In this document: positions 1-64,000 of the stretch, one piece after another
Position numbering within the stretch: the first letter of the stretch is position 1
How the letters are laid out: every line of letters begins with the position of its first letter
Source: an uncultured Paracoccaceae bacterium
GTDB lineage: Bacteria > Pseudomonadota > Alphaproteobacteria > Rhodobacterales > Rhodobacteraceae
DNA length: 64,000 nucleotides
Direction of reading: 5' to 3'
Assembly (NCBI GenBank): GCA_947497985.1
Contig: CANMIX010000005.1
Location: 186,001-250,000, forward strand
The notes under the pieces: model-generated
Seen by the model: only the letters and a program-made list of their open reading frames with translations
Told to the model about the DNA's origin: nothing
Database searches by the model: none
Program-made: the position numbers and the translations under genes

Positions 1-1
1 A

Positions 2-784
2 GCCCCCGCTGCGCCAAGCACTGTCTTGGCCTCTAACGAGGCACCAGCAGCTGGTTTGGGTGGTATTACCCTGTTTGAAACACCCCAAGCCACAACCCCG
101 CAGGCGTCATTGACCAGCCACTGTAGCAAGGTCAGCCTGCTGACCAGTTCCAGCGGTGGATACATGACTGTGTCGAACATGACCGACCCTGAGTTGGCAT
201 TGGGCGAACAATTCTGCCTTGCGCGGTCTTATGCGATCAACAACGGCGAAAGCATGATGGCTGCGTTGAATGGTGTCACACAAGCCCAGGTCGACAGCCA
301 ATGTGACCAGTTTGGCCCAGCGGTGAAACCGTTCCTTGCGCAATTGCAAGTCCAAGATGCAAACACGGTGATGAGCAACGTTCAAAAGTTCATCCTGCAA
401 AGCAATATGTCACTGGACCAGCTGAATAATACAGCTGCGATCTGCTTGTTGTCTGGTTACCGCCGCGACAATATGGATGTGGCCCTTGGCGCTGGGTTGA
501 TTATGACGGGGCTGGGCAAACGTCCCTATGCCGAACTTATCGGCCACCACATCGCGCTTGGCTTTGGTGCGCCGACATCTGTGCAACGCGCGCAGGATTG
601 GTACGGTGTTGCTGTGACGGCGCTTGAGGGTGGTGCAGAGGCGGTATTTGCGCCTGGCCAGCCAGAGCGTGTTGGACTTGTAAAGCTTGCCGCAGGTCAG
701 CTGGGTGGTGCGCCGAAACTGGCCCAACCGGTTCCCGCATCAAGCGATGCGACCGGGTTGCCGACTTTCAGCTTTGGTGACTAA
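2..784 (+). CDS. Uncharacterised protein, 5' end cut by the window edge
   Basis: The reading frame is open from the left edge of the window, so the true start lies outside; a TTG at 26 is only an internal candidate. The visible part is about 260 residues. It begins with a low-complexity Ala/Pro/Ser/Thr stretch, then a mostly helical region with cysteines near residues 33, 70, 93 and 147, and ends in a Pro/Ser-rich tail. No catalytic motif is recognised. The linker-plus-helical layout is compatible with an exported or surface-bound protein, but this is inference. A strong terminator follows 27 bases after the stop. Confidence 0.6.
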   Translation, partial: APAAPSTVLASNEAPAAGLGGITLFETPQATTPQASLTSHCSKVSLLTSSSGGYMTVSNMTDPELALGEQFCLARSYAINNGESMMAALNGVTQAQVDSQCDQFGPAVKPFLAQLQVQDANTVMSNVQKFILQSNMSLDQLNNTAAICLLSGYRRDNMDVALGAGLIMTGLGKRPYAELIGHHIALGFGAPTSVQRAQDWYGVAVTALEGGAEAVFAPGQPERVGLVKLAAGQLGGAPKLAQPVPASSDATGLPTFSFGD

Positions 785-810
785 CTTTTACTAGAATAGC
801 ATTAAACAAA

Positions 811-843
811 CGGCCCCGCTTTTTTGACGGGGCCGATTTTGTT
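811..843 (+). terminator. Rho-independent terminator after the first gene
   Basis: Left arm CGGCCCCG (811-818) pairs with CGGGGCCG (828-835) around a short T-rich loop, and ATTTTG follows. It sits 27 bases after the stop of the upstream gene and isolates that gene from the tRNA. Confidence 0.8.
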
Positions 844-947
844 TCCACTGTCGACAACCTTCGGCAAAAACTCAACCAATTGGCGTTTTGCCTCTTTTCA
901 AGCAGATACAGCTGGTCTATATGCCCCTTCACCAAGTCTATGACAGT

Positions 948-1034
948 GCGGTCGTGGCGGAATTGGTAGACGCGCAGCGTTGAGGTCGCTGTGGGGTAAC
1001 ACCCGTGGAAGTTCGAGTCTTCTCGACCGCACCA
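948..1034 (+). tRNA. tRNA-Leu (anticodon GAG)
   Basis: The acceptor stem GCGGTCG (948-954) pairs with CGACCGC (1024-1030), followed by discriminator A and an encoded CCA (1032-1034). The anticodon stem CAGCG/CGCTG (975-979 and 987-991) encloses the loop TTGAGGT, giving anticodon GAG at 982-984. A long variable arm typical of tRNA-Leu follows, and the T-loop GTTCGAGTC is intact. It reads CUC and CUU codons. The gene stands alone between two protein genes; no integrase or duplicated 3' end was seen nearby. Confidence 0.95.
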
Positions 1035-1183
1035 TTTCACATTTTGATGTGATCTACCGCATAATCCAAAAGACCTTTGACCTTTCGCGCTGATTTGTTC
1101 TCGCTGTCTTGTGTGAGGATCTACGGCGCTGGAGATACTTTCTTTTGCCCCCCTAAGTGATCCCCCCATGGTGAACCCGGCTG

Positions 1184-1229
1184 TTGACTTTTGTCCTGAA
1201 ATGACATTTATTTCTGTCATGACAGAAAT
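1184..1229 (+). promoter_or_regulatory. Promoter with overlapping 20-bp palindromic operator of the GbsR/MarR-type gene
   Basis: TTGACT (1184-1189) and TTTATT (1207-1212) are separated by 17 bases and would start transcription near 1219. The perfect palindrome ATTTCTGTCATGACAGAAAT covers 1210-1229, overlapping the -10 element and the predicted start. A related sequence lies at 1806-1825 before the next gene. The position suggests autorepression by the regulator encoded just downstream; this is inferred. Confidence 0.65.
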
Positions 1230-1779
1230 TGCAGACATGAGTAGCTCATCGGCCAAGGCGCAATTTATCCTGTATTGGGGTGATATGGGCAGCCAATGGG
1301 GTGTAAATCGTTCGGTTGCGCAGATCCACGCGCTGTTGTTTCTCAGCGTGTCACCGTTGAATGCCGAAGATATTTCGGACCAGCTTGGGATTGCACGTTC
1401 GAACGTGTCGAATTCCCTTAAAGAGCTGGTGGGGTGGAAATTGATCCGTCGTATTCCTGTGCCTGGTGACCGCCGTGAACATTTTGTGGCCGAGGTGGAC
1501 GTATGGGAGATGGCGACGCTCATCGCGCAAGGTCGCAAGGAGCGCGAGATTGATCCGGCGATGTCGGCCATCGACAGTTGCTTGCGCCAAGCCAAAGATG
1601 AAACTGGGCTTGATCCGGTTGTCTTGTCCCGGATGCAGGACATGCAGGACTTTTTGAAAACCGCAGATCACTGGTCGTCGCAAATGTTGAGCGTGCCAAA
1701 GTCCAAACTGAATGCACTGATGAAGATGGGCGATAAGGTCTTCTCACTGATCAAATTGACAGGCAAAAAGACCGACTAA
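1219..1779 (+). CDS. GbsR/MarR family transcriptional regulator
   Basis: A winged-helix DNA-binding protein of about 186 residues. The N-terminal half carries the segment QIHALLFLS, then the recognition helix region LGIARSNVSNSLKEL and a wing with the basic pair RR before VPGDRREHF, as in GbsR-type members of the MarR superfamily. The C-terminal half is helical and probably dimerises. The start is uncertain: the longest frame begins at 1168, ATG 1219 lies inside the operator at the predicted transcription start (possibly leaderless), and ATG 1237 is a third option. It probably controls itself and the two-gene unit at 1854-3974, judged from shared palindromes. The ligand is unknown. Confidence 0.8.
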   Translation: MTEIADMSSSSAKAQFILYWGDMGSQWGVNRSVAQIHALLFLSVSPLNAEDISDQLGIARSNVSNSLKELVGWKLIRRIPVPGDRREHFVAEVDVWEMATLIAQGRKEREIDPAMSAIDSCLRQAKDETGLDPVVLSRMQDMQDFLKTADHWSSQMLSVPKSKLNALMKMGDKVFSLIKLTGKKTD

Positions 1780-1805
1780 CTTCGCTACATTTTTTTTGAG
1801 ATAGA

Positions 1806-1825
1806 ATTTCTGTTTGTACGGAAAT
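1806..1825 (+). promoter_or_regulatory. Second, degenerate operator before the DUF4166 gene
   Basis: ATTTCTGTTTGTACGGAAAT lies 29 bases before the start codon at 1854. Its halves match as ATTTCnGT over 7 of 10 positions, and its length and outer sequence match the perfect palindrome at 1210-1229. It is read as a second binding site of the same regulator, linking that gene to the downstream operon. Confidence 0.5.
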
Positions 1826-1853
1826 TAAAGATATTACGGAAAGAGGTGACGTA

Positions 1854-2495
1854 ATGAAAACTGATAACTTTGCAGTTCACGGTGCCCCTGATGATCGATT
1901 TGAAAAACTAACCGGCCGTCAGGCATGGCATGCGCTGCGCCCGGCTGTACGCAAGCGGTTTGGCAAAGGGCTCAAAGGGGGTGTTAGTGTCGCCTACCAG
2001 GGTAAAGTTCTGTCAATGCAGATGAATTTGGCCGGGCGCCTGCTGGCACATGCGGCCCGTATTGTTGGTGCACCCTTGCCCTATGATCAGTCTTCTGTCG
2101 GCCAGCCCGCGGTTGTAACCGTCACAGAAGATATTGCCGGTAGTGGCCAATTCTGGATCCGACAATACGGCCGCAAGGCCGGGTTCCCCCAAGTCGTTCA
2201 CAGTTCGAAGCGGTTCGCTGGTCCCACCGGGCTTGAGGAATACATCGGTTACGGCATTGGCATGGCCTTAAAAGTCAGCGTCGAAGGGCAGGATTTGCTC
2301 TTCAAAAGTGACCATTACTTTGTGCAATTTCTCGGCCTTCGCATCCGTTTGCCACGGGCTCTCAGCCCGGGTGCCTTGGTCATCGGTCATCATGACATGG
2401 GCGGTGGGCAGTTCCGATTTTCCCTCGATCTGCACCACCGATTGTTCGGTCAGATGATTCATCAAGATGCAATTTTCAATGACGGAAAGGAGTAA
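1854..2495 (+). CDS. DUF4166 domain-containing protein
   Basis: A 213-residue soluble protein recognised as a DUF4166 member: it opens by requiring the chosen substrate-like segment after LTGRQAWHALRPAVRKRFGK, contains the conserved QYGRKAGFPQVVHSSKRF-type core and ends with the DMGGGQFRFSLDLHH region. The molecular role of DUF4166 is not established. Elsewhere the domain is found with saccharopine-dehydrogenase-like oxidoreductases, and here it lies 3 bases upstream of an NAD(P)-dependent epimerase gene, so the two probably act together. An AAAGAGGTG ribosome-binding site precedes the ATG. The operator at 1806-1825 suggests control by the upstream GbsR-type regulator. Confidence 0.8.
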   Translation: MKTDNFAVHGAPDDRFEKLTGRQAWHALRPAVRKRFGKGLKGGVSVAYQGKVLSMQMNLAGRLLAHAARIVGAPLPYDQSSVGQPAVVTVTEDIAGSGQFWIRQYGRKAGFPQVVHSSKRFAGPTGLEEYIGYGIGMALKVSVEGQDLLFKSDHYFVQFLGLRIRLPRALSPGALVIGHHDMGGGQFRFSLDLHHRLFGQMIHQDAIFNDGKE

Positions 2496-2498
2496 GTC

Positions 2499-3974
2499 AT
2501 GGACAACCCAATTCTCTGGGGCCTGATTTCAATCCAAGTTTTTATGGGCGCCTTTGACACGCTTGTGCACCATGAAGGCACTGAACGCCTGGCGTGGCGC
2601 GCATCACAGAAGCAGGAGCTGCGCCTTCATGGTGTGCGAAACTTTTTTTATGCGGTGATCTTCTTTTGCTTCGCCTGGTTGGAGCCACATGGGATCTTCA
2701 CAATCATCCTGGTTGCGATCCTGAGCATTGAAGTGATCATCACCCTTTGGGATTTTGTCGAAGAGGATCTGACCCGCAAACTGCCGGCAACTGAACGCGT
2801 CAATCATACTCTTTTGGCGCTGAACTATGGTGCAATCCTAGCCTTAGCGGCCCCATACCTTTGGGAATGGGCGTTTTTGCCGACCGATCTGATCCCCGTC
2901 AGCTATGGCTGGTGGAGCGTTATGGCCACTGTGTCGGCCATCGGCGTCGGGGTTTTTAGCGCCCGTGATCTTTTGGCCGCGTCCCGCAGTGACCGCCTTG
3001 ATCGGGGCGACCCGGCAGTGTTGGTGGAGAATTTAGAACCACGCCAGACTGTTCTGGTCACCGGTGGGACCGGTTTCATCGGCACCCGTCTGGTCGAGGC
3101 GCTGGTTGCGGCGGACCATCATGTCACTGTCTTGACCCGCGACCTGCGCAAGGCGGATCACCTGCGCCATCCCGTGCGGGTCATATCAAGCCTGGACCGA
3201 ATTGCAGACGATGACCGTTTTGATGCCATCGTCAACCTCGCAGGGGATTCCGTGGTTGGCGGGCTTTGGACTGCAAAGAAACGGGAGAAAATCATAGCGT
3301 CCCGCGTCGACATGACCCGAGCCCTGCATGCTCTGATAGAGAGGCTCAATCATAAACCTAAGTGTTTGGTCAACGGATCTGCCGTAGGATGGTATGGTTT
3401 GCAAGAAGACGGTGACGACACCGAACTCTCCGAAGAGAGCCCGGCAAAACCAGCCTTTGTGCATGATGTCTGCGCGGCTTGGGAGCAAGAAACCCAATCC
3501 ATTTCAGCGCAAGGCGTGCGGGTTGTTATCCTGCGCACCGGTCTTGTCCTGGGGGTCGATGGCGGCATGCTCGCCAAATTGCTTACCCCCTTTGAATTCG
3601 GCGCGGGCGGTATCATGGGGCATGGTCGACAGTGGATGCCGTGGATCGAACATGATGACATGATCCGGGTGATTGCATTTGCAATTGCAACCCCTGAGCT
3701 GTCGGGGCCGATCAACGCAGTGGCACCGGAACCTGTGCGCAACGAGGCGTTTTCCCGCGATCTGGCCGCCGCATTACACCGCCCGCTGTTGGTACGGTTT
3801 CCATATTGGCTGCTTTCCCACGGGCTGGGCGATATGGGGCGCGAAACCATGTTGGGTGGGCAACGGGTTGTTCCAGCAAGGTTGTTGAACGCCGGGTTCG
3901 ACTTCAATCATGACAGGCTTGCCGCGATGTTGCGCAAAATTGTCGGGGCAAAGGACGCTGATGTCGCAAAGTAA
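2499..3974 (+). CDS. TIGR01777-type NAD(P)-dependent epimerase with N-terminal membrane domain
   Basis: A 491-residue two-part protein. Residues 1 to about 155 hold four or so hydrophobic helices with conserved-looking His and Glu residues (VHHEGTERLAWR). From about residue 185 an extended SDR domain begins with the Rossmann motif VTGGTGFIG, continues with NLAGDSV and the active-site-like GSAVGWYG, and ends in the DUF1731-type tail (VPARLLNAGFDF). TIGR01777 proteins usually have about 300 residues (SulA/YfcH-like), so the membrane extension is notable and would tether the enzyme to the inner membrane. The substrate is unknown. It is co-transcribed with the DUF4166 gene. Confidence 0.85.
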   Translation: MDNPILWGLISIQVFMGAFDTLVHHEGTERLAWRASQKQELRLHGVRNFFYAVIFFCFAWLEPHGIFTIILVAILSIEVIITLWDFVEEDLTRKLPATERVNHTLLALNYGAILALAAPYLWEWAFLPTDLIPVSYGWWSVMATVSAIGVGVFSARDLLAASRSDRLDRGDPAVLVENLEPRQTVLVTGGTGFIGTRLVEALVAADHHVTVLTRDLRKADHLRHPVRVISSLDRIADDDRFDAIVNLAGDSVVGGLWTAKKREKIIASRVDMTRALHALIERLNHKPKCLVNGSAVGWYGLQEDGDDTELSEESPAKPAFVHDVCAAWEQETQSISAQGVRVVILRTGLVLGVDGGMLAKLLTPFEFGAGGIMGHGRQWMPWIEHDDMIRVIAFAIATPELSGPINAVAPEPVRNEAFSRDLAAALHRPLLVRFPYWLLSHGLGDMGRETMLGGQRVVPARLLNAGFDFNHDRLAAMLRKIVGAKDADVAK

Positions 3975-4017
3975 GACGTTTGGCATCAAAACCCGGCTCG
4001 CGTGAGCGCATTGAGAT

Positions 4018-4058
4018 GGTTCTTCCACCGATCAACGGACTGACCCGGTGGAGGAACC
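4018..4058 (+). terminator. Hairpin downstream of the epimerase gene, possible terminator
   Basis: GGTTCTTCCACCG (4018-4030) pairs with CGGTGGAGGAACC (4046-4058), a 13-bp stem with one G-U pair and a 15-base loop. The T tract afterwards is poor (TAACTTTC), so termination may be weak. Confidence 0.45.
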
Positions 4059-4137
4059 TAACTTTCATCCGTTTCACAAAAAACTTCGCTTGAAATCAGC
4101 AGGGTCTTGCGATCATGTGTGAAACAAAGGGTGAACA

Positions 4138-5313
4138 GTGAGGGATGGCATGGCGCGGCTTCAGATCAACAATGCAACGGCGCGCGCGCTTTGGCTGACC
4201 TCGCATGGGCTGGCGCAAACGCCCACCGGTGCGCTGGATGTGTTGGGGATGATCAAACAGCTGGGGTTCGTTCAGCTCGACACAATCCAAGTTGTATCTC
4301 GGGCGCATCATCACATCCTATGGAGCCGCAATCAGAACTATCGCGAACACATGTTGGACCCGTTGTTGCGCCAAGAGCGGCAGGTGTTTGAGCATTTTAC
4401 CCATGATGCTTCGGTCTTGCCGATGGATAGCTTGCCCATGTGGCAGCGCCAGTTTCAGCGCAAAAAGGAACAGGTGGGCCGGTCCAATTGGTTCGGCAAA
4501 CATCTCGACCCTGATCTGATTGCCGAGGTGCTGCGCCGCATCACCGAAGAGGGGCCATTGTCGACGCAGAACTTTGATACCAAGGTCAAAGGTGACAAGG
4601 CCATGTGGCAGCGCCCCCCGCATAAGATGGTGCTCGACTATCTGTGGTATTCCGGTGTGCTGGCGACATCTCATCGGAATGGGTTCAAGAAGTTCTATGA
4701 TCTGGCCGAGCGTGTCTTTCCTCAGGATCTGCCACGTCTCAGCGACGCCGAGCAGGTGCATCAACTGTGCCACGCCGCCCTGGATCGGATCGGGTTTGGT
4801 ACTTTGAGTGAGATCCGTAAATTCTGGGAGGCCTGTGAAACGCCAGAAGTGAAAGCTTGGGCCGACAGCACCGCAGCCGAGCTGGTGGCGGTTGATGTTC
4901 AAGGCGCTGATGGCAGTTGGACGCAGGCGTTGGCCTGTGCAGAGATTGAAACACGGATCAAGGAGCTGAAAGACCCCACCACACGCTTGCGGATTTTGAA
5001 CCCTTTTGATCCAGCCATTCGCGACCGCGTGCGCCTGGCCCGGTTGTTTGGCTTTGACTACACCGTTGAAATGTTCGTACCCGCTGCCAAACGCAAATGG
5101 GGTTATTATGTCTACCCTCTGCTGGAAGGGGGGAAATTCGTAGGCCGGATCGAAGCCAAGGGCGACCGGTCAAAAGGCACTTTGACATTGACTAATTTCT
5201 GGACCGAGACAGAGCGTCTCAAGACACCCAAACGGAATGCCAAACTTGACGCAGAACTGATGCGGTTGGCAAAGCTTGCTGGTTTGGAAACTGTGGTTTG
5301 GGACTTAAGCTGA
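4138..5313 (+). CDS. YcaQ-type winged-helix DNA glycosylase
   Basis: A 391-residue HTH_42 superfamily protein, close to the usual YcaQ length of about 400. The catalytic QxD motif is visible as QLD at residues 46-48 within GFVQLDTIQVVSR, followed by a region resembling the family's HxxH-like segment (FEHFTHDASVLPM), and further on by ILNPFDPAIRDR and YYVYPLLEGGKFVGRIEAK. YcaQ enzymes unhook DNA interstrand crosslinks formed by alkylating agents. The start is GTG 4138 or ATG 4150; the latter has AGGG six bases upstream. No toxin or antibiotic biosynthesis genes adjoin it, so general DNA-damage resistance is the simplest reading. Confidence 0.85.
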   Translation: MRDGMARLQINNATARALWLTSHGLAQTPTGALDVLGMIKQLGFVQLDTIQVVSRAHHHILWSRNQNYREHMLDPLLRQERQVFEHFTHDASVLPMDSLPMWQRQFQRKKEQVGRSNWFGKHLDPDLIAEVLRRITEEGPLSTQNFDTKVKGDKAMWQRPPHKMVLDYLWYSGVLATSHRNGFKKFYDLAERVFPQDLPRLSDAEQVHQLCHAALDRIGFGTLSEIRKFWEACETPEVKAWADSTAAELVAVDVQGADGSWTQALACAEIETRIKELKDPTTRLRILNPFDPAIRDRVRLARLFGFDYTVEMFVPAAKRKWGYYVYPLLEGGKFVGRIEAKGDRSKGTLTLTNFWTETERLKTPKRNAKLDAELMRLAKLAGLETVVWDLS

Positions 5314-5419
5314 CGTTGCCGCACGTGGCCAGCGCGCGTCGGGGGCTTGAACCCCTCAACACGCGCTTATGCGGTTCCAGTTGCGTTTGGTTACCTCACC
5401 CGGCGGACCTTGTGTTGTT

Positions 5420-6439
5420 TCAGACCTCAGAGATGTGAACAGTCCGGCGGTCTTCGGCAGAGCGCGCGATGGCTTCTAGGACTTCGATATTGTGGACCAG
5501 CTCATCGTTGGTAAAGGCATAAGGCGCTTCTCCTAATGCAGCCAGGCGAAAGGCTTGCAGGTTGTGCATCACAGCGTCTTCCCATTCAAATGTCTCGGTT
5601 GTGACGCCAGACCCCGTGCGCGCTTTGTGATAGCGAACCTTGCCGCCGGGAGTATCGGGGTGGGTTTCGTTGATCACTTCGACCCATTCATCGGTGCCAA
5701 AGACATGCATCCGGATGAAATGCGGCGTGTGCAAAACGGCGCTGAGGGTGGCGGTCATTCCGGCTTTAAAGCCGAGCTGTGCGGTCACCACATCACCGGT
5801 CTCCCAGCCGAGTGACCGGTCAGACGTCATCGCTTGAACGGTTTCAACCGGACCAAAGAAAGAGATCAACAAATCGGTCAGGTGAATACCCATCGCAGTC
5901 ATGCCTGCAGCGGGGGAAATCGCTTTGGTCGTTCGCCAGTCGCCTTGAGGCACATTGATTAGCTTGTCATGGCTAAAGGCGGCCTCTGCATGCATAATTT
6001 TGCCCACGGATTGGGACGTGATCGCGTCTTTCAAGGCCACCAATGCAGGTTCAAACCGGCGTTCATGACCGATGCCGAGCTGCACGCCAGCCTCAATACA
6101 AGCCGCAACCGAACGGCGCGCGCTGGCGGCGGTCAGGCCTAAAGGTTTTTCGCAAAACACATGCACACCCGCTGCGGCGCAGGCGATGATCTGTTCTTCG
6201 TGCAGCGGGTTCGGCGTGGTTAGGATCACCGCGTCCACATCCGGCAATTTCAGTGCGTCATCCAGATCGGTGACCAAGGTTAGCCCTTCATCGGCGATCT
6301 TTGCATGGTTGCCTTCGAAAGGTTCTACAATCGCGCGGATTTGAAAGTCCTCACTGCCTTTCAAACGGGTGGCGATATGGCTGCCCCACCATCCAAATCC
6401 GGCAATTACGACGTTAAACGGTACGGTCTTCATCGTCAT
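5420..6439 (-). CDS. Gfo/Idh/MocA family oxidoreductase
   Basis: A 339-residue NAD(P)-dependent oxidoreductase. The N-terminal Rossmann fold starts with VVIAGFGWWG, and the family EKP motif appears as VFCEKPLGL near residues 93-101 with the conserved lysine. The C-terminal part is the beta-sheet substrate domain. The start ATG overlaps the stop of the flavin reductase gene by four bases (ATGA), so the two are translationally coupled on the minus strand. Members oxidise or reduce sugars, inositols and many other compounds, so the substrate cannot be given. The operon context suggests it handles an intermediate of the monooxygenase pathway. Confidence 0.88.
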   Translation of the reverse strand: MTMKTVPFNVVIAGFGWWGSHIATRLKGSEDFQIRAIVEPFEGNHAKIADEGLTLVTDLDDALKLPDVDAVILTTPNPLHEEQIIACAAAGVHVFCEKPLGLTAASARRSVAACIEAGVQLGIGHERRFEPALVALKDAITSQSVGKIMHAEAAFSHDKLINVPQGDWRTTKAISPAAGMTAMGIHLTDLLISFFGPVETVQAMTSDRSLGWETGDVVTAQLGFKAGMTATLSAVLHTPHFIRMHVFGTDEWVEVINETHPDTPGGKVRYHKARTGSGVTTETFEWEDAVMHNLQAFRLAALGEAPYAFTNDELVHNIEVLEAIARSAEDRRTVHISEV

Positions 6440-6951
6440 GCTTGCTCCCCGAGCTGGGCAAATTTACCGCGAAAGAACAACAGCGGCGCTTTGTCGTCGT
6501 TACCACGAAAGTTCAGAACCTTGCCGATATAGATCTCGTGGTCGCCGCCTTCGATTGTACTGTAGGTCTCACATTCCAGCACCGCCGCCGCACGATCGAG
6601 AACCGGCACATCTTTTACGCCGGGTGTCCAATCGACCGAGGCGAATTTATCTTCGGACGGACGGGAGAAGTTCATCGCCAGATCCGCTGACTCCGCGCAC
6701 AGGATGTTGATGGCAAAATGCCCGTGATGGCGGAACGCGCTTAGGCTGGGGGCTGTCAGCGCCAGGTTCCAGGCCACAAGCGCCGGGTCCAGCGAGACCG
6801 AAGAAAATGAATTGGCGGCCAAGCCCACCGGGGCGCCATTCTCAGCCCGCGTTGTAACAACAGTGACTCCGGTTGCGAACTGCCCAAAGACGTTTCTCAG
6901 GGCGATCGGGTCGAAACTCGGGGCTTCATCCGGGCTCGTATGCGCGTTCAT
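6436..6951 (-). CDS. Flavin reductase family protein (flavin donor for a monooxygenase)
   Basis: A 171-residue FMN-binding split-barrel protein. It shows the typical features FATGVTVVTT, GLAANSFSSVSLDP and FAINIL near the N-terminal half, as in HpaC-like reductases. It supplies reduced FMN or FAD to a partner oxygenase, and the LLM-class monooxygenase starting divergently at 7181 is the obvious partner. The open frame reaches 7050, but ATG 6951 (MNAHTSPDEAPSF) fits the family length. It is coupled by ATGA overlap to the oxidoreductase gene downstream. Confidence 0.88.
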   Translation of the reverse strand: MNAHTSPDEAPSFDPIALRNVFGQFATGVTVVTTRAENGAPVGLAANSFSSVSLDPALVAWNLALTAPSLSAFRHHGHFAINILCAESADLAMNFSRPSEDKFASVDWTPGVKDVPVLDRAAAVLECETYSTIEGGDHEIYIGKVLNFRGNDDKAPLLFFRGKFAQLGEQA

Positions 6952-7180
6952 CAGGATCTCCAAACTTAGAGTTTTCAGAACGATCCCAAAAATATGCCAT
7001 TTCCACAACTTATGTAATCTGATGCACGACTTAAGAAAACTTGATGGCAAAGACCGGGCGGCTCAGAGAATGCGAGCTGAGGTGTATCAGAAAAATTGAG
7101 AACTGGCATAAGAAACCATCATTTTCACTGCTGTGGCGCTTCGTGTTTTATCGGGTTCAGATTTATTGGAGGAGGGGCGC

Positions 7181-8290
7181 ATGCAGCTATCATTTTTCAC
7201 GATGCCTATTCATCCGGTCGGAAAACCGGTTTGGCAAAGCCTGCAAGAAGACCGCGAAGCCTTTATCCTGGCGGACAAACTCGGCTTTGTGGAAGGGTAC
7301 TGCGGCGAACATACAACCGACCGGGCCGAAATCATCACCTCGACCGTGGCGTTCATGGCCAGTCTCGCGTCAGAGACCAAGAATATCATCCTTGGGACGG
7401 GCACTGTGAACATGCCCAACTCGCACCCCGCGCGGGTTGCAGCTGAGATTGCGATGCTGGACCATCTGTTAAAAGGGCGTCTGCACTTTGGTATTTCGCC
7501 CGGTGGTTTGCTGTCTGATGCCGAGATCTTTGGCAATCTGGACAAGGACCGCAATGCGATGTTCATCGAATGCATCAACATGGTTCTGCAGATCTGGGAA
7601 GGCGAGCCGCCCTATAATCTCAAAGGGGAGTATTTCGAGGTCTCCACCGAACGAACGATGATGCCTGAAATCGGCCAGGGTGCGATCATCAAACCCTATC
7701 AAGATCCACACCCACCTATCGTGGGCACTGTTGTTGCCCCCTTTTCAAAAGGGGTAACGGCGATGGCGGCCCGCGGATGGGAGCCGATCTCGGCGAACTT
7801 CCTGCTGCCCAAGTGGGTAAAAACCCATTGGCCCAACTACAAAGAAGGCTGTGAGCAGGGAGGACGTGAAGCCAATTTCGAGAACTGGAGCGTGGCCAAA
7901 AACATCTGTGTCGCCGATGACATGGCAACGGCGCGGGCTTATGCACGCGACCCTGACAGCCCCTATGTGCACTATTACGCGCAACTGTTGACCAAACTGC
8001 GCGCGGGTGGCCGCCTGAACCTGTTCAAAGAAGATCAGAATATGTCAGATGACGAGGTGACGCTGGACTACGTCATGGACAAGCTGGTGATCTATGGCGA
8101 TCCCTCCAGCGTGGCTGATCAGGTCCTGGCCTTCCACGATGAAGTCGGCCCCTTTGGCAAGCTGGTCTATGCGGGTCATGACTGGGCGGATCGGGATCTG
8201 GGGCGCAATTCGATGATCTTGATGGCGGAAAAAGTTCTACCGCAAATCAACACAGCGCTTGGCGCAACGGGTCTTGGGGCGCAGACATGA
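7181..8290 (+). CDS. LLM class flavin-dependent monooxygenase
   Basis: A 369-residue luciferase-like TIM-barrel protein. It starts MQLSFFTMPIHP, with GGAGGAGG eight bases before ATG 7181. The region AFMASLASETKNIILGTGT and the following HPARVAAEIAMLDHL are typical of the class, and ISPGG is the flavin-binding glycine stretch. Such enzymes use reduced flavin and oxygen to insert one oxygen atom or cleave C-C, C-S or C-N bonds. The flavin reductase gene lies divergently only 229 bases away. The stop overlaps the hydrolase start by ATGA. The substrate is unknown; an alkanal/limonene-type annotation would be over-specific. Confidence 0.9.
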   Translation: MQLSFFTMPIHPVGKPVWQSLQEDREAFILADKLGFVEGYCGEHTTDRAEIITSTVAFMASLASETKNIILGTGTVNMPNSHPARVAAEIAMLDHLLKGRLHFGISPGGLLSDAEIFGNLDKDRNAMFIECINMVLQIWEGEPPYNLKGEYFEVSTERTMMPEIGQGAIIKPYQDPHPPIVGTVVAPFSKGVTAMAARGWEPISANFLLPKWVKTHWPNYKEGCEQGGREANFENWSVAKNICVADDMATARAYARDPDSPYVHYYAQLLTKLRAGGRLNLFKEDQNMSDDEVTLDYVMDKLVIYGDPSSVADQVLAFHDEVGPFGKLVYAGHDWADRDLGRNSMILMAEKVLPQINTALGATGLGAQT

Positions 8291-9114
8291 CTACGATTGA
8301 TACAGGCAGAACAACCGGAAAGCTGACGCTTTTGGACGGAACCCGGCTGCATTATTGCACCGAAGGCAAGCCAGATGGCGATTGGATCGTCCTGTCTAAC
8401 TCGCTCGCCACTGACTTGCGACTGTGGGACGCCGAAGTGCTTTTCTTGTCCAAGACCATGCGTGTGTTGCGATACGATGTGCGCGGCCACGGACAAAGCG
8501 ACGCGGCACCGGGTCCCTATAATTTTGATCAGCTGTGCGACGATCTGGTGCAGCTGATGGATCACCTGTCGATTGCAAAGGCAGATGTCATGGGCATCTC
8601 GCTGGGCGGGATGACTGCGCTGGGGATGGGGATCAAACACCCGGGCCGTGTGCGGCGCATCTTGTGCTGTGATGCGCGCGCTGATGCGCCCGATCCGTAC
8701 AAGGCGATTTGGGACAATAACATCGCGCGTCTTCATGCCGAAAATCTGGCCGCGTTGTGCGAACCCACGCTGGAGCGCTGGTTCACCGGGCCTTATCTGG
8801 CGGATGCGGCCAACACTTCCCAGCTGGACAAGGTGCGCGACATGTTCAACACAACCGCGCCCGAAGGCTATGAGGGTGTTGCGCGCTGTTTGCAAAGTCT
8901 CGATCTCAAAGGCGGTTTGACGAACCTCAAACACCCGGCGTTGTTCGTGACCGGTGCCAATGATCTGGCGGCGCCCGTCGCCGTTATGCAGGAGATGGCA
9001 GAGCTGGCGGTGAACGGGCAGTTCCACGCGATTGAGGACGCGGCGCATCTGTCCAACCTCGAACAGCCCGAAGCCTTTGCCAAGATCATCACCACATTCT
9101 TGGCCAACACTTGA
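8287..9114 (+). CDS. Alpha/beta hydrolase, 3-oxoadipate enol-lactonase-like
   Basis: A 275-residue alpha/beta-hydrolase. The nucleophile elbow GISLGG places the serine at 105; Asp226 (GANDLAAP) and His254 (DAAHLSNLEQP) complete the triad. The overall pattern (LHYCTEGKPDGDWIVLSNSL, DVRGHGQSD, DAAHLSNLEQPEAF) resembles PcaD-type enol-lactonases. No other protocatechuate-pathway gene is nearby, so the actual substrate is more likely an ester or lactone produced by the co-transcribed flavin monooxygenase, as in Baeyer-Villiger-type pathways. It is translationally coupled to the LLM gene. Confidence 0.88.
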   Translation: MTTIDTGRTTGKLTLLDGTRLHYCTEGKPDGDWIVLSNSLATDLRLWDAEVLFLSKTMRVLRYDVRGHGQSDAAPGPYNFDQLCDDLVQLMDHLSIAKADVMGISLGGMTALGMGIKHPGRVRRILCCDARADAPDPYKAIWDNNIARLHAENLAALCEPTLERWFTGPYLADAANTSQLDKVRDMFNTTAPEGYEGVARCLQSLDLKGGLTNLKHPALFVTGANDLAAPVAVMQEMAELAVNGQFHAIEDAAHLSNLEQPEAFAKIITTFLANT

Positions 9115-9148
9115 TCGAGCGGAAGCGTTTCTAAAAGGAGGAAACATT

Positions 9149-9622
9149 ATGGCGGTGAAAGAAAAACCGATCTGGAAGTTTAAGGTCACAGGCGCACAGG
9201 AGACGTCGACCAAGTCGACCGCGACTGCACGGGGCAAGTCGGTGGTGATTGATGAGCCCATCCAACGTGGCGGCACGGATGAGGGGCCGATGCCGGTGGA
9301 ATATGTATTCATGGGGCTGCTGGGCTGTACGCAGGTGATTTCGAACAAACTGGCGGCGGCCAATGGCGTTGTGTTCACCAGCATGGATATCGACATTTCG
9401 GTCACGATGGACAGCCACGGCACCCGGTTGATCAACCCAATCGACATCCCGTTCCCCGAGGTGACGTTGGACATTGTGGTCGCTTATGACGGTCCGCGCG
9501 AAGGTGCGATTGCGGTTGTGCAAAAGCTCAAACATCACTGTGCAGTCTCAAAAATGCTGCAGGAATCCGGTACGCGTGTCATCGAGAACTGGGTTATGAA
9601 CGGCGAAGCAATCGTCGCTTAA
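9149..9622 (+). CDS. OsmC family protein
   Basis: A 157-residue OsmC/Ohr-fold protein. ATG 9149 has AAGGAGG eight bases upstream. It contains the family segment GPMPVEYVFMGLLGCTQV with the first conserved cysteine, and HHCAVSKML with the second. These two cysteines are the redox-active pair in OsmC/Ohr peroxidases, which reduce organic hydroperoxides. Position between a hydrolase and a BKACE gene suggests protection against peroxides formed by the oxygenase, or an acyl-handling role. Both ideas are inference. Confidence 0.88.
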   Translation: MAVKEKPIWKFKVTGAQETSTKSTATARGKSVVIDEPIQRGGTDEGPMPVEYVFMGLLGCTQVISNKLAAANGVVFTSMDIDISVTMDSHGTRLINPIDIPFPEVTLDIVVAYDGPREGAIAVVQKLKHHCAVSKMLQESGTRVIENWVMNGEAIVA

Positions 9623-9649
9623 ACCATACCTGAAAAGGGAGGAAATCCA

Positions 9650-10426
9650 TTGGCGCTAACCGTGCTTCCGAAAATCATGGTGGCGCCAAATGGCGCGCGA
9701 AAAACCAAAGAAGACCATCCAAACCTGCCGGTCACGATCGCGGAGGTCGTGACTGAAGCCGCGCGTTGTTATACGGCCGGGGCAGGGGCAGTGCATGCTC
9801 ATGTGCGCGACGCGGAGGGGGCGCATGTTCTGGATGCGGGCCTTTACTCCGAGCTGTTACAGGAACTGGCGACCCAGGTTCCGGAAATGGTCGCGCAGAT
9901 CACCACCGAAGCCGTGGGCCGTTATTCACCGGAAGAACAACGCGCCTGTGTCGCGGCCGTTAAACCGCGCTGCGTCTCTATTGCGTTGCGGGAAATGACA
10001 CCGGGACAGGACGACGCCGTATTGCGCCGCTTCTATCACGATCTCTGCGCGGATGATGTGAACGTCCAACATATCCTTTATGCGCCTGAAGAAATCACCC
10101 AGCTTGCCCATTTTGTGCAGTCGGGCATCATTCCGGCGCAGAACTCAGAAATGCTGATCGTGCTTGGGCGATACCAAAAGGACCAGCAGAGCACGGCTGA
10201 TGACCTGCCGCCGTTTATTTCGAATTTTCCATCGCTGCCGCATCAATTGCCCTGGGCCATCTGCGCCTTTGGATCACGGGAGACCGAATGTCTGAAGACC
10301 GCGATTTCTCTGGGCGGCAAAACACGTATCGGTTTTGAGAACAACGTCTTCAATGCGGATGGATCAGTTGCGGAGACGAACGCCATGCGTGTATCAGAAC
10401 TGATCAGCGCAATCGGTGAAGAATAA
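9650..10426 (+). CDS. BKACE family enzyme (3-keto-5-aminohexanoate cleavage type)
   Basis: A 258-residue TIM-barrel enzyme of the beta-keto acid cleavage family. It has the metal-site signature AGAGAVHAHVRDAEGAHVLD, with the HxH pair, and QITTEAVGRYSPEEQ. Members use acetyl-CoA to cleave beta-keto acids into acetoacetate and a CoA ester. The length is slightly short of the usual 270-310. Translation probably starts at TTG 9650, which has GGGAGG ten bases upstream; no closer ATG exists. It is probably co-transcribed with the LLM, hydrolase and OsmC genes and would cleave a beta-keto acid made upstream. Confidence 0.85.
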   Translation: MALTVLPKIMVAPNGARKTKEDHPNLPVTIAEVVTEAARCYTAGAGAVHAHVRDAEGAHVLDAGLYSELLQELATQVPEMVAQITTEAVGRYSPEEQRACVAAVKPRCVSIALREMTPGQDDAVLRRFYHDLCADDVNVQHILYAPEEITQLAHFVQSGIIPAQNSEMLIVLGRYQKDQQSTADDLPPFISNFPSLPHQLPWAICAFGSRETECLKTAISLGGKTRIGFENNVFNADGSVAETNAMRVSELISAIGEE

Positions 10427-10455
10427 AAATTCGCCCAACGAAAGAGCCGACGCCC

Positions 10456-11343
10456 GTGGCCGAAATATTTGAAGTCATTACTCCGATTCTGTTGATCACG
10501 TTGATCGGATATTTTTTCGGCCGCTCCAAGGTTGAGCTGCATTCAGCGACGCTAAGTACGACCGTTATTATGGTGGCGATGCCATCGCTTGTATTCTCGT
10601 CTTTGACCTCGCTGGATATGACGCTGCAACGCTTGTTTGGCGTCTTGGGGGCGGCGGCTTTATGTATGACGCTGTCGTTTGCCTTATCTTACATTGTAGT
10701 GCGCGCACTTGGGTTTTCCGTGCGGACTTTCTTGCCCAGCCTGCTGTTCCCGAATTCCGGAAACATGGGGCTGCCGCTGGTCTTTATTGCCTTTGGGGAT
10801 GTTGGGCTTAGCTTGGCTGTGGCCTATTTTGTTCTTATCTCCTTGACCCAGCATACAGTGGGAGTCGCGATTGCTTCGGGACAATACAGTATCGGCTCCT
10901 TGCTGCGCCAACCTTTGATCTATGCGGTATTTGCGGTTTTTGGCGTCATGTTGACCAGGGTCACAGTCCCCACAATTGTTGCGACCACAACCGAGTTATT
11001 GGGGGGTATGATGATCCCCGCCATGCTGATCCTGCTCGGTAACTCTTTGGCAAAGCTCAAAGTATCTGATTTCATGCCAGCCTTCGCGATTGCTGTGGGT
11101 CGCCTTGTAATTGGGGCTTCTGCAGCAATAGCCACCATCTGGCTGCTTGGCCTGACAGGTATGTTGGCCGGCGTCGTGTTTATGCTGTCGACCATGCCTG
11201 CGGCGGTTATGAGCTATGTCTACGCCGAACGGTTTCAGCGCGACCCGGAAAAGATCGCGGGCGTGGTTGTTCTGTCCACGGTTTTGACATTCGCCGCGTT
11301 GCCGGGCGTGATCTGGATCGCGAAACAGATCGCGCTGCATTGA
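10456..11343 (+). CDS. AEC family transporter (auxin efflux carrier type)
   Basis: A 295-residue integral membrane protein with about ten hydrophobic helices in two halves. The family's central motif is visible as LFPNSGNMGLPL, and the C-terminal half has TMPAAVMSYVYAERF. AEC carriers move organic acids, malonate or auxin-like compounds. It begins at GTG 10456, 30 bases after the BKACE stop, in the same direction, and may export or import an acid of the pathway. A second family member lies at 54756-55688. Confidence 0.88.
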   Translation: MAEIFEVITPILLITLIGYFFGRSKVELHSATLSTTVIMVAMPSLVFSSLTSLDMTLQRLFGVLGAAALCMTLSFALSYIVVRALGFSVRTFLPSLLFPNSGNMGLPLVFIAFGDVGLSLAVAYFVLISLTQHTVGVAIASGQYSIGSLLRQPLIYAVFAVFGVMLTRVTVPTIVATTTELLGGMMIPAMLILLGNSLAKLKVSDFMPAFAIAVGRLVIGASAAIATIWLLGLTGMLAGVVFMLSTMPAAVMSYVYAERFQRDPEKIAGVVVLSTVLTFAALPGVIWIAKQIALH

Positions 11344-11420
11344 TCTTGACGACGTGACAGGCCACACTGGCTGTCCGCACAGGACACCGTCCAAAGCGTT
11401 TAGGGAGAGGTAGGGGCCAG

Positions 11421-12359
11421 ATGCTGCGAAATCTAAAGCTTCAACACTTGCGCTACTTTGTTGCGGTCTACGAAGAACGTTCGATCACCGCTGCCGCCAA
11501 CCGTGTGAACGCCACGCAATCCGGTGTCAGCATGCAGATCCGCGACTTTGAAGAGGTCCTGGGGCTCAAGCTGTTTGACCGCACTTCGACCGGAGTTTTG
11601 CCAACCAAAAGCGGCGAACAGATTTACATGCGGGCCAACCGCGTGCTGCGTGAAGTCGAAGAATTTGCCATTGATGTCGAGAACCACACAGACCAGCTTT
11701 ATGGGACCGTGCGAGCAGGGATCATGCCGACTTTTGCAAAGTCCATTCTGGCCCCGACATTGATGAGCTTTGCCGATATGCATCCTTTTGTGGATGTGAA
11801 CATCATCGAAGGCTATAGCGAGACGCTGACGGAAAAGGTCGCCAAAGGGACATTGGATTTTGCGGTGGTACCCGGCGGTCAACTGCCCCTTGGTGTGCGC
11901 AGCACCCATGTGGACACAGATATCGAAGTGTTGGTGCAAAAGCGCAAAGACACTGCGGGCGATGACCCGATGAAGTTCCAACTGTCCACCGCAGAGCCGC
12001 TCAATCTGGTGTTACCCGGGCCTGGCAACGCGCGTCGTGCCAAGATTGACGGCTACCTGAACAACATGTGCCGCTCCAAGCATTCGATCCTGGAATTGGA
12101 CAGTATGATGGCCACGTTTGACCTGCTGGAAAAGGGGGAATACGCCTCGGTTCTACCAGGGTGTTTGTCACTGCCCAGCCTCGAAGATTCTGGCATGATG
12201 CTGACGCCGCTGCTGAACCCGATCTTACAGGTTGACTACCTTCTGATCGAACCCGCGTCAAAGGCGAGCCCAAAAGTGGCCACTGTTTTTGCAAATGTCT
12301 TGTGTGATGAGATTCGAAAATGGTGTGCCGCAGGTCGTGAAAGCTTTTTAAGCGACTGA
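11421..12359 (+). CDS. LysR family transcriptional regulator
   Basis: A 312-residue LysR protein. The N-terminal helix-turn-helix is LQHLRYFVAVYEERSITAAANRVNATQSGVSMQI-like (about residues 6-40), followed by a linker and a periplasmic-binding-like effector domain. GGGAGAGGTAGGGG precedes ATG 11421. It lies between the BKACE/AEC genes and the TctBAC transporter genes, all in the same direction, so it is the likely effector-responsive regulator of this block. The inducer is unknown but may be the TTT substrate. Confidence 0.9.
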   Translation: MLRNLKLQHLRYFVAVYEERSITAAANRVNATQSGVSMQIRDFEEVLGLKLFDRTSTGVLPTKSGEQIYMRANRVLREVEEFAIDVENHTDQLYGTVRAGIMPTFAKSILAPTLMSFADMHPFVDVNIIEGYSETLTEKVAKGTLDFAVVPGGQLPLGVRSTHVDTDIEVLVQKRKDTAGDDPMKFQLSTAEPLNLVLPGPGNARRAKIDGYLNNMCRSKHSILELDSMMATFDLLEKGEYASVLPGCLSLPSLEDSGMMLTPLLNPILQVDYLLIEPASKASPKVATVFANVLCDEIRKWCAAGRESFLSD

Positions 12360-12668
12360 AATTAAACAAGTCTATTTTACTAAATGAAACCTCACCCGAC
12401 ACAGAGCTGCGTCCGGGGCTGCAGGTGTCCTACGCGTCAACTGGATGCCAGTCTTGTCGTTGAAAACACACAAATGGGCATCAGTGAAACTGATTTCAGC
12501 CATAAGAACACATAAGTTGTTTTGACGGCTCGAATTCGTATCATCCAAAGACATCAATTGAGATTTTGAAGACTTAGGGGAGAAAGTCGACAGAAAATCA
12601 TGGGCAACGGCGCTCCGTGAGGAGCGCGAAAGCCCATACAAACAGTGGACTTAGGGAGGGTTCCACCG
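12360..12668 (+). promoter_or_regulatory. Leader region of the TctBAC genes with a two-tier hairpin at 12600-12637
   Basis: No gene is seen in this gap. At its downstream end ATGGGC (12600-12605) pairs with GCCCAT (12632-12637), enclosing a 4x4 internal loop and a second perfect stem GCGCTCC/GGAGCGC (12610-12616 and 12621-12627) capped by GTGA. The structure ends about 31 bases before the likely TTG start and lacks a T tract, so it is more likely a leader element than a terminator. Confidence 0.45.
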
Positions 12669-13181
12669 TTGGGAACACATAAACTCACGACCGAGCAAAG
12701 GATCTTGCTCGCTCTGTTCGTATTCGCGGCCTTGTCGGTCGTCTTCATTGGCAAGATGGTCGGTAAACCAAAGCTCTTGTTTGGTCAGTCGCTCACATCG
12801 ATCGATCCAAACCTGTTTCCGCTGATCATCCTGTGTGGGCTGGCGGCGTTGAGCGCTGCGTTCTTCATTTGGGTCAAGAGAAACCCGGATGGGATCGAAG
12901 AAGAGAAGATGCCGACAATCGCATTGGTGCGCGGGGCGGCGCTTTTTGGTCTGATGACCGTATACGCCTTGCTTATGGAGCCGGTTGGGTTCTGGATTTC
13001 ATCCTGTTTTGCCCTCTCGACCGTCTCTTGGTTGGCGGGCAATCGCTCCATTGCGCAGATTATGGGCCTGGCAGTTCTGGCGCCCCCGCTTTTGTACCTT
13101 GCAGCAACACGCCTGTTGGCAGTGTCCTTGCCTGAACTGAGCGCGATCGAATTCTTCTATGCCCGTATTCTTGGTGGATAA
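12669..13181 (+). CDS. tctB: Tripartite tricarboxylate transporter, small membrane subunit TctB
   Basis: A 170-residue protein with about four transmembrane helices (ILLALFVFAALSVVFIG, FPLIILCGLAALSAAFFIW, ALFGLMTVYALLMEPVGFW, and a last one near LAVLAPPLLYLAA). This matches the small membrane subunit of TTT importers, which are secondary, solute-binding-protein-dependent transporters. The likely start is TTG 12669 with AGGGAGGG eight bases upstream; a GTG at 12645 would add eight residues but has no clear ribosome-binding site. It is followed by TctA and TctC homologues, giving a complete system. Confidence 0.85.
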   Translation: MGTHKLTTEQRILLALFVFAALSVVFIGKMVGKPKLLFGQSLTSIDPNLFPLIILCGLAALSAAFFIWVKRNPDGIEEEKMPTIALVRGAALFGLMTVYALLMEPVGFWISSCFALSTVSWLAGNRSIAQIMGLAVLAPPLLYLAATRLLAVSLPELSAIEFFYARILGG

Positions 13182-13223
13182 GGCGCATGGACAAGACACT
13201 GAACTACACGAGGCAGAAGACCT

Positions 13224-14705
13224 ATGCTTGAGCAATTCATAACAGGCTTTGGAATGGCGCTGCGCCTGGACACTTTTATGCTGATGGGAGCAGGGTTGTT
13301 CGGCGGAATGCTGGTCGGCGCATTGCCGGGATTCACCACCCTGATGGCCATGGCGATCCTGCTGCCTATTTCCTTCTTTCTTGAGCCCATCGTAGGCATC
13401 CCCTTTTTGTTAGGGGTCTACAAAGGCGGTATTTTTGGCGGCTCGATCCCGGCGATCCTGGTCTCCATGCCGGGCACCGGTGCCGCCGTGGCGACATCGC
13501 GGGACGGCTACAAGCTGACCCAACAGGGTAAGTCACGCAAGGCGCTCGACATGGCGCTGTTTTCCTCGGTCTTTGGGGATATGAGCAGCGACATCTTCAC
13601 CATGCTGATGATCTTTCCGATTGCCTATCTTGTGATGCAATTTGGCCCGCCAGAGCTGTTCGCGGTTCTGCTGCTGAGCCTGGTGATCATCGCCGCAACC
13701 TCAACACAGAACCCGGTCAAAAGCCTGATCATGATGTTGTTTGGTCTGTGGCTGTCCTTCATCGGCACTGACCCTCTGGGTGGGGTTGAACGGTTTACCT
13801 TTGGGATCTTTGACCTCAAATCAGGCATCCCGCTTCTGCCCATGCTGATCGGTGTCTTTGCGATCCCTGAAATTGCTGGTGTTGTGATGCGCAACGAAGG
13901 CGCCCGCAAGCTGGCCACGCTGGTTGGGGAACGCCTGACCTTTGCAGAATACCGCCGCTGCTTCAAAACCATTTGCCGGTCGACGGTGATTGGCACAGGT
14001 ATCGGCACCATTCCCGGACTGGGTCAGGTGGTTGCAGCCATGATGGGCTATTCGGCTGCCAAAAACGCATCAGACCATCCGGAAACCTTTGGCGAAGGCG
14101 AGCTGGAAGGTATCGCCGCGGCTGAGGCTGCAAACAATGCGGTGAACGGCCCGACCATGGTGCCGCTGCTGACACTGGGCATTCCCGGTGACAACGTGAC
14201 CGCGATCCTGCTGGGTGCTTTTGTGGCGCAGGGCTTGCGCCCCGGTCCGCAGCTGTTCGAAGAACAAGGCGCAACCGTCTTTGCGATCCTGATCGCCATG
14301 GTCTTTGCCAATATCATGTTCCTGGCCATCGGTTACCTGTCGATCCCGTTCTTTTCACGCATTGTGCAGATCAAGACGTCAGTGCTGATCCCAATTGTGA
14401 TCATGTTCGCCTTTGCCGGAACCTTTGTGTTCCGTTCTGACAACTTCGATCTCTTGATGCTGGTTGCCTTTGGTATCTTTGGATTGGTTGCCAAGGCCGG
14501 CAAGTTTGACGTGATGCCAATGGTCATGGGCTTCATCCTTGGGCCGCCGATGGAATACGCCTTTGGCCAAACCATGGCGATGGGTAACGGTGCGACATTG
14601 TCCTTCTTGTTTGAAGAACGGCTTGGAGCCATCGGTGTCCTGATCGCGACACCCCTTATTGGACTTACTCTGTGGAGGAGGATGCGAGCGGTCGTCTCAG
14701 GCTAA
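13224..14705 (+). CDS. tctA: Tripartite tricarboxylate transporter permease TctA
   Basis: A 493-residue permease with around eleven or twelve hydrophobic helices, the usual TctA length. It has the two conserved glycine/proline motifs that mark the inverted repeats: GALPGFTTLMAMAILLP near the N terminus and GTIPGLGQVVAAMMGY in the middle, plus LGIPGDNVTAILLGAF and QGLRPGPQLF. It forms the channel with TctB and receives substrate from TctC. The gene lies 42 bases after tctB and 73 bases before tctC. Confidence 0.93.
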   Translation: MLEQFITGFGMALRLDTFMLMGAGLFGGMLVGALPGFTTLMAMAILLPISFFLEPIVGIPFLLGVYKGGIFGGSIPAILVSMPGTGAAVATSRDGYKLTQQGKSRKALDMALFSSVFGDMSSDIFTMLMIFPIAYLVMQFGPPELFAVLLLSLVIIAATSTQNPVKSLIMMLFGLWLSFIGTDPLGGVERFTFGIFDLKSGIPLLPMLIGVFAIPEIAGVVMRNEGARKLATLVGERLTFAEYRRCFKTICRSTVIGTGIGTIPGLGQVVAAMMGYSAAKNASDHPETFGEGELEGIAAAEAANNAVNGPTMVPLLTLGIPGDNVTAILLGAFVAQGLRPGPQLFEEQGATVFAILIAMVFANIMFLAIGYLSIPFFSRIVQIKTSVLIPIVIMFAFAGTFVFRSDNFDLLMLVAFGIFGLVAKAGKFDVMPMVMGFILGPPMEYAFGQTMAMGNGATLSFLFEERLGAIGVLIATPLIGLTLWRRMRAVVSG

Positions 14706-14778
14706 TGCGCTGAGGCTGGGAGATGTCACCTGCCCAAAGATCACTCGAAATAAACAAGGTGCAAACAGGAGGAGAAAC

Positions 14779-15741
14779 ATGTTTAATTTTTCGCTAAAGA
14801 AGCTGGCGGTTTCACTGGGCTTTGCTGCTCTGATGACGCCAACACTTGCTCTCGCTGAATACCCGGAAAAACCAATCACGATGGTTATTCCCTTTGGCGC
14901 TGGCGGCTCGCATGACTTGAATTCGCGTGTGATCACGTCGATCATTCCCACCTACCTGAACCAGGCGATGATTGTGCGTCTGACACCTGGCGCAGGTGGT
15001 CAAAAAGGCACGCAAGAAGTCGCAAACGCGACGGCTGATGGTTACACACTGCTGTTCACCCACAACTATGTGGACATGCTGCAGCAATATGTCGAAGACC
15101 TGCCTTATGATCCGCTGGAAGACTTCATTCCAATTGCGCGTGTGAATTATGCGCCGATGGGCGTGGTGGTGCGCGCCGACAGCCCTTACAAGAGCTTTGA
15201 GGATCTGGTCGAAGCGGCCACAATGGATCCGGGTTCGGTTCGCATGTCGCATTCCGGAAACTGGGGTGCGCAATTTGTACCTGCGGCGCAGATCATGCGG
15301 GCGCGTGGCATCCACTTTAATCTGGTGCCTTACAAAGGGGGCGGACCGGCAATGCAGGCCCTGTTGGCAGGCGATGCCGAAGTCACTATGGGCTTCCCCT
15401 CCACACTCAGCGGGCAAATCGAGTCTGGCGCAATTCGTGTTCTGGCGACCGCAGGTGCAGAACGCATGTATGACGATGTTCCAACATTCGCCGAAGTTGG
15501 CGTCGAAGGCGACATTGGCTTTATGCACCGCGTTCTGGTGGCTCCGAAAGGCACCCCACAGGAAGCCGTGGACAAGCTGACCGAAGCCTTTGCGGCATTG
15601 GTCGAAGACACCACCTTCACCCGTATGATGGGGCGTTTGAACGAAACCGTCGATCTGATGGATGGCGAGAGCTACCAGAAGCTGCGCGAAGAGCAGGCGC
15701 ATGCCTACGAAGATCTGGTGAAAGCGCTGACAAGCCAATAA
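14779..15741 (+). CDS. tctC: TTT solute-binding protein (TctC/Bug family)
   Basis: A 320-residue periplasmic binding protein. A Sec signal peptide (KKLAVSLGFAALMTPTLALA) precedes the mature start EYPEKPITMVIPFGAGG, the classical Bug-family opening. PYKGGGPAMQALLAGDAEV and DVPTFAEVGVEG are further family marks. AGGAGGAGA precedes ATG 14779. It should bind a carboxylate for the TctAB permease; Bug proteins bind dicarboxylates, aromatic acids, nicotinate and others, so specificity cannot be read. The paired catabolic genes upstream give the best clue. Confidence 0.93.
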   Translation: MFNFSLKKLAVSLGFAALMTPTLALAEYPEKPITMVIPFGAGGSHDLNSRVITSIIPTYLNQAMIVRLTPGAGGQKGTQEVANATADGYTLLFTHNYVDMLQQYVEDLPYDPLEDFIPIARVNYAPMGVVVRADSPYKSFEDLVEAATMDPGSVRMSHSGNWGAQFVPAAQIMRARGIHFNLVPYKGGGPAMQALLAGDAEVTMGFPSTLSGQIESGAIRVLATAGAERMYDDVPTFAEVGVEGDIGFMHRVLVAPKGTPQEAVDKLTEAFAALVEDTTFTRMMGRLNETVDLMDGESYQKLREEQAHAYEDLVKALTSQ

Positions 15742-15865
15742 CCGCAACAGCCGAAGTGGCGGCGCATGACCCATGTGTCGCCATTTCTATGACTACCACC
15801 AACGTAGCGGCCCCACCCAATCAAAGCACAGGTCTGCAAAATAGGGTCGCAGAGATAGGATCATC

Positions 15866-16936
15866 ATGAGACAAGTAGACGTAGCAGTAATCGGAACCGG
15901 CTGGTGCGGTGGCATTCGGGCTGAAACCCTCTCCAGATCAGCATTGGTAGACCGGCTGCATATCTGCGAAATTCGCCCCGAACGTCTGGCCGAAGTGAAA
16001 GAGCTGACCAATCCGGCAACTGCAACGCTGGACTATCAAGAGATCGTCAACAACCCCGATATCGAAGTGGTCTATATCTCAACCACGCCAGAGCAGTCCC
16101 ATTATCCTATCGCCAAGGCCTGCCTGAAAGCGGGCAAAAACGTGCTGTTGGAAAAACCCTTGGCGCTGGAGCTGTCTGAGGCGGATGAGCTGATTGCCCT
16201 GTCCAAAGAGAAGGGGGTGAAATTCACCATCGGCTATTCGCAGCGTTTTAATCCCAAGATTGCCTATGCCAAGAAATCCATCGCCGAGGGCAAACTGGGC
16301 AGTGTGGTCAACGTCATGGTCAGCCGTCACCTCTCGCGCAACCTGGGCAAAAAGATCGCCAACCGGGTGAAGCTCTCTCCGGCCGCGATGGAATCCACTC
16401 ATGATCTGGATTTTGTGTTCTGGCTGTTGGCGCCTGCAAAACCTGTCCGCGTCTACTCCCAAGGTGCCTATGGCTACATGAAGGATCTGAACGGGTCCTA
16501 TGACTGCATGTGGACCACCGTGACCATGGATGATGGTACCCTGGTTGTGATCGGTGGGGGTTGGAACCTGCCGCCGAGCTATCCGAATTATTGTGGCACC
16601 TGGATCGAAATCACCGGCACCGAAGGGGCGCTGATCCTGGACGACACCAGCCGCGACAATTGGCTGAATACGGTCAAGGACGGCACCCAATACCCGATGT
16701 CGACCATGCCGGGCGAGCAGGTTGACCACGCCTTTGCCGGTCAGATGGGCCCTGAGACGCTGCACTTCCTCGAAGCGGTGCTGCTGGATGGCGACGTCAT
16801 GGTTGAACCCGAACATGCCCGCATGGTGATGGAGACCTATTCTGCGGCAGATGTCTCGGCCGAGGTCGACGAACCCATAAAACTGCCACTATCCAATCAG
16901 GCGCTCGCAAAGCTGGCCGATCTTAAGGGTGGCTAA
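15866..16936 (+). CDS. Gfo/Idh/MocA family oxidoreductase
   Basis: A 356-residue NAD(P)-dependent oxidoreductase. The Rossmann motif is VAVIGTGWCGGIRAETL at residues 6-22, and the conserved EKP is in VLLEKPLAL. AGGATCATC precedes the ATG. It is the second family member in this block (the first is at 5420-6439) and follows tctC by 124 bases in the same direction. A possible role is redox conversion of the imported substrate. A clear terminator follows, closing the region. Confidence 0.88.
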   Translation: MRQVDVAVIGTGWCGGIRAETLSRSALVDRLHICEIRPERLAEVKELTNPATATLDYQEIVNNPDIEVVYISTTPEQSHYPIAKACLKAGKNVLLEKPLALELSEADELIALSKEKGVKFTIGYSQRFNPKIAYAKKSIAEGKLGSVVNVMVSRHLSRNLGKKIANRVKLSPAAMESTHDLDFVFWLLAPAKPVRVYSQGAYGYMKDLNGSYDCMWTTVTMDDGTLVVIGGGWNLPPSYPNYCGTWIEITGTEGALILDDTSRDNWLNTVKDGTQYPMSTMPGEQVDHAFAGQMGPETLHFLEAVLLDGDVMVEPEHARMVMETYSAADVSAEVDEPIKLPLSNQALAKLADLKGG

Positions 16937-17000
16937 GCACAGGCAAAGATCCCAATGGGGGTGAACCTGTGAAAAGTCGCCCTTTTGGTGGGGTGAATAT

Positions 17001-17025
17001 GAGCGCCCTTATGGGCGCTCTTTTT
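17001..17025 (+). terminator. Rho-independent terminator
   Basis: GAGCGCCC (17001-17008) pairs perfectly with GGGCGCTC (17013-17020) around a TTAT loop, followed by TTTTT. It ends the transcript containing the second Gfo/Idh/MocA gene. Confidence 0.9.
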
Positions 17026-17053
17026 GTGGCTTCATGTTTTCGGTTCGCGCGTG

Positions 17054-18661
17054 CTATTGGCCGGGTGCCTCTGTCGGCGATGTGAGAGCAAGAGCGGGAT
17101 CGCGCACCCATTGATACAGCCAGACTTCTGACAGCTTTTGGGCTTCACCGGCTACATGCGCCGTGAGCTCAACCAAGTCCGCATCCTGCCCATCAATGTC
17201 AAAAAACAGGCGCCAGCGGGTGGTTTTGTCGTCAATCTTGTGCAGCACCACATTGGAGATTTCCCCAGCTGATGTCGCAACTATAGGTACCGGCTCTGCA
17301 TCGCTCGGCATGTCTCCCAACGCGCCACCCTCAAAGTCGACCACAAACTTGCGCAGGTTTGGGTTTGTCACGGGCACGCCAGACGGGCCGCCAACACCGG
17401 TGCGGGTGCTAAAGACATAGGCCAAATCAGAATTCATCAGCGGGGGCAGGGCACCCCAATGCATTTTATAGTTATAGCTGCGGGTGTCGCCGGCTTGTGG
17501 TGCATCATCCGGGATCCAGAACATGACGATATTGTCGTCTATCTCCAGCTCCGCCGGGATTTCAACCAGACGCACGCTGCCCGCACCCCAATCCCCAATG
17601 GGTTCGATCATCACAGAAGGGCGGTTGTGGTATTGCGCGCCAGCATCTTGATAGTCGTCATAGGAACGATCACGTTGGATAAGGCCGAACTGCGCCATCT
17701 CCGTGTCTGGCAAATAGGAGTTGGAGACGCGCGGCGGGTTGTTCAACGGGCGCAGCAGTTCGTCGCCAGACGCAAGGACCACTTTCAATGCATCGGTGTC
17801 GTGCACCTGCGGGCGGAAGTCATCAAAGCGGCGTTCGGAATGTTCCGAGAAATAGAACATTGAGGTCAGCGGCGCGAGGCCAAGTTGTTTGACCGCATTG
17901 CGGAAATACAGTTCCGATTCCACTTCGATCACCGTGTCATCGCCGGGTTTGATCACAAATCGATAGGCTCCAGTGACCGAGGCGCTGTCCATTGCCGCGT
18001 AGATCTCCAACCCGTCATCCGCGCTTTCAGGTTTCACAACCCAAAAGGCCGAGAACCGTGGAAACTCTTCCGGCCCCCCCAACCATGTGTCAATCGACAG
18101 GCCACGTGCAGACAATCCGTAGCTGTTGCCTCGACCCAGCGCGCGGAAATAGCTCGCCCCCAGGAAGGTGATCAGCTCATCGTATTTTGTCGTACTGTTG
18201 AGAGGCGCGGTGACTTTTAGCCCCGCAATCCCCGGCAGCTCAGCATGGGCTGGAACGCGGGTCGCAAGGTCGTTGCGGTATTCAAAATCATCGGTCGAGA
18301 ACACCATAGGCGTCGCGGTGCTGTTGGAGATTTCAAAAATCTCAACAGGTTCCTGAAACAACCAACCAGGGTGAAAGGCCTGTAATTGAAAGGGGGATGC
18401 GTCCTTGTTCCAGCGCGCCGCCTCTGGCAGGAAATAGATATTGCGGTAGTCGTCGTAAGACAGTTGGTCGAGGAAGCTTGCAAGTTTCGCAGGCGGTGTA
18501 TCCGGCAGCGCTGCTTTTGCCTTCATGTAGGATTTGAGCCAATCGAACGAGAACGGTTCAGCTTCTGCAGTGGTTTGCGCGATGGAAGTGGACGGAACAG
18601 CCGTGGTGGCCAAAAGCATCGCAACAAAGCTGCGTCGGGTCAAAGAAGGTGCAAACCGCAT
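17054..18661 (-). CDS. Periplasmic glucan biosynthesis protein, OpgG/MdoG family
   Basis: A 535-residue exported protein of the MdoG family, which acts in the periplasm in synthesis or modification of osmoregulated periplasmic glucans. The N terminus LTRRSFVAMLLATTAVPSTSIAQ is a Tat-type signal with the twin arginine. The family pattern continues with FDWLKSYMKAKA, SYDDYRNIYFLPEAARW, FHPGWLFQEPVEIFEI, SYFRALGRGNSYGLSARGL and FYFSEHSERRFDDFRPQVHDTDAL. No opgH glucosyltransferase is adjacent, so the gene acts alone here or with a distant partner. OpgD-like function cannot be excluded. Confidence 0.92.
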   Translation of the reverse strand: MRFAPSLTRRSFVAMLLATTAVPSTSIAQTTAEAEPFSFDWLKSYMKAKAALPDTPPAKLASFLDQLSYDDYRNIYFLPEAARWNKDASPFQLQAFHPGWLFQEPVEIFEISNSTATPMVFSTDDFEYRNDLATRVPAHAELPGIAGLKVTAPLNSTTKYDELITFLGASYFRALGRGNSYGLSARGLSIDTWLGGPEEFPRFSAFWVVKPESADDGLEIYAAMDSASVTGAYRFVIKPGDDTVIEVESELYFRNAVKQLGLAPLTSMFYFSEHSERRFDDFRPQVHDTDALKVVLASGDELLRPLNNPPRVSNSYLPDTEMAQFGLIQRDRSYDDYQDAGAQYHNRPSVMIEPIGDWGAGSVRLVEIPAELEIDDNIVMFWIPDDAPQAGDTRSYNYKMHWGALPPLMNSDLAYVFSTRTGVGGPSGVPVTNPNLRKFVVDFEGGALGDMPSDAEPVPIVATSAGEISNVVLHKIDDKTTRWRLFFDIDGQDADLVELTAHVAGEAQKLSEVWLYQWVRDPALALTSPTEAPGQ

Positions 18662-18914
18662 TTAATGATCGGGCTCCGGTTGGGATCAGGACGTGTCCTG
18701 AACAGCAATACTCAGTTTCGCACCGTTCCTTAAGTCACATCCACGCAAGCAAACTGACACATATGGAGCTTAGCTGATGCCACAACCGCAAAACGGGATC
18801 CAAGACGGGCGCGTTTCGCTGCGATATCAGGCGCAGGCCGCACGCGGCAATGGGCCTGCGCGCGACCGATCAAAATTGGCAGATTGCCGCACAGGACACG
18901 GCGATCTGGATACG

Positions 18915-19676
18915 TCAGCTTTTGTAATCTGGGCAGATCTCGTCCAAGAGGCGCAGATGGGCCGCCCATTCCAAGCCAAGGTCATCGTCTTCGCCCATCG
19001 GGGTCTCATATTGTTGGGCTACATGATTGGCCAAAGCATCCTCAACCACCCGCAATGGCCGCCCCATCGACAGGGTGGCAACCTGAATTTCACAGGCCCG
19101 TTCCAGATAGAACATATTGTTGAACATCTGCGCAGCAGTGGCCCCGGTCGTCAGCAGGCCATGATTGCGCAGCACCAATGCTTGGTTTGTGCCAAGACTT
19201 GCAACGATGCGGTCCCGCTCCTCCAGATTGAGCGCGATGCCTTCGTAGTTGTGATAGGAGATCCGGTTGTAAAACTGCAGCGCGATTTGGTTCAGCGGCA
19301 GTAGCCCTTCCTCCATGGTGGACACCGCCACACCTGCGCGGGAATGCGTGTGCATGATCCAGGCCGCATCGTGGCTGGAGCGGTGAATGGCTGAGTGAAT
19401 GGTGAAACCGGCTGGATTCACGTTGAACGGCGAGGGTGCAACCTTGTTGCCGTCCACATCGATTTTCACAAGGTTCGCAGCCGTGACCTCTTCCCAGCGC
19501 AGACCATAGGGGTTGATCAGGAAATGGCCGTCCGCATCTGGCACCCGTGCGGTAATATGGGTGTAGATCAGGTCGGTAAACCGGAAATGCGCCGCCAACC
19601 GGTAACAGGCGGCGAGGTTTACGCGCGTGTCCCATTCCGCTTGGCTGATCCCGTCTGGGCGTTTTGAACTTTCCAT
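18915..19676 (-). CDS. Class II aldolase/adducin family protein
   Basis: A 253-residue class II aldolase-fold protein. The zinc ligands appear as HTHS in AAWIMHTHSRAGVAVS, with a third histidine in LRNHGLLTTG. FTDLIYTHITARVPD near the N terminus is typical of the family. Members are sugar-phosphate aldolases, epimerases or decarboxylases, and many are not true aldolases. It is the last gene of the minus-strand operon that contains an agmatinase-family gene and a polyamine-type ABC importer, 33 bases after the ureohydrolase stop. Confidence 0.88.
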   Translation of the reverse strand: MESSKRPDGISQAEWDTRVNLAACYRLAAHFRFTDLIYTHITARVPDADGHFLINPYGLRWEEVTAANLVKIDVDGNKVAPSPFNVNPAGFTIHSAIHRSSHDAAWIMHTHSRAGVAVSTMEEGLLPLNQIALQFYNRISYHNYEGIALNLEERDRIVASLGTNQALVLRNHGLLTTGATAAQMFNNMFYLERACEIQVATLSMGRPLRVVEDALANHVAQQYETPMGEDDDLGLEWAAHLRLLDEICPDYKS

Positions 19677-19709
19677 GGGCTGGGTCTCCTTGGTCCGCGG
19701 GGGGCGGTA

Positions 19710-20693
19710 TCAGAATTCGATTTGTGGTTTCACATGCGCGCGTGTCTGCGGCACATTTGGCAGAGCGCAGAGCATTTCGTACAGATATTCCGCGGCAATG
19801 ATGGCGGTATTTCCGGTTGTGTCAAAAGAAGGTGCAACCTCGACAAGGTCCGCACCAACAAGGTTCAGACCCGCGCAGCCGCGAATGATTTCCAACCCCT
19901 GTACGGTGGTCAACCCGCCAACCTCGACAGTGCCGGTGCCGGGGGCAAACCCGGGGTCCAGACTGTCGATGTCAAAGGACAGGTAAACAGGCGTGTCGCC
20001 GATGCGGTCACGGATCTGAGCCATCAGCGGTTTCAACGATTTGTGCCAGCAGTCTTCGGCCTGAATACAAGTCCAGCCCTTGGAACGGCCCCAATCAAAA
20101 TCATCGGCAGCATAGCCGCTGCCCCGCAACCCGATCTGAAACACTTTGTCATTGTCCAACAAACCATCATCATAGGCGCGCCGGAAGGGGCAGCCATGTG
20201 CGATGCTTTCACCAAACATTTCATCATTGGTGTCCGAATGTGCATCCACATGGATCAAGGCAACAGGCCCGTGTTTTGCGGCAATCGCGCGCAGGATGGG
20301 CCAGGTCAATGTGTGATCCCCGCCCAGCGTCAAGGGCAGCGCATCATGTGACAGCACTTCTTTGTAAAACGCCGTGATGATGTCGACGGATTTCTTCAGA
20401 TCAAACAGGTTGATCGGCACATCGCCAATATCTGCCACCTGCAGATGTTCAAACGGCGCCGCACCCGTTGCCATATTATAGGGGCGGATCATGCGGCTTT
20501 CATCGCGGATCTGGCGCGGCCCCAGCCGGGTTCCTGGCCGGTTCGAGGCACCGATATCCATCGGAATACCGATGAAACAGGCATCCAAATCCGCTGCACT
20601 GTCCTGGCTTGGCAGGCGCATCATCGTTGCGGGTCCGCCCGAACGCGGCATTTCATTGCCGCCCAGAGGTTGGTTGAAAGAAGGCGTAGTCAT
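19710..20693 (-). CDS. Agmatinase-family ureohydrolase
   Basis: A 327-residue arginase/agmatinase-fold hydrolase. The binuclear Mn ligands are all present: His127 (LGGDHT), Asp150/His152/Asp154 (VDAHSD), and Asp241/Asp243 (SFDIDSLDPGFAPGTGT). Such enzymes hydrolyse a guanidino compound to urea and an amine: agmatine to putrescine, guanidinobutyrate, guanidinopropionate, or guanidine itself. The location between a polyamine-type ABC importer and an aldolase-like gene argues for catabolism of an imported guanidino compound rather than putrescine biosynthesis. A second family member lies at 61881-62834. Confidence 0.85.
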   Translation of the reverse strand: MTTPSFNQPLGGNEMPRSGGPATMMRLPSQDSAADLDACFIGIPMDIGASNRPGTRLGPRQIRDESRMIRPYNMATGAAPFEHLQVADIGDVPINLFDLKKSVDIITAFYKEVLSHDALPLTLGGDHTLTWPILRAIAAKHGPVALIHVDAHSDTNDEMFGESIAHGCPFRRAYDDGLLDNDKVFQIGLRGSGYAADDFDWGRSKGWTCIQAEDCWHKSLKPLMAQIRDRIGDTPVYLSFDIDSLDPGFAPGTGTVEVGGLTTVQGLEIIRGCAGLNLVGADLVEVAPSFDTTGNTAIIAAEYLYEMLCALPNVPQTRAHVKPQIEF

Positions 20694-20747
20694 GAGTGCA
20701 CCTGTATTTTGGGGTACGCAAATTGGGTCGAGTGTATTGGGCGTGGG

Positions 20748-21563
20748 CTATCCGGCCTTGCTTTGACTGCGGTGCTGCCAGATCAGTCGTCCCAGGATCA
20801 CAATGGTGACCAGAACAATCAGCACCACCGACAGGGCGGCAACGGCCGGGTCGACATTGTCGCGCAATCCCATCCACATCCGTCGCGGCAGGGTGATCGC
20901 CTTGATCGAGGTGACAAACAGCGTGACGCCGATCTCATCCCAGGACAGCACAAAGCTCAGCATAAAGGCAGACACCATGCCAAAGCGGATATTGGGCAGG
21001 ATCACGGAAAAAATGCGGGTTGGGACCGAAGCCCCCATAGAGCGCGCCGCCAGATCAATTTTGCGATCCACTTGCGACAGGGCCACCATGATGATCACAA
21101 CCGCATAAGGGACAACCATGACCGTATGGGCCACAGCCACGCCAAGCCAGCCGTCATAGACCACAAGAGAGTTCCAGTTCGAAACCGTGCGCAAAAAGTA
21201 ATAGAGCGTCAACGCCGACACCACGGGTGGGGCAACCATTGGCAACAACGCGATACCGGCCAATAGCCCTCCAAAACGTGGGCGCATCATCCACAGGCCC
21301 AGACAAAAGGCGGTGGCCAAAAGCGTTGACAAGATCGCCGCCGTCAGCCCCACCTGCAGGGACAGGCCAATGGCCTCACCCCATTCGGGTTTGGTCCACA
21401 GGGCTTCGTAGTGGCGCAGGGACCAGCTGTCTTTGGGCAGGCTGAGGTACCGTTTGGGAGTAAAGCTGACAGGGATCACCGCCAGCAGCGGCAGCAGAAG
21501 GAACACTGCTGTCAGGGCCGCCAAAGTGGTGGAAATCTTGCCTGGGCGCAGACCGGTCATCAT
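20748..21563 (-). CDS. ABC transporter permease, PotC-like
   Basis: A 271-residue inner-membrane permease with six predicted helices and the cytoplasmic EAA-type loop (AARSMGASVPTRIFSVILPNIRFG). It matches the polyamine/thiamine/iron (PotBC-type) permease group. Its ATG overlaps the stop of the preceding permease by four bases. It forms the membrane part with the 21560-22363 product and the ATPase encoded upstream. Confidence 0.9.
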   Translation of the reverse strand: MMTGLRPGKISTTLAALTAVFLLLPLLAVIPVSFTPKRYLSLPKDSWSLRHYEALWTKPEWGEAIGLSLQVGLTAAILSTLLATAFCLGLWMMRPRFGGLLAGIALLPMVAPPVVSALTLYYFLRTVSNWNSLVVYDGWLGVAVAHTVMVVPYAVVIIMVALSQVDRKIDLAARSMGASVPTRIFSVILPNIRFGMVSAFMLSFVLSWDEIGVTLFVTSIKAITLPRRMWMGLRDNVDPAVAALSVVLIVLVTIVILGRLIWQHRSQSKAG

Positions 21564-22363
21564 GAGGAAACTCCTGCGCGTTTGATGAGGGCCACAAGGA
21601 ATGCCCCGATCGAGACCATCAACAGGGCCGAAAGCGCGGCGGCCAAACCCCAGTTGGGGATTTGAAAAATGCGCAAGTAGATCAGCTCGGCAATCATCAC
21701 GCTGCGCCCGCCACCCAGCAAGGTCGGCACGATGTAGAACCCAAGCGAGAAGACAAAGACCAGGAGCGCAGCGCCGACAATTCCGCTTTTGGTCATGGGC
21801 ACAAAGATCTGCCAGAAAATCTGCATGCGCGACGCACCCATGCCACGTGCGGCCAGGATCACCCGGTCATCAACAGCGCGCATCGCACTGGCCAAGGGGA
21901 ACACGGCAAAAGGGATCAGGAAATGCATCATGCCGATGATCACCCCAAATTCATTACGCACCAACGTCAGCGGTTCTGCAATAATACCAAGGGATTGCAG
22001 CCATGTGTTGATCAGACCCCGATTTGACAGCAACGACAGCCAGCCAAAGGCGCGGCTGAGCACGGACAGCCAGAACGGGATCATAATCGCCAGTTCAATA
22101 AACACCCGCGTCGTGGTGTTTCCCTTTATCCACAACAGGGTGAGCGGATAGGCCAGCACAACGGCCAAAACCGTCACACACAGGCATATCCGCAGGGTGC
22201 GCCAGATCACGCTCCAGACCAGAGGATCCCCCAAGGCCGCGCTGTAGTTTTGCAACCCCGGTTCAGGGGTTGTGACGCTTTGCAGCATCACTCCGCTCAG
22301 CGGCAGTAGATAGGCAAGCCCAAGAAACAACAGCAAGGGCGACAGAAGGAGGAGTCTGGACAT
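21560..22363 (-). CDS. ABC transporter permease, PotB-like
   Basis: A 267-residue permease with about six helices and the EAA loop AARGMGASRMQIFWQIFVPMTKSG. Its opening helix LLLLSPLLLFLGLAYLLPLSGV and the periplasmic segment NYSAALGDPLVWSVIWRTLRI are typical of the first permease of spermidine/putrescine-type importers. It lies 48 bases after the solute-binding protein gene and overlaps the next permease gene by ATGA. Confidence 0.9.
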   Translation of the reverse strand: MSRLLLLSPLLLFLGLAYLLPLSGVMLQSVTTPEPGLQNYSAALGDPLVWSVIWRTLRICLCVTVLAVVLAYPLTLLWIKGNTTTRVFIELAIMIPFWLSVLSRAFGWLSLLSNRGLINTWLQSLGIIAEPLTLVRNEFGVIIGMMHFLIPFAVFPLASAMRAVDDRVILAARGMGASRMQIFWQIFVPMTKSGIVGAALLVFVFSLGFYIVPTLLGGGRSVMIAELIYLRIFQIPNWGLAAALSALLMVSIGAFLVALIKRAGVSS

Positions 22364-22411
22364 GGGGCGTCGTGTGGTCGTACGCGAGATCCCCGCGCAC
22401 GACCCCTTTCA

Positions 22412-23524
22412 TCAGGCAGAGATTACACCAAGATAGGCATCCAAGGCGGCGCCATAGTTCTCTTCATACCACTCCATATCCAACGGCGTTTGCTGGGCAA
22501 AATTCGCAGGATCCACAGGGTTGTAGAACTTGTCCGCATCCGGGATCAGCGCATCCGCAGCCGGGTTCGCAGGACCGTTGCCCAACAGAGCAAACAGTTT
22601 GGCCTGTGCTTCCGGCTCTTGTGAATAGGCGATGTATTCCATCGCCGCCTTTTCGCCGGCGGGGTTGTTCATCAACACACCCGTAGATCCAGGTGCGACG
22701 ATGCCTTCTGCCCAGGTCATCGCAATCTCACCTTCGGTGTCGCGATCCAACAGCATCGCGCGGGTGTTCCAGATGATGGCCATCGACACGTCACCGTTCA
22801 ACAGCAATGACTGGCTTTCGGCGCCGCCGCCCCAATAGGCACCGATGTGCTCTTTGAAGCCTTCGATCTTGGCGTGGGCGCGTTCCAGATCCAGCGGGTA
22901 CAGATCCTCGGGCGCGACGCCATCTGCCAGAAGTGCGGCTTCCCACATGCCAACACCCCATTTGTACATGGCGCGTTTGCCGGGGAATTTATCGGCGTCA
23001 AAGAAGTCCGCCATCGAGGTCGGCGGCGTGTCGTATTTGGTTTTGTCGTATACAATCACGTAGCTGTAGAAATAGCTGTTCGCAGCGTATTCCCATTGGA
23101 ACCCGTCGCGTAGTTTGCCCGGATCAACAACGTCCCAATCGATTGGGCGCATCAGGCCCAATTTGCCAAGCGCCTGACCCGAGAACGGATCACAGTCGAC
23201 CAGATCCCAAGTGGGGTTGCCGCTTTCGGCCTGCGCTTTGATGGACCCTTCCAGCGGACCGGACCCGTCATACAGGACGTTTACACCAGATTCAGCTGCA
23301 TAGCCTTTGCCAAAAGCCTCGGCCATTGCGTCGATTGCGTCGCCGCCCCAGTTTACGAATACCATCTCTTTGTCAGCGGCATGGGCGCTGCCGGCGGTCA
23401 GGCCAAGGGCAGAGGTCCCCCCCAAAAGCGCGAGGCCCTGAAGGAAGCCACGGCGTGACAGTTCGCCCGCTTTCAGCTTCTCTTTCAACATCGAAACTTG
23501 GTCTTGCTGGAAGTGCTTGTGCAT
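22412..23524 (-). CDS. Polyamine-type ABC solute-binding protein, Tat-exported
   Basis: A 370-residue periplasmic binding protein of the PotD/PotF type. A Tat signal is visible (ELSRRGFLQGLALLGGTSALGL) and the mature protein begins near ADKEMVFVNWGG. The pattern GSGPLEGSIKAQAESGNPTWDLVDCD and IVAPGSTGVLMNNPAGEKAAMEYI fits extracellular solute-binding protein family 1/8. AAGG lies eight bases before the ATG. Its ligand is probably a cationic amine or guanidino compound given the neighbouring ureohydrolase; this is inferred. Confidence 0.9.
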   Translation of the reverse strand: MHKHFQQDQVSMLKEKLKAGELSRRGFLQGLALLGGTSALGLTAGSAHAADKEMVFVNWGGDAIDAMAEAFGKGYAAESGVNVLYDGSGPLEGSIKAQAESGNPTWDLVDCDPFSGQALGKLGLMRPIDWDVVDPGKLRDGFQWEYAANSYFYSYVIVYDKTKYDTPPTSMADFFDADKFPGKRAMYKWGVGMWEAALLADGVAPEDLYPLDLERAHAKIEGFKEHIGAYWGGGAESQSLLLNGDVSMAIIWNTRAMLLDRDTEGEIAMTWAEGIVAPGSTGVLMNNPAGEKAAMEYIAYSQEPEAQAKLFALLGNGPANPAADALIPDADKFYNPVDPANFAQQTPLDMEWYEENYGAALDAYLGVISA

Positions 23525-23551
23525 TTTGATACCTTTCTGTTGGAGGGCTGA

Positions 23552-24601
23552 TCAGAAGATCAGGCTATCTTCGGCCGCCCAGCCGACCCGGATCTGCTGC
23601 CCAGGTTCGGCCGTATGATTGAGGTCCGAGGTCTTTACGTCGATCACCATCGGGCTGCCGTCGGCAACCGAGGTCAGCTGAAGCCGCGACTGCGCCCCCA
23701 TGTAGATCCGATCGTTGATCACGCAGGGCAGACCGATTTGGCTGCCGTCTGGTTGAATGGCCAGTTTTTCGGGTCGCACCGCGATATGGCGCGCGGATGC
23801 TGTGGGCGCCTGTGGCAAGGTCAACGAGAATTCGCCAACCTTGGAGGTTGCGCCTTCAAACGTCGCAGGCAGCACGTTGATATCGCCCAGAAATTCGGCC
23901 ACGAAACGGTTGCTTGGTCGCTCATAGACGGTTGTTGGATCCGCCAGTTGCTGCAGCTTGCCCTGTTCAAAAATCGCAACCCGGCTGGACAGGGCCAAGG
24001 CTTCGCTTTGATCATGGGTCACAAAGACAAATGTGGTGCCCATCTGCGCGTGAATACGGCGCAGCTCATCCTGCATTTGTCCGCGCAGGTTTTTGTCCAG
24101 CGCCGAGAACGGTTCATCCAGCAACAACACCGGCGGCTCGTACGCCAGCGCGCGGGCCAGAGCGACACGTTGCTGCTGACCGCCAGACAGACCAGAGGGG
24201 CGTTTGTGACCGTGACCAGACAGGCCGACCAGATCGATCATATCGGCAACACGGGTACGGATTTCAGAATTGGGACGTTTCTGCACCTTGAGCGGGAAGG
24301 CGATGTTTTGTTCGACCGTCATATGCGGGAACAACGCGTAGCCTTGGAACATCATGCCAAAGCCGCGGGTTTCAGCGTCCGCGTGGGTTTTGTCCGCGCC
24401 GCCGATTTTCAGCACTCCGCGTGTGACCGCCTCAAACCCGGCCAGCATCATCAGAAAAGTGGTCTTTCCTGATCCGGATGGGCCAAGAAGGGTCAGGAAC
24501 TCCCCTGGCATGATCTGCATTGAGACATCGGTCAGCGCGGTGAAGGTTCCGTAGTCTTTGCCGATGTTGATAGCTTCGATGGCGGGCTTGGCAGCGGTCA
24601 A
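23552..24601 (-). CDS. ABC transporter ATP-binding protein, PotA-like
   Basis: A 349-residue ATPase. Walker A is GPSGSGKTT, the signature is LSGGQQQRVALARAL, Walker B is LLLDEPFSALD and the switch histidine is in FVTHDQ. A C-terminal TOBE-type domain begins around residue 250. The most likely start is TTG 24601, with AGGA nine bases upstream; the open frame continues to another TTG at 24634 without a ribosome-binding site. It is the first gene of the importer operon running to the aldolase gene at 18915. Confidence 0.92.
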   Translation of the reverse strand: MTAAKPAIEAINIGKDYGTFTALTDVSMQIMPGEFLTLLGPSGSGKTTFLMMLAGFEAVTRGVLKIGGADKTHADAETRGFGMMFQGYALFPHMTVEQNIAFPLKVQKRPNSEIRTRVADMIDLVGLSGHGHKRPSGLSGGQQQRVALARALAYEPPVLLLDEPFSALDKNLRGQMQDELRRIHAQMGTTFVFVTHDQSEALALSSRVAIFEQGKLQQLADPTTVYERPSNRFVAEFLGDINVLPATFEGATSKVGEFSLTLPQAPTASARHIAVRPEKLAIQPDGSQIGLPCVINDRIYMGAQSRLQLTSVADGSPMVIDVKTSDLNHTAEPGQQIRVGWAAEDSLIF

Positions 24602-24730
24602 TGTAGTGCGTCCTGCAAATTGCGTTGGCTGCAAAAAAGATGACCGTGAAACAGAACTACGAACAAGTGAAACCTATTCACCACAACGACAAAGAAAATT
24701 TGTCGATATCTGGCGCGCCTCTGAGTTTGC

Positions 24731-25615
24731 CTAGCTTTCGGGCAAAGCCCCCTTAATCCAGCCCACAAAGGCGGCAACAGTTGCGTTTCGGGGCCGATCG
24801 CGGGGCAGGGCCAGATAATATGCGTTTTGTGTGGCCAATCGCTCCGGGAACGGACGGACAAGTTTTCCGCTTAAAAGGTCGGCGGAACAAACAAATTCAT
24901 CTCCCATTGCGATCCCTTGCCCAGCCAAAGCAGCCGAATAGGCAAGGTTCATATCGGCGAATCGAATGCCTTTGCGGGCCCAGTCGTCGGGCAGATTGAC
25001 CATCCGCATCCAACTGGCCCATTCGTGATAGTCATTCAGGTGCAGCAAGGTCGCACGCGCAAGCGCGGGTGGATTGGTCAGACCATTCAGCTTGTTCAAA
25101 TAGGCGGGACTGCACAACGGGGTGTAGGAGATCTTTCGCAGGAGTTCCAATGATACACTGCCGGAAAACTCCTGACCGAAGGCAATAAAAACATCCACTT
25201 CCGGGTTGCTGACGTCATTTAGACGGCGCGGCGTGGTGAGGTTCAGGTGAATGTCGGGGAATGCGGTATGGAAACTTTCGAGGATCGTGCACAGCCAATG
25301 GCTAGCAAAACCGGGTGGACAACTGACTGTCAAAACCCCGCTTGGCCCTGCCGTGGCCGACCGCGCCGCCGCGTTGTTGAGCGCATCCAATGCCTTGCGC
25401 ACATCTAGCGCATAACGTCGCCCTGCCGGGGTCAGTTCAAGTTTGGTCCCAACTTTAGTACTGATGGGAAAGTCGAGGTCACGTTCGAGCTGGCGCAGCT
25501 GATGTGTGACGGCGCTTTTGGTGAGGTGCAGCTCTTCGGCGGCCTGCCAAATGGTGCCAAGTCGGGCAAAAGCTTCAAGCGCGCGCAGCGCCTGCGTGGA
25601 CGGAACCCGTTGCAT
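24731..25615 (-). CDS. LysR family regulator, GcvA-like
   Basis: A 294-residue LysR protein with helix-turn-helix LRALEAFARLGTIWQAAEELHLTKSAVTHQLRQLE near residues 9-43 and a GcvA-type effector domain (GVLTVSCPPGFASHWL). It lies 130 bases upstream of, and in the same direction as, the polyamine-type ABC operon, making it the nearest candidate regulator. It is similar in length and layout to the next gene, the two being possible tandem paralogues. Confidence 0.9.
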   Translation of the reverse strand: MQRVPSTQALRALEAFARLGTIWQAAEELHLTKSAVTHQLRQLERDLDFPISTKVGTKLELTPAGRRYALDVRKALDALNNAAARSATAGPSGVLTVSCPPGFASHWLCTILESFHTAFPDIHLNLTTPRRLNDVSNPEVDVFIAFGQEFSGSVSLELLRKISYTPLCSPAYLNKLNGLTNPPALARATLLHLNDYHEWASWMRMVNLPDDWARKGIRFADMNLAYSAALAGQGIAMGDEFVCSADLLSGKLVRPFPERLATQNAYYLALPRDRPRNATVAAFVGWIKGALPES

Positions 25616-25680
25616 ATAATAACCCTGTGTTCAGACCTGACATATTGCAAAGCATAATTTTTTTTGCGGTCAGTCGCAAA

Positions 25681-26547
25681 TCATGAAGAGCCTTCAACCG
25701 CGAACGCATATTGGATCCAATCCACAAAGGCGGCAGCTGGCGCCGTAAAACCACCCGGCGGCGGGGTGATCCAATAGGCTGCGCGCGCGGGGATCTTTGC
25801 GTCAAACACCCGCAGCAACCGACCGGCCCGCAGCGCCCGTTCAGACGTCACCGCATCCCCAAGACACAACCCCATGCCGGCCTCGGCGGATGCATACATT
25901 GCCAACAAACCGGTAAAGATCAGCCCTGTGCCCTCCAGCTTGGGGGATTGGCCCACCCCCTCCAGCCATTGCGCCCAATCTGCATAGGTATCGAGGTGGA
26001 GCAACATATCCGGCGTGATTTGTGCCGGCGTCAAAGACCCATGTTTGTGCAGAAAATCCGGGCTACACACCGGGAAAAAGTTCACATCAAACAGATGTTT
26101 TGACCCCTGCGGCGGATCTTCGGTAAAGATGATCGCCAGGTCGCAATCTGGCACCTCTTCGCCAACCGCAACGCTGCGCAGTTTCAGGGAAATGGCCGGG
26201 TATCTGTTCAAAAAACCGGACAGACGCGGGGCAAGCCAAGTTGCTGCAAAGCCAGATGTGACGGCGACCTCCAAGGTGCCTTTGGCCTGATCCAAACCAT
26301 TGTGGGCCTCATGCAAAAGCGCCAATGCCGGGCGGATCGCGGCAACATATCTGCGGGCCTCGCTGGTCAGGGCAACGCCGCGCCCTTTGGCAGCGGTCAG
26401 AGAAAACCCCAACTGCGTCTCCAAGCTTTTTAGCTTGTGACTGACTGCGCTTTGGCTCAGGTGCACTTCGGCTGCGGTCGCGCGCACCGACCCTGTGCGG
26501 GCCAATGCATCCAAGACAAGCAGAGCAGAGATAGGTGGAAGACTCAT
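25681..26547 (-). CDS. LysR family regulator, GcvA-like
   Basis: A 288-residue LysR protein. The helix-turn-helix is LLVLDALARTGSVRATAAEVHLSQSAVSHKLKSLE and the effector domain opens GTLEVAVTSGFAATWLAPRL. Its stop is 66 bases upstream of the start of the other LysR gene, and its own start is 99 bases from the divergent desaturase gene at 26646. That arrangement suggests control of the desaturase unit. The two LysR proteins share the same GcvA-type design. Confidence 0.9.
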   Translation of the reverse strand: MSLPPISALLVLDALARTGSVRATAAEVHLSQSAVSHKLKSLETQLGFSLTAAKGRGVALTSEARRYVAAIRPALALLHEAHNGLDQAKGTLEVAVTSGFAATWLAPRLSGFLNRYPAISLKLRSVAVGEEVPDCDLAIIFTEDPPQGSKHLFDVNFFPVCSPDFLHKHGSLTPAQITPDMLLHLDTYADWAQWLEGVGQSPKLEGTGLIFTGLLAMYASAEAGMGLCLGDAVTSERALRAGRLLRVFDAKIPARAAYWITPPPGGFTAPAAAFVDWIQYAFAVEGSS

Positions 26548-26645
26548 CTATTTAATTCATCATTTCTGGGAAATAATATCAATAGACCTGCAAAAAGTTA
26601 AACAGTAGCGATGAAGGAAACCACATTTCTGCCAAGGATCTTTCC

Positions 26646-27629
26646 ATGGATGCGAGCTTTTCCCGGCGTAAACTGTTGGAGCCAGCCGAGCTTCGAGAAT
26701 TAAACACACGGTCTGATCTGCGGGGGTGGATTCAGATCCTCAGCCATGTGGGCGCGATTGCCCTGTTTGCGGTGTTACACGTACAAGCAATGGGCAGCTA
26801 TTGGGTTCTGTTGACCGGTTTTGCCCTCGGCGTTTTGTTGAACTTCCTCTATGCGGGGCAGCATGAATTGTCCCACGGCACTGTCTTTGCTACCCGCCGC
26901 GTGAACGAGTTTTGGGGGCGGTTGATTGGGTTTGTCATGATCTTTCCGCGCGACTTTGATCAGGTCATGCATTTTGCCCATCACAAATGGACCCAGGATT
27001 GGGAACGCGACGGTGAATTGGTGCGTGAACCATATACGCTGACCACCTATCTCTTGTGGCTCAGTGGTGTAACCTACTGGCGCAACAGAGTGTTTGGCGT
27101 CGTGCGGCGTGCCCGTGGTGTGATTGTAGAACCCTATATCCGCGCCGACGAAGAGAAAAAGGTCATTCGCGAAAGCCGCATCCATCTGGCGCTGTATCTG
27201 CTCATCATTGGTGCGTCCCTGACCTTTGGCAGCTGGGCCTGGGCCACGTTTTGGATCATCCCGATGATTTTGACCAAACCCGTTCATCAGCTGCAAAACA
27301 CGATCGAACATCTTGGGCTAAGTCACGAAGACAACATTCTGGAAAACACCCGCAGCACCCGCACCAATGGATTGATCCGTTGGCTGTGCTGGCAGATGCC
27401 CTATCACACCGCGCATCACACGTTCCCATCGGTGCCGTTTTGGAAGCTGCGTGATTTGAACGCCAAAATCGAAAAGCAGATCGGCGGCGAAGTCTGGCGC
27501 ATGGGTTGGTTTGAATTCCAGATCGAAGTCATCAAGAAACTGCGCCAAAAAGACGAAAGCCAATACCCAATGAACGAGGTCTGGGTGGTTCCGGTCAACG
27601 GTCGCAACATGCGGGTGGAAGCAGAATGA
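26646..27629 (+). CDS. Membrane fatty acid desaturase-type di-iron enzyme
   Basis: A 327-residue integral membrane protein with the three histidine boxes of the desaturase/hydroxylase superfamily: HELSH (73-77), HFAHH (109-113) and HTAHH (254-258). About four hydrophobic helices flank them. These boxes bind two irons that activate oxygen for desaturation or hydroxylation. The substrate is not necessarily a lipid, since the superfamily includes hydroxylases of small molecules, and the neighbours (TIM-barrel isomerase, 2OG oxygenase, amine-type transporters) are not lipid genes. The stop overlaps the next start by ATGA. Confidence 0.88.
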   Translation: MDASFSRRKLLEPAELRELNTRSDLRGWIQILSHVGAIALFAVLHVQAMGSYWVLLTGFALGVLLNFLYAGQHELSHGTVFATRRVNEFWGRLIGFVMIFPRDFDQVMHFAHHKWTQDWERDGELVREPYTLTTYLLWLSGVTYWRNRVFGVVRRARGVIVEPYIRADEEKKVIRESRIHLALYLLIIGASLTFGSWAWATFWIIPMILTKPVHQLQNTIEHLGLSHEDNILENTRSTRTNGLIRWLCWQMPYHTAHHTFPSVPFWKLRDLNAKIEKQIGGEVWRMGWFEFQIEVIKKLRQKDESQYPMNEVWVVPVNGRNMRVEAE

Positions 27630-28468
27630 GCCGCGCGCTGGAGATCTACACCTCCCTTTGGGCGATGCAGCCGCATGACCCCACAGGCGTAAAACTGCCC
27701 TACGAGCAGGTTGTCGAAATGGTAGCCGAGGCCGGATATCACGGCATGGCGTTGGATTTTGGCGCCACCTCGGTCGAGGACGTGAAACGGATCCAGCCGA
27801 TGATGGCGCGCGCCGGGCTGACACCGTTTTTGGTCGACTTCCCCAAGACCGTCGAAGGTTTGCGCCCCACGCTTCAGATGGCCAAAGATTTCGGCGCGCC
27901 TTTTGTGGTGGTCATCGGTCAGGTCATGCCGATCAGCGTTGAAGGCATGATCCCGGTCATTCGCGCCTGGATCGAGATGTCAGAACAAGAAGGCATGCCC
28001 ATCCTGTTTGAAACCCATCGCGACTGCATCACCAATGATCTGTTTTCGACGCTGTGTTTGCTGGACGCGGTTCCCGAAATGCGCCTGTGTGCCGATCTTT
28101 CACACTATGTCGTGGGGCGCGAAATGGCCTGTCCCATTCGCCCACGCGACGCCGAACATATGAGCCGCATCCTGGCCCGTTCCGACAGTTTTCAGGGACG
28201 TGTCGCAGGGCGCGGCCAGATCCAGCTGCAACTGGAGTTTCCGCAGAACCAAAAATGGGTCGATATGTTCAAGACCTTCTGGCGCGAAGGGTTCGAAGGC
28301 TGGCGCCGTCGCAACGATGACGGAACCTGTGTCTTTCTCTGTGAACTTGGGCCGCCCGATTACGCCATGACCGGTCCGGACGGGCGTGAGATGTCAAACC
28401 GCTGGGAGGAAGCCTTGCAAATCAAATCCTGGGTCGAGGCGATTTGGCAGGATCTCGACCAGATTTGA
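27626..28468 (+). CDS. Sugar phosphate isomerase/epimerase-like TIM-barrel protein
   Basis: A 280-residue protein of the xylose-isomerase-like TIM-barrel family (AP endonuclease 2 fold). Recognisable segments are GYHGMALDFGATSVED, PILFETHRDCITND with a Glu and His of the metal site, and RLCADLSHYVVGREM. The enzymatic reaction cannot be specified. Its ATG overlaps the desaturase stop by four bases, so the two are translationally coupled and likely act in the same pathway. Confidence 0.85.
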   Translation: MSRALEIYTSLWAMQPHDPTGVKLPYEQVVEMVAEAGYHGMALDFGATSVEDVKRIQPMMARAGLTPFLVDFPKTVEGLRPTLQMAKDFGAPFVVVIGQVMPISVEGMIPVIRAWIEMSEQEGMPILFETHRDCITNDLFSTLCLLDAVPEMRLCADLSHYVVGREMACPIRPRDAEHMSRILARSDSFQGRVAGRGQIQLQLEFPQNQKWVDMFKTFWREGFEGWRRRNDDGTCVFLCELGPPDYAMTGPDGREMSNRWEEALQIKSWVEAIWQDLDQI

Positions 28469-28506
28469 TGTGGCGGCCTTGGACGGCCAAGCCCCGTAAA
28501 ACAAGA

Positions 28507-28540
28507 GGGCAAGACCGAGCTGGGTCTTACCCCCATTTTT
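28507..28540. terminator. Hairpin between convergent genes, possible terminator
   Basis: AAGACC (28511-28516) pairs with GGTCTT (28523-28528), followed after ACCCCCA by TTTTT. The stem is short, so the call is weak. It lies between the convergent TIM-barrel and 2OG-oxygenase genes. Confidence 0.35.
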
Positions 28541-28559
28541 GTGTCCATTTGCTTGGTGA

Positions 28560-29645
28560 CTACTGGGCGGATTGATCCACTTCTTTTGCTTCTCGCATAA
28601 AGGGGCTTTCGTCTAGCACCTCGTAATCCGGAACGAATTCGCCATGTTCCAGCGCGTCGGCCATATAGCGGAAGGTTTTCACTGACATGCGCATCAAATG
28701 ATCGCCTGCTTTCATTGGCGGGTACTTTGCGATGGTCTCAGGTGTTTTGAACTTCTCAAGAGGTTCGACCACGGTGTGATAGTCCAACCCGAAAAACAAC
28801 GGCATCGAGTAGCGCTCCTTGCCAGTATTATAAACCCTGTGTTGCGTGGATTTGAATTCGCCCCCGGACCAAGTTTCAAAAATGTCACCGATGTTTACAA
28901 CGAAACAGCCGGGGATTGGCGGTGCCTCGATCCAGACGTCTTCGGCGTTCATCACCTGCAGGCCCGGTGCGCCGGTCAACAAAAGGGTGAAACATTCAAA
29001 GTCAGAATGGGCAGGGATGCCGGTGATTTCCTTGGTGGCGGGCAATTCATTTTCCGCGTAGCGCAGCAGGCGCAGTTGCGAAGTGGGGTAGGTGATATGC
29101 TGCGTCAGCTCTTCGGGATCAATTCCCAATTCCAATGCCAAAGCGTCCAGCAGGCGCAGACCTAGGTTAAAAGCGGCATCGTAATAGCCTCCGACGGTAT
29201 CCTTCCAACCAGGAATATCCGGCCAGATGTTCGGCCCCGTCATGCGCCATTGTGCAAGATAGTCCGGATGATCGTCGGGCGCGTCAAAGGACATATCCCA
29301 AGCTTCGTTATAAATGATCGACTTCGGAAAGTCGGCACCGTTCTCCTCGAACGGTACATAACCGCGATGGTGGGTGGTAAAACCCGACCAGTACTTCATC
29401 TTGAACCGGCGGGGTTTTTCATGGAACTCCTTGGATGCCGTAAACAGCGCATCGATTTGCTCCTGCGGAATGCCGTGGTTGGTAATATAGAAAAAGCCGG
29501 ATGTCCGGGCCGCGTCGCCCAGGGCGGCGGCAACTTTTGCCTTGTCATCTGTGTTGCCGGTGAACAATCCGGCAAGGTCAATTACGGGAAGGTTTGCTTC
29601 CTCAATCGTAAGCGCACGCTGGTCTTGAGAAATGTCGGAACGCAT
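28560..29645 (-). CDS. 2-oxoglutarate/Fe(II)-dependent oxygenase, isopenicillin N synthase family
   Basis: A 361-residue double-stranded beta-helix oxygenase. The N-terminal DIOX_N domain is seen in LPVIDLAGLF and SGFFYITNHGIP. The iron ligands are His213, Asp215 (PAHSDFECFTLLL) and His269 (STQHRVYN); Arg278 and Ser280 (RYS) should bind 2-oxoglutarate. GAGG precedes ATG 29645. Members hydroxylate or cyclise amino acids and many small molecules. It sits between two polyamine-type uptake clusters, so an amine or guanidino substrate is a reasonable guess, no more. Confidence 0.9.
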   Translation of the reverse strand: MRSDISQDQRALTIEEANLPVIDLAGLFTGNTDDKAKVAAALGDAARTSGFFYITNHGIPQEQIDALFTASKEFHEKPRRFKMKYWSGFTTHHRGYVPFEENGADFPKSIIYNEAWDMSFDAPDDHPDYLAQWRMTGPNIWPDIPGWKDTVGGYYDAAFNLGLRLLDALALELGIDPEELTQHITYPTSQLRLLRYAENELPATKEITGIPAHSDFECFTLLLTGAPGLQVMNAEDVWIEAPPIPGCFVVNIGDIFETWSGGEFKSTQHRVYNTGKERYSMPLFFGLDYHTVVEPLEKFKTPETIAKYPPMKAGDHLMRMSVKTFRYMADALEHGEFVPDYEVLDESPFMREAKEVDQSAQ

Positions 29646-29954
29646 GTGTTCAGTCCTCTTTCAGTCCGTATGACTGAGTATTCCCCACAAGGCCCCGCCG
29701 ACTGGCCCTCTGCTCTGCGACGGGACGGGGAGAGCCCGGAACCATGTTTCACTGCCAGAGAGCAAAGGCATAAAAAAATTGATCACAATTCTTCATCACG
29801 CGCGCCGTTTCGCTCAAAACTTAAACAATGGTGAATATGTTTGACGGGTTTTCGGCCTTGTGACTCACGGGATTTGAACCTGCCGTTGCAGCGTAAAGGC
29901 ACAAGGACGTGGTGAATCACACCACGCCACGCCGCAAAACAGGGGAAAATTGTC
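29646..29954. promoter_or_regulatory. Divergent control region with a tRNA-like fragment and a leader hairpin
   Basis: This gap separates the divergent 2OG-oxygenase and ABC genes and holds no convincing ORF. On the minus strand 29856-29906 contains a 7-bp stem CCTTGTG/CACAAGG enclosing a T-loop-like GGTTCAAATCC and a TGCC/GGCA arm; it resembles a degenerate tRNA 3' half and is too short to be functional. CGTGGTG/CACCACG (29908-29914 and 29920-29926) forms a second hairpin 28 bases before the ABC start codon. Confidence 0.4.
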
Positions 29955-31037
29955 ATGTCCGGGATGAATCGTCGCTCGCTTTTGAAGTCCGCCAGCAGTG
30001 TTGCAGGCCTTGCCGCCGCCTCCAGTGTGATAGGTGCACCGCTCATCGCCCAAGAACGCAGCCTGAAAATCGGCTCTTACGGCGGATACTTCGAAGACAG
30101 CTTTAAAGCGCATGTTTATCCGGCCTTCACCGAGGCAACCGGCATCAAAGTGGAAAGCGTCACGCAGCCGAACTCAGCCGATTGGTTGGTCACAATGACC
30201 CAGGCGACACAGGCCGGCAGTGTGCCGACCGATCTGTCGTTGTATGGCCGCGCTACCATGATCAAAGCCTCGCGTGTGGGCGGCTTGCTAGCCCCGTTGA
30301 ATGCCAAAGCCATGCCAGCCACCAGCAATATGGACCCGTATTTCGTCTTTGATGACACCACCGGCACCATTGGCGTTGGCGCGATGTCGTGGTTCACATC
30401 GATGGTCATCAACCCCGAAGAAGTGGACACCCCGGCAAGCTGGGCGGAATTCTGGGACAGCTCAAAATACGAGGCGTCGCTGGGTCTGCCGCGCAACTTC
30501 AATGCGCAGTTCCTGGACATCGTTGCCGCGACCTTCTTTGACGGGGCCGAGACATTCAGCACCAAAGACGGCATCATAGCCCTGGTTGAAAAAGCTGCCG
30601 AGATCAAACCAAACGTTGCCCTGTGGTGGTCTGCCGAAAGCCAGATGGAACAGGCGATGAAAAACACCGATATCATCGGCGGGCAGTATTATCTGGATGT
30701 GTCAAACCTGATGGCGCTGGACGGCTTCCCGATCCAGGCGGTCTTCCCCAAAGAGGGCAACCCGCAGGATTACGGCTCCTGGTGTCTGTCATCTCTGTCG
30801 GACAAAGGTGACGAAGCGGCAGAGTTCATCAACTTTACCTCTGACCCTGCTATCCAGGCCTTGATGAGCCGTAAAATCGGCACAGCGCCATTGGTTCCGC
30901 AGTCCAAAACCGACCTGACAGATGAAGAGTTCGCATTTGTGTCCGGCGCGCCGTCGATCAAACCAGCCTATGAGGCCTATCTCGACAGCGAGACATTTAT
31001 CAAAGAGACATGGGATAAAATGCTCGCAGGCGCATAA
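29955..31037 (+). CDS. Polyamine-type ABC solute-binding protein, Tat-exported
   Basis: A 360-residue periplasmic binding protein of the PotD type. The N terminus MNRRSLLKSASSVAGLAAASS is a twin-arginine signal; the mature part begins near QERSLKIGSYGGYF. Typical segments are AQFLDIVAATFFDGAETF and YSLDIDS-like hinge regions. It is the first gene of a six-gene unit with ATPase, two permeases, a cysteine hydrolase and an unknown protein. It is a different subtype from the binding protein at 22412-23524, and ligand specificity is unknown. Confidence 0.9.
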   Translation: MSGMNRRSLLKSASSVAGLAAASSVIGAPLIAQERSLKIGSYGGYFEDSFKAHVYPAFTEATGIKVESVTQPNSADWLVTMTQATQAGSVPTDLSLYGRATMIKASRVGGLLAPLNAKAMPATSNMDPYFVFDDTTGTIGVGAMSWFTSMVINPEEVDTPASWAEFWDSSKYEASLGLPRNFNAQFLDIVAATFFDGAETFSTKDGIIALVEKAAEIKPNVALWWSAESQMEQAMKNTDIIGGQYYLDVSNLMALDGFPIQAVFPKEGNPQDYGSWCLSSLSDKGDEAAEFINFTSDPAIQALMSRKIGTAPLVPQSKTDLTDEEFAFVSGAPSIKPAYEAYLDSETFIKETWDKMLAGA

Positions 31038-31040
31038 GTC

Positions 31041-32108
31041 ATGAATGGACTAAGCCTCAAAGGTATCTACAAAGATTTCGGCAGCGCACGCGCTGTCGAA
31101 AACGTCCACCTCGACTTTGCCGAAGGGGAGCTGACGGCGCTCCTTGGTCCCTCAGGCTGCGGGAAAACCACGCTATTGCGCATGATCGCAGGGCTTGAGA
31201 CACCCACTGGCGGCAGCCTCCATTTGGGCAGTCGCGACATCACGGCGCTGGCCGCCCACAAACGCCGCTTTGGCATGGTGTTTCAGAATTTCGCCCTTTT
31301 TCCGCATCTGAGCGTGCGCGAAAACGTGGTCTATTCGCTGGTCATCTCTGGAACCAGCAAGTCAGACGCGATCGCGACCGGGGAACGTTTGCTCGATCTT
31401 GTGCAGCTGCAGGGATATGGCGACCGCCGTGTGGGCCAGCTGTCCGGTGGTCAGCGTCAACGGGTCGCCATTGCGCGCGCCCTTGCGCAAGAGCCCGAAG
31501 TGTTTTTGCTGGACGAGCCGATGTCGGCGCTTGATGCAAAGCTGCGCGAAGACATGCAGGTAGAGCTGCGCCTGTTGCAGCAACGTCTGGGCATCACGAC
31601 CATTGTGGTGACCCATGACCAGCGCGAAGCCATGACAATGGCGGACAAGATCGTTGTCATGAGCCGGGGCAAAGTCGAACAGGTCGGTGCGCCGCAAGAT
31701 ATCTATCACCGACCCGAAAATGCCTTTGTCGCGGATTTCATAGGCAAGGCGAATTTCTATGATGGCGTTGTCGAAAACGGTAAACTGCGGGTCATGGACA
31801 CGCTGCTTGAAACGAACTCTCCGGCCAGTTTTATCAACGGCTCAGACGTCCGCATCGCCTGCCGGCCCGAAGTGCCCAGCCTGGGTCGTAAGGACATCGC
31901 AGGCAGTCAGCTGAACGCAACTGTGACCTTTGTGCGCGACGTTGGACCGGCCCGTGACATTCACCTTAAAACGGACATTGGACCGATGGTGGTGGAATAT
32001 GCCCGTGGCGAAGAACAGCAGGACTTTCAGGTGGGGCAAGATACTATTGTGACCCTGCCGCTCGATGGGTTGCATGTGTTCCCAGAACCCAGACAGGACG
32101 CAGTATGA
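31041..32108 (+). CDS. ABC transporter ATP-binding protein, PotA-like
   Basis: A 355-residue ATPase with Walker A GPSGCGKTT, signature LSGGQRQRVAIARAL, Walker B FLLDEPMSALD and switch VVTHDQ. The C-terminal TOBE domain carries VRIACRPE. It starts 3 bases after the solute-binding protein stop and overlaps the first permease gene by ATGA, so the importer genes are tightly coupled. Confidence 0.93.
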   Translation: MNGLSLKGIYKDFGSARAVENVHLDFAEGELTALLGPSGCGKTTLLRMIAGLETPTGGSLHLGSRDITALAAHKRRFGMVFQNFALFPHLSVRENVVYSLVISGTSKSDAIATGERLLDLVQLQGYGDRRVGQLSGGQRQRVAIARALAQEPEVFLLDEPMSALDAKLREDMQVELRLLQQRLGITTIVVTHDQREAMTMADKIVVMSRGKVEQVGAPQDIYHRPENAFVADFIGKANFYDGVVENGKLRVMDTLLETNSPASFINGSDVRIACRPEVPSLGRKDIAGSQLNATVTFVRDVGPARDIHLKTDIGPMVVEYARGEEQQDFQVGQDTIVTLPLDGLHVFPEPRQDAV

Positions 32109-33082
32109 GCGCGGTAAGCGATCCCGAAATTCTGGCAAACTCTGCCCCGACCGCACGCAGCCGTCTCGCAGATCTGTCGCTGTCGCAGCTGGTAATCTGG
32201 GGGCTTATCCTGTTCCTGTGTCTCTCTCCTTTTGCGTTGATCATCGCCGTCTCCTTTGGTGAAAAGATTGAGGGCGCAAGTTGGGAATGGGGATTTTCCC
32301 TGGTCAATTATCAACGTGTTTTTGTTGGGGCCAACTGGCCGGAAGAGGTGACATTCCTCTATCTGCAGAACCTTTACTATTCCCTGTACTATGCTGTCTT
32401 TGCAGCGGTTATCGCGGTGCTTTTGGCGTTTCCGTTTACCTATTTGATGACCGGCCTGTCGCGCCGGGCCCAAAGCGCGTGGTTGGTTTTTATCCTCTCC
32501 AGCCTGTCCCTGTCCGAAGTGTTTATCGTTATGGGCTGGGATGTGCTTTTGTCCAACCGTTCGGGTCTGCCGATGGTGTTCAAGGAGACTGGGTTGACCG
32601 CCTGGCTCAAAGAGGTGGGCTGGTTTGACACGCTGCGCGAATGGGGGTTGGCCAATCCGCGCAATGTGAAATTCAAAACATCCGTTTTTGCCACCGTGCT
32701 GACCATGTCCTATCTGGTTTGGCCCTATGCGGTGATCCTGCTCTATCCACCTCTGTCACGGATGGACCGCAGCATGATTGAGGCCGCCCAGACCATGGGG
32801 GCGGGACCTTGGACCGTGATGCGTACCGTTATCCTACCCTCGGTGCGGCTACCGTTGTTTGGCGCAACACTCTTGCTGTTTGTCTTCCTGCTGGGGGTCT
32901 ATGTCGCCGTGTCTGTCTTTGCGGAGCCGGCAAAACAGACCATGGCTGTATCAGTCTATTCCGCCGTACGTGGCGCTACGTTGAATGCGCCGTTTGGGGC
33001 CGCACAGGCGGTCATCCTCTTGATCACTGCGAGCGTATTCCTGGTGTTGGGGCAATGGATGAGTCGGAGGGCGTCCGCATGA
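32105..33082 (+). CDS. ABC transporter permease, PotB-like
   Basis: A 325-residue permease with an extended N terminus and about six helices. The EAA loop is AAQTMGAGPWTVMRTVILPSVRLPLFG. It is longer than the PotB homologue at 21560-22363, mainly through the periplasmic loop before DTLREWGLANPRN. Its start and stop both overlap neighbouring genes by ATGA. Confidence 0.92.
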   Translation: MSAVSDPEILANSAPTARSRLADLSLSQLVIWGLILFLCLSPFALIIAVSFGEKIEGASWEWGFSLVNYQRVFVGANWPEEVTFLYLQNLYYSLYYAVFAAVIAVLLAFPFTYLMTGLSRRAQSAWLVFILSSLSLSEVFIVMGWDVLLSNRSGLPMVFKETGLTAWLKEVGWFDTLREWGLANPRNVKFKTSVFATVLTMSYLVWPYAVILLYPPLSRMDRSMIEAAQTMGAGPWTVMRTVILPSVRLPLFGATLLLFVFLLGVYVAVSVFAEPAKQTMAVSVYSAVRGATLNAPFGAAQAVILLITASVFLVLGQWMSRRASA

Positions 33083-33882
33083 TTTTACGCACGCTTTCGA
33101 ACCTATTTCTGGCGCTGTCGGCCGTGATGTTGGCGCTGCCTATTCTGGTGGTCTGCGGGGCCGCGCTCAATTCCGGACGCTCCATGTTTTTCCCGCCAAA
33201 AGAGCCGACCTTGGCCCGGTTCAAGGAATTCTTTTTCACCGAAACCGTCTGGGTCACAGCTCTTGGCAATTCGGTGATTGTTGCCTTTTGCAGCGCGGCG
33301 CTGGCGGTGTTGGTCGCCTGGCCCTTGGCCTATGGGCTGTGGAAACAGGGCGGCAAGGCGGCGCAGGTTCTGGCGGGTCTTGGCTCGATGCCCTTTGCCC
33401 TGCCGCCCATTGTTTTTGGTGTGGGACTTGGATTTCTTTGGAGCTTCATCGGCACGCTGGGCACCTTGTGGATCGGCATCATCAGCCACGCGGCTTTGTT
33501 CATGGCCTTGCCGCTGGTGACCATTTCCATCGGTCTGCAATCCATCGACCGGTCGCATCTGGATGCGGCGGCTACAATGGGGGCGACAGGTTCGGTGGTC
33601 TTTCGCACCGTGATCTTGCCACAAACCATGCCCTATACTGTGTCGGGTTTTTTCTTTGCGCTGGTACTCAGTTTTAATGAGTTCATCGTGATGTTCTTTG
33701 TCTCGGCATCGTCCTATTCCACCGTGACGCTGCAGATCTTCAACTCCCTGCGCAATGGCTACACCCCGACCATGGCTGTGGCGGCGATTACCTTTATCGT
33801 GATTTCGGTCGCGGTTTTTTCTGCCGTCGCGCGCTGGGGGGATCTGCCGCGTTTGATGGGGGCAGAGCCTGCTAAATCCTAA
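33079..33882 (+). CDS. ABC transporter permease, PotC-like
   Basis: A 267-residue permease beginning at ATG 33079, which overlaps the previous stop by four bases; the open frame extends further upstream but that part duplicates the preceding gene's coding region in another frame. Six helices and the EAA loop AAATMGATGSVVFRTVILPQTMPYT are visible. It completes the importer. Confidence 0.92.
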   Translation: MILRTLSNLFLALSAVMLALPILVVCGAALNSGRSMFFPPKEPTLARFKEFFFTETVWVTALGNSVIVAFCSAALAVLVAWPLAYGLWKQGGKAAQVLAGLGSMPFALPPIVFGVGLGFLWSFIGTLGTLWIGIISHAALFMALPLVTISIGLQSIDRSHLDAAATMGATGSVVFRTVILPQTMPYTVSGFFFALVLSFNEFIVMFFVSASSYSTVTLQIFNSLRNGYTPTMAVAAITFIVISVAVFSAVARWGDLPRLMGAEPAKS

Positions 33883-33907
33883 CCACCGCTAAAAAAAGGA
33901 GTTCGCC

Positions 33908-34525
33908 ATGGCGCGCCAACCTACACTTGTCGGCAAAACCGTCCTGATTGTTGTTGATATCCAAAAGGGAGCCTTTCTGGATCGCAGCAACGCAGGCATC
34001 CCAACCATGCCCGACTATTTTGACAATATGTCTCGCGCGCGCAAAGTCGTGGACGCAGCCCACGCAGCGGATATCCCGGTGATCTTTTTTGAGGAAAATC
34101 ACCGCCGCGATATGGTGGATTACGGGCGTGAGCTGGACGGGGCCGAGGGCATTCACTGCCTCGACGGTGAACCCGGCACGCCTGTTGCTGCAGAAGAGAT
34201 GGACATGCGCGACAGCGACTATTTCATCCGCAAACGCCGCTATTCCTGTTTCTTTGGGACCGAGCTTGAAATCCTTCTCAAAGGGCTCAAGGCAGAGACA
34301 CTGATCCTGATCGGCGGCATGACAGATGTCTGTGTCCACTACACATTCGTGGATGGGCACCAGCATGATTACTACATGCGCGTGATCGCAGACAGCGTGG
34401 GCGGCACGTCGGACGCGGCGCATCAGGCGTCGTTGAACGCAATGGAGTATCTGCAGACCGGCGCGGTGCAAACCACGGATGAAATCGTGGCAAAACTGTC
34501 CAGCCTAAAAAGCGTCGCTGCATGA
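33908..34525 (+). CDS. Isochorismatase-family cysteine hydrolase
   Basis: A 205-residue cysteine hydrolase. The catalytic set is Asp17 (LIVVDIQKG), Lys109 (FIRKRRYS) and Cys142 (GGMTDVCVHYT). Family members hydrolyse amides such as nicotinamide, N-carbamoyl compounds, ureidoacrylate or biuret. AAAAGGAG precedes ATG 33908. It follows the importer genes by 25 bases, so it probably cleaves an amide or carbamoyl bond of the imported nitrogen compound; this is inferred from position. Confidence 0.88.
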   Translation: MARQPTLVGKTVLIVVDIQKGAFLDRSNAGIPTMPDYFDNMSRARKVVDAAHAADIPVIFFEENHRRDMVDYGRELDGAEGIHCLDGEPGTPVAAEEMDMRDSDYFIRKRRYSCFFGTELEILLKGLKAETLILIGGMTDVCVHYTFVDGHQHDYYMRVIADSVGGTSDAAHQASLNAMEYLQTGAVQTTDEIVAKLSSLKSVAA

Positions 34526-35268
34526 TTGGTTCGGGCGACCTCCAGGGGCATTGGCAACGGATCTGGCTGCGTGCTCCGGGACGCGAAGATGAAACCACAC
34601 GGGTCCATTGGATGCAGTTCGGACCGCTTTATGCGGACATTCGTATCCCTCTGGACCGCCCCACGCTGGATGGGGCCAAAGCGCTTTGTGATCTTACGCC
34701 GGCGCAGCTGGCCTCTTTGATGGCGGCTGAAGGGTTTGCCGGAACCATCACGGTTGTTGACAGCATCTGCACCTGGGCGCGCGACATCAATTGGCATGGC
34801 ACGCCCGACGGTGTGGATGCGGGGCTGATGTCGTTCGATGTGGCGGGTGATCTCGTCGAAGACGGTGTGCATGCGGAATATGCGGAACTTTGGCGCAGTC
34901 AACCTGCAAAGACCACGGCGGCTCATCGCGTTCAGGGCAAAGGGCTTGAGGGCGTGCTGGTGTTGTCACAGAACCAGTTCCTGCTTGCCCTGGGGACGCC
35001 GGACCTTCCAAACAGCGCTCCGCTTATCGCGGCGCTCAGAGAAGGGACGCAACCAGACGCATTGCCGGCTCATTTTGCGTCACACTATATCCTCGGCGAC
35101 TGGGATCAGGGGATCGGGACCGCGCGCCTTGCCACCAATCCGTTCCTAGAAGGCCGCCAGGTCCTGACAGCTACAGCCCAAGGGTTCGTCGCCGAATTGG
35201 CCGATTTTTACGGAGCGCCGCACCGGATCGAATTGCAGATCTATGCAGTGCCCCATTGGGCCAGATAA
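34522..35268 (+). CDS. Uncharacterised protein coupled to the cysteine hydrolase
   Basis: A 248-residue soluble protein with no recognised family signature. It is Trp- and His-rich at the start (GHWQRIWLRAPG, RVHWMQFGPLYADIRIP) and has a predicted mixed alpha/beta composition with the segments CTWARDINWHG and ASHYILGDWDQGIG; a lipocalin- or HRI1-like beta barrel is possible but unproven. There is no signal peptide. Its ATG overlaps the cysteine hydrolase stop by four bases, so it is the last gene of the transporter unit. Its 3' end overlaps the convergent MBL gene by 28 bases. Confidence 0.75.
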   Translation: MIGSGDLQGHWQRIWLRAPGREDETTRVHWMQFGPLYADIRIPLDRPTLDGAKALCDLTPAQLASLMAAEGFAGTITVVDSICTWARDINWHGTPDGVDAGLMSFDVAGDLVEDGVHAEYAELWRSQPAKTTAAHRVQGKGLEGVLVLSQNQFLLALGTPDLPNSAPLIAALREGTQPDALPAHFASHYILGDWDQGIGTARLATNPFLEGRQVLTATAQGFVAELADFYGAPHRIELQIYAVPHWAR

Positions 35269-36026
35269 CTGTCGATTATTGTCAGCATCCGCGCTCGGTC
35301 AAAGGCCGGGTCATGGCCGCCATGCACCACATTGACCGGCAGATCACGCAGGCGTTTTAAACTGGCGGTGTAATCCGCAACGCCCATGCCGGGACCGCTA
35401 TAGATCAACGGGCCGTCGTAAATCGCATCGGCTCCAAACAGGGTCCCGCTGTCCGCGTGCCACAGCCCCAACTGCCCCGGAGAATGGCCTGGCAAATGCA
35501 GCACCTCGCCTTGCCAGTCGCCAAGGTCAATCACATCGCCGTCGTCCACCAGCCCGGTTGCTGGCGCGGGTTTGATTGCGTAGTTCGCAAGATCATAATT
35601 CGACGCAGGCACCGCCTTGATCAGATATTCCCACAGCGGCTCATACCCCGCATCCAGAAACAAATTGGCTAGCGCATCTGAAATATCCGCACTCGCAAGG
35701 GAATAGGGCGCGGGCTTGGCCAGCTCATCTGTTTCGCTGGGATGCACCAAACGCGTCTCAAACTCATGCGCGGCACCGATGTGGTCCACATGAGTGTGGC
35801 TCGACAGGCAGATGATCGGCTTTTCCGGGTCTTCCCGCAATCCGTCAACCACAGGGCGCAATGGTGCGATCCCCATGCCGCTGTCGATCAACAGATCCGC
35901 ATCACGTCCCAGGACAAGATGCATATTGGCGGAGAAAATAGGGTGAACATGCGGCTCAGTGATCAGCCAAATCCGATCATCAAGGCGCGCGGTGTGATAC
36001 CAAGGGGCTACAACAGGAAGTGTCAT
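35241..36026 (-). CDS. MBL-fold metallo-hydrolase
   Basis: A 261-residue metallo-beta-lactamase-fold protein. The zinc motif is SSHTHVDHIGAAHEF (HxHxDH), with further histidines in LPGHSPGQLGLWH and VNVVHGGHDPAF. Members include glyoxalase II-like thioesterases, lactonases and others. It is transcribed toward the unknown-protein gene, and the two coding ends overlap by 28 bases on opposite strands. No operon partner is seen. Confidence 0.88.
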   Translation of the reverse strand: MTLPVVAPWYHTARLDDRIWLITEPHVHPIFSANMHLVLGRDADLLIDSGMGIAPLRPVVDGLREDPEKPIICLSSHTHVDHIGAAHEFETRLVHPSETDELAKPAPYSLASADISDALANLFLDAGYEPLWEYLIKAVPASNYDLANYAIKPAPATGLVDDGDVIDLGDWQGEVLHLPGHSPGQLGLWHADSGTLFGADAIYDGPLIYSGPGMGVADYTASLKRLRDLPVNVVHGGHDPAFDRARMLTIIDSYLAQWGTA

Positions 36027-36130
36027 ACCATCACCCTAACACGGGTACGTAACAGTAACAGCGCCGGGTTAGGCCGACAGAACACATCCACGTGGCCTGC
36101 ATTAAATTCAGGCACTTACAGGGGAAAGAC

Positions 36131-36172
36131 AATAAAACCTCACACCGCGCGCGCAAAGGCGCAGTGTGAGGT
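36131..36172 (-). terminator. Rho-independent terminator of the DEAD-box helicase gene
   Basis: Read on the minus strand, ACCTCACAC pairs with GTGTGAGGT, with an inner TGCGC/GCGCG extension, followed by TTTTATTG. It lies about 43 bases after the helicase stop. Confidence 0.8.
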
Positions 36173-36214
36173 CAGGTCGTTTACGGCAGATCGTATGATC
36201 GGCTTGTGCAGGTT

Positions 36215-38251
36215 TTACGCCTTGCGCGGTTTGCTGTTGGTCGGACGTTTGACCTTGTTGCTTGGGGACAGCATGGCGCGGGCTTTGTTCTTTTTGCTGT
36301 TTGGTTTGCCTGCCGGAGGCGGAGGACCTTTGCGGGGCGCGGGCTTCTTGGACCGTGCTTCACCACCACCGTTGAAATCGGATGATTTGCGGTCTGAACG
36401 ACGATCGGTCGGCTTGGCAGGGGTTGGCTTGGCTGCACGTGGTTTATCGGGCGCATCGTTGAACTTGCGTTCCGGCCGTTTGCCTTCGAACCGTTTGCCA
36501 TCGCCACGCGGTTTGTCGCCACGAGGTTTATCCCCGCGCGGCTTGTCACCCCAAGGTTTGTCCCCGCGTGGTTTGTCGCCACGTGGCTTGTCAGACCGGT
36601 CACGCCCACCACCGCGGTGCCCATCAGTACGCGGGCCGCGCTTGTTCATTGGACGGCCACCTTGACGGCTTTCGCCTAGGTCAGGCGCTTTATCCAGCTT
36701 TTTGACAGCGGCACCATCTTCGACGGTCATGTCCTCGCCAATGGCTTCGACAAATTTTGCAACGCTGGTCTCTTTGATCTGCACAAAGCTTTCGTCTTGG
36801 CGCACACGGATGGCACCAATGTCGTCTTTGGTCAGGCCACCGAATTTGCACAGCATTGGCAACAGGCGACGTGGCTCAGCCTCGGCTGCACGACCACCTT
36901 CGATTGAGAACCAGATGGTCGGGCCAAAATCGTCACGCCGTGCGGGTGCTTTGGTGTCCACATCGGCCAATTCTTCTGGGGCGGAGCGAACAGACCGGTA
37001 TAGGCGCAGATAGGCGGCGGCCAGCTGCTCGGCGCTAAAGGCTTCGGCGAGGGAGGCCACAGGAGCCGCTTCGGCCTCTTCAACCGGGGTCTGCCAGGTT
37101 GGATCTGCCAGCATACGCTCTGAATCGCGCGAACGCACATCATCGGCAGAGGGGGCCGTGGTCCATTCGGCTTTTACTTTGGCGAACTGCAGAATGCGTT
37201 CGGCTTTTTTGCGGTTGCGACGGGTGACGATCAGCGCGCTGACACCATGACGGCCCGCACGACCGGTCCGGCCAGAACGGTGCAACATGGTTTCATGGCT
37301 CGATGGCAGTTCGGCGTGGACCACCAGATCAAGGTTCGGCAGGTCGATACCACGTGCCGCAACATCCGTTGCCACACAGACATGGGCCCGACCATCGCGC
37401 ATCGCTTGCAGCGCGTGCGAGCGTTCCGCCTGTGACAGCTCACCCGACAGGGCAACAACTTTGAAGCCGCGATTGGACAGGCGCGTTGTCAGACGGTTCA
37501 CCGTCGCACGCGTGTTGGCAAAGACAATGGCGTTGGGCGCCTGGTGGAACAACAGCGTGTTGATCACCGCGTTCTCAGTGTCATGCTCAGCCACGTTCAT
37601 GGCCTTATAGTCGATGTCAGCGTGCTGCGTGCTCTCGGATTTGGTAACAATCCGCTGCGCGTCTTTCTGATAGCTTTTGGCCAGCTCTGCAATCGAACGC
37701 GGCACGGTGGCCGAGAACAGCAGCGTTTGGCGGTCTTCCGGTGTCTCGCCCAGAATGAATTCCAGATCCTCGCGGAAGCCCAGATCCAGCATCTCATCCG
37801 CTTCGTCCAAAACAACCGAACGCACGGCGCTCAGGTCGATGGAGCCGCGCATGATATGGTCGCGCAGACGGCCCGGGGTCGCCACAACAATATGGGTGCC
37901 ACGGGCCAGGGCGCGGCGTTCATCGCGCATATCCATGCCGCCGACACAGGACGCCAGATGCGCACCGGCCTTGGCATAAAGCCAGCCGAGTTCGCGTTTG
38001 ACCTGCAGGGCCAATTCACGGGTTGGGGCAATAACCAGCGCCAAAGGCGCGCCTGCGGCCTCAAAGGCTTCTGCGTCCTGCAGCAGGGTGGGGGCAATGG
38101 CCAGACCAAAGCCAAGAGTTTTACCCGAACCGGTCTGGGCCGATACCAGAAGGTCGAGACCTTCCAGGTCCGCATCTGTTACGGCGGTCTGAACGGGTGT
38201 CAGTGTGGCATAGCCACGGTCATCAAGTGCGTCACGAAGAGCTTTTTTCAC
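36215..38251 (-). CDS. DEAD-box RNA helicase with DbpA-like domain and repeat-rich basic tail
   Basis: A 678-residue helicase. The Q motif GYATLTPVQTAV, Walker A AQTGSGKT (38-45), PTRELA, VLDEADEMLD, LLFSAT and HRSGRTGRAGRHG mark the two RecA domains. A C-terminal DbpA/CsdA-type RNA-binding domain follows (MLCKFGGLTKDDIGAIRVRQDESFVQI). The last 150 residues are basic and disordered, with six tandem GDKPR-like pentads (DNA 36501-36590) and further Arg/Lys/Pro stretches. Such proteins remodel structured RNA in ribosome assembly and cold adaptation. A terminator follows. Confidence 0.95.
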   Translation of the reverse strand: MKKALRDALDDRGYATLTPVQTAVTDADLEGLDLLVSAQTGSGKTLGFGLAIAPTLLQDAEAFEAAGAPLALVIAPTRELALQVKRELGWLYAKAGAHLASCVGGMDMRDERRALARGTHIVVATPGRLRDHIMRGSIDLSAVRSVVLDEADEMLDLGFREDLEFILGETPEDRQTLLFSATVPRSIAELAKSYQKDAQRIVTKSESTQHADIDYKAMNVAEHDTENAVINTLLFHQAPNAIVFANTRATVNRLTTRLSNRGFKVVALSGELSQAERSHALQAMRDGRAHVCVATDVAARGIDLPNLDLVVHAELPSSHETMLHRSGRTGRAGRHGVSALIVTRRNRKKAERILQFAKVKAEWTTAPSADDVRSRDSERMLADPTWQTPVEEAEAAPVASLAEAFSAEQLAAAYLRLYRSVRSAPEELADVDTKAPARRDDFGPTIWFSIEGGRAAEAEPRRLLPMLCKFGGLTKDDIGAIRVRQDESFVQIKETSVAKFVEAIGEDMTVEDGAAVKKLDKAPDLGESRQGGRPMNKRGPRTDGHRGGGRDRSDKPRGDKPRGDKPWGDKPRGDKPRGDKPRGDGKRFEGKRPERKFNDAPDKPRAAKPTPAKPTDRRSDRKSSDFNGGGEARSKKPAPRKGPPPPAGKPNSKKNKARAMLSPSNKVKRPTNSKPRKA
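36501..36590 (-). repeat. Six tandem 15-bp units encoding GDKPR pentapeptides
   Basis: Six in-frame copies of a 15-bp unit lie at 36501-36515, 36516-36530, 36531-36545, 36546-36560, 36561-36575 and 36576-36590. Each encodes GDKPR or GDKPW (one Trp variant, unit four) in the helicase tail. Synonymous differences between units show the array is not brand new, but its length may vary between strains by slippage. Confidence 0.85.
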
Positions 38252-39309
38252 GAGGTTTTCTTTTCACTGGGGTTGCGCTTCCCAAATGAAATACAGGCCC
38301 CCCTAAGCAAAATTGGGCCGCACCATGTTGGATCAAGCGATGGAAGGCGGCAGCGATAGGTCATCATGCGGTCTTTGTACAGGTCTGTTTGGGTGAATTT
38401 TGTCCTTTGTTCGGGGGAAAGGCCCGATCGGCACCCGTTATACGACTCTGAGCGTCTTAAGCTTGCGCTTTGGGTTGTTGGGTGTCCGTCCTGTGGCCAG
38501 ACTGACCTTGTAACATGTGATCACCGGAGACTTTCAGCAGGCGAAACAAGCCTCAACACATTCGGTAATTTTTATATTGAAGGTCGATTTATTTGTTATT
38601 TTTTGTCAATCAATCTGGCTTTGAACTGGCACGTTTCGACCAAGTCGAAGCCAGAATAAATTCCTGATCGGCGTTCTGGTTCTATTGTTTTGACCATTTA
38701 AGAGGGGTCGAGGATACACTTTTAAGAATTTAGGCGCATTATTGAATCAATTATATATGAATTTAAGTGTCTGATATTTAGCAAGTAAAATTTCATAAGA
38801 GCATGTTTGAGGATCGATACAGAAGATTGCCGGTGTTGTTTGCTCAATACAGTATCGTTTTATTGAAATGGCTGGCTTGGATGTTGTTTTTATTTGGTGA
38901 GGTTTACCCTGAATTAATCGGTTGAATATTAGTTTGAGTTTAATCGCAGTTCAATTTTTTGGAAATGGCCACCCTGAACGGAGCCGCAAAATGCACAAGT
39001 TCACTGACATCGGCCTGACGGCCATCGGCAGCGCAGTGCAATCATTGATTGCGGATGTGTGTCGACGTTCCAGAAGCCGCGACCCCGCTCCAAGGTTTTT
39101 TCCGGCTCCGCTATTCTACACCGGCCAAACGGAACAAGACGCAGCACCTTTTATCGCGGCACCAGATACCTGCGAAAAACGTGAGCAAAGCCAAGCGGGG
39201 ATCTCGCACCGGTTCGAATGTACAACGCTTATTTCGAATATGTTCAGGCCACTCCGGCAACCGAAAAATGTGGTCCATCTAACCTCAAGTAAACCCTAAG
39301 GATTCTCCT
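38252..39309. other. AT-rich intergenic region without a convincing gene
   Basis: About 1 kb lies between the helicase and the chemotaxis gene. From roughly 38560 to 38960 it is clearly AT-rich compared with the flanks, with runs such as TTATATATGAATTTAAG. Open frames of 97 residues (38366-38659) and 125 residues (38922-39299, or 103 from ATG 38991) have no recognisable motif or clear ribosome-binding site, and their composition is Arg/Ser-rich and unlike the neighbours. I do not call them genes. It may be a remnant of transferred DNA, or a promoter-rich region. Confidence 0.5.
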
Positions 39310-41547
39310 GTGTTCACTTCGACAAAACTGAAACTATCCGCCAAATTACCTTTGTTTATTGCTGTGTTCAGTATTCTGATCAGTGCATTTCTCATTGCCA
39401 TTCCTGTATCGTCTTTCAATTCATTTGCCAGGTCTTCGGTGCATGAAAAAATGGAAACCATGCTGAGTGACAGGAAGAGGTCGGTCGAAAACCTGATGCA
39501 TGGCGTGAACGCAGATATGCAAGCCATGATAGAAAGCACGAGTACGCGGTATGCTCTGCAAGCTTTTAGCGCTTCGTTTGCTGTAATAGACGGCAATCGA
39601 GAGGATATCCTCAAGCGTGGCTACATCACTGATAACCCACATGAGGCGGGGAAGAAACACCTGCTCAACGCCGCGGATGTCGATGAAGCTTATGACATCA
39701 ACCACGCGACCTATCATCCGGGCTTTCGCACGCTGATCGAGGGCAAGCGTTATTATGATGCCTTCTTGATCAACCCGGATGGTGACATCATCTATTCGGT
39801 TTTCAAAGAGCAGGACTATGCAACAAATTTGATCACTGGCGCCTATTCCGATTCAGGTTTGGCGCGTGCATATAATGCCGCGATTGCGGCTGAAAAAGGT
39901 TCGATCGTTTTTGAAGATTTCGCGCCATATGAACCCAGCTACGGGGCACCGGCAAGCTTCGTTGCGGCACCTGTCTTTAACGCAGCGGGTGCTCTTGTTG
40001 GGGTCGCAGCACTGCAATTCCCGATCGGTGAACTTGCGGAGATTACCCAAAATTCTAGTGGTTTGGGGGAAACGCAACATGTCTATATCGTTGGCGCAGA
40101 TTCCAGGGCGCGCACGCCCTCGCGATTTGAAGACCAATACAATGTCCTCGACGTGTTGCTAGACGCCGGCAGTGTTCAAGACGCGCTAAATGGCGAAAGG
40201 CATTTCACAGACGTGACTTTGGGTATCTCAGGCAATGACGTCTACTCTTTTGCTTTGCCGTTGGACTTTCCCGGGGCGGCATGGGCGATCGCCGCTGAAC
40301 AGGATGTGGATGACGTCATGGCTCCGGTTCGTAAAGAAGCCAAAAGCTTGATTGTTATCTCTATCGTCGCTGTAAGCGTAATGTGCATTGTTGGTTGGTG
40401 GTTCGCGCGCAGTATTACCCGGCCTTTGGGTACTATCTGCGCCTCGATGCGGGCGATTGCCGATGGGGATTTCAAGACTGATGTGGTTGAAGCCAACCGC
40501 GGGGACGAAATTGGCATGATCGGGAAAACCCTTGTGTCCATGCGCACGGATCTCGAAAAAGGACGTGCCAACGAAAGCGTGCGTGCCGAGCAACAGCAGG
40601 AACAGATGCGGGTTGTTGATGTCCTCAGCGAAGGTTTGTTGCGCCTGTCCAAGGGGGACTTTTCTCAGGAAATCCAAGAAGAATTTAGCGGCGAACATGA
40701 TACTTTGCGGGTGAACTACAACACGACGGTTTCGACGTTGAACGACACGGTTGCCAAGGTTGTCCAGATCTCATCCAATATCCGCAGCGCTTCTGCTGAG
40801 ATCAACAAAGGCTCGCAGGATCTGTCACACCGTACCGAAAGCCAGGCTGCAACATTGGAAGAGACTGCCGCCGCACTGGATGAAATGACCGCAAGCGTAC
40901 GCTCAGCCGCCGAGAATGCCCGCAGCGTCGAAATCACCATGACCGAGGCGCGAAAATCGGCAGAAACCAACCGCGAGGTTGTGGAAAACGCCGTGGCTGC
41001 GATGACCAAAATCAAAGAAAGCTCGGATCACATCGCACAGATCATCACGGTGATTGATGACATCGCGTTCCAGACCAATCTGTTGGCTCTGAACGCAGGT
41101 GTTGAGGCTGCGCGCGCCGGTGAAGCTGGGCGCGGATTTGCCGTGGTCGCCTCTGAGGTGCGGGGCTTGGCACAGCGATCATCAGATGCCGCGATGGAGA
41201 TTAAGACACTGATCTCCAACAGTGGTCTTCAGGTTGAAAACGGTGTGCAGCTTGTCGACCAAGCGGGCGAAGCGCTGCAAAGCATCGTTGGTCAGGTCAC
41301 TGAGGTCTCGCGCCTGGTCAGTGGCATCGCCACAGGGGCTGCGGAACAGTCAACCGGCTTGGGTGAAATCAACTCTGGTATGACTCAGCTTGATCAGGTG
41401 ACCCAGCAAAACGCGGCTTTGGTACAGGAAACCACATCCACCAGCGATGGGCTTAATTCGGATGCGATGCAACTCGCCGAACAAGTGTCGCATTTCCACC
41501 TTGCCCAAAGTGGATCTGCCCGGGCGCACGGGGCCTTGGCGGCTTGA
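39310..41547 (+). CDS. Methyl-accepting chemotaxis protein
   Basis: A 745-residue chemoreceptor. A first transmembrane helix near residues 14-34 is followed by a large periplasmic sensor (dCache-like, with YYDAFLINPDGDIIYSV and FVAAPVFN), then a second helix near residues 345-366 (LIVISIVAVSVMCIVGWWFA) and HAMP segments (ITRPLGTICASMRAIADGDF, then a second HAMP-like stretch LSKGDFSQEIQEEF). The signalling tip is FQTNLLALNAGVEAARAGEAG followed by GFAVVASEVR. It starts at GTG 39310 with AAGGA eight bases upstream. No chemotaxis kinase gene is adjacent, and the ligand is unknown. Confidence 0.95.
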   Translation: MFTSTKLKLSAKLPLFIAVFSILISAFLIAIPVSSFNSFARSSVHEKMETMLSDRKRSVENLMHGVNADMQAMIESTSTRYALQAFSASFAVIDGNREDILKRGYITDNPHEAGKKHLLNAADVDEAYDINHATYHPGFRTLIEGKRYYDAFLINPDGDIIYSVFKEQDYATNLITGAYSDSGLARAYNAAIAAEKGSIVFEDFAPYEPSYGAPASFVAAPVFNAAGALVGVAALQFPIGELAEITQNSSGLGETQHVYIVGADSRARTPSRFEDQYNVLDVLLDAGSVQDALNGERHFTDVTLGISGNDVYSFALPLDFPGAAWAIAAEQDVDDVMAPVRKEAKSLIVISIVAVSVMCIVGWWFARSITRPLGTICASMRAIADGDFKTDVVEANRGDEIGMIGKTLVSMRTDLEKGRANESVRAEQQQEQMRVVDVLSEGLLRLSKGDFSQEIQEEFSGEHDTLRVNYNTTVSTLNDTVAKVVQISSNIRSASAEINKGSQDLSHRTESQAATLEETAAALDEMTASVRSAAENARSVEITMTEARKSAETNREVVENAVAAMTKIKESSDHIAQIITVIDDIAFQTNLLALNAGVEAARAGEAGRGFAVVASEVRGLAQRSSDAAMEIKTLISNSGLQVENGVQLVDQAGEALQSIVGQVTEVSRLVSGIATGAAEQSTGLGEINSGMTQLDQVTQQNAALVQETTSTSDGLNSDAMQLAEQVSHFHLAQSGSARAHGALAA

Positions 41548-41591
41548 TCTTAAGCAAGGTCTATGTCTGCTAGGTTGTAAAACCCCATAAC

Positions 41592-41637
41592 AAGAACCGA
41601 AGCCCTGTGGTTACAGATGGGCTTCGGTTCTTTGTTT
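41592..41637 (+). terminator. Rho-independent terminator of the chemoreceptor gene
   Basis: AAGAACCGAAGCCC (41592-41605) pairs perfectly with GGGCTTCGGTTCTT (41619-41632), a 14-bp stem with a 13-base loop, followed by TGTTT. Confidence 0.92.
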
Positions 41638-41750
41638 GATCGGACGTAAGTGTGCGCACATATTGCAGATTATCAAAGCCGGTGTCTGTTGGTGGCGTTT
41701 TTACCCTTTGGGGCATATGCTTTTGCAATGACAACTAGAATGAGCCGACA

Positions 41751-42101
41751 ATGAAACGCCTTCGCAATCCACGTACCGGTATCGATCAGGGTGAAGCGTC
41801 AATCTTTTCAGAATTTGAAAGCGGCGGCACCATGTGGACCGGGACAGGCGACCGGGAGCGGCGCAAGCCGGTGAAATTTGCCGAAGCTTATGCGCACCCG
41901 CCCGCGGTTCAGGTCTCGGTTGCCTTGTGGGACATGGACACGGCCGCGGCCATTCGCGCGGAAATCCGTGCCGAAAACATCACCGAAACCGGCTTTGAAA
42001 TTGTTTTTCGCACTTGGTCCGACAGCCGGATCGCCCGGCTGCGCGCCAGTTGGTTGGCAATCGGGGATCTGCCGTTCGATGATGATTGGGACGTGGATTA
42101 A
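41751..42101 (+). CDS. H-type lectin domain protein
   Basis: A 116-residue protein of the H-type lectin (H_lectin) family: it begins with a short leader, then FESGGTMWTGTGDRERRKPVKFAEAYAHPPAVQVSVALWDMDT and ends with the ETGFEIVFRTWSDSRIARLRASWLAIG core characteristic of the discoidin-I-like fold. Eukaryotic members bind GalNAc-type sugars; the function in bacteria is unknown. No signal peptide is present, so the protein appears cytoplasmic. Its stop overlaps the convergent MerR gene by four bases. Confidence 0.85.
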   Translation: MKRLRNPRTGIDQGEASIFSEFESGGTMWTGTGDRERRKPVKFAEAYAHPPAVQVSVALWDMDTAAAIRAEIRAENITETGFEIVFRTWSDSRIARLRASWLAIGDLPFDDDWDVD

Positions 42102-42475
42102 CCCGCCTTTTGGGGTGGTTTTGCCAGGGTTGTCAGGCTGTCGTAATGGCGGATCTTTTCATCCAGCAGCTCCCGACAGGCATCAATCTGCGCCTGCTGG
42201 GTGTCCAGCTCGCTGCGATGCGCCTCCAAGATGGCGCGCCGTTCCAACGCACTGCCCGGATCACGGCTGAGTTCGACATAAGATTGGATCACCTTAAGCG
42301 GCATATGCGTCGCACGCAGTCGTTCAAACATTCGCAACCAACGCAGATCCGTGGGCGTGAACACCCGATGCCCGTCGGCACCACGTTGCAGGCGGGGCAA
42401 CAGCCCCGCGCGCTCGTAAAACCGGATCGTATCGACACTCAGCCCGGATTGGGCGGCAGCCTCCGATATCTTCAC
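42098..42475 (-). CDS. MerR family transcriptional regulator
   Basis: A 125-residue MerR protein. The winged-helix DNA-binding half is MKISEAAAQSGLSVDTIRFYERAGLLP plus GHRVFTPTDLRWLRMFERL, followed by a long coiled-coil helix to the C terminus. Only one cysteine is present (ACRELL), so a metal-thiol sensor like CueR or SoxR is unlikely. It overlaps the upstream SnoaL-like gene by four bases (ATGA), and the pair is preceded by a MerR-type promoter at 42917-42947 which it should control. Confidence 0.9.
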   Translation of the reverse strand: MKISEAAAQSGLSVDTIRFYERAGLLPRLQRGADGHRVFTPTDLRWLRMFERLRATHMPLKVIQSYVELSRDPGSALERRAILEAHRSELDTQQAQIDACRELLDEKIRHYDSLTTLAKPPQKAG

Positions 42476-42888
42476 GCAACATTCTCCTGCGAGTTGGTCC
42501 GCACCCCGTTGGTTTCTTCCAAAGCGGCCGTGTCTTCATAGAAACGATAGAGCGTCAGCTTGTCATCTGCGAATTCCGCATAAAGGGTCCAGTGGCTGTG
42601 AAACAGCTTATCCGTCGCGCGCACCCGGTGAATAAACCGTCCCGTCGCAAACCCGCGTGTGTCATCTGCCATGGTATGATCCACTTCAAACAGCTGCGTG
42701 TCAAAGATCCGGCGCAGCTCGTTGAAAAAGGCGGTAAACCCCTCTGGGCCCGTATAAGTGCCATAAAGGGGCAGCGCCTCGTAACGTTCCTCGCGCACGG
42801 CGATGATTTTGGCATCCTCTGCAATCATATGGGCTGCGCCTTCTGGCGACAGAACGGCTGCAAAAAAGGTGTCGATGAAATTGGTCAT
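42472..42888 (-). CDS. SnoaL-like (NTF2-fold) protein
   Basis: A 138-residue NTF2-like protein, read from ATG 42888 (MTNFIDTFFAAVLSPEG). It has the cone-shaped fold signature DTFFAAVLSPEGAAHMIAEDAKIIAV and HWTLYAEFADDKLTLYRFYEDTAAL. Members include ketosteroid isomerase-like enzymes and ligand-binding proteins; the catalytic Asp pattern cannot be judged by eye. The gene is first in a two-gene unit with the MerR regulator, preceded by a promoter with the 19-bp MerR spacer. It may act on, or bind, the MerR effector. Confidence 0.8.
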   Translation of the reverse strand: MTNFIDTFFAAVLSPEGAAHMIAEDAKIIAVREERYEALPLYGTYTGPEGFTAFFNELRRIFDTQLFEVDHTMADDTRGFATGRFIHRVRATDKLFHSHWTLYAEFADDKLTLYRFYEDTAALEETNGVRTNSQENVA

Positions 42889-42916
42889 GCTGGTCTCCTG
42901 TTGTGATGACGCCTCA

Positions 42917-42947
42917 GCGCTAGCAGGGTGGAGCAACTCCAGGTCAA
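42917..42947 (-). promoter_or_regulatory. MerR-type promoter and operator
   Basis: On the minus strand TTGACC (42947-42942) and TAGCGC (42922-42917) are separated by exactly 19 bases, the long spacer that MerR activators compensate for by bending. Between them lies the inverted repeat TGGAG-TTG-CTCCA (42941-42929). It stands 29 bases upstream of the SnoaL-like start at 42888 and points toward autoregulated activation of the SnoaL/merR pair. Confidence 0.8.
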
Positions 42948-43090
42948 GCGGCGATTGACCCTATTTGTCAAAACGCCCCGGCCGTGCTCAGGGACCGGTG
43001 GCGGCCTGGGCGTGCTGTGTCATGCGGCGTTTACAGTGGCGACATATGCCGTGGTAAAGCGCTGTTTTAAAACTGAAAGCCCCGAGCCAG

Positions 43091-43891
43091 ATGAATATGC
43101 CTGAAATGAACCAACAGCTTTTGACACAAGCCCTGGCGTGCGCCCACCACATGGCCGATCTTGCCCGGCCGCTGGCGCGTGCCACCTGGCTGCAGCCCAA
43201 GGACGTGACGTTCAAGGAAGACGGTAGTTTTCTGACCCGCGCGGATCTGGCGATTGAACGCAGCTGGCGCGATCACCTGTACACAGCGTTTCCAAGCCAT
43301 GCCATCCAGGGCGAGGAATACGGCAGTAACAGCGGCGACGCGGAATACACATGGGTGCTCGACCCCATCGATGGCACCCGGCAATACGGCATGGGACTTG
43401 GCAATTTCTCCACCCTCATCGCACTGTGTGACGGGGCGGGATATCCGTTGTTGGGAATGATCGATCTGCCACTGATGGATGCGCGTTACTTTGCGGTGCG
43501 CGGGCAGGGGGCATGGTTGAATGATCGGCGTCTTGCAGTGTCTGGTGTCACGGATCTGAAACAGGCGCTGACCATGCTGGCCAATCAAAACAGTTTTTTC
43601 GGGGCGCAGGCGCGGGCCTATGAAAATCTGCGCGCGGTGGTTGATGGCGCGGCCTTTGATGCGGGCTCCCCGGCCTATGGCGCGCTGGCGGCGGGCAAAG
43701 TGGACCTGTGCCTCAATGGCGGTGACCTAAACGCCCATGACATCTGCGCATTGGTCCCGGTGATTGAGGAAGCAGGCGGCATCATCACCAACTGGCAGGG
43801 CGATGCATTGGGGCTGGCCTCATCCGGCGCGATTGTCGCGGCGGCGACACCTGAATTGCACCGGGCGGCGTTGGCGGTACTGTCCGTCTAA
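43091..43891 (+). CDS. Inositol monophosphatase-family phosphatase
   Basis: A 266-residue Mg-dependent phosphatase. The family signature appears as EEYG (metal Glu pair) and WVLDPIDGTRQYGMGL, with the second metal site near GGDLNAHDICALVPVIEEAGG (usually WDxAA; here AHDI, which is unusual). The family includes inositol monophosphatase, CysQ-type bisphosphate nucleotidase and histidinol-phosphatase; the DGTRQY variant fits histidinol-phosphatase or HisN-like members best, but this is not certain. Start ATG 43091 or 43106 is unclear because no strong ribosome-binding site is seen. Confidence 0.85.
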   Translation: MNMPEMNQQLLTQALACAHHMADLARPLARATWLQPKDVTFKEDGSFLTRADLAIERSWRDHLYTAFPSHAIQGEEYGSNSGDAEYTWVLDPIDGTRQYGMGLGNFSTLIALCDGAGYPLLGMIDLPLMDARYFAVRGQGAWLNDRRLAVSGVTDLKQALTMLANQNSFFGAQARAYENLRAVVDGAAFDAGSPAYGALAAGKVDLCLNGGDLNAHDICALVPVIEEAGGIITNWQGDALGLASSGAIVAAATPELHRAALAVLSV

Positions 43892-43911
43892 GGTCCACGT
43901 GCGACATCACG

Positions 43912-43941
43912 AAAAAGCCGCCTCCAAAACTGGAGACGGCT
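43912..43941 (-). terminator. Rho-independent terminator of prs
   Basis: On the minus strand AGCCGTCTCCA pairs with TGGAGGCGGCT (one mismatch) and TTTTTC follows. It lies 33 bases after the prs stop. Confidence 0.8.
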
Positions 43942-43973
43942 CTTGCAGAGAAAACCCAAAAGTCAGGGTTCTA

Positions 43974-44993
43974 TTAACGGCTTGCCGTCAAATGCTCATA
44001 GATCGGGATCAGCGTCTTGTCGTCAAACAGCGAGGACACCGATGTGCCGTGCCAGATGTTCAGGATCGCTTGGGTGAACAGTGGTGCTGTCGGTAGAATG
44101 CGGATGTTCGGCGTCTTCAGGATTTCTTCGGTGGGCTGAATGGAATCTGTGATGACCAAGGATTTCATGACCGAATTTGACACCCGTTCCACAGCAGGAC
44201 CGGACATCACACCATGTGAGATATAGGCGTGGACTTCCTTGGCACCATTGTCCAAGAGCACCTGCGCCGCTTTACACAATGTGCCAGCCGTGTCGCACAT
44301 GTCATCCACGATCAGGCAGATTTTGTCAGAGACATCACCAATCACGGTCATCTCGGCCACTTCGCCGGGCTTTTCACGGCGCTTGTCCACGATCGACAGC
44401 GGCGCATTGATACGTTTCGCCAGTTCCCGCGCACGCGCCACGCCGCCCACGTCAGGAGAGACCACCATCAGGTCTTCCATCTGATCCGCAAACTGGTTTT
44501 TCACATCCAGTGCAAAGATCGGCGAGGCATAAAGGTTGTCTACGGGGATATCAAAGAACCCCTGGATCTGGGCCGCGTGAAGATCCATGGTCAGGATCCG
44601 TTCTACGCCTGCTTCCACCAGCATATTGGCAACCAGCTTGGCCGAAATCGGGGTCCGCGCCTTTGTACGGCGGTCCTGACGGGCATAGCCAAAGTAAGGG
44701 ATCACAGCGGTGATACGTTGGGCTGATGACCGGCGCAGAGCATCTGCAATGATCAGCAGTTCCATCAGATTGTCATTGGCCGGGTTGGAGGTCGGCTGAA
44801 TGATGAACATGTCTTCGCCGCGCACGTTCTCGAAAACTTCGACAAAGATCTCACCGTCGTTGAAGCGTTCGACCCGGGCATCGACCAGCCCTTGGTCCAT
44901 TCCACGATGCAGGCTCATCCGGCGTGCGATCGCTTCGGCGAGCGGAAGGTTTGCGTTCCCAGAGATGAGCTTGGGTTCGGTCAAGGTTGGCAT
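43974..44993 (-). CDS. prs: Ribose-phosphate pyrophosphokinase
   Basis: A 339-residue enzyme that makes PRPP from ribose 5-phosphate and ATP for nucleotide, histidine and tryptophan synthesis. The signature [21 protein letters not shown] is complete, [23 protein letters not shown] is the N-terminal regulatory part, and the PRPP-binding loop is [14 protein letters not shown]. The length is slightly above the usual 310-320, owing to a short N-terminal extension. It is monocistronic with a clear terminator. Confidence 0.97.
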
Positions 44994-45102
44994 AGTCTGT
45001 ATCCCCAGCAGCAGAGGCAGTTTGTGACAGATTCGTGATGTTGAAACCCGCTTAACATGGGCTTAGGTCTAATCCCAGTTCTAAGCTTAAGGAATTCATC
45101 AC

Positions 45103-45699
45103 ATGGCCAAGATCGATTATTACTTTTCAACCCTTTCTCCCTTTACCTACCTCGCAGGCGCTCGCCTGGAAGAGGTCGCAGCCAAACACGGTGCAACCAT
45201 CACCTATAAGCCGCTCGACATCATGTCGCTGTTTGGCCGCACCGGTGGCACCGCGCCCAAAGATCGCCACCCTTCGCGCCAAGAATACCGCACGATCGAG
45301 ATGGAGCGTCAGGCGGCACTGACCGGCCTGCCGCTCAATCTGAAACCGGCGCATTGGCCAACCAACGCAGCCCCGTCATCCTATGCGATCATTGCTGCTC
45401 AAAACGCCGGTGGTGGTGATCTGGGCAAGCTGGTTCAGGGTTTCTTGAGCGCGGTCTGGGCCGAAGAGAAAAACATCGCCGAAGATGACGTGGTGCGCGG
45501 TATGCTCGAAAGCGCCGGTTTTGACCCCGCGCTGGCTGAAAGCGGTTTGCTGACCGGCGCGGATACCTATGCGCAAAACCTCGAGGATGCGGTGAGCGCA
45601 GGTGTCTTTGGCGCGCCGTTCTATATCACCGAAGATGGGGCTCGTTTCTGGGGGCAAGACCGCGTTGATGCGCTGGATTGGCACCTGGGCCGCAGCTAA
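45103..45699 (+). CDS. DsbA-family 2-hydroxychromene-2-carboxylate isomerase-like protein
   Basis: A 198-residue thioredoxin-fold protein of the HCCA isomerase/kappa-GST type: it begins MAKIDYYFSTLSPFTYLAGARLEE, with the family's serine in place of the DsbA cysteines, and has QEYRTIEMERQA and FGAPFYITEDGARFWGQDRVDAL. In naphthalene-type degradation such enzymes isomerise a chromene carboxylate with glutathione; in marine Roseobacters many are of unknown role. AAGGA lies nine bases before the ATG. No aromatic-degradation genes adjoin it. Confidence 0.85.
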   Translation: MAKIDYYFSTLSPFTYLAGARLEEVAAKHGATITYKPLDIMSLFGRTGGTAPKDRHPSRQEYRTIEMERQAALTGLPLNLKPAHWPTNAAPSSYAIIAAQNAGGGDLGKLVQGFLSAVWAEEKNIAEDDVVRGMLESAGFDPALAESGLLTGADTYAQNLEDAVSAGVFGAPFYITEDGARFWGQDRVDALDWHLGRS

Positions 45700-45741
45700 G
45701 CGCGGAACTGGTCAACGTAAAAGTAGAGGAGAGCCGGTTGG

Positions 45742-46218
45742 TCAGACCGGCTCTTCGATTATGTAGTCTTCCCATTCTTCCATGGGGGTCTCAAACTCGG
45801 ACACGGTGCGCCCACGTACAGACACGCCGGCGGTATGGACGCTTTCTGGATCACCGGTGACCAGCGGGTGCCAGTTGGGCAGAGATTTCCCTTCCCACAG
45901 CAGCCGATAGGCGCAGGTCTGCGGCATCCAATAGGCGTGGCTGTCCAGGTTCTCCGGTTTGAGCACGATACATTCCGGCACAAATTGATGGCGGATCGGA
46001 TATTGGCTGCACAGCCCCGTGTCATCATCCAGCATGCGACAGGCCACGCAGGTCAGCGCAACCTCACCGCTGTCTTCGTCTTCCAATTTGTTGAGGCAGC
46101 ATTTGCCGCAGCCATCACAGAGCGCTTCCCATTCCTGCGTGGAGAGTTTCTTGAGCGGCTTCTTCTCCCAAAACCGTTTGGCGAGCCCTGCGCGGTCAAT
46201 ATCCGTATCGTTGCCCAT
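45742..46218 (-). CDS. YcgN-type cysteine cluster protein
   Basis: A 158-residue protein read from ATG 46218 (MGNDTDIDRAGLAK). It has the cysteine-rich core CDGCGKCC, then TCVACRMLDDDTGLC and VPEC, as in the YcgN/UPF0260 family, which likely binds iron-sulfur or zinc. YcgN in E. coli is of unclear function; a related YkgJ-type group exists. The gene starts six bases after the ribF stop, suggesting co-transcription. Confidence 0.85.
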   Translation of the reverse strand: MGNDTDIDRAGLAKRFWEKKPLKKLSTQEWEALCDGCGKCCLNKLEDEDSGEVALTCVACRMLDDDTGLCSQYPIRHQFVPECIVLKPENLDSHAYWMPQTCAYRLLWEGKSLPNWHPLVTGDPESVHTAGVSVRGRTVSEFETPMEEWEDYIIEEPV

Positions 46219-46223
46219 TGCCG

Positions 46224-47156
46224 TCAGAGTGCCGTCAACAGCGCGCGTGCTTCGTCGCAATCCGCGTGCATCTGATCCATCAGCGCCTCCAGTCCGTCAA
46301 ATTTCATCTCGGGACGTAGGTAATCCACCAAGCCAACAGAAAGCGTCGCGCCATAGAGATTGCCTGAGAAATCAAACAGGAAGGTTTCAATATTGGGATG
46401 ATCGCCGTCAAACATCGGCCGCACGCCGACCGAGGCTGCGCCATGATAACTGCCCGCATTTGGCCCATCCAGAACGTCAACCAGGACCGCATAGACGCCA
46501 AATTTTGGCGGGTGCAGCCCGTCGATGGACATATTGGCAGTCGGGAAACCCAACTCACGCCCGCGCTGCTCGCCGCCAATCACTTCGCCTTCGATGCGGT
46601 GCCAGTGCCCCAGCATATTGGCCGCGTCGCGGGGACGTCCCTCTGCCAAAGCATTGCGGATCGCGGTCGAGGACACCGTGTCGTCAGAATATTCCATCAG
46701 TTCGGCCACAGTCACACCAAAGCCCATCTGCGCGCCAAAGCGATTCAGGTCTTCCACCGTGCCAGCGCGCCCTTTGCCAAAACAGAAATCCGCACCAACC
46801 ACGACATGGGTCAGCCCCAAACCGTCGGCGATGACTTTCTGGGCGAATTCCTCCGGTGTCAGTGAAGACAGGGCGGCGTTGAAATTCAGCTGATAGAGCT
46901 TGTCGACGCCCAGCTTGTCCAGTCGTGAGGCGCGTGCCTCGGCCGACATCAACCGAAAAGGCGGCGCGTCAGGTGCAAAGAATTCCCGTGGGTGCGGTTC
47001 AAACGTCATCACCCCCAAGGGTGCATCAGGTGCTGCATCGCGTGCCAAGTCGATGACCGACTGGTGGCCAAGGTGGACCCCATCAAAATTGCCGATGGCG
47101 ACACTTGCCCCTTTGTCCTGAGGCTCGACAAACTGAAAATCTCGAATAATCCGCAT
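46224..47156 (-). CDS. ribF: Bifunctional riboflavin kinase/FAD synthetase
   Basis: A 310-residue enzyme that phosphorylates riboflavin to FMN and adenylates FMN to FAD. The N-terminal nucleotidyl-transfer domain has VAIGNFDGVHLGHQ (the HxGH site) and GADFCFGKGRAG; the C-terminal riboflavin kinase domain has GRELGFPTANM. The typical start is ATG 47156 (MRIIRDFQFVEPQ); the frame opens at 47192 without a clear ribosome-binding site. It probably heads a two-gene unit with the YcgN-type gene. Confidence 0.93.
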   Translation of the reverse strand: MRIIRDFQFVEPQDKGASVAIGNFDGVHLGHQSVIDLARDAAPDAPLGVMTFEPHPREFFAPDAPPFRLMSAEARASRLDKLGVDKLYQLNFNAALSSLTPEEFAQKVIADGLGLTHVVVGADFCFGKGRAGTVEDLNRFGAQMGFGVTVAELMEYSDDTVSSTAIRNALAEGRPRDAANMLGHWHRIEGEVIGGEQRGRELGFPTANMSIDGLHPPKFGVYAVLVDVLDGPNAGSYHGAASVGVRPMFDGDHPNIETFLFDFSGNLYGATLSVGLVDYLRPEMKFDGLEALMDQMHADCDEARALLTAL

Positions 47157-47812
47157 GGGCGCATGCCTAGCCGGATGGACGGTCACACGCAAGCATTGCG
47201 CGTTTGAATTGCGGCGATTTGCGACTGTAGTCGCGCATCACGTTGGTGGCGTGCGTGAAACTGTGCAACTGGCGCAACCCGCGCCGCGCCTTGAGGCGCG
47301 GCGCTTTGCCCAACGGGAGGAGACCTCATCTGTGATGGGTCACTTCCGGGCGGGAGAGCTCCCGCGCATTTTGCTTGGCCCCAATGGGCCCAGGAAAACC
47401 CTTGGGCCCCGCAGCGCGCCTTTGCGGCGCGCTGCGGGCGCTTTCTTGCAAGGTGTTGCGTCTCCAGCGCGCGCCGTGGTGGGGGTGGGTTAACGTGCCT
47501 GTGGCAGGCTCGCGGGTGATTGATCCTTCGCCCGGCCTTCACACAGCAGGCGTCGTAAGACTTAGGAGCAGGGCCCGATGGCAAGGGTTTTGTGAAGTGC
47601 GCTTGGCAAGCGGGGCTGACACCCCCGTTCCCGTATCCGTTGGTGGCGCGCCGCCATCTCTTATTCGGTTCGGTTTGAACCAGATAAAACCGACCACCCG
47701 ACGTTCACCACCTTAATCGCAACCTCACACGGAAAACACATGGAAAACCGGCTTCCCCAAACGGGGGCGCCGGTCCAAATCACGTGTCGTCTGTTGATGT
47801 GATCGCGAAAGA
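47157..47812. ncRNA. Structured GC-rich non-coding stretch, 47281-47438
   Basis: No gene is called in this 650-base gap. It holds at least two perfect or near-perfect GC-rich stems: GCGCCGCGCC/GGCGCGGCGC (47281-47290 and 47295-47304, TTGA loop) and CCCGCAGCGCGCC/GGCGCGCTGCGGG (47408-47420 and 47426-47438), with a further GGGCCCA/TGGGCCC pairing between them. Overlapping open frames read through the stems and look spurious. It may be a small RNA or an intergenic repeat family of the Roseobacter group; transcription cannot be judged from sequence. Confidence 0.4.
47743..47774 (-). terminator. Rho-independent terminator of the MaoC-like gene
   Basis: On the minus strand ACCGGC-GC-CCCC pairs with GGGG-AA-GCCGGT around GTTT, followed by TTTTCC. 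It lies 39 bases after the stop of the MaoC-like gene. Confidence 0.75.
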
Positions 47813-48256
47813 TCAGTCGAACTTGCGCGACGGGGCCATGACCATGGCTTCGCCCACCAGAACCTTCTTGCCGTCAACGATGCAGCGGCAGTCCAGCTTC
47901 ACCCGGCGTTTGTCAACCTCGATACCGGTCACTTCAACCTCGGCCAGTACCATGTCGCCAGGGCGTACCGGCCCCAGAAATTTGAGCGACTGGCTCATGT
48001 AAATCGTGCCATGGCCCGGCAGCTGTTCCCCAATCACGGCTGAGACCAGACCAGCCGTCAGCATCCCATGGGCAATGCGACCCTGAAACATGGTCTCCTG
48101 CGCGTAGTCTTCGTCTAGGTGCACCGGGTTGCGGTCGGTTGAGACTTGGGCAAATTTCTCGATATCTTCATCGGTGATGGTTTTACGCAAATAGCGCATC
48201 ATGCCCATTTCGATATCTTCGATACAGATGGTTCCGCGTGGCAGGTTATCCAACAT
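47813..48256 (-). CDS. MaoC-like hotdog-fold dehydratase
   Basis: A 147-residue protein of the MaoC/hydratase-2 family, read from ATG 48256 (MLDNLPRGTICIEDIE) with AGGGGGA seven bases upstream. It has the hydratase motif FAQVSTDRNPVHLDEDYAQ and MFQGRIAHGMLTAGLVSAVIG. Members hydrate enoyl-CoA esters, as in (R)-specific enoyl-CoA hydratases. It stands alone with its own terminator, so a pathway cannot be assigned. Confidence 0.9.
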   Translation of the reverse strand: MLDNLPRGTICIEDIEMGMMRYLRKTITDEDIEKFAQVSTDRNPVHLDEDYAQETMFQGRIAHGMLTAGLVSAVIGEQLPGHGTIYMSQSLKFLGPVRPGDMVLAEVEVTGIEVDKRRVKLDCRCIVDGKKVLVGEAMVMAPSRKFD

Positions 48257-48372
48257 TCTGATCCCCCTGGGGTGGCCGACCGCCGTAATGGTCAGGTAAT
48301 TTTCAGGTCGCAAAGGTGTAGCTTGGGTAACTTTATTACTTTGCAACTGCAGAAAATCAAGGGGAAACTGAT

Positions 48373-49248
48373 CTAACGCAGGAAACCGATACTAAAGGTG
48401 GGGGCGGATTTTTCCTTGTTCAGATAGGTCTTTAACGCCTCAGGCTCTGGTTGGTGCGACGTTTTGGTCTCTTCGGCTGCAAGACCGCCAGTGATGAACA
48501 ATGCGTCCAAGCCTTCGCCCATTGCGCCGGAAATATCTGTGTGGGGTCCATCCCCAATGGCCAGAATGTCTTCATCCTGAATGGATTTGTCGACCTCCGC
48601 CAGACGACGGCGCGCCAGATCGTAAATGGGGGGATGGGGTTTGCCAAAATAAAGGCTCTCGCCGCCCATTTCCGTATAAAGCTTGGCCAAAGCGCCGGCA
48701 CACCATTCGCGCTGATGGCCACGGTCCACCACGATATCGGGATTGGCGCATAACAGCTTCAACCCATTGGTTTTTGCCAGCAGGAAATCAGCCCGATTTA
48801 CATCTGGATCCGCCAAAGTGTCAAAGGGCCCACAACAGACAATCCCCTCGGCCTCCGCCAGCGGTACACGGGTGATTGCAACCGGATTTTCGATCACGTT
48901 CAGCGGCTCAAAGAATTCCCAGTCACGCTGCCATTCGCCAATGAAATAGACCTTTTGCCCCACCGCACCGGTGAACATTGCCGCGCGCGCACTGTCGCCT
49001 GATGTGGCAATCGTGTCATAGGCATCCTCGGGCACGCCAAAGCTTTCCAGTTGCAAAGCAACGCCGGCACGGGGTTTAGGAGAGTTGGTCACCAGCACCA
49101 CAACACCGCCGGATTTGCGATAGGCCTGCAGGGCGGCCACCGCCTCGGGGTAGGCGGTTATGCCGTTGTGAACACAGCCCCACAGATCCACAAACAGAGC
49201 GCGGTAATTCTGGGAAATCTCAGCGAGGTTTTCAACGATCTGGGTCAT
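48373..49248 (-). CDS. HAD-superfamily hydrolase, TIGR01459 type
   Basis: A 291-residue HAD-like hydrolase of class IIA. The N-terminal motif is FVDLWGCVHNG, in which the second catalytic Asp of the usual DxD is replaced by W-G, typical of TIGR01459 proteins. VVLVTNSPKP and AIGDGPHTDISGA complete the family signatures. The physiological substrate is unknown. It is a single gene between the MaoC-like and LuxR genes, with no clear terminator. Confidence 0.88.
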   Translation of the reverse strand: MTQIVENLAEISQNYRALFVDLWGCVHNGITAYPEAVAALQAYRKSGGVVVLVTNSPKPRAGVALQLESFGVPEDAYDTIATSGDSARAAMFTGAVGQKVYFIGEWQRDWEFFEPLNVIENPVAITRVPLAEAEGIVCCGPFDTLADPDVNRADFLLAKTNGLKLLCANPDIVVDRGHQREWCAGALAKLYTEMGGESLYFGKPHPPIYDLARRRLAEVDKSIQDEDILAIGDGPHTDISGAMGEGLDALFITGGLAAEETKTSHQPEPEALKTYLNKEKSAPTFSIGFLR

Positions 49249-49343
49249 GGGCGGCCCCCTTGGCCAATAGCTGCAGTGTCATGTGATCTATGGCAGAGGG
49301 GCGGGAGAAACGCCAGCCTGTGGCGGCTATCAGGCGCTGTGGA

Positions 49344-50078
49344 TCAAAGGGAAATCAGACCGTTTTGCAACGCAATCACAAGAGCCTGTTCGCGGGTATT
49401 TGCCCCCAACGCTTTGCGCGCGGTCCCAAAGTGCAGGGTCACGGTCGCCTCGGTCAGGCCCAGTTTCTCGGCAATACGTGCGGTTTGATAACCTTGCGCC
49501 AAATACGACAACACATCCCGCTGACGCGGCGTTAAAGAATACTGTGGCAGTGATTTGTATTGTTCCGTGTCCGGTAATGTATCCGGGGTAATCGTTGTTG
49601 CGAGCAAGGCCGCGAACAGATCACGGCGCTCTACATCCTGCTCCGCGTGACCTGGACTGCTGTCCTCATAGGCAAGGGTTACATATTTTCCAACTGCGCC
49701 GGCCTCGCCAAAGCGGCTGCAATGCAGAATATCATACCCGACGTCTTTCAGCCCGTGGTTCAGAGACCAAGCATTTTGGTTTTCGACCTGCTGTTTCTTC
49801 AGACTGCCACAGGCAAGCAAAACGTGCCCGGGGCGATGAGCCAATTTGTCAACTGCCGGGTCCACCGCAATATAGTTTTTCTTAATGTATTCGTCCATCC
49901 AATAGGATGGCATGTCGGTGTTTAACCATTTGATTTGCCGTAGAGATCCATCTGCCTCGGCCACAAGGATGCTCTTGATACCCATCTGATCTGCCAAATT
50001 CTGCGCCGCCGACCAACGCGGTGCGCCGTCGGGCGTCGCAACCAAAACGTTCAGCGCATCTATCAATTGGTTCTTCAA
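49344..50078 (-). CDS. LuxR family quorum-sensing regulator without adjacent luxI
   Basis: A 244-residue LuxR-type protein. The autoinducer-binding domain (residues 20-160) keeps the conserved ligand-contact residues Trp60, Tyr64, Asp73, Pro74 and Trp104. The C-terminal GerE helix-turn-helix is LTPRQRDVLSYLAQGYQTARIAEKLGLTEATV (about 182-214). TTG 50078 with AAGGG seven bases upstream is the start. No acyl-homoserine lactone synthase lies nearby, so it is a solo or responds to a distant synthase. A 20-bp palindrome at 50157-50176 is a likely binding site. Confidence 0.9.
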   Translation of the reverse strand: MKNQLIDALNVLVATPDGAPRWSAAQNLADQMGIKSILVAEADGSLRQIKWLNTDMPSYWMDEYIKKNYIAVDPAVDKLAHRPGHVLLACGSLKKQQVENQNAWSLNHGLKDVGYDILHCSRFGEAGAVGKYVTLAYEDSSPGHAEQDVERRDLFAALLATTITPDTLPDTEQYKSLPQYSLTPRQRDVLSYLAQGYQTARIAEKLGLTEATVTLHFGTARKALGANTREQALVIALQNGLISL

Positions 50079-50156
50079 AATAGACCCTTATCATCTGTGA
50101 ACCAAACACCCACGCATCAAACCGCACACAAGGATTCTACCTTGATGCAAATGCCA

Positions 50157-50176
50157 ACCTAGAGATTTCTCTAGGT
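50157..50176. promoter_or_regulatory. Lux-box-like 20-bp palindrome
   Basis: ACCTAGAGATTTCTCTAGGT is a perfect 20-bp inverted repeat with the ACCT...AGGT ends of lux boxes; the arms extend to 12 bp (50153-50164 and 50169-50180). It lies 78 bases upstream of the LuxR start and about 185 bases before the secreted-protein gene at 50361. There is no T tract, so a terminator is less likely. Confidence 0.6.
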
Positions 50177-50360
50177 TGGCGAGCGCCCACATTCATTGCA
50201 AGAATTTATTAACCTCAATTCGTTTTCCACCGAGGTGTCGCGCTGGCCGTTCTTATTTTCAAAGACCTTTTCTTTCTTACGGCGCAGGTTTGCCAGTGAA
50301 GCCTGCGCCATTTTTTTGCCTGCCCTATTTCGGGCCAAATTGCGAACTAACATCAGAAAA

Positions 50361-50993
50361 ATGAATAGATTAATCAAATTTTCCTTAAGCGTTTTCCTCG
50401 CCAGCGCGACGGCAAGTTTTGCTTGTCCTCGAGCTGATGTGGAATTCATTCTGACGCAACACGGCGTCGTTACAAAACAAGTAGAGCATTTCCGTGGCGA
50501 AGCTGCTTTTACGGCCGAAATTGTTCGGGAAACGATAGAATCCGTCGATGGACGCATTCTGGACGAACAAAAATTCGACGCGTTTTTCTCTGGAAGGATG
50601 GCAGACTTCGTGTCCGAACGCGGTACTGAGTTGTTTTCTGAAGCTCTTTGCACGGGCATGCCAGCCGAAGAGGTTGAGGCACTGGCAGACTTCTATCGTA
50701 GCAACTACGGCGAGCTCTGGCTCAAACACGCCGATAACCCGGAGCTGTTAAAGCGGTTTTATGTCTGGTTGATCAGCGGAGCGTGGCGTCATTCGGAATA
50801 TGCATATCTCGGGACCTCCGAATATTCTGACGCCTATTTGGCGCTACTGAATGAACAGTTCGAAGTCTCTCAACGGATGTTTGACTCAGCTGAATTTGCC
50901 GCTGTCATCCGTCGCAAAGATATTGTCGGTTTCGCAAACGACGCATTCCGAGAGACACGTGCGCGTAACTTTGAAAAGCTTTCAAATTACTAG
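50361..50993 (+). CDS. Secreted DUF2059-like protein (first of a paralogous pair)
   Basis: A 210-residue protein beginning at ATG 50361 (MNRLIKFSLSVFLASATASFA, a signal peptide). The mature part has one cysteine just after the cleavage site (ACPRADVEF) and another in LCTGM, and the helical segment AEEVEALADFYRSNYGELW resembles DUF2059 (family proteins with ALxxFYxSPxG-like motif). The same opening MNRLI and SLS pattern, a CPR(A/E)D start and a similar layout occur in the next gene. Function unknown; a periplasmic or outer-membrane-associated role is inferred. Confidence 0.7.
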   Translation: MNRLIKFSLSVFLASATASFACPRADVEFILTQHGVVTKQVEHFRGEAAFTAEIVRETIESVDGRILDEQKFDAFFSGRMADFVSERGTELFSEALCTGMPAEEVEALADFYRSNYGELWLKHADNPELLKRFYVWLISGAWRHSEYAYLGTSEYSDAYLALLNEQFEVSQRMFDSAEFAAVIRRKDIVGFANDAFRETRARNFEKLSNY

Positions 50994-51042
50994 CCCGCCC
51001 TCGCTTGATTGGGAGCGGGCATACAAAAAGGGCCGCAGCCAA

Positions 51043-51723
51043 ATGAACAGGTTAATCTGGGTTTCTTTGAGTCTTCTCGTCGCCGCCAACATAGCCGCAG
51101 CGTCCTGCCCACGGGAGGATTTGCATGCATATTGGTCCCATCTAGCGCCGGTTGGGGTGTTTAACGAGGCGGATTTCGTGAATTTCGACGCACAGGCATT
51201 TGCCGCCGAGACGGCGAATGACCTCGCAGAAGTTGGCGTGCTAGCGATCGATCCAGCGGGCGGGGTTGAGTTTCTTGTGTTTCGCCCGATCAAGGAGGCC
51301 ACACCGGCGGTATTGGATGTCTATGTGGACCAGACATGCGCGATCTATCGCGACCAACCCGTCGCCGAACTCGTCAAGTTTTTGCAAACCCCAGATGGGC
51401 AGGCGCTTTTAGACGCGGCGCACGATGACGACCGCGCGACCGCTGTTATTGACGCTTTGTACCTGCGCCCCGCACCATTTGAGGCGAGCTGGGATGAACT
51501 CCTTGGCTTTTTCGAAGACACTGCGGAAATCGAAGATGAGCTGGGCGCGCGGATCACAGACGTAACAGCGCCTTTGTATAACCAAACCCCGTTCGAGGAC
51601 CGGATTGCCGACATGTTCGAACGCAGGGATATCGTGTCGTTCAAATCCGAAAGACATCGGGAATTGGCAATTAAACTTGCGCGGGCCAGAGCTGAGATGA
51701 AACTGTTAAACGGCACGCCGTAA
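51043..51723 (+). CDS. Secreted DUF2059-like protein (second of a paralogous pair)
   Basis: A 226-residue protein from ATG 51043 (MNRLIWVSLSLLVAANIAAA, signal peptide) with SCPREDLHAYW at the mature start, matching the first protein's CPRADVEF. The segment AELVKFLQTPDGQALLDAA is DUF2059-like and a second cysteine is at TCAIYRDQP. The pair lie 50 bases apart, with a GC-rich hairpin (50993-51020) between them. Together they look like a tandem duplication that has diverged. Function unknown. Confidence 0.7.
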   Translation: MNRLIWVSLSLLVAANIAAASCPREDLHAYWSHLAPVGVFNEADFVNFDAQAFAAETANDLAEVGVLAIDPAGGVEFLVFRPIKEATPAVLDVYVDQTCAIYRDQPVAELVKFLQTPDGQALLDAAHDDDRATAVIDALYLRPAPFEASWDELLGFFEDTAEIEDELGARITDVTAPLYNQTPFEDRIADMFERRDIVSFKSERHRELAIKLARARAEMKLLNGTP

Positions 51724-51751
51724 CCCTTTAACTGCAGTGCCTGTACAAACA

Positions 51752-51781
51752 AAAACGCGCCCCTGGTGGAGCGCGTTTTCT
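51752..51781. terminator. Bidirectional terminator between convergent genes
   Basis: AAAACGCGC (51752-51760) pairs with GCGCGTTTT (51771-51779) around a 10-base loop, T-rich on the plus side (TTTTCTATTT) and also on the minus side (GTTTTTGTTTG). It serves the secreted-protein and pyrophosphatase genes. Confidence 0.8.
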
Positions 51782-51803
51782 ATTTCAGCGATGTTTCGAC
51801 AGA

Positions 51804-52724
51804 TCAGACCTTGAGGTTCGGGATGATCTGTTTTTTGCGCGACATGACGCCCGGCAGAACAACGCTGTCGCCGTCCACGGTTGCGCCAAAGCTCTTTTCT
51901 GCAACGCCTTTGACAATGTCGTTTGGAACCAAGAGGGTGGCTTCTTCTTTCAGGATGTCGACCACGAACAGCAGAACCTGATCCACGCCGTCCTCGGCTT
52001 GAACGGTGGCATAGGTTTCCATCAGGCTCGCCTTGCGGTTCAGCGGGATTTCTGGCGCGGTGGTTTCCAGAACAGAGACGCGGAATTTCACACCGTCGAC
52101 TTCGTATTCTTTGGAATCCATGCGGATCAGTTCCGCATCAGAGAAGGCAGAGACGTCAGACTTCGCCGCAAACATCTCAGCCGCATATGCGCCCAGATCG
52201 ATGTTCAGCTCACCTGCCAGTTTCTCTGCCAGCGCTTTGTCCACGTCGGTGGTGGTGGGGGAGCGGAATTCCAGCGTGTCGGACAGGATGCAGGACAGAA
52301 CCAGACCTTTGATATTGTCGGGCATCTTGGCCGCGTCATCACCCATCAGATCATACATGATGGTCGCAGTGCAGGCGAGGGGACGCACGGTGATGTCGAT
52401 CGGGCCTTTGGTTTCCAGACCGCCAACCAGCTTGTGGTGGTCGATGATCGCCAGCACGTCCAGCTCGTTGATGTTGGCGGGCAGCTCGGCCGGGTTGTTG
52501 GTGTCCACGATGACCGCTTGAGTGCCGGCTGCGAATTCGGTCTTGATGGTTGGTTTGTCAAAACCCCACTTTTCAACAACAAACGCCGCTTCGGTGTTGG
52601 GCTCACCCAGCAGAACAGCTTCGGCGGCAACGCCTTTGACTTCGTTTAGGTACCAGGCCCAGATCAGTGGGGAACCGGTCGAGTCGGTGTCGGGGGATTT
52701 GTGACCAAAAACCTGCAGGGTCAT
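51804..52724 (-). CDS. ppaC: Manganese-dependent inorganic pyrophosphatase (family II)
   Basis: A 306-residue family II pyrophosphatase. The metal ligands His8, Asp12, Asp14 (GHKSPDTDST), Asp74 (VDTNN), the DHH triad (95-97) and the C-terminal SRKKQ substrate-binding motif (295-299) are all visible, and no CBS insert is present. It hydrolyses pyrophosphate and drives biosynthetic reactions. It is monocistronic. Confidence 0.97.
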   Translation of the reverse strand: MTLQVFGHKSPDTDSTGSPLIWAWYLNEVKGVAAEAVLLGEPNTEAAFVVEKWGFDKPTIKTEFAAGTQAVIVDTNNPAELPANINELDVLAIIDHHKLVGGLETKGPIDITVRPLACTATIMYDLMGDDAAKMPDNIKGLVLSCILSDTLEFRSPTTTDVDKALAEKLAGELNIDLGAYAAEMFAAKSDVSAFSDAELIRMDSKEYEVDGVKFRVSVLETTAPEIPLNRKASLMETYATVQAEDGVDQVLLFVVDILKEEATLLVPNDIVKGVAEKSFGATVDGDSVVLPGVMSRKKQIIPNLKV

Positions 52725-52927
52725 GTGGGCGCTCCTAAAGACTGATTAGATAGAATTTGCGGGCCTTATAGGCATCCCATCGCTCCTTGTCACGCCTGCA
52801 TGTCGCAGCGCAGCAAAAGCGCGACATTTGGCGCTGGGAAACGGCTGAAAAGGCGCGGTGTTGCTCTGCATTGTGGGCTAAACTACCCACAACGCATGCT
52901 GAAAATGTGTTTTAATGACGTCTCAGC

Positions 52928-53533
52928 TTAGCACGTCACGCGCGCAGCCATTGCGTGAACCGAGCCCTGACTTGCACGAAAGACGGTGTTTCCTTCGCGC
53001 ACACAGCCGATCTGCTGAATGCTCGCGCTCATCAAATTTTCATAGGGTTCGCGTGTGTAGAAGAGCACCTTAAAGACCTCTTTGACCCGCAGGCGTTTCA
53101 TAATCAGAAATGTGCTCTCATCCACGGTCACAAGACGGGCAAATGCGTGCCCATGCACTGTGTCCAATCTCGCCGCATAGGGCGGGTTCCAGCTACCGCT
53201 GCGGTGACGATAGGCTGTGTCTAAAGTGGGAAAGTTTCTTGCGGGTTGTCCGGTTGATGCAAAACTGGGGGAATGGATCACCGCATGTGGTAAGCCGTTT
53301 GGCAATTGATACCATCCCGGTGCACGCGCCGCAAAACGATGCGATGTCGGTGCGGCGGCAGGCGTTGCAGCGGCGATCACATTTGAAGACCTGACCGATG
53401 CCGGAGTTGACCGCGGGCTGCCGTATGTTACCGGTGACGGGGCCGCGTGGAAGGCCGCATTACCGGTGTTTTGTGTGGTTGTGTTGCAGGCGGCGAGGCC
53501 CAGCAAAACCAAGGCTGGTAGAAGTTTTTTCAT
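52928..53533 (-). CDS. Putative lipoprotein, small secreted protein
   Basis: A 201-residue protein from ATG 53533 (MKKLLPALVLLGLAAC), with a lipobox LAAC and Thr/Asn-rich residues after the cysteine. The rest is proline/serine-rich at first, then a more ordered C-terminal half (YRHRSGSWNPPYAARLDTVHGHAFARLVTV) with two cysteines near the end (GCVREGN, VTC). No domain is recognised. A function in the envelope is all that can be inferred. Confidence 0.7.
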   Translation of the reverse strand: MKKLLPALVLLGLAACNTTTQNTGNAAFHAAPSPVTYGSPRSTPASVRSSNVIAAATPAAAPTSHRFAARAPGWYQLPNGLPHAVIHSPSFASTGQPARNFPTLDTAYRHRSGSWNPPYAARLDTVHGHAFARLVTVDESTFLIMKRLRVKEVFKVLFYTREPYENLMSASIQQIGCVREGNTVFRASQGSVHAMAARVTC

Positions 53534-53854
53534 AAAATACCTCATTCAAATAGGTCACTGTTCTCGTCAGATGAAACTCAAAACCCACGTTGTCGACGGG
53601 TAGAGTTTGGAGTGAAAAATTCTGGTGCAGGTTTTGCAATTTGATTGGGCAACAATGTGGTCGCCTGCCAGCAGAAAAATGTTGAATTGAAATTGAAATT
53701 TCAGTGCCCTGCGGTTCGCGGAAAGCCGGGGGGCGACACAGCTGCAAACGCTCGGCGTTCCTTTGCCGATGGTGTTGGAATTTCGACGCTGCGCCTTGGC
53801 GAAGGCGGCAGTGATGCCTAGCTCCTTGCCATGTAGGTAACAGGCAGAGTTCTT
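53534..53854. other. Intergenic region between divergent lipoprotein and beta-lactamase genes
   Basis: No gene is seen in this 320-base stretch. TTGGCG and TAGCTC with 17-base spacing just before the beta-lactamase gene could be a weak promoter. Nothing else is convincing. Confidence 0.4.
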
Positions 53855-54733
53855 ATGAAATTGATAGGTTTGAACACATTGCGGCAGGTGGTTCTGGGGG
53901 CGGCGGTGACGCTTGCATCAACAGGTATCGCAAGCGCAGGGGACACAGCGGCAGTTGCAACTGCGTTAGAGGGTAAGCACGATGCGCGCATTGGGTTTGT
54001 GCTGCGGGACATGACGTCCGATTGGCAGATCAGCCATCGCGGCGATGAACGGTTTCCGATGTCCAGCACCTTTAAGCCACTGTTATGTGCCGCAGTCCTT
54101 GCCCGTCGTGATGCTGGCGACGAGGACATGGAACGCCACCTGATGTATCAATCCGCCGATCTGGTCAGCTATTCACCGGTTACTGAGCTGCATGTGGACA
54201 CAGGCATGACCCTGGATGCGCTGTGTGAGGCGACGATCACCCTCAGCGATAACACCGCTGCCAACCTCTTGTTGGATACAATCGACGGCCCTGCAGGGCT
54301 GACCCGGTTTCTGCGCGGTATTGGCGATCCGGTGACCCGGTTGGATCGGTGGGAGACCGCATTGAATTCGGCTGAACCTGGAAATGTACAAGACACCACG
54401 ACGCCGACTGCTGTTCTGGACACGCTGCAGTCCCTTCTGTGGGGCGATGTCCTGTCACCAACATCTGCGGCGCAGCTGCGCCAGTGGATGATCGATGATC
54501 AGGTCGCGGATGATCTGATACGTGCGCATCTGCCCGAGGGATGGATCATCGGGGATAAAACCGGAGCCGGTGGGCATGGTTCCCGCGCAATCATCGCGTT
54601 TTTGGAAACCGACCAAGGGGGACGTTACCTTGCCGCGATCTATATGACGGAAAGCGAAGCAGATTTTTCGCAGCGCAATCAAATCCTGGCTGAGATTGGC
54701 AAGGCCATGATTTCACAGATCAAGGCACGTTAA
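53855..54733 (+). CDS. Class A beta-lactamase
   Basis: A 292-residue serine beta-lactamase with a Sec signal peptide (about residues 1-28). All active-site elements are present: Ser71-Thr-Phe-Lys74 (SxxK), Ser131-Asp-Asn133 (SDN), Glu167 in RWETALN (omega loop) and Lys235-Thr-Gly237 (KTG). The RDTTTP-like stretch QDTTTP follows the omega loop, as in carbenicillinase-type enzymes. It should hydrolyse penicillins; the range is not readable from sequence. No AmpR-type regulator or mobile element is adjacent, so it looks like a resident chromosomal gene. Confidence 0.95.
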   Translation: MKLIGLNTLRQVVLGAAVTLASTGIASAGDTAAVATALEGKHDARIGFVLRDMTSDWQISHRGDERFPMSSTFKPLLCAAVLARRDAGDEDMERHLMYQSADLVSYSPVTELHVDTGMTLDALCEATITLSDNTAANLLLDTIDGPAGLTRFLRGIGDPVTRLDRWETALNSAEPGNVQDTTTPTAVLDTLQSLLWGDVLSPTSAAQLRQWMIDDQVADDLIRAHLPEGWIIGDKTGAGGHGSRAIIAFLETDQGGRYLAAIYMTESEADFSQRNQILAEIGKAMISQIKAR

Positions 54734-54755
54734 TCACCCGAGGGCAGGCGGTTTG

Positions 54756-55688
54756 TCACCCGATCAAGGCAAGCCAGCCCAGAATGGTTATCATCGACAT
54801 GGCAGTCGCCAACAGCACGGTTGAGGCCGCGACGCGTTTGGCGCTGTCATAAATATTGGCAAAGATGAAACCATTGACCCCGGTTGCCATTGCGGCGGTC
54901 AAAACGCCAGAGCGCAGCAATTCTGTATCGACCGACAGGCTGCTGCCCAGCCCAAAGACGATCGCGGGGTGAACCACCAACGACAGGGTGCAAGCGAACA
55001 GGATCACCCGCATATCGCCTTCAGGCCGATATTGCGTCAACACGCCTCCCAACGCAAAAAGCGCGGCCGGCAGAGCAGCTGCGATCAACATCGACAGGGC
55101 TTCTTCGACTGTGTTTGGGATGGTGATGCCCGAAAGATTGACGATGAACCCAAGTGTGATGCCAAGGATCAGCGAGTTCTTGAACATCGCGCGCAACACA
55201 TGCCGACTGGTCTGAACAAAACCGGTGCCGCGGTTGCGCAGGATCTCCATTACGGTGATGCCGATGCCATAACTAAAGGGGGAGTGGAAGGCGATGATTG
55301 TATAGTTGCCGGTCAGCGCCTCGGGGCCAAAGGCACGTTCCGTGATCGGCAACCCCAGCAGCGCAGCGTTGGAAAACAGACAGCAAAATCCGATGACGGT
55401 TGCATCAGTCCAGGGACGGCCAAACAAATACCGGGCGCCAAAGATCCCGGCCAGAAAACACGTCAGCGCACCTGTGTAAAAGCTGATCAACAGCGGCACG
55501 GAAAACCCGGTCGACAGATCCAAATGGGCAATCGCGCTGAACAGCAGGCAGGGAATGGCAAAATTCTGGGCGAACTTCATCAATCCATCGATATGAACCT
55601 GTTTAAAGATCCCTGCCCATGTTGTGACATAGCCTGCCCCAACAACCAGAAAAACCGGCAAAATAACATCAATTAACGTGTTCAACAT
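54756..55688 (-). CDS. AEC family transporter
   Basis: A 310-residue integral membrane protein with about ten helices. It has the AEC-type centre with FCCLFSNAALLGLPITERAFG, in place of the usual NxxNxGxxGLP, and ends with a GLGSSLSVDTELLRSGVLTAAMATG helix pair. It is a second member of the family found at 10456-11343. The substrate is likely an organic acid or related anion. No operon partner. Confidence 0.85.
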   Translation of the reverse strand: MLNTLIDVILPVFLVVGAGYVTTWAGIFKQVHIDGLMKFAQNFAIPCLLFSAIAHLDLSTGFSVPLLISFYTGALTCFLAGIFGARYLFGRPWTDATVIGFCCLFSNAALLGLPITERAFGPEALTGNYTIIAFHSPFSYGIGITVMEILRNRGTGFVQTSRHVLRAMFKNSLILGITLGFIVNLSGITIPNTVEEALSMLIAAALPAALFALGGVLTQYRPEGDMRVILFACTLSLVVHPAIVFGLGSSLSVDTELLRSGVLTAAMATGVNGFIFANIYDSAKRVAASTVLLATAMSMITILGWLALIG

Positions 55689-55725
55689 GGGCTATTCGCA
55701 ATCCTTTGGCGGATCCGCAGGCCCG

Positions 55726-56523
55726 TTACAACGGGTAGCGGATAACCATGCCGTCGTAGGCAGGGGTAATATGATCGGCCGTCTCATCCGCCAATACAGT
55801 GTAGTCTAGATCATTGTGTAGGTTGGTCAGTACCGCGCGTCTGGGAGCCATGCGGGTGATCCACTTTAGCGCGTCATCCAAATTGAAATGGGTTGGATGC
55901 GGCGCGCGGCGCAGCGCGTCCAGAACCCAGCAATCCAAACCTTCCAGATCGGGCAATGCATCATCATAGATCTCGGACACGTCTGGCAGATACGCCAGAT
56001 TTTCTATGCGAAACCCCAGCGCATCAATGGCCCCATGTTTCACCCGGAAGGGTTTGAACGGGATTGCACCACCTGGGCCGTCGATCACAAAGTCCCCGTC
56101 GATGCTGTGCAGATCAAGAATAGGCGGATAGGACGACCCCTCAGGCTGCACAAAAGCATAGGCAAAACGCGACAACAGCGCGTTCTGTGTATCCGCATCG
56201 GCATAGACCGGGATGCGGGCCCGCATGTTGAACACGATCATGCGCAAATCATCGATACCATGCATGTGGTCCGCATGGGCATGGGTATAAACCACGCCAT
56301 CCAGCCGTCCAGTGCCCGTGTCCAGCAACTGGCTGCGCATATCGGGGGACGTGTCGATCAACACGCTGGTGGTGCCGTCCTCGGTCTCACGCTCGACCAA
56401 CATCGAACAGCGGCGGCGCGTGTTCTTGGGATTGGCCGGATCACAGTCGCCCCATTGTCCGCCGAGGCGTGGCACGCCGCCGGACGAGCCGCAACCCAAA
56501 ATGGTAAAGCGCAGCTCTGCCAT
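55726..56523 (-). CDS. MBL-fold metallo-hydrolase, PhnP-like
   Basis: A 265-residue metallo-beta-lactamase-fold protein of the PhnP/RNase Z-like group. The zinc motif is VVYTHAHADHMHGIDDLR (HxHxDH), and the N terminus LGCGSSGGVPRLGGQWGDC is typical of this subgroup. ATG 56523 overlaps the TatD stop by one base (TGATG), so the two genes are translationally coupled. The substrate is unknown, with cyclic phosphodiesterase activity in relatives. Confidence 0.88.
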   Translation of the reverse strand: MAELRFTILGCGSSGGVPRLGGQWGDCDPANPKNTRRRCSMLVERETEDGTTSVLIDTSPDMRSQLLDTGTGRLDGVVYTHAHADHMHGIDDLRMIVFNMRARIPVYADADTQNALLSRFAYAFVQPEGSSYPPILDLHSIDGDFVIDGPGGAIPFKPFRVKHGAIDALGFRIENLAYLPDVSEIYDDALPDLEGLDCWVLDALRRAPHPTHFNLDDALKWITRMAPRRAVLTNLHNDLDYTVLADETADHITPAYDGMVIRYPL

Positions 56524-57326
56524 CAACGCACCGTCTGATGCTGGGCCACTTTCCAGAAGAGGCGGTCAAAATTCTGTTCAGTCTGGGCAGCAAAATCGGC
56601 GTAGTCCATGCCAAAAACCTCGGCTCCGATACGCGCGGTTAGCGCAGTATAAGAAGGCTCGTTGCGTTTGCCACGATAGGGGGGCGGTGCCAGATAGGGG
56701 CTGTCGGTCTCCACCAGGATCCGGTCCACCGGGGCGGCTGCAAAAATATCGCGCAGCTCCTGGCTTTTGGGGAAGGCGGCGATGCCCGACATCGACAGGT
56801 AACAGCCGATTTCAAGCGTGGCCTTGGCAAGTTCCGCGGAGGAAGAGAAGCAATGCATCACGCAAGTGAAGGACCCTTTACTCATCTCATCGCTCAGGAT
56901 CCGGGCCATGTCGTCATCAGCGGCACGGGAATGGATGATCAACGGCAGGCCGGTTTCACGTGCGGCCTCGATATGGATCAGCAGGGATCGTTTCTGCGCT
57001 TCGGCGCTGTCAGAACTGTAGTGATAATCCAGCCCAGTCTCACCAATACCGACAAATTTCGGATGTTTGGCCAGCGACACCAGTTCCTCGACCGAGGTCA
57101 TCGGCTCCTCGGCGACACTCATCGGATGGGTGCCTGCTGCATAGAACACCGGCGCGTGGGCCTCGGCAATGGCGCGCACAGAGGGTTCGTTTTTCAGCTT
57201 GGTGCAGATGGTGACCATGCGGGCCACGCCGGCTTCGGCCGCGCGGGTGATAATATCGTCCAGCTGGCCTTCAAAATCGGGAAAGTCCAGGTGGCAATGG
57301 CTATCGGTGATTTGCGGTTCGCTCAT
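56523..57326 (-). CDS. tatD: TatD family metal-dependent hydrolase
   Basis: A 267-residue TIM-barrel hydrolase. The metal-binding motif is DSHCHLDFP at the N terminus, with GIGETGLDYHYSS, LIIHSRAADDD, MHCFSSS and LVETDSPYLAP further along. TatD proteins are 3'-5' exonucleases/DNases involved in DNA repair or turnover. It follows holB by 48 bases and overlaps the MBL gene by one base, forming a frequent Alphaproteobacteria operon. Confidence 0.93.
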   Translation of the reverse strand: MSEPQITDSHCHLDFPDFEGQLDDIITRAAEAGVARMVTICTKLKNEPSVRAIAEAHAPVFYAAGTHPMSVAEEPMTSVEELVSLAKHPKFVGIGETGLDYHYSSDSAEAQKRSLLIHIEAARETGLPLIIHSRAADDDMARILSDEMSKGSFTCVMHCFSSSAELAKATLEIGCYLSMSGIAAFPKSQELRDIFAAAPVDRILVETDSPYLAPPPYRGKRNEPSYTALTARIGAEVFGMDYADFAAQTEQNFDRLFWKVAQHQTVR

Positions 57327-57374
57327 GCTGGTCTTCTGCCCTTTACGCCCGTATCGCGTCCTTTGGCCGTGGCC

Positions 57375-58493
57375 TTAACGGGACGCGGTTTCCTGCATCT
57401 TGAAGACCGTATCTAGGACAAGTGCTGCGGGGTCAAGGTTCACCGACTGCCCGTGGCGTGCCCGTGACGAAGCCGTGGCCGCAAGGTCCGCCCATGCCCG
57501 CGCTTTGTGCGGATTGGGCGACAGACGCAGCAATGTTTCCCCCTCACGCGGGGCGGCTTCGGGCATTGGTGCCTGACCAGTTGCCCCGGTGCGCGCCAGT
57601 CTTGCGAGGCTCGCCTCGATCAAGGTCAACAGAAGTTCGAATTTGGCCCCGGCACCGGGCTGCGCTGCGGCTTCGGCCAGTTTCAGCGCGCGGCTGCGAT
57701 CCAGTCGTGGCAGGGAGGCGAGGATCTGTACCCATTCGCCATAGATCTCAAGCCCGCCCATGGACAGCAGCCGGATCGCATGGCCCACAGAGCCTTGCGC
57801 CAACGCGTTCAGATGGTCGGTGTTGCCCTCCAGGGGGATCCCGGCTTGGGTCAGTGCAGATTGCATATCGCTGCCATCCAACGGGCCAAGGCGTAAGGTC
57901 CGGCAGCGGGATCGAATGGTGGGCAAAAGGCGCGAGGGCTGGTGTGAAATCAGCAGCAAAGCGGTGCGTTCTGGCGGCTCTTCGAGCATTTTCAACAAGG
58001 CGTTGGCCGCGCTGGTGTTCATATCATCGGCGGCATCGACAATCACCACGCGCCGCCCGCCATCGGTGGCAGAGAGGCCAAAGAAGCGATTGAGCGCACG
58101 CACGTCGTCGACCACGATCTGGTCGCGCAGTTTTTCGCGATCGTTATAGCTGCGGGTGATGGCCGCCAGCCCCGGTTCTGCCAGCGCCTGAATGCGGTGT
58201 GACACCGGGTGGTCCGGGTCAATATCAAGGGAGGTGGGCGGTGGTGGAGCGCCGAACAGGCCACCGTCGTCGTCCGGCGTGGCCAGCAGGAACCGGGCAA
58301 TGCGCCAGGCCAATGTGGCTTTGCCGACCCCTTGCGGGCCGGTGATCAGCCAACCGTGGTGCATGCGGTCAGACGTGAAAGCCGACAGAAAGTCACGTTC
58401 AGCAGCGTCCTGACCAAACAGGCGCAGGGTTTCGCGCGGGTGGGGCGCACCGGGGGCCTGATCGGCGCGCGGGAGAGTGTCGGCGTCGCTCAT
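57375..58493 (-). CDS. holB: DNA polymerase III subunit delta prime
   Basis: A 372-residue clamp-loader subunit read from ATG 58493 (MSDADTLPRADQAPG). It has a P-loop-like GPQGVGKATLAWRIARFLL, and the SRC motif of clamp-loader subunits in TIRSRCRTLRLGPL. It loads the beta clamp together with delta and gamma/tau. The start is eight bases from the tmk stop; the N-terminal extension seen in the longer frame is unlikely to be real. Confidence 0.92.
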   Translation of the reverse strand: MSDADTLPRADQAPGAPHPRETLRLFGQDAAERDFLSAFTSDRMHHGWLITGPQGVGKATLAWRIARFLLATPDDDGGLFGAPPPPTSLDIDPDHPVSHRIQALAEPGLAAITRSYNDREKLRDQIVVDDVRALNRFFGLSATDGGRRVVIVDAADDMNTSAANALLKMLEEPPERTALLLISHQPSRLLPTIRSRCRTLRLGPLDGSDMQSALTQAGIPLEGNTDHLNALAQGSVGHAIRLLSMGGLEIYGEWVQILASLPRLDRSRALKLAEAAAQPGAGAKFELLLTLIEASLARLARTGATGQAPMPEAAPREGETLLRLSPNPHKARAWADLAATASSRARHGQSVNLDPAALVLDTVFKMQETASR

Positions 58494-58500
58494 GTCAAGA

Positions 58501-59136
58501 TTACCCCAACGCCTTGAGGGTGGCTGACAGAACTTCATCCGCCACGTCTTCGGGCGGCTGGTCGCCGTTGATCACCACAAAACGGTCAGAGAATTCTTGG
58601 GCCAGCGCGAGAAATCCCGCCCGCATTTTCTGTTGCAGCTCCAGCCCCATGTCCTCAAACCGTTCTTCGTGACCCTTGCGCCCTTTGGCACGCGACAGAC
58701 CGGTGGCCGGGTCCATATCCAAAAGGATGGTCAGATCCGGTTCGCGGCCAATCATCAGGGCGTGCAGCTGGTCAACAGTGGCCCGCAGGTCACCACGAGA
58801 CAGGCCCTGATACATACGGGTGCTGTCGGCAAATCGGTCGCAAATCACCACTTTGCCTGCGTTCACCGAGGGTGTGATCAGGCGTTCCAGATGGTCGCGA
58901 CGCGCTGCCGTGAACAACAGCAGTTCTGTTTCGGCGGACCAGCGGTCGGGATCGCCTTCCAGCACCAGGCTGCGGATCTCTTCGGCTCCGGCTGAGCCGC
59001 CGGGTTCACGGGTCAAAACGGTGTCCAATCCACGCGTTTCTAACGCTTGAGCCAGACGTTTGCATTGGGTTGATTTTCCTGACCCGTCGATACCTTCGAA
59101 GGTCAGGAAAAGGCCATTTTGATCTTTGGGGGTCAC
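58501..59136 (-). CDS. tmk: Thymidylate kinase
   Basis: A 211-residue dTMP kinase. The P-loop is FEGIDGSGKSTQ, the DR(Y/F/H) motif is ICDRFADSTRMYQG and the LID is RAKGRKGHEERFE. It phosphorylates dTMP to dTDP for DNA synthesis. Its ATG overlaps the dacC stop by four bases; holB follows after seven bases. Confidence 0.96.
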   Translation of the reverse strand: MTPKDQNGLFLTFEGIDGSGKSTQCKRLAQALETRGLDTVLTREPGGSAGAEEIRSLVLEGDPDRWSAETELLLFTAARRDHLERLITPSVNAGKVVICDRFADSTRMYQGLSRGDLRATVDQLHALMIGREPDLTILLDMDPATGLSRAKGRKGHEERFEDMGLELQQKMRAGFLALAQEFSDRFVVINGDQPPEDVADEVLSATLKALG

Positions 59137-60326
59137 TGGGTTGTCTCAGGGCCGTTCAGTAAACGTTTGATCAGAACTTCGGCCGCCGTTCTGACCCGCA
59201 CGGGAAATCCGCCCACCGGTACATCATACTCCGCCACAAGGGGAAGCCGTTTTTCTGGCAGGCCGTCCGGCTGGAACACCAATTCCGCCAACAGATCCCC
59301 TTGGGTGATCGGGGCCTGCAGCGGGCCATCATAAACCACCTCACCCTGCAATTGGTTGCGTTGCAACGCAGGCAGAAGGACGTTCAAATCATCCTGTGCC
59401 ACCAGACCAACGCTTTGTGCATTGCCCATCCAGACCTCAGCCTGGGCGACAGGAACGCCTGCTTTGGCTATGGTTTTCTGGGAGAATTGGCGAAAGGACC
59501 AATTGACGACGGCCTCGGATTCTTCGGCGCGTTCGCGGGTGCTGCCCAGACCGGTGAGGACAAAGATCACCCGTCGATCATCCTGTTTAGCGGATCCAAC
59601 CAGACCATAACCGGCCTCTTCGGTGTGACCGGTTTTGAGACCATCGGCGCCAATGTCCAGGGACAACAGCGGGTTGCGGTTGCGCACATTCGACGGCGCG
59701 CGACCGTCAAACGGGAACTCACGCTCGGCAAACATCGGGTAATACTGCGGGAAATCCTCGATCAACCGTTCGGCCAGGATCGCAAGGTCTTTGACCGACA
59801 TCCGATGACCTGCCGCAGGCCAGCCGTTGGAATTGGCAAAGGTCGAGTTCTCCATGCCCATGTCACGGGCGCGTTCGGTCATGTAACGGGCAAAACCCGC
59901 TTCGGTGCCATCGGGCGACAAGGCTTCGGCCAGAACCACGCAGGCATCATTGCCGGACAGAACGATAATGCCGCGCAACAGATCCTCGACCCGGACCCGG
60001 TCCTGCGTGTTCAGGAACATGGTCGAGCCCTTATAGCTCATGGCGTGCAGGCTGACCGGCAGGGTTTCGTTCAACGTCAGGCGACCATCGCGCAGGGCCT
60101 CAAAGGCGATGTACAAGGTCATCAGCTTGGACATCGAGGCCGGGGGAAGCGGCACGTCCGGGTTCTTGGACATCAACACGGTGTTGGTGCCTTGGTCCAC
60201 CACATAGGCTGCGCGTGCCTTGGTATCAAAGGCGGCAGCAGACAGGGCCGACAGGCTGACCATCAGGCCGGCAGCAAGCGTGGATTTAAAACTGGTCAAA
60301 ATGGAACGTTTCAACAGAGTGATCAC
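59133..60326 (-). CDS. D-alanyl-D-alanine carboxypeptidase, PBP5-type
   Basis: A 397-residue low-molecular-weight penicillin-binding protein with an N-terminal signal (LAAGLMVSLSALSAAAFDTKARAA). The catalytic motifs are SMSK (SxxK), SGN in LSGNDACVVLAEAL, and KTG in LKTGHTEEAG. The C-terminal domain is the PBP5-type beta-sheet. It trims the terminal D-alanine of peptidoglycan. GTG 60326 with AAAGGGAGA upstream is preferred over ATG 60362, which would overlap the SPOR gene by 17 bases without a ribosome-binding site. Confidence 0.93.
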   Translation of the reverse strand: MITLLKRSILTSFKSTLAAGLMVSLSALSAAAFDTKARAAYVVDQGTNTVLMSKNPDVPLPPASMSKLMTLYIAFEALRDGRLTLNETLPVSLHAMSYKGSTMFLNTQDRVRVEDLLRGIIVLSGNDACVVLAEALSPDGTEAGFARYMTERARDMGMENSTFANSNGWPAAGHRMSVKDLAILAERLIEDFPQYYPMFAEREFPFDGRAPSNVRNRNPLLSLDIGADGLKTGHTEEAGYGLVGSAKQDDRRVIFVLTGLGSTRERAEESEAVVNWSFRQFSQKTIAKAGVPVAQAEVWMGNAQSVGLVAQDDLNVLLPALQRNQLQGEVVYDGPLQAPITQGDLLAELVFQPDGLPEKRLPLVAEYDVPVGGFPVRVRTAAEVLIKRLLNGPETTQ

Positions 60327-60345
60327 GGGCGGTCTCCCTTTGATA

Positions 60346-61320
60346 TCAGTTGGTGACAGCATATGCGTCCGTGAAGCCTGTGTCGCGTACTTGTTTCAAC
60401 AACTGGGTGCGTTCTGATTTGGTCTGGGCGGGGCCGACGAGAACACGCCAGAACGGTTTTCCGTTCGAGGATTGCGCCAAGACCTGCGGGATCATGCCTG
60501 CGTTGCGCATAATGTCGGCAGTACGTTTGGCGTTGGCCTCGACACTAAAAATACCGATCTGCAGGAAGGGTTTTTCAAGTGAGGAATTGACAATCGGCTT
60601 GGGCGCGGGTCTTGGCGCGGGGGCCGCAACCGGTGTTGGGGCAGGCGGCGCACTGGCGTCAATTGCAGCGGCCGCGCCGGCAATGGGATCAAGCGAAGCG
60701 GTTTCGATCGGGGCCGGAGCCAACGCGCCCAGTGCGATATCCTCTGGTGCGCCAGACAGGTCGGTGATGGGTGCTTCTGAGACGGCTTCTTTGCGCAGGG
60801 CGGTCACGTTGACCTCAACCGGGCCACCGGCCAGCATGCCAAGGGCCTCTGCCGCGTCGGATGATACCTGCACGCGTGGGCCGGGAATTTCACGCTCGCG
60901 CCGGAACAGGGCGCCGATGACAAATTTGCCATTGGCGTTATTGCGGATGATGACACGTTCAGGATCGCGTGCGTCCGGGTGGGCCACCCAAACACCACCC
61001 AACGAGGGGCGACCGTCCCACAGGCCGGTTTCTGTCACTTGAAAGACATCGGGCGCCTCGACGTCACGTTCCACCAGTTCGGTCGAAGTGGCGGTGTTGG
61101 TCGCGCCTTCCTGATCCGGTTTGTTCTTGCCTTTGAAAAAGTCGCCAAACCGTTTCCCAAAAGTCGGCTTTTCTGCAGCCGATGGGGCTGCCCCATCTGG
61201 CGTGCCTTCTGCAAAGGGTTGACCGCTGCTTGTGGTTTCACATGCGCTCAAAGCTGTGACCAATGCCAGCGCTGCAACCATATGCGTGCCGCGAAATTTC
61301 ATAGAAGGAGACTTCTGCAT
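60346..61320 (-). CDS. SPOR-domain lipoprotein
   Basis: A 324-residue lipoprotein. The signal peptide ends in LSAC (cysteine 27), after AALALVTALSAC. The first half has charged linkers (FFKGKNKPDQEG) and a double-psi beta-barrel-like or RlpA-like segment (GVWVAHPDARDPERVIIRNNANGKFVIGALFRRER); the C-terminal 75 residues form a SPOR domain (FLQIGIFSVEANAKRTADIMRNAGMIPQV...FWRVLVGPAQTKSERTQLLKQV) that binds denuded glycan at the septum. The stop is 20 bases before the dacC start; a peptidoglycan-remodelling operon is implied. Confidence 0.88.
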   Translation of the reverse strand: MQKSPSMKFRGTHMVAALALVTALSACETTSSGQPFAEGTPDGAAPSAAEKPTFGKRFGDFFKGKNKPDQEGATNTATSTELVERDVEAPDVFQVTETGLWDGRPSLGGVWVAHPDARDPERVIIRNNANGKFVIGALFRREREIPGPRVQVSSDAAEALGMLAGGPVEVNVTALRKEAVSEAPITDLSGAPEDIALGALAPAPIETASLDPIAGAAAAIDASAPPAPTPVAAPAPRPAPKPIVNSSLEKPFLQIGIFSVEANAKRTADIMRNAGMIPQVLAQSSNGKPFWRVLVGPAQTKSERTQLLKQVRDTGFTDAYAVTN

Positions 61321-61554
61321 CCTCAGTGTCCTTGCCTGTTTTTACTGCCGCTATGATGCATTGTGCCTGTGCGCATCTTTGGCTGGCCTATTATGTTTGC
61401 GATCACCATAACCAGATGGTGTACACAAGAAAACCCTATGCCCAAGAGGTCGGCAATAATCTGACAAACTCTGGTGACAAGGTTGTGAATTTGCAGGAGA
61501 GGTAATTTCCCACTTGCATCAAATCCGAGCAACGCATAAACCCCACGCCAGACC

Positions 61555-61644
61555 GGGGAGGTGGCAGAGTGGTCGAATGCGGCGGTCTTGAAAACCGTTG
61601 AACGTGAGAGCGTTCCCAGGGTTCGAATCCCTGTCTCCCCGCCA
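61555..61644 (+). tRNA. tRNA-Ser (anticodon TGA)
   Basis: The acceptor stem GGGGAGG (61555-61561) pairs with TCTCCCC (61634-61640) with one G-U pair, followed by discriminator G and CCA (61642-61644). The anticodon stem GCGGT/ACCGT (61582-61586 and 61594-61598 region) encloses CTTGAAA, giving TGA at 61589-61591. The long variable arm and GTTCGAATC T-loop fit tRNA-Ser. It reads UCA and UCG-type codons. Confidence 0.95.
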
Positions 61645-61880
61645 CTCTACCTGCACCGGTGATTTCCCAATTTTCAAACGATGTCCCGCTGGATGTCGCT
61701 GTCATTATGTACCCGGTGGCTTTGCCATTTAAATCAGCACCGGTTGGCAAACGCCGCATGTGTTTGGCCACACGCGACATTGTTGTGCTTGCCCAAAGCG
61801 TGGCCGCGCAGGAAGCTTGTGCCACGTAGTCCACAGATTGGGGCTGCGCTACGTCTCATAACACAAGTGAAATTCCAATA

Positions 61881-62834
61881 ATGACCAAGCCTCCTTTTTC
61901 GTTCCAGCCTGTGTCTGCCATGGACGTGCCGCGATTTGCAGGCATGCCGACCTTTATGCGGCTGCCGCATGTTCCGATGGGGGCTGAGCATTTCGAGATG
62001 GTGGAGATTGGCCTTGTGGGGGTGCCTTGGGACACAGGCACCACCAATCGCCCCGGTGCACGTCACGGGCCGCGCCAGCTGCGGGATCTGTCGACGATGA
62101 TCCGGGCACGGCATCCGGTGTCCGGGATCGAACCCTTTGTGGCGCGCAATTGTGCGGACCTTGGCGATTGTCCGGTGAACCCTGCCGACACGATGGATAC
62201 GTTGGGGCGGGTGACAGACTATTTCACCGAGCTACATGCCGCCGGTATCACACCGCTGGTTGCGGGAGGCGACCATCTGATCACTTTGCCGGTGTTGCGG
62301 GGGCTGGCGCAGGATGGACCGTTGGGCATGATCCATTTTGATGCGCACACCGATCTGTTCGACAGCTATTTCAACGGCTGCAAATTCACCCACGGCACCC
62401 CGTTTCGCCGCGCGATTGAGGAAGGTCTGCTGGATCCCAAACGGATGATCCAGATTGGCATTCGTGGCACACGCGGTGGCGATGATGTGGAGTGGGGGCT
62501 GGAACAAGGCATTCGCATTGTCACCATCGAAGAGCTTTATGATACTGGGTTTGACGTGATCATGGCCGAGGCTCGACAGATTGTTGGCGACCAACCCACC
62601 TATGTGACCTTTGATATCGACAGTATCGATCCCGCCTTTGCGCCGGGCACTGGCACGCCTGAAATCGGTGGGTTTACATCGTTAGAGGCGCAACGGATGG
62701 TGCGCAAATTGCAGGGGCTGAACCTGGTCGGAGCCGATCTGGTGGAGGTCAGCCCGCCCTTTGATGCGTCTGGCGGGACGGCCTGGGTCGGGGCCTCGAT
62801 CATGTTTGAACTGCTCTGCGTGCTGGCCGCATAA
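61881..62834 (+). CDS. Agmatinase-family ureohydrolase (second copy)
   Basis: A 317-residue binuclear-Mn hydrolase with complete ligands: His132 (VAGGDHL), Asp154/His156/Asp158 (FDAHTD) and Asp245/Asp247 (TFDIDSIDPAFAPGTGT). It is clearly related to, but not a recent duplicate of, the gene at 19710-20693. It stands beside a MarR regulator gene and ahead of 4-hydroxyphenylpyruvate dioxygenase, not next to a transporter. Guanidinobutyrase or agmatinase function cannot be distinguished from the sequence. No clear ribosome-binding site precedes the ATG. Confidence 0.85.
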   Translation: MTKPPFSFQPVSAMDVPRFAGMPTFMRLPHVPMGAEHFEMVEIGLVGVPWDTGTTNRPGARHGPRQLRDLSTMIRARHPVSGIEPFVARNCADLGDCPVNPADTMDTLGRVTDYFTELHAAGITPLVAGGDHLITLPVLRGLAQDGPLGMIHFDAHTDLFDSYFNGCKFTHGTPFRRAIEEGLLDPKRMIQIGIRGTRGGDDVEWGLEQGIRIVTIEELYDTGFDVIMAEARQIVGDQPTYVTFDIDSIDPAFAPGTGTPEIGGFTSLEAQRMVRKLQGLNLVGADLVEVSPPFDASGGTAWVGASIMFELLCVLAA

Positions 62835-62994
62835 CCAATATTTGGGTTGAATCTCGCCGTGGCGTTTAACCCAAAAAGCGGTGTAAACGGCAAAACATGC
62901 TTAAATAATGGAACTTCCCCTTGGTATTTACGCGGAAACACGGATAATCCGCGCCAATGACCGGTAGAGGCCGGCTTAAGGGAAGGAGCAGGTC

Positions 62995-63513
62995 ATGGAG
63001 TTGATGGATGTAGAGGCGGCGCGTGTGCGTCTTGCGGCTTTGTCGCGGCTTGAGGTGCATCTGTCGTTTCGGATTTCGCGATTGTGCAAGCTGTTGGATA
63101 ATCACGCGATCAAGAACCTGAAACACCCCGATTTGAATCTGACGGATTACCGGATCCTGTTGGTGTTGGACATCTTTCAAGAGGCCAGCGCCGCTGAGCT
63201 GTCACGTTTGATGGTCATCGACCGGGCGCAGATCAGCCGATCCGTTGGCGCGTTGCGCAAGGCCGAATTCCTTACCGAACGCGGAGACCCAGGCAACAAA
63301 CGGCGCAAATTATTGTCGTTGACCGACAAGGGACGCGCGACGTTGGCTGAAGAAGAGCCATTTTTCACAGAACGCCAAAACATGTTCGAAGAGATGCTGT
63401 CCCCGGATGAGCTGTCGGGGTTGATGGTGGCAATCGACAGGCTGTCCCGGCATCTGGCGCAGGATCTGGACCAGCCACAGGCGATGCCGAGCTCCGAGGC
63501 AAAACTGCCCTGA
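62995..63513 (+). CDS. MarR family transcriptional regulator
   Basis: A 172-residue winged-helix protein. The recognition region is ASAAELSRLMVIDRAQISRSVGALRKAEFL, followed by the wing GDPGNKRRKLLSLTDKGRATL. AAGGAG lies seven bases before the ATG. It is convergent with the 4-hydroxyphenylpyruvate dioxygenase gene, which is a common neighbour in Roseobacters (HPPD-associated MarR). It may regulate tyrosine degradation genes; no operator was recognised. Confidence 0.9.
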   Translation: MELMDVEAARVRLAALSRLEVHLSFRISRLCKLLDNHAIKNLKHPDLNLTDYRILLVLDIFQEASAAELSRLMVIDRAQISRSVGALRKAEFLTERGDPGNKRRKLLSLTDKGRATLAEEEPFFTERQNMFEEMLSPDELSGLMVAIDRLSRHLAQDLDQPQAMPSSEAKLP

Positions 63514-63546
63514 TCCTCAGGAACAGGGCAGGTCTTGGGCAGGGCG

Positions 63547-64000
63547 CTATTTGCCCGCTTTTAAAACACCGCGCTGGATTTGGTCGGCCTCGATCGATTC
63601 AAACAAGGCCTTGAAGTTCCCTTCGCCAAACCCATCATCGCCTTTGCGCTGAATGAACTCAAAAAAGATCGGTCCGATCACGGTTTTTGAGAAGATTTGC
63701 AGCAGGATCCGTGTGGTGCCGCCGTCAACCACACCTTCGCCGTCGATCAGGATGCCGTATTTCATCATCTTGTCGATGGGTTCTTGGTGGTCAGTGACCC
63801 GGTCCTGGGACATGTCGTAATAGGTCTGCGGCGGTTTGGGCATGAATTTGATGCCATTGTCGGCAATCTGATCCACCGCGTCATAGATCCCTTCGGTGCC
63901 GACCGCGATGTGCTGAATGCCTTCGCCTTTGTAGCGGCGCAGATATTCTTCGATCTGGCTGGTCTCATCCGCGCTTTCGTTGATCGGGATGCGGATTTTG
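63547..64000 (-). CDS. hppD: 4-hydroxyphenylpyruvate dioxygenase, 3' part only
   Basis: The C-terminal 150 residues of a vicinal-oxygen-chelate dioxygenase run off the right edge; the start lies outside the window. Diagnostic segments are IQHIAVGTEGIYDAVDQI, with the second iron histidine, TTRILLQIFSKTVIGPIFFEFIQRKG, with the third ligand (Glu) and the C-terminal gating helix GFGEGNFKALFESIE. The enzyme converts 4-hydroxyphenylpyruvate to homogentisate in tyrosine degradation. It is read in the minus direction, convergent with the MarR gene. Confidence 0.93.
   Translation of the reverse strand, partial: KIRIPINESADETSQIEEYLRRYKGEGIQHIAVGTEGIYDAVDQIADNGIKFMPKPPQTYYDMSQDRVTDHQEPIDKMMKYGILIDGEGVVDGGTTRILLQIFSKTVIGPIFFEFIQRKGDDGFGEGNFKALFESIEADQIQRGVLKAGK

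Follow-up and report, generated by a model that had tools for sequence, protein, structure and literature searches.

Gene content and organization of the cluster

The window, a 64,000-nucleotide stretch of DNA from an uncultured Paracoccaceae bacterium with marine relatives, contains a cluster of 12 genes at positions 5420–16936. Family profile searches of the cluster proteins establish this content: the gene set and order described in an earlier note made from the sequence alone were recovered for 12 of 12 genes, and its family names hold. The features are as follows (+, forward strand; −, reverse strand).

5420–6439, −: MocA1, NAD(P) dehydrogenase of the Gfo/Idh/MocA family, core of the system (PF01408/PF22725)
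6436–6951, −: flavin reductase, predicted supplier of reduced flavin (PF01613; start inferred)
7085–7126, no strand: elements conserved in the divergent promoter (9 intergenic regions aligned)
7181–8290, +: LLM, two-component luciferase-like monooxygenase, probable type II Baeyer–Villiger monooxygenase
8287–9114, +: Hyd, PcaD-like alpha/beta hydrolase of enol-lactonase or esterase type (TIGR02427 below cut-off; PDB 2xua)
9149–9622, +: OsmC-family protein, probable thiol peroxidase (PF02566)
9650–10426, +: BKACE-family (DUF849) enzyme, Asp-to-Asn subtype (PF05853; motif alignments)
10456–11343, +: AEC-family carrier (PF03547)
11421–12359, +: LysR-type regulator (PF00126, PF03466)
12645–13181, +: TctB, small membrane subunit of the TTT importer (PF07331)
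13224–14705, +: TctA, large membrane subunit of the TTT importer (PF01970)
14779–15741, +: TctC, periplasmic binding protein (PF03401; start inferred)
15866–16936, +: MocA2, second Gfo/Idh/MocA dehydrogenase (PF01408)
17001–17020, +: stem resembling an intrinsic terminator, followed by a T run; end of the unit

The likely starts of the reductase (6951 rather than 7050), LLM (7181 rather than 7133), OsmC (9149), and TctC (14779) were set by eye. The LLM and hydrolase reading frames share 4 bases. Just beyond the last gene lies a stem of 8 pairs followed by a T run, stronger than any other terminator-like stem in the region; the scan returned 24 such sites versus 13.6 in shuffled sequences, and the weaker sites therefore carry little meaning. 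A promoter scan returned fewer sites than shuffled sequences and is uninformative. In an alignment of 9 intergenic regions, the divergent promoter shows a conserved LysR-type box at 7085–7099, here ATC-N9-GAG, and a second conserved element, GAAACCATCATTTTC, at 7112–7126. These elements may act as an operator through which the LysR protein would control the divergent promoter, and the module is probably substrate-induced.

Among the NCBIfam matches listed for the ten cluster proteins other than TctA and TctB, which for LLM, the hydrolase, and LysR are the best 25, none lies above the cut-off of its profile; TctC, TctA, and TctB gave zero matches. Both MocA1 and MocA2 combine the NAD-binding domain PF01408 with a C-terminal domain (PF22725/PF02894) and carry an EKP motif. 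The classical Gfo/Idh catalytic motif includes an Asp that, by eye, is missing from both proteins. MocA1 is nearest by model to sugar and cyclitol dehydrogenases, and MocA2 is nearest among PDB sequences to DgpA proteins. With TctA, TctB, and TctC all present, the tripartite tricarboxylate transporter is complete. The best PDB match of TctC is BugD (2f5x), and the PDB matches of TctC and DctP are too mixed for naming a ligand.

Co-inheritance of the cluster in relatives

LLM orthologs were found in 30 of 394 genomes of the same family. MocA1 is present in 27 of the 394, 25 of which also have LLM, and MocA2 in 14, all with LLM; uncorrected for relatedness, the co-occurrence with LLM across the 394 genomes has p values of 2e-32 (MocA1) and 7e-18 (MocA2). 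The two genomes with MocA1 and no LLM are G515, in which the copy lies on a 12.8-kb contig, and G729. TctA was detected in 11 of the 30 LLM genomes and OsmC in nine, against 0 of 30 controls for each; at the thresholds used, TctA is thus absent from 19 LLM genomes and OsmC from 21. The controls, drawn from the 364 LLM-negative family genomes, comprise one same-genus genome, the two MocA1-only genomes, and 27 taken in handle order. Comparison of the same two sets shows that BKACE is not confined to LLM genomes. The claim that the cluster has its own importer holds: of the 13 family genomes whose LLM is at least 74% identical, 10 carry a TctA of at least 77% identity, and in two of the other three TRAP genes adjoin LLM.

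Gene content was also compared at 80 loci, the best of 180 confirmed, with LLM identity of at least 72% in 39 and of 60–72% in 41. Matches over half of the query were kept and overlapping ones dropped, the counts rest on self-chosen identity thresholds, and 13 of the 39 close loci are less than 20 kb long. Two pairs of loci (L066/L155 and L067/L152) are the same place taken twice. At the 39 close loci, LysR (35), the flavin reductase (34), the hydrolase (30), and BKACE (24) are the most frequent companions, followed by MocA1 (23), AEC (20), OsmC (18), and TctA (18). The boundary test covered two outside neighbors, MdoG (0 of 39) and agmatinase (1 of 39).

A chance grouping of unrelated genes would accommodate the variable membership of the cluster, as LLM, the reductase, the hydrolase, MocA1, BKACE, OsmC, and TctA occur together at only 8 of the 80 loci at the thresholds used. 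This explanation is very unlikely, with a probability close to nil: the co-occurrence values argue against it, the outside neighbors do not travel with the cluster, and relatives keep the boundary. The gene set forms a real, patchily inherited unit. Its co-inheritance, seen in both the 394 genomes and the 39 close loci, bears out the expectation that these families are conserved together, and the non-conservation that would speak against the earlier note is therefore not what was found. Named strains that carry variant forms of the cluster include members of Pelagimonas, Yoonia, Tropicimonas, and Phaeobacter; the marine relative Pelagimonas varians DSM 23678, for example, has it in full. Alike loci are also present in metagenome bins labeled Rhodobacteraceae (L050), Porticoccaceae (L053 and L057), and Akkermansiaceae (L071), labels that are doubtful. 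Of 754 plasmid records matching LLM, one exceeds 60% identity (Marinovum algicola, 75%).

The same loci bear on whether the unit is one pathway or two adjoining, partly cooperating modules, one for oxygenation (LLM, reductase, hydrolase, and LysR) and one for import and dehydrogenation (MocA1, MocA2, TctABC, and OsmC), with BKACE and AEC recruited. Genome G624 is nearly so divided, with BKACE in the oxygenase part and AEC in the import part. Four copies each of MocA1 and MocA2 are distant from LLM, and MocA2 and LLM lie on different contigs in G624, G626, G448, and G398. At two loci (L050 and L063), the examined stretch includes the LLM, reductase, LysR, and hydrolase genes but no MocA or BKACE gene, and a similar BKACE also adjoins an aminotransferase. 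Against this division, at the thresholds used MocA2 is never found without LLM (14 of 14) and MocA1 only rarely (2 of 27). That this pattern holds even when the genes are unlinked argues for one shared function, and the two-module reading is considered unlikely.

Monooxygenase, hydrolase, and BKACE-family enzyme

LLM has the bacterial luciferase fold, and its best fold match is a solved and proven type II Baeyer–Villiger enzyme, 3,6-diketocamphane monooxygenase, yet the two share 23–24% identity. The match extends to the active site, where His44 and Glu50 of LLM align with the lining residues His46 and Glu52. Both residues are present in 38 of 38 aligned rows, one from the window and the others from 37 of the 80 loci. 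By eye, the Glu is absent from three of four further PDB alignments and present in one (8k74), and the signature is therefore not exclusive. Both residues are also kept in all 145 homolog rows that cover them (7 of 152 do not reach both positions), rows that are not independent because some loci are the same place taken twice; since conservation persists down to 33% identity, it is no mark specific to the cluster. A search for LLM across the class, with matches in 65 of 385 genomes at E 1e-20, served these residue checks only. A shared fold alone is no proof of function; together with the aligned residues, it suggests that LLM is probably a type II Baeyer–Villiger monooxygenase converting a ketone to an ester or lactone. 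The flavin-dependent oxygenation proposed earlier can thus be sharpened to a predicted, most likely Baeyer–Villiger, step after dehydrogenation. The flavin reductase gene is divergent to LLM and lies near it at 34 of the 39 close loci, and its protein matches the NF045919 and HsaB models below their cut-offs. That LLM instead desulfonates a sulfonated sugar or a similar sulfonate with release of sulfite, as SsuD, MsuD, and the sulfoquinovose monooxygenase pathway do, is decidedly improbable.

The hydrolase most resembles 3-oxoadipate enol-lactonase. It scores 235.1 bits against TIGR02427 (PcaD), under the cut-off of 255.85, and variants score from 219.7 to 243.3 bits. With the PDB match 2xua and the triad elements GxSxGG, Asp, and His present by eye, its earlier description as enol-lactonase-like is upheld, although the model score is under the cut-off.

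This similarity also favors a different reading, in which the substrate of LLM is an aromatic or N-heterocyclic carboxylate that the enzyme hydroxylates or opens, as two-component ring-cleaving LLM enzymes do, leaving an enol-lactone or a product of N-formyl type for the hydrolase. More distant versions of the cluster (LLM 63–65%; the one scanned is L087) adjoin genes that typically serve heterocycle breakdown: those for a molybdenum hydroxylase, an FAD monooxygenase, a pair of PF04199 cyclases, and a protein of polysaccharide-deacetylase type. As LLM-based pyridine ring cleavage is known, homarine and trigonelline were considered; none of the papers listed from a limited open-access collection described such a cluster for them, which neither favors nor excludes these substrates. 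However, the OsmC, BKACE, AEC, and Tct genes of the cluster are found at 0 of the 41 loci with LLM of 60–72% at the thresholds used; these loci have weaker OsmC (32–38%) and TctA (31–35%) relatives, and a close MocA2 in 5 of 41. In addition, the window cluster has no ring dioxygenase, molybdenum hydroxylase, or PcaB/PcaC-like gene, and two sugar-type dehydrogenases are at odds with an aromatic substrate. This aromatic or heterocyclic route is considered unlikely.

The BKACE protein matches PF05853 with 185.2 bits (cut-off 24.8). In the available part of a report on this family, the zinc ligands His, His, and Glu and a Tyr are named (PMC12871164). The HxH and Glu are conserved in all cluster rows covering them, and the Tyr aligns in the window protein. 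Beside the zinc Glu, Asn replaces the conserved Asp that corresponds to Asp231 of Kce in 18 of 18 covering rows (2 of 20 do not reach). Paralogs in the same genome have Asp (contigs C2 and C7) or Asn (C15). In genomes without LLM, a BKACE of the same type adjoins a class III aminotransferase gene; these copies are as near to that of the window as those of other LLM clusters are, and a tree did not separate a single origin of the two forms, next to LLM and next to the aminotransferase, from several. The available part of the same report (PMC12871164) describes a DUF849 enzyme that catalyzes a different reaction. Of the earlier interpretation, the conservation and the importer are borne out, as is the BKACE family; the proposed use of acetyl-CoA to cleave a beta-keto acid is weakened, and this step is not safe because of the Asp-to-Asn subtype and the aminotransferase-linked copies without LLM.

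A proposed oxygen-insertion pathway and known systems

We tentatively propose, at a little short of even odds, that the cluster is a catabolic module, probably induced, for a probably alicyclic or polyhydroxylated carboxylate that is processed by the MocA dehydrogenases, a Baeyer–Villiger LLM, and the hydrolase. Gene content, co-inheritance, and the fold and residue match of LLM are what the analysis shows; each reaction, the sequence of steps, the class of substrate, and the regulation are inferred from them. TctABC would import the acid, a role taken in some other genomes by a TRAP system. MocA1 and MocA2 would oxidize secondary alcohols, giving a ketone. The flavin reductase would pass reduced FMN to LLM, which would insert oxygen adjacent to the ketone to yield a lactone or ester, and this product would be opened by the hydrolase encoded by the overlapping gene. 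OsmC would clear peroxide leaked by the flavin-peroxide enzyme, and acetyl-CoA-dependent cleavage of a 3-oxo acid by the BKACE-family enzyme may come last. This scheme leaves the AEC carrier without a part.

In agreement with the earlier note, no described pathway with this gene set was found in a limited collection of open-access literature, in which there was also no relevant report on BKACE with LLM or on a TTT importer with a flavin reductase. The cluster may plausibly degrade a carboxylate or ketone by a new route. The Rut pyrimidine pathway likewise groups an LLM enzyme, a flavin reductase, and an alpha/beta hydrolase, and includes RutB and RutC. Unlike Rut, the twelve genes include no RutB- or RutC-like gene; the RutD and RutF models match the hydrolase and reductase, respectively, far under cut-off, and the hydrolase matches the PcaD model much better. 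The proposed chemistry resembles the breakdown of camphor, in which the 3,6-diketocamphane monooxygenase pathway, encoded by the CAM plasmid of Pseudomonas putida, also uses an FMN-dependent two-component LLM enzyme with a separate flavin reductase, there on a ketone. Its product decomposes spontaneously according to the accessible portion of one source (PMC5395668), whereas the window cluster couples a hydrolase gene to LLM and has a carboxylate-type importer. In the pdc cluster of Caenibius tardaugens, an LLM enzyme of progesterone catabolism was shown experimentally to perform a Baeyer–Villiger reaction; in contrast to the window, the substrate is a steroid, the sole flavin reductase gene is far from the cluster, and the available text mentions no MocA, BKACE, or TTT genes (PMC12239570). 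The oxidative deoxyribonate pathway of Pseudomonas simiae combines a lactonase, a dehydrogenase proposed to supply BKACE with a 3-keto acid, BKACE, and transporters in a putative operon; as far as the available part of the report describes it, this operon differs in having no oxygenase or flavin reductase, an SDR dehydrogenase, and MFS transporters (PMC6365646).

The proposed order of dehydrogenation followed by a Baeyer–Villiger step resembles a hypothesis for marine SAR202 bacteria, in which a dehydrogenase forms a ketone, a type II Baeyer–Villiger enzyme inserts oxygen, and the ring opens to an acid. In the part of that report available, the role of these flavin monooxygenases on alicyclic marine matter is a proposal from genome content, and it involves paralog expansions and short-chain dehydrogenases, whereas the window has a defined cluster with an importer and a regulator (PMC5395668). 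It is possible, if doubtful, that the cluster represents an undescribed, patchy pathway of marine Alphaproteobacteria in which an imported acid, alicyclic or cyclitol-like, is converted to a ketone by two sugar-type dehydrogenases and opened by a type II Baeyer–Villiger enzyme with a dedicated esterase, and an altered-site BKACE ends carbon release. If so, this compact co-inherited set, which unites an importer, ketone-forming enzymes, an oxygenase, a reductase, a hydrolase, and a regulator, would be a genetically tractable case of the oxygen-insertion route hypothesized from genomes for recalcitrant marine organic matter, with the periplasmic binding protein TctC as a direct handle on the substrate.

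Gene content and conservation of the neighbourhood

The source genome is 4.19 Mb in 47 contigs, and the window lies on contig 5. All twelve genes that the earlier note had placed at 5420-16936 were found there, with models above the Pfam cut-offs. The features added or revised are as follows.

Corrected genes and borders of the cluster
4138-5313, AlkZ-like glycosylase, flanking gene
6436-6951, flavin reductase (FlaR), start corrected
7181-8290, luciferase-like monooxygenase (LLM), start corrected
9149-9622, OsmC, start corrected
14779-15741, TctC, start corrected
17001-17020, terminator-like stem that closes the unit
17054-18661, MdoG protein, flanking gene

An AEC carrier (10456-11343) and a full TTT importer co-exist in this one cluster. 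From a contig search of genomes, the best 80 of 180 confirmed loci were kept, and neighbours were counted in the 39 with an LLM of at least 72% identity, using the genes within the stretch covered at each locus. The most frequent neighbours are LysR (35/39), FlaR (34/39) and the hydrolase (30/39), followed by BKACE (24), MocA1 (23), AEC (20), OsmC and TctA (18 each), TctB (17), TctC (13) and MocA2 (9). Among the same loci, the outside neighbours MdoG and agmatinase were found in none and one, respectively. Gene order is highly variable: that of the window is matched by L035 and L040 and is rearranged in L036, L041, L044, L049 and L069. A TRAP-type set, its membrane subunits named by eye, lies near LLM in L043, L065, L066, L067, L070, L099 and the SAR116-type loci, and the L066 binding protein matches TRAP DctP structures. 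The TRAP-type clusters of L065, L066, L151 and L154 also encode a second LLM-like protein, which is short (258-295 aa) and, over partial length, 26-33% identical to that of the window; a similarly placed frame in L067 (5810-6790) has no NCBIfam match at 1e-20.

In the 41 loci with an LLM of 60-72%, no window-type OsmC, BKACE, AEC or Tct was found at the thresholds used, and close MocA2 and MocA1 occur in 5 and 9, respectively. LLM, reductase, LysR and hydrolase are kept in L050, L053, L057 and L071, whose bin labels conflict, and in L063 (Pseudomaricurvus); in L050 they are accompanied by LeuC-like and HMG-CoA-lyase-like genes. This suggests that LLM, reductase and hydrolase form the most ancient common core and that the back end has been exchanged. 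In L087-like loci, several of them named SAR116, an LLM of 63-65% is accompanied by a Mo hydroxylase, two PF04199 cyclases, an FAD monooxygenase and further genes, which looks like a heterocycle pathway. These large LLM-centred clusters also hold a cupin (by eye), a VOC protein and a TRAP transporter; the Mo hydroxylase large subunit was seen in 19 of the best 80 loci.

Co-inheritance across the family

Among 394 same-family genomes, searched at E cut-offs of 1e-130 (LLM), 1e-100 (MocA1) and 1e-120 (MocA2), orthologs occur in 30, 27 and 14, respectively. LLM shares a genome with MocA1 in 25 of 27 cases and with MocA2 in 14 of 14, with chance probabilities, uncorrected for relatedness, of 2e-32 and 7e-18. 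MocA1 is found without LLM in G515 (on a 12.8-kb contig) and G729. MocA1 lies away from LLM in G624, G665, G566 and G767, and MocA2 in G624, G626, G448 and G398. A contig break may account for the separation where assemblies are fragmented, but the contigs bearing the separated genes of G624 are 1.1 and 1.8 Mb, and in G566 about 2 Mb separates MocA1 from LLM on a single contig. The G624 system is split into LLM, reductase, hydrolase, BKACE, LysR and TRAP on one contig and MocA1, MocA2, TctBAC, OsmC, AEC and a second LysR on the other (L152, L153). TctA (E 1e-150) was detected in 11/30 LLM genomes vs 0/30 controls, and OsmC (E 1e-40) in 9/30 vs 0/30. Ten of the 13 genomes with an LLM of at least 74% also have a TctA of at least 77%; in G613 and G725, which do not, TRAP genes adjoin LLM, and in G694 an AEC-like gene, but neither that TctA nor TRAP, was seen in the stretch read. 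The same-genus genome G674 has no LLM, MocA1 or MocA2 at these thresholds, and the gene set is therefore patchy.

Proposed chemistry and the BKACE step

Catabolism by a type II Baeyer-Villiger reaction has been described for camphor (PMC4631483) and progesterone (PMC12239570), and for SAR202 it is a hypothesis (PMC5395668). A literature search, covering open-access papers and few subscription ones, listed no paper recognisable as a description of this gene set. FlaR resembles the HsaB, FerA and p-hydroxyphenylacetate hydroxylase reductases, always below the model cut-offs; a longer L048 reductase exceeds the last (393.1 vs 340). The hydrolase scores 235.1 bits against the PcaD model (cut-off 255.85); for the corresponding hydrolases of L067, L049 and L050 the range is 219.7 to 243.3. 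A lactone-making enzyme with an adjoining PcaD-like lactonase would be a chemically sensible pairing. The predicted structure of MocA1 (pLDDT 86.7) is closest to sugar, inositol and anhydro-sugar dehydrogenases and the best PDB sequence matches of MocA2 are DgpA proteins, which together point to a possibly polyhydroxylated or alicyclic substrate. Thiol and peroxide-handling proteins recur: besides OsmC in the window, L066 has AhpC/TSA and a glutathione transferase, and L050 encodes a member of the CMD family. In an alignment of nine intergenic regions between LLM and reductase, two elements are common to all: an ATC-N9-GAT-like box at 7085-7099, which reads GAG in the window and begins with ATT in two rows, and at 7112-7126 a GAAACCATCATTTTC-like motif. 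The region holds a putative LysR site.

Of the proposed steps, that of BKACE is the weakest. Lactonase-dehydrogenase-BKACE logic, with genetic evidence behind it, is proposed for deoxyribonate in PMC6365646. The zinc ligands and Tyr named for the family in PMC12871164 are retained in the alignment, the residue after the zinc Glu is Asn, not Asp, in 18/18 cluster rows covering that position, and other residues stand in place of the STGG and NFG-type motifs. The source genome's three other copies carry Asp (contigs 2 and 7) or Asn (contig 15). Within LLM clusters BKACE is 42-63% identical to that of the window; proteins at 50-58% occur in 5/30 LLM-negative genomes, four of which (G400, G389, G397, G410) have an adjoining aminotransferase-like gene, and in the fifth (G396) the antisense frame suggests an aminotransferase beside BKACE. 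One of those four and the contig 15 neighbour match the class III aminotransferase family NF005685; the remaining neighbours are alike by eye. The subtype thus also exists independently of the LLM cluster. It may perform 3-oxo acid cleavage in both settings or other DUF849 chemistry. The contig 15 copy lies in a second operon-like set (L144, 4020-10935), where the Asn-type BKACE has a TRAP fused permease nearby and is accompanied by a class III aminotransferase and by a regulator that looks RpiR-like by eye; no model match seen gives a substrate for this set. BKACE is again paired with an aminotransferase in relatives that lack LLM (L145, L147, L148, L149).

Other features of the window

An agmatinase-family gene adjoins a polyamine-type ABC transporter at 19710-24634 (-), and a second arginase-family gene lies at the far end, 61881-62834 (+). 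A fatty acid desaturase family protein (PF00487) is encoded at 26646-27629 (+). The G+C content, 0.52-0.61 in the rest of the window, dips to 0.484 at 38001-40000, upstream of and reaching into a chemoreceptor gene (39310-41547) with dCache, HAMP and MCP signal domains.
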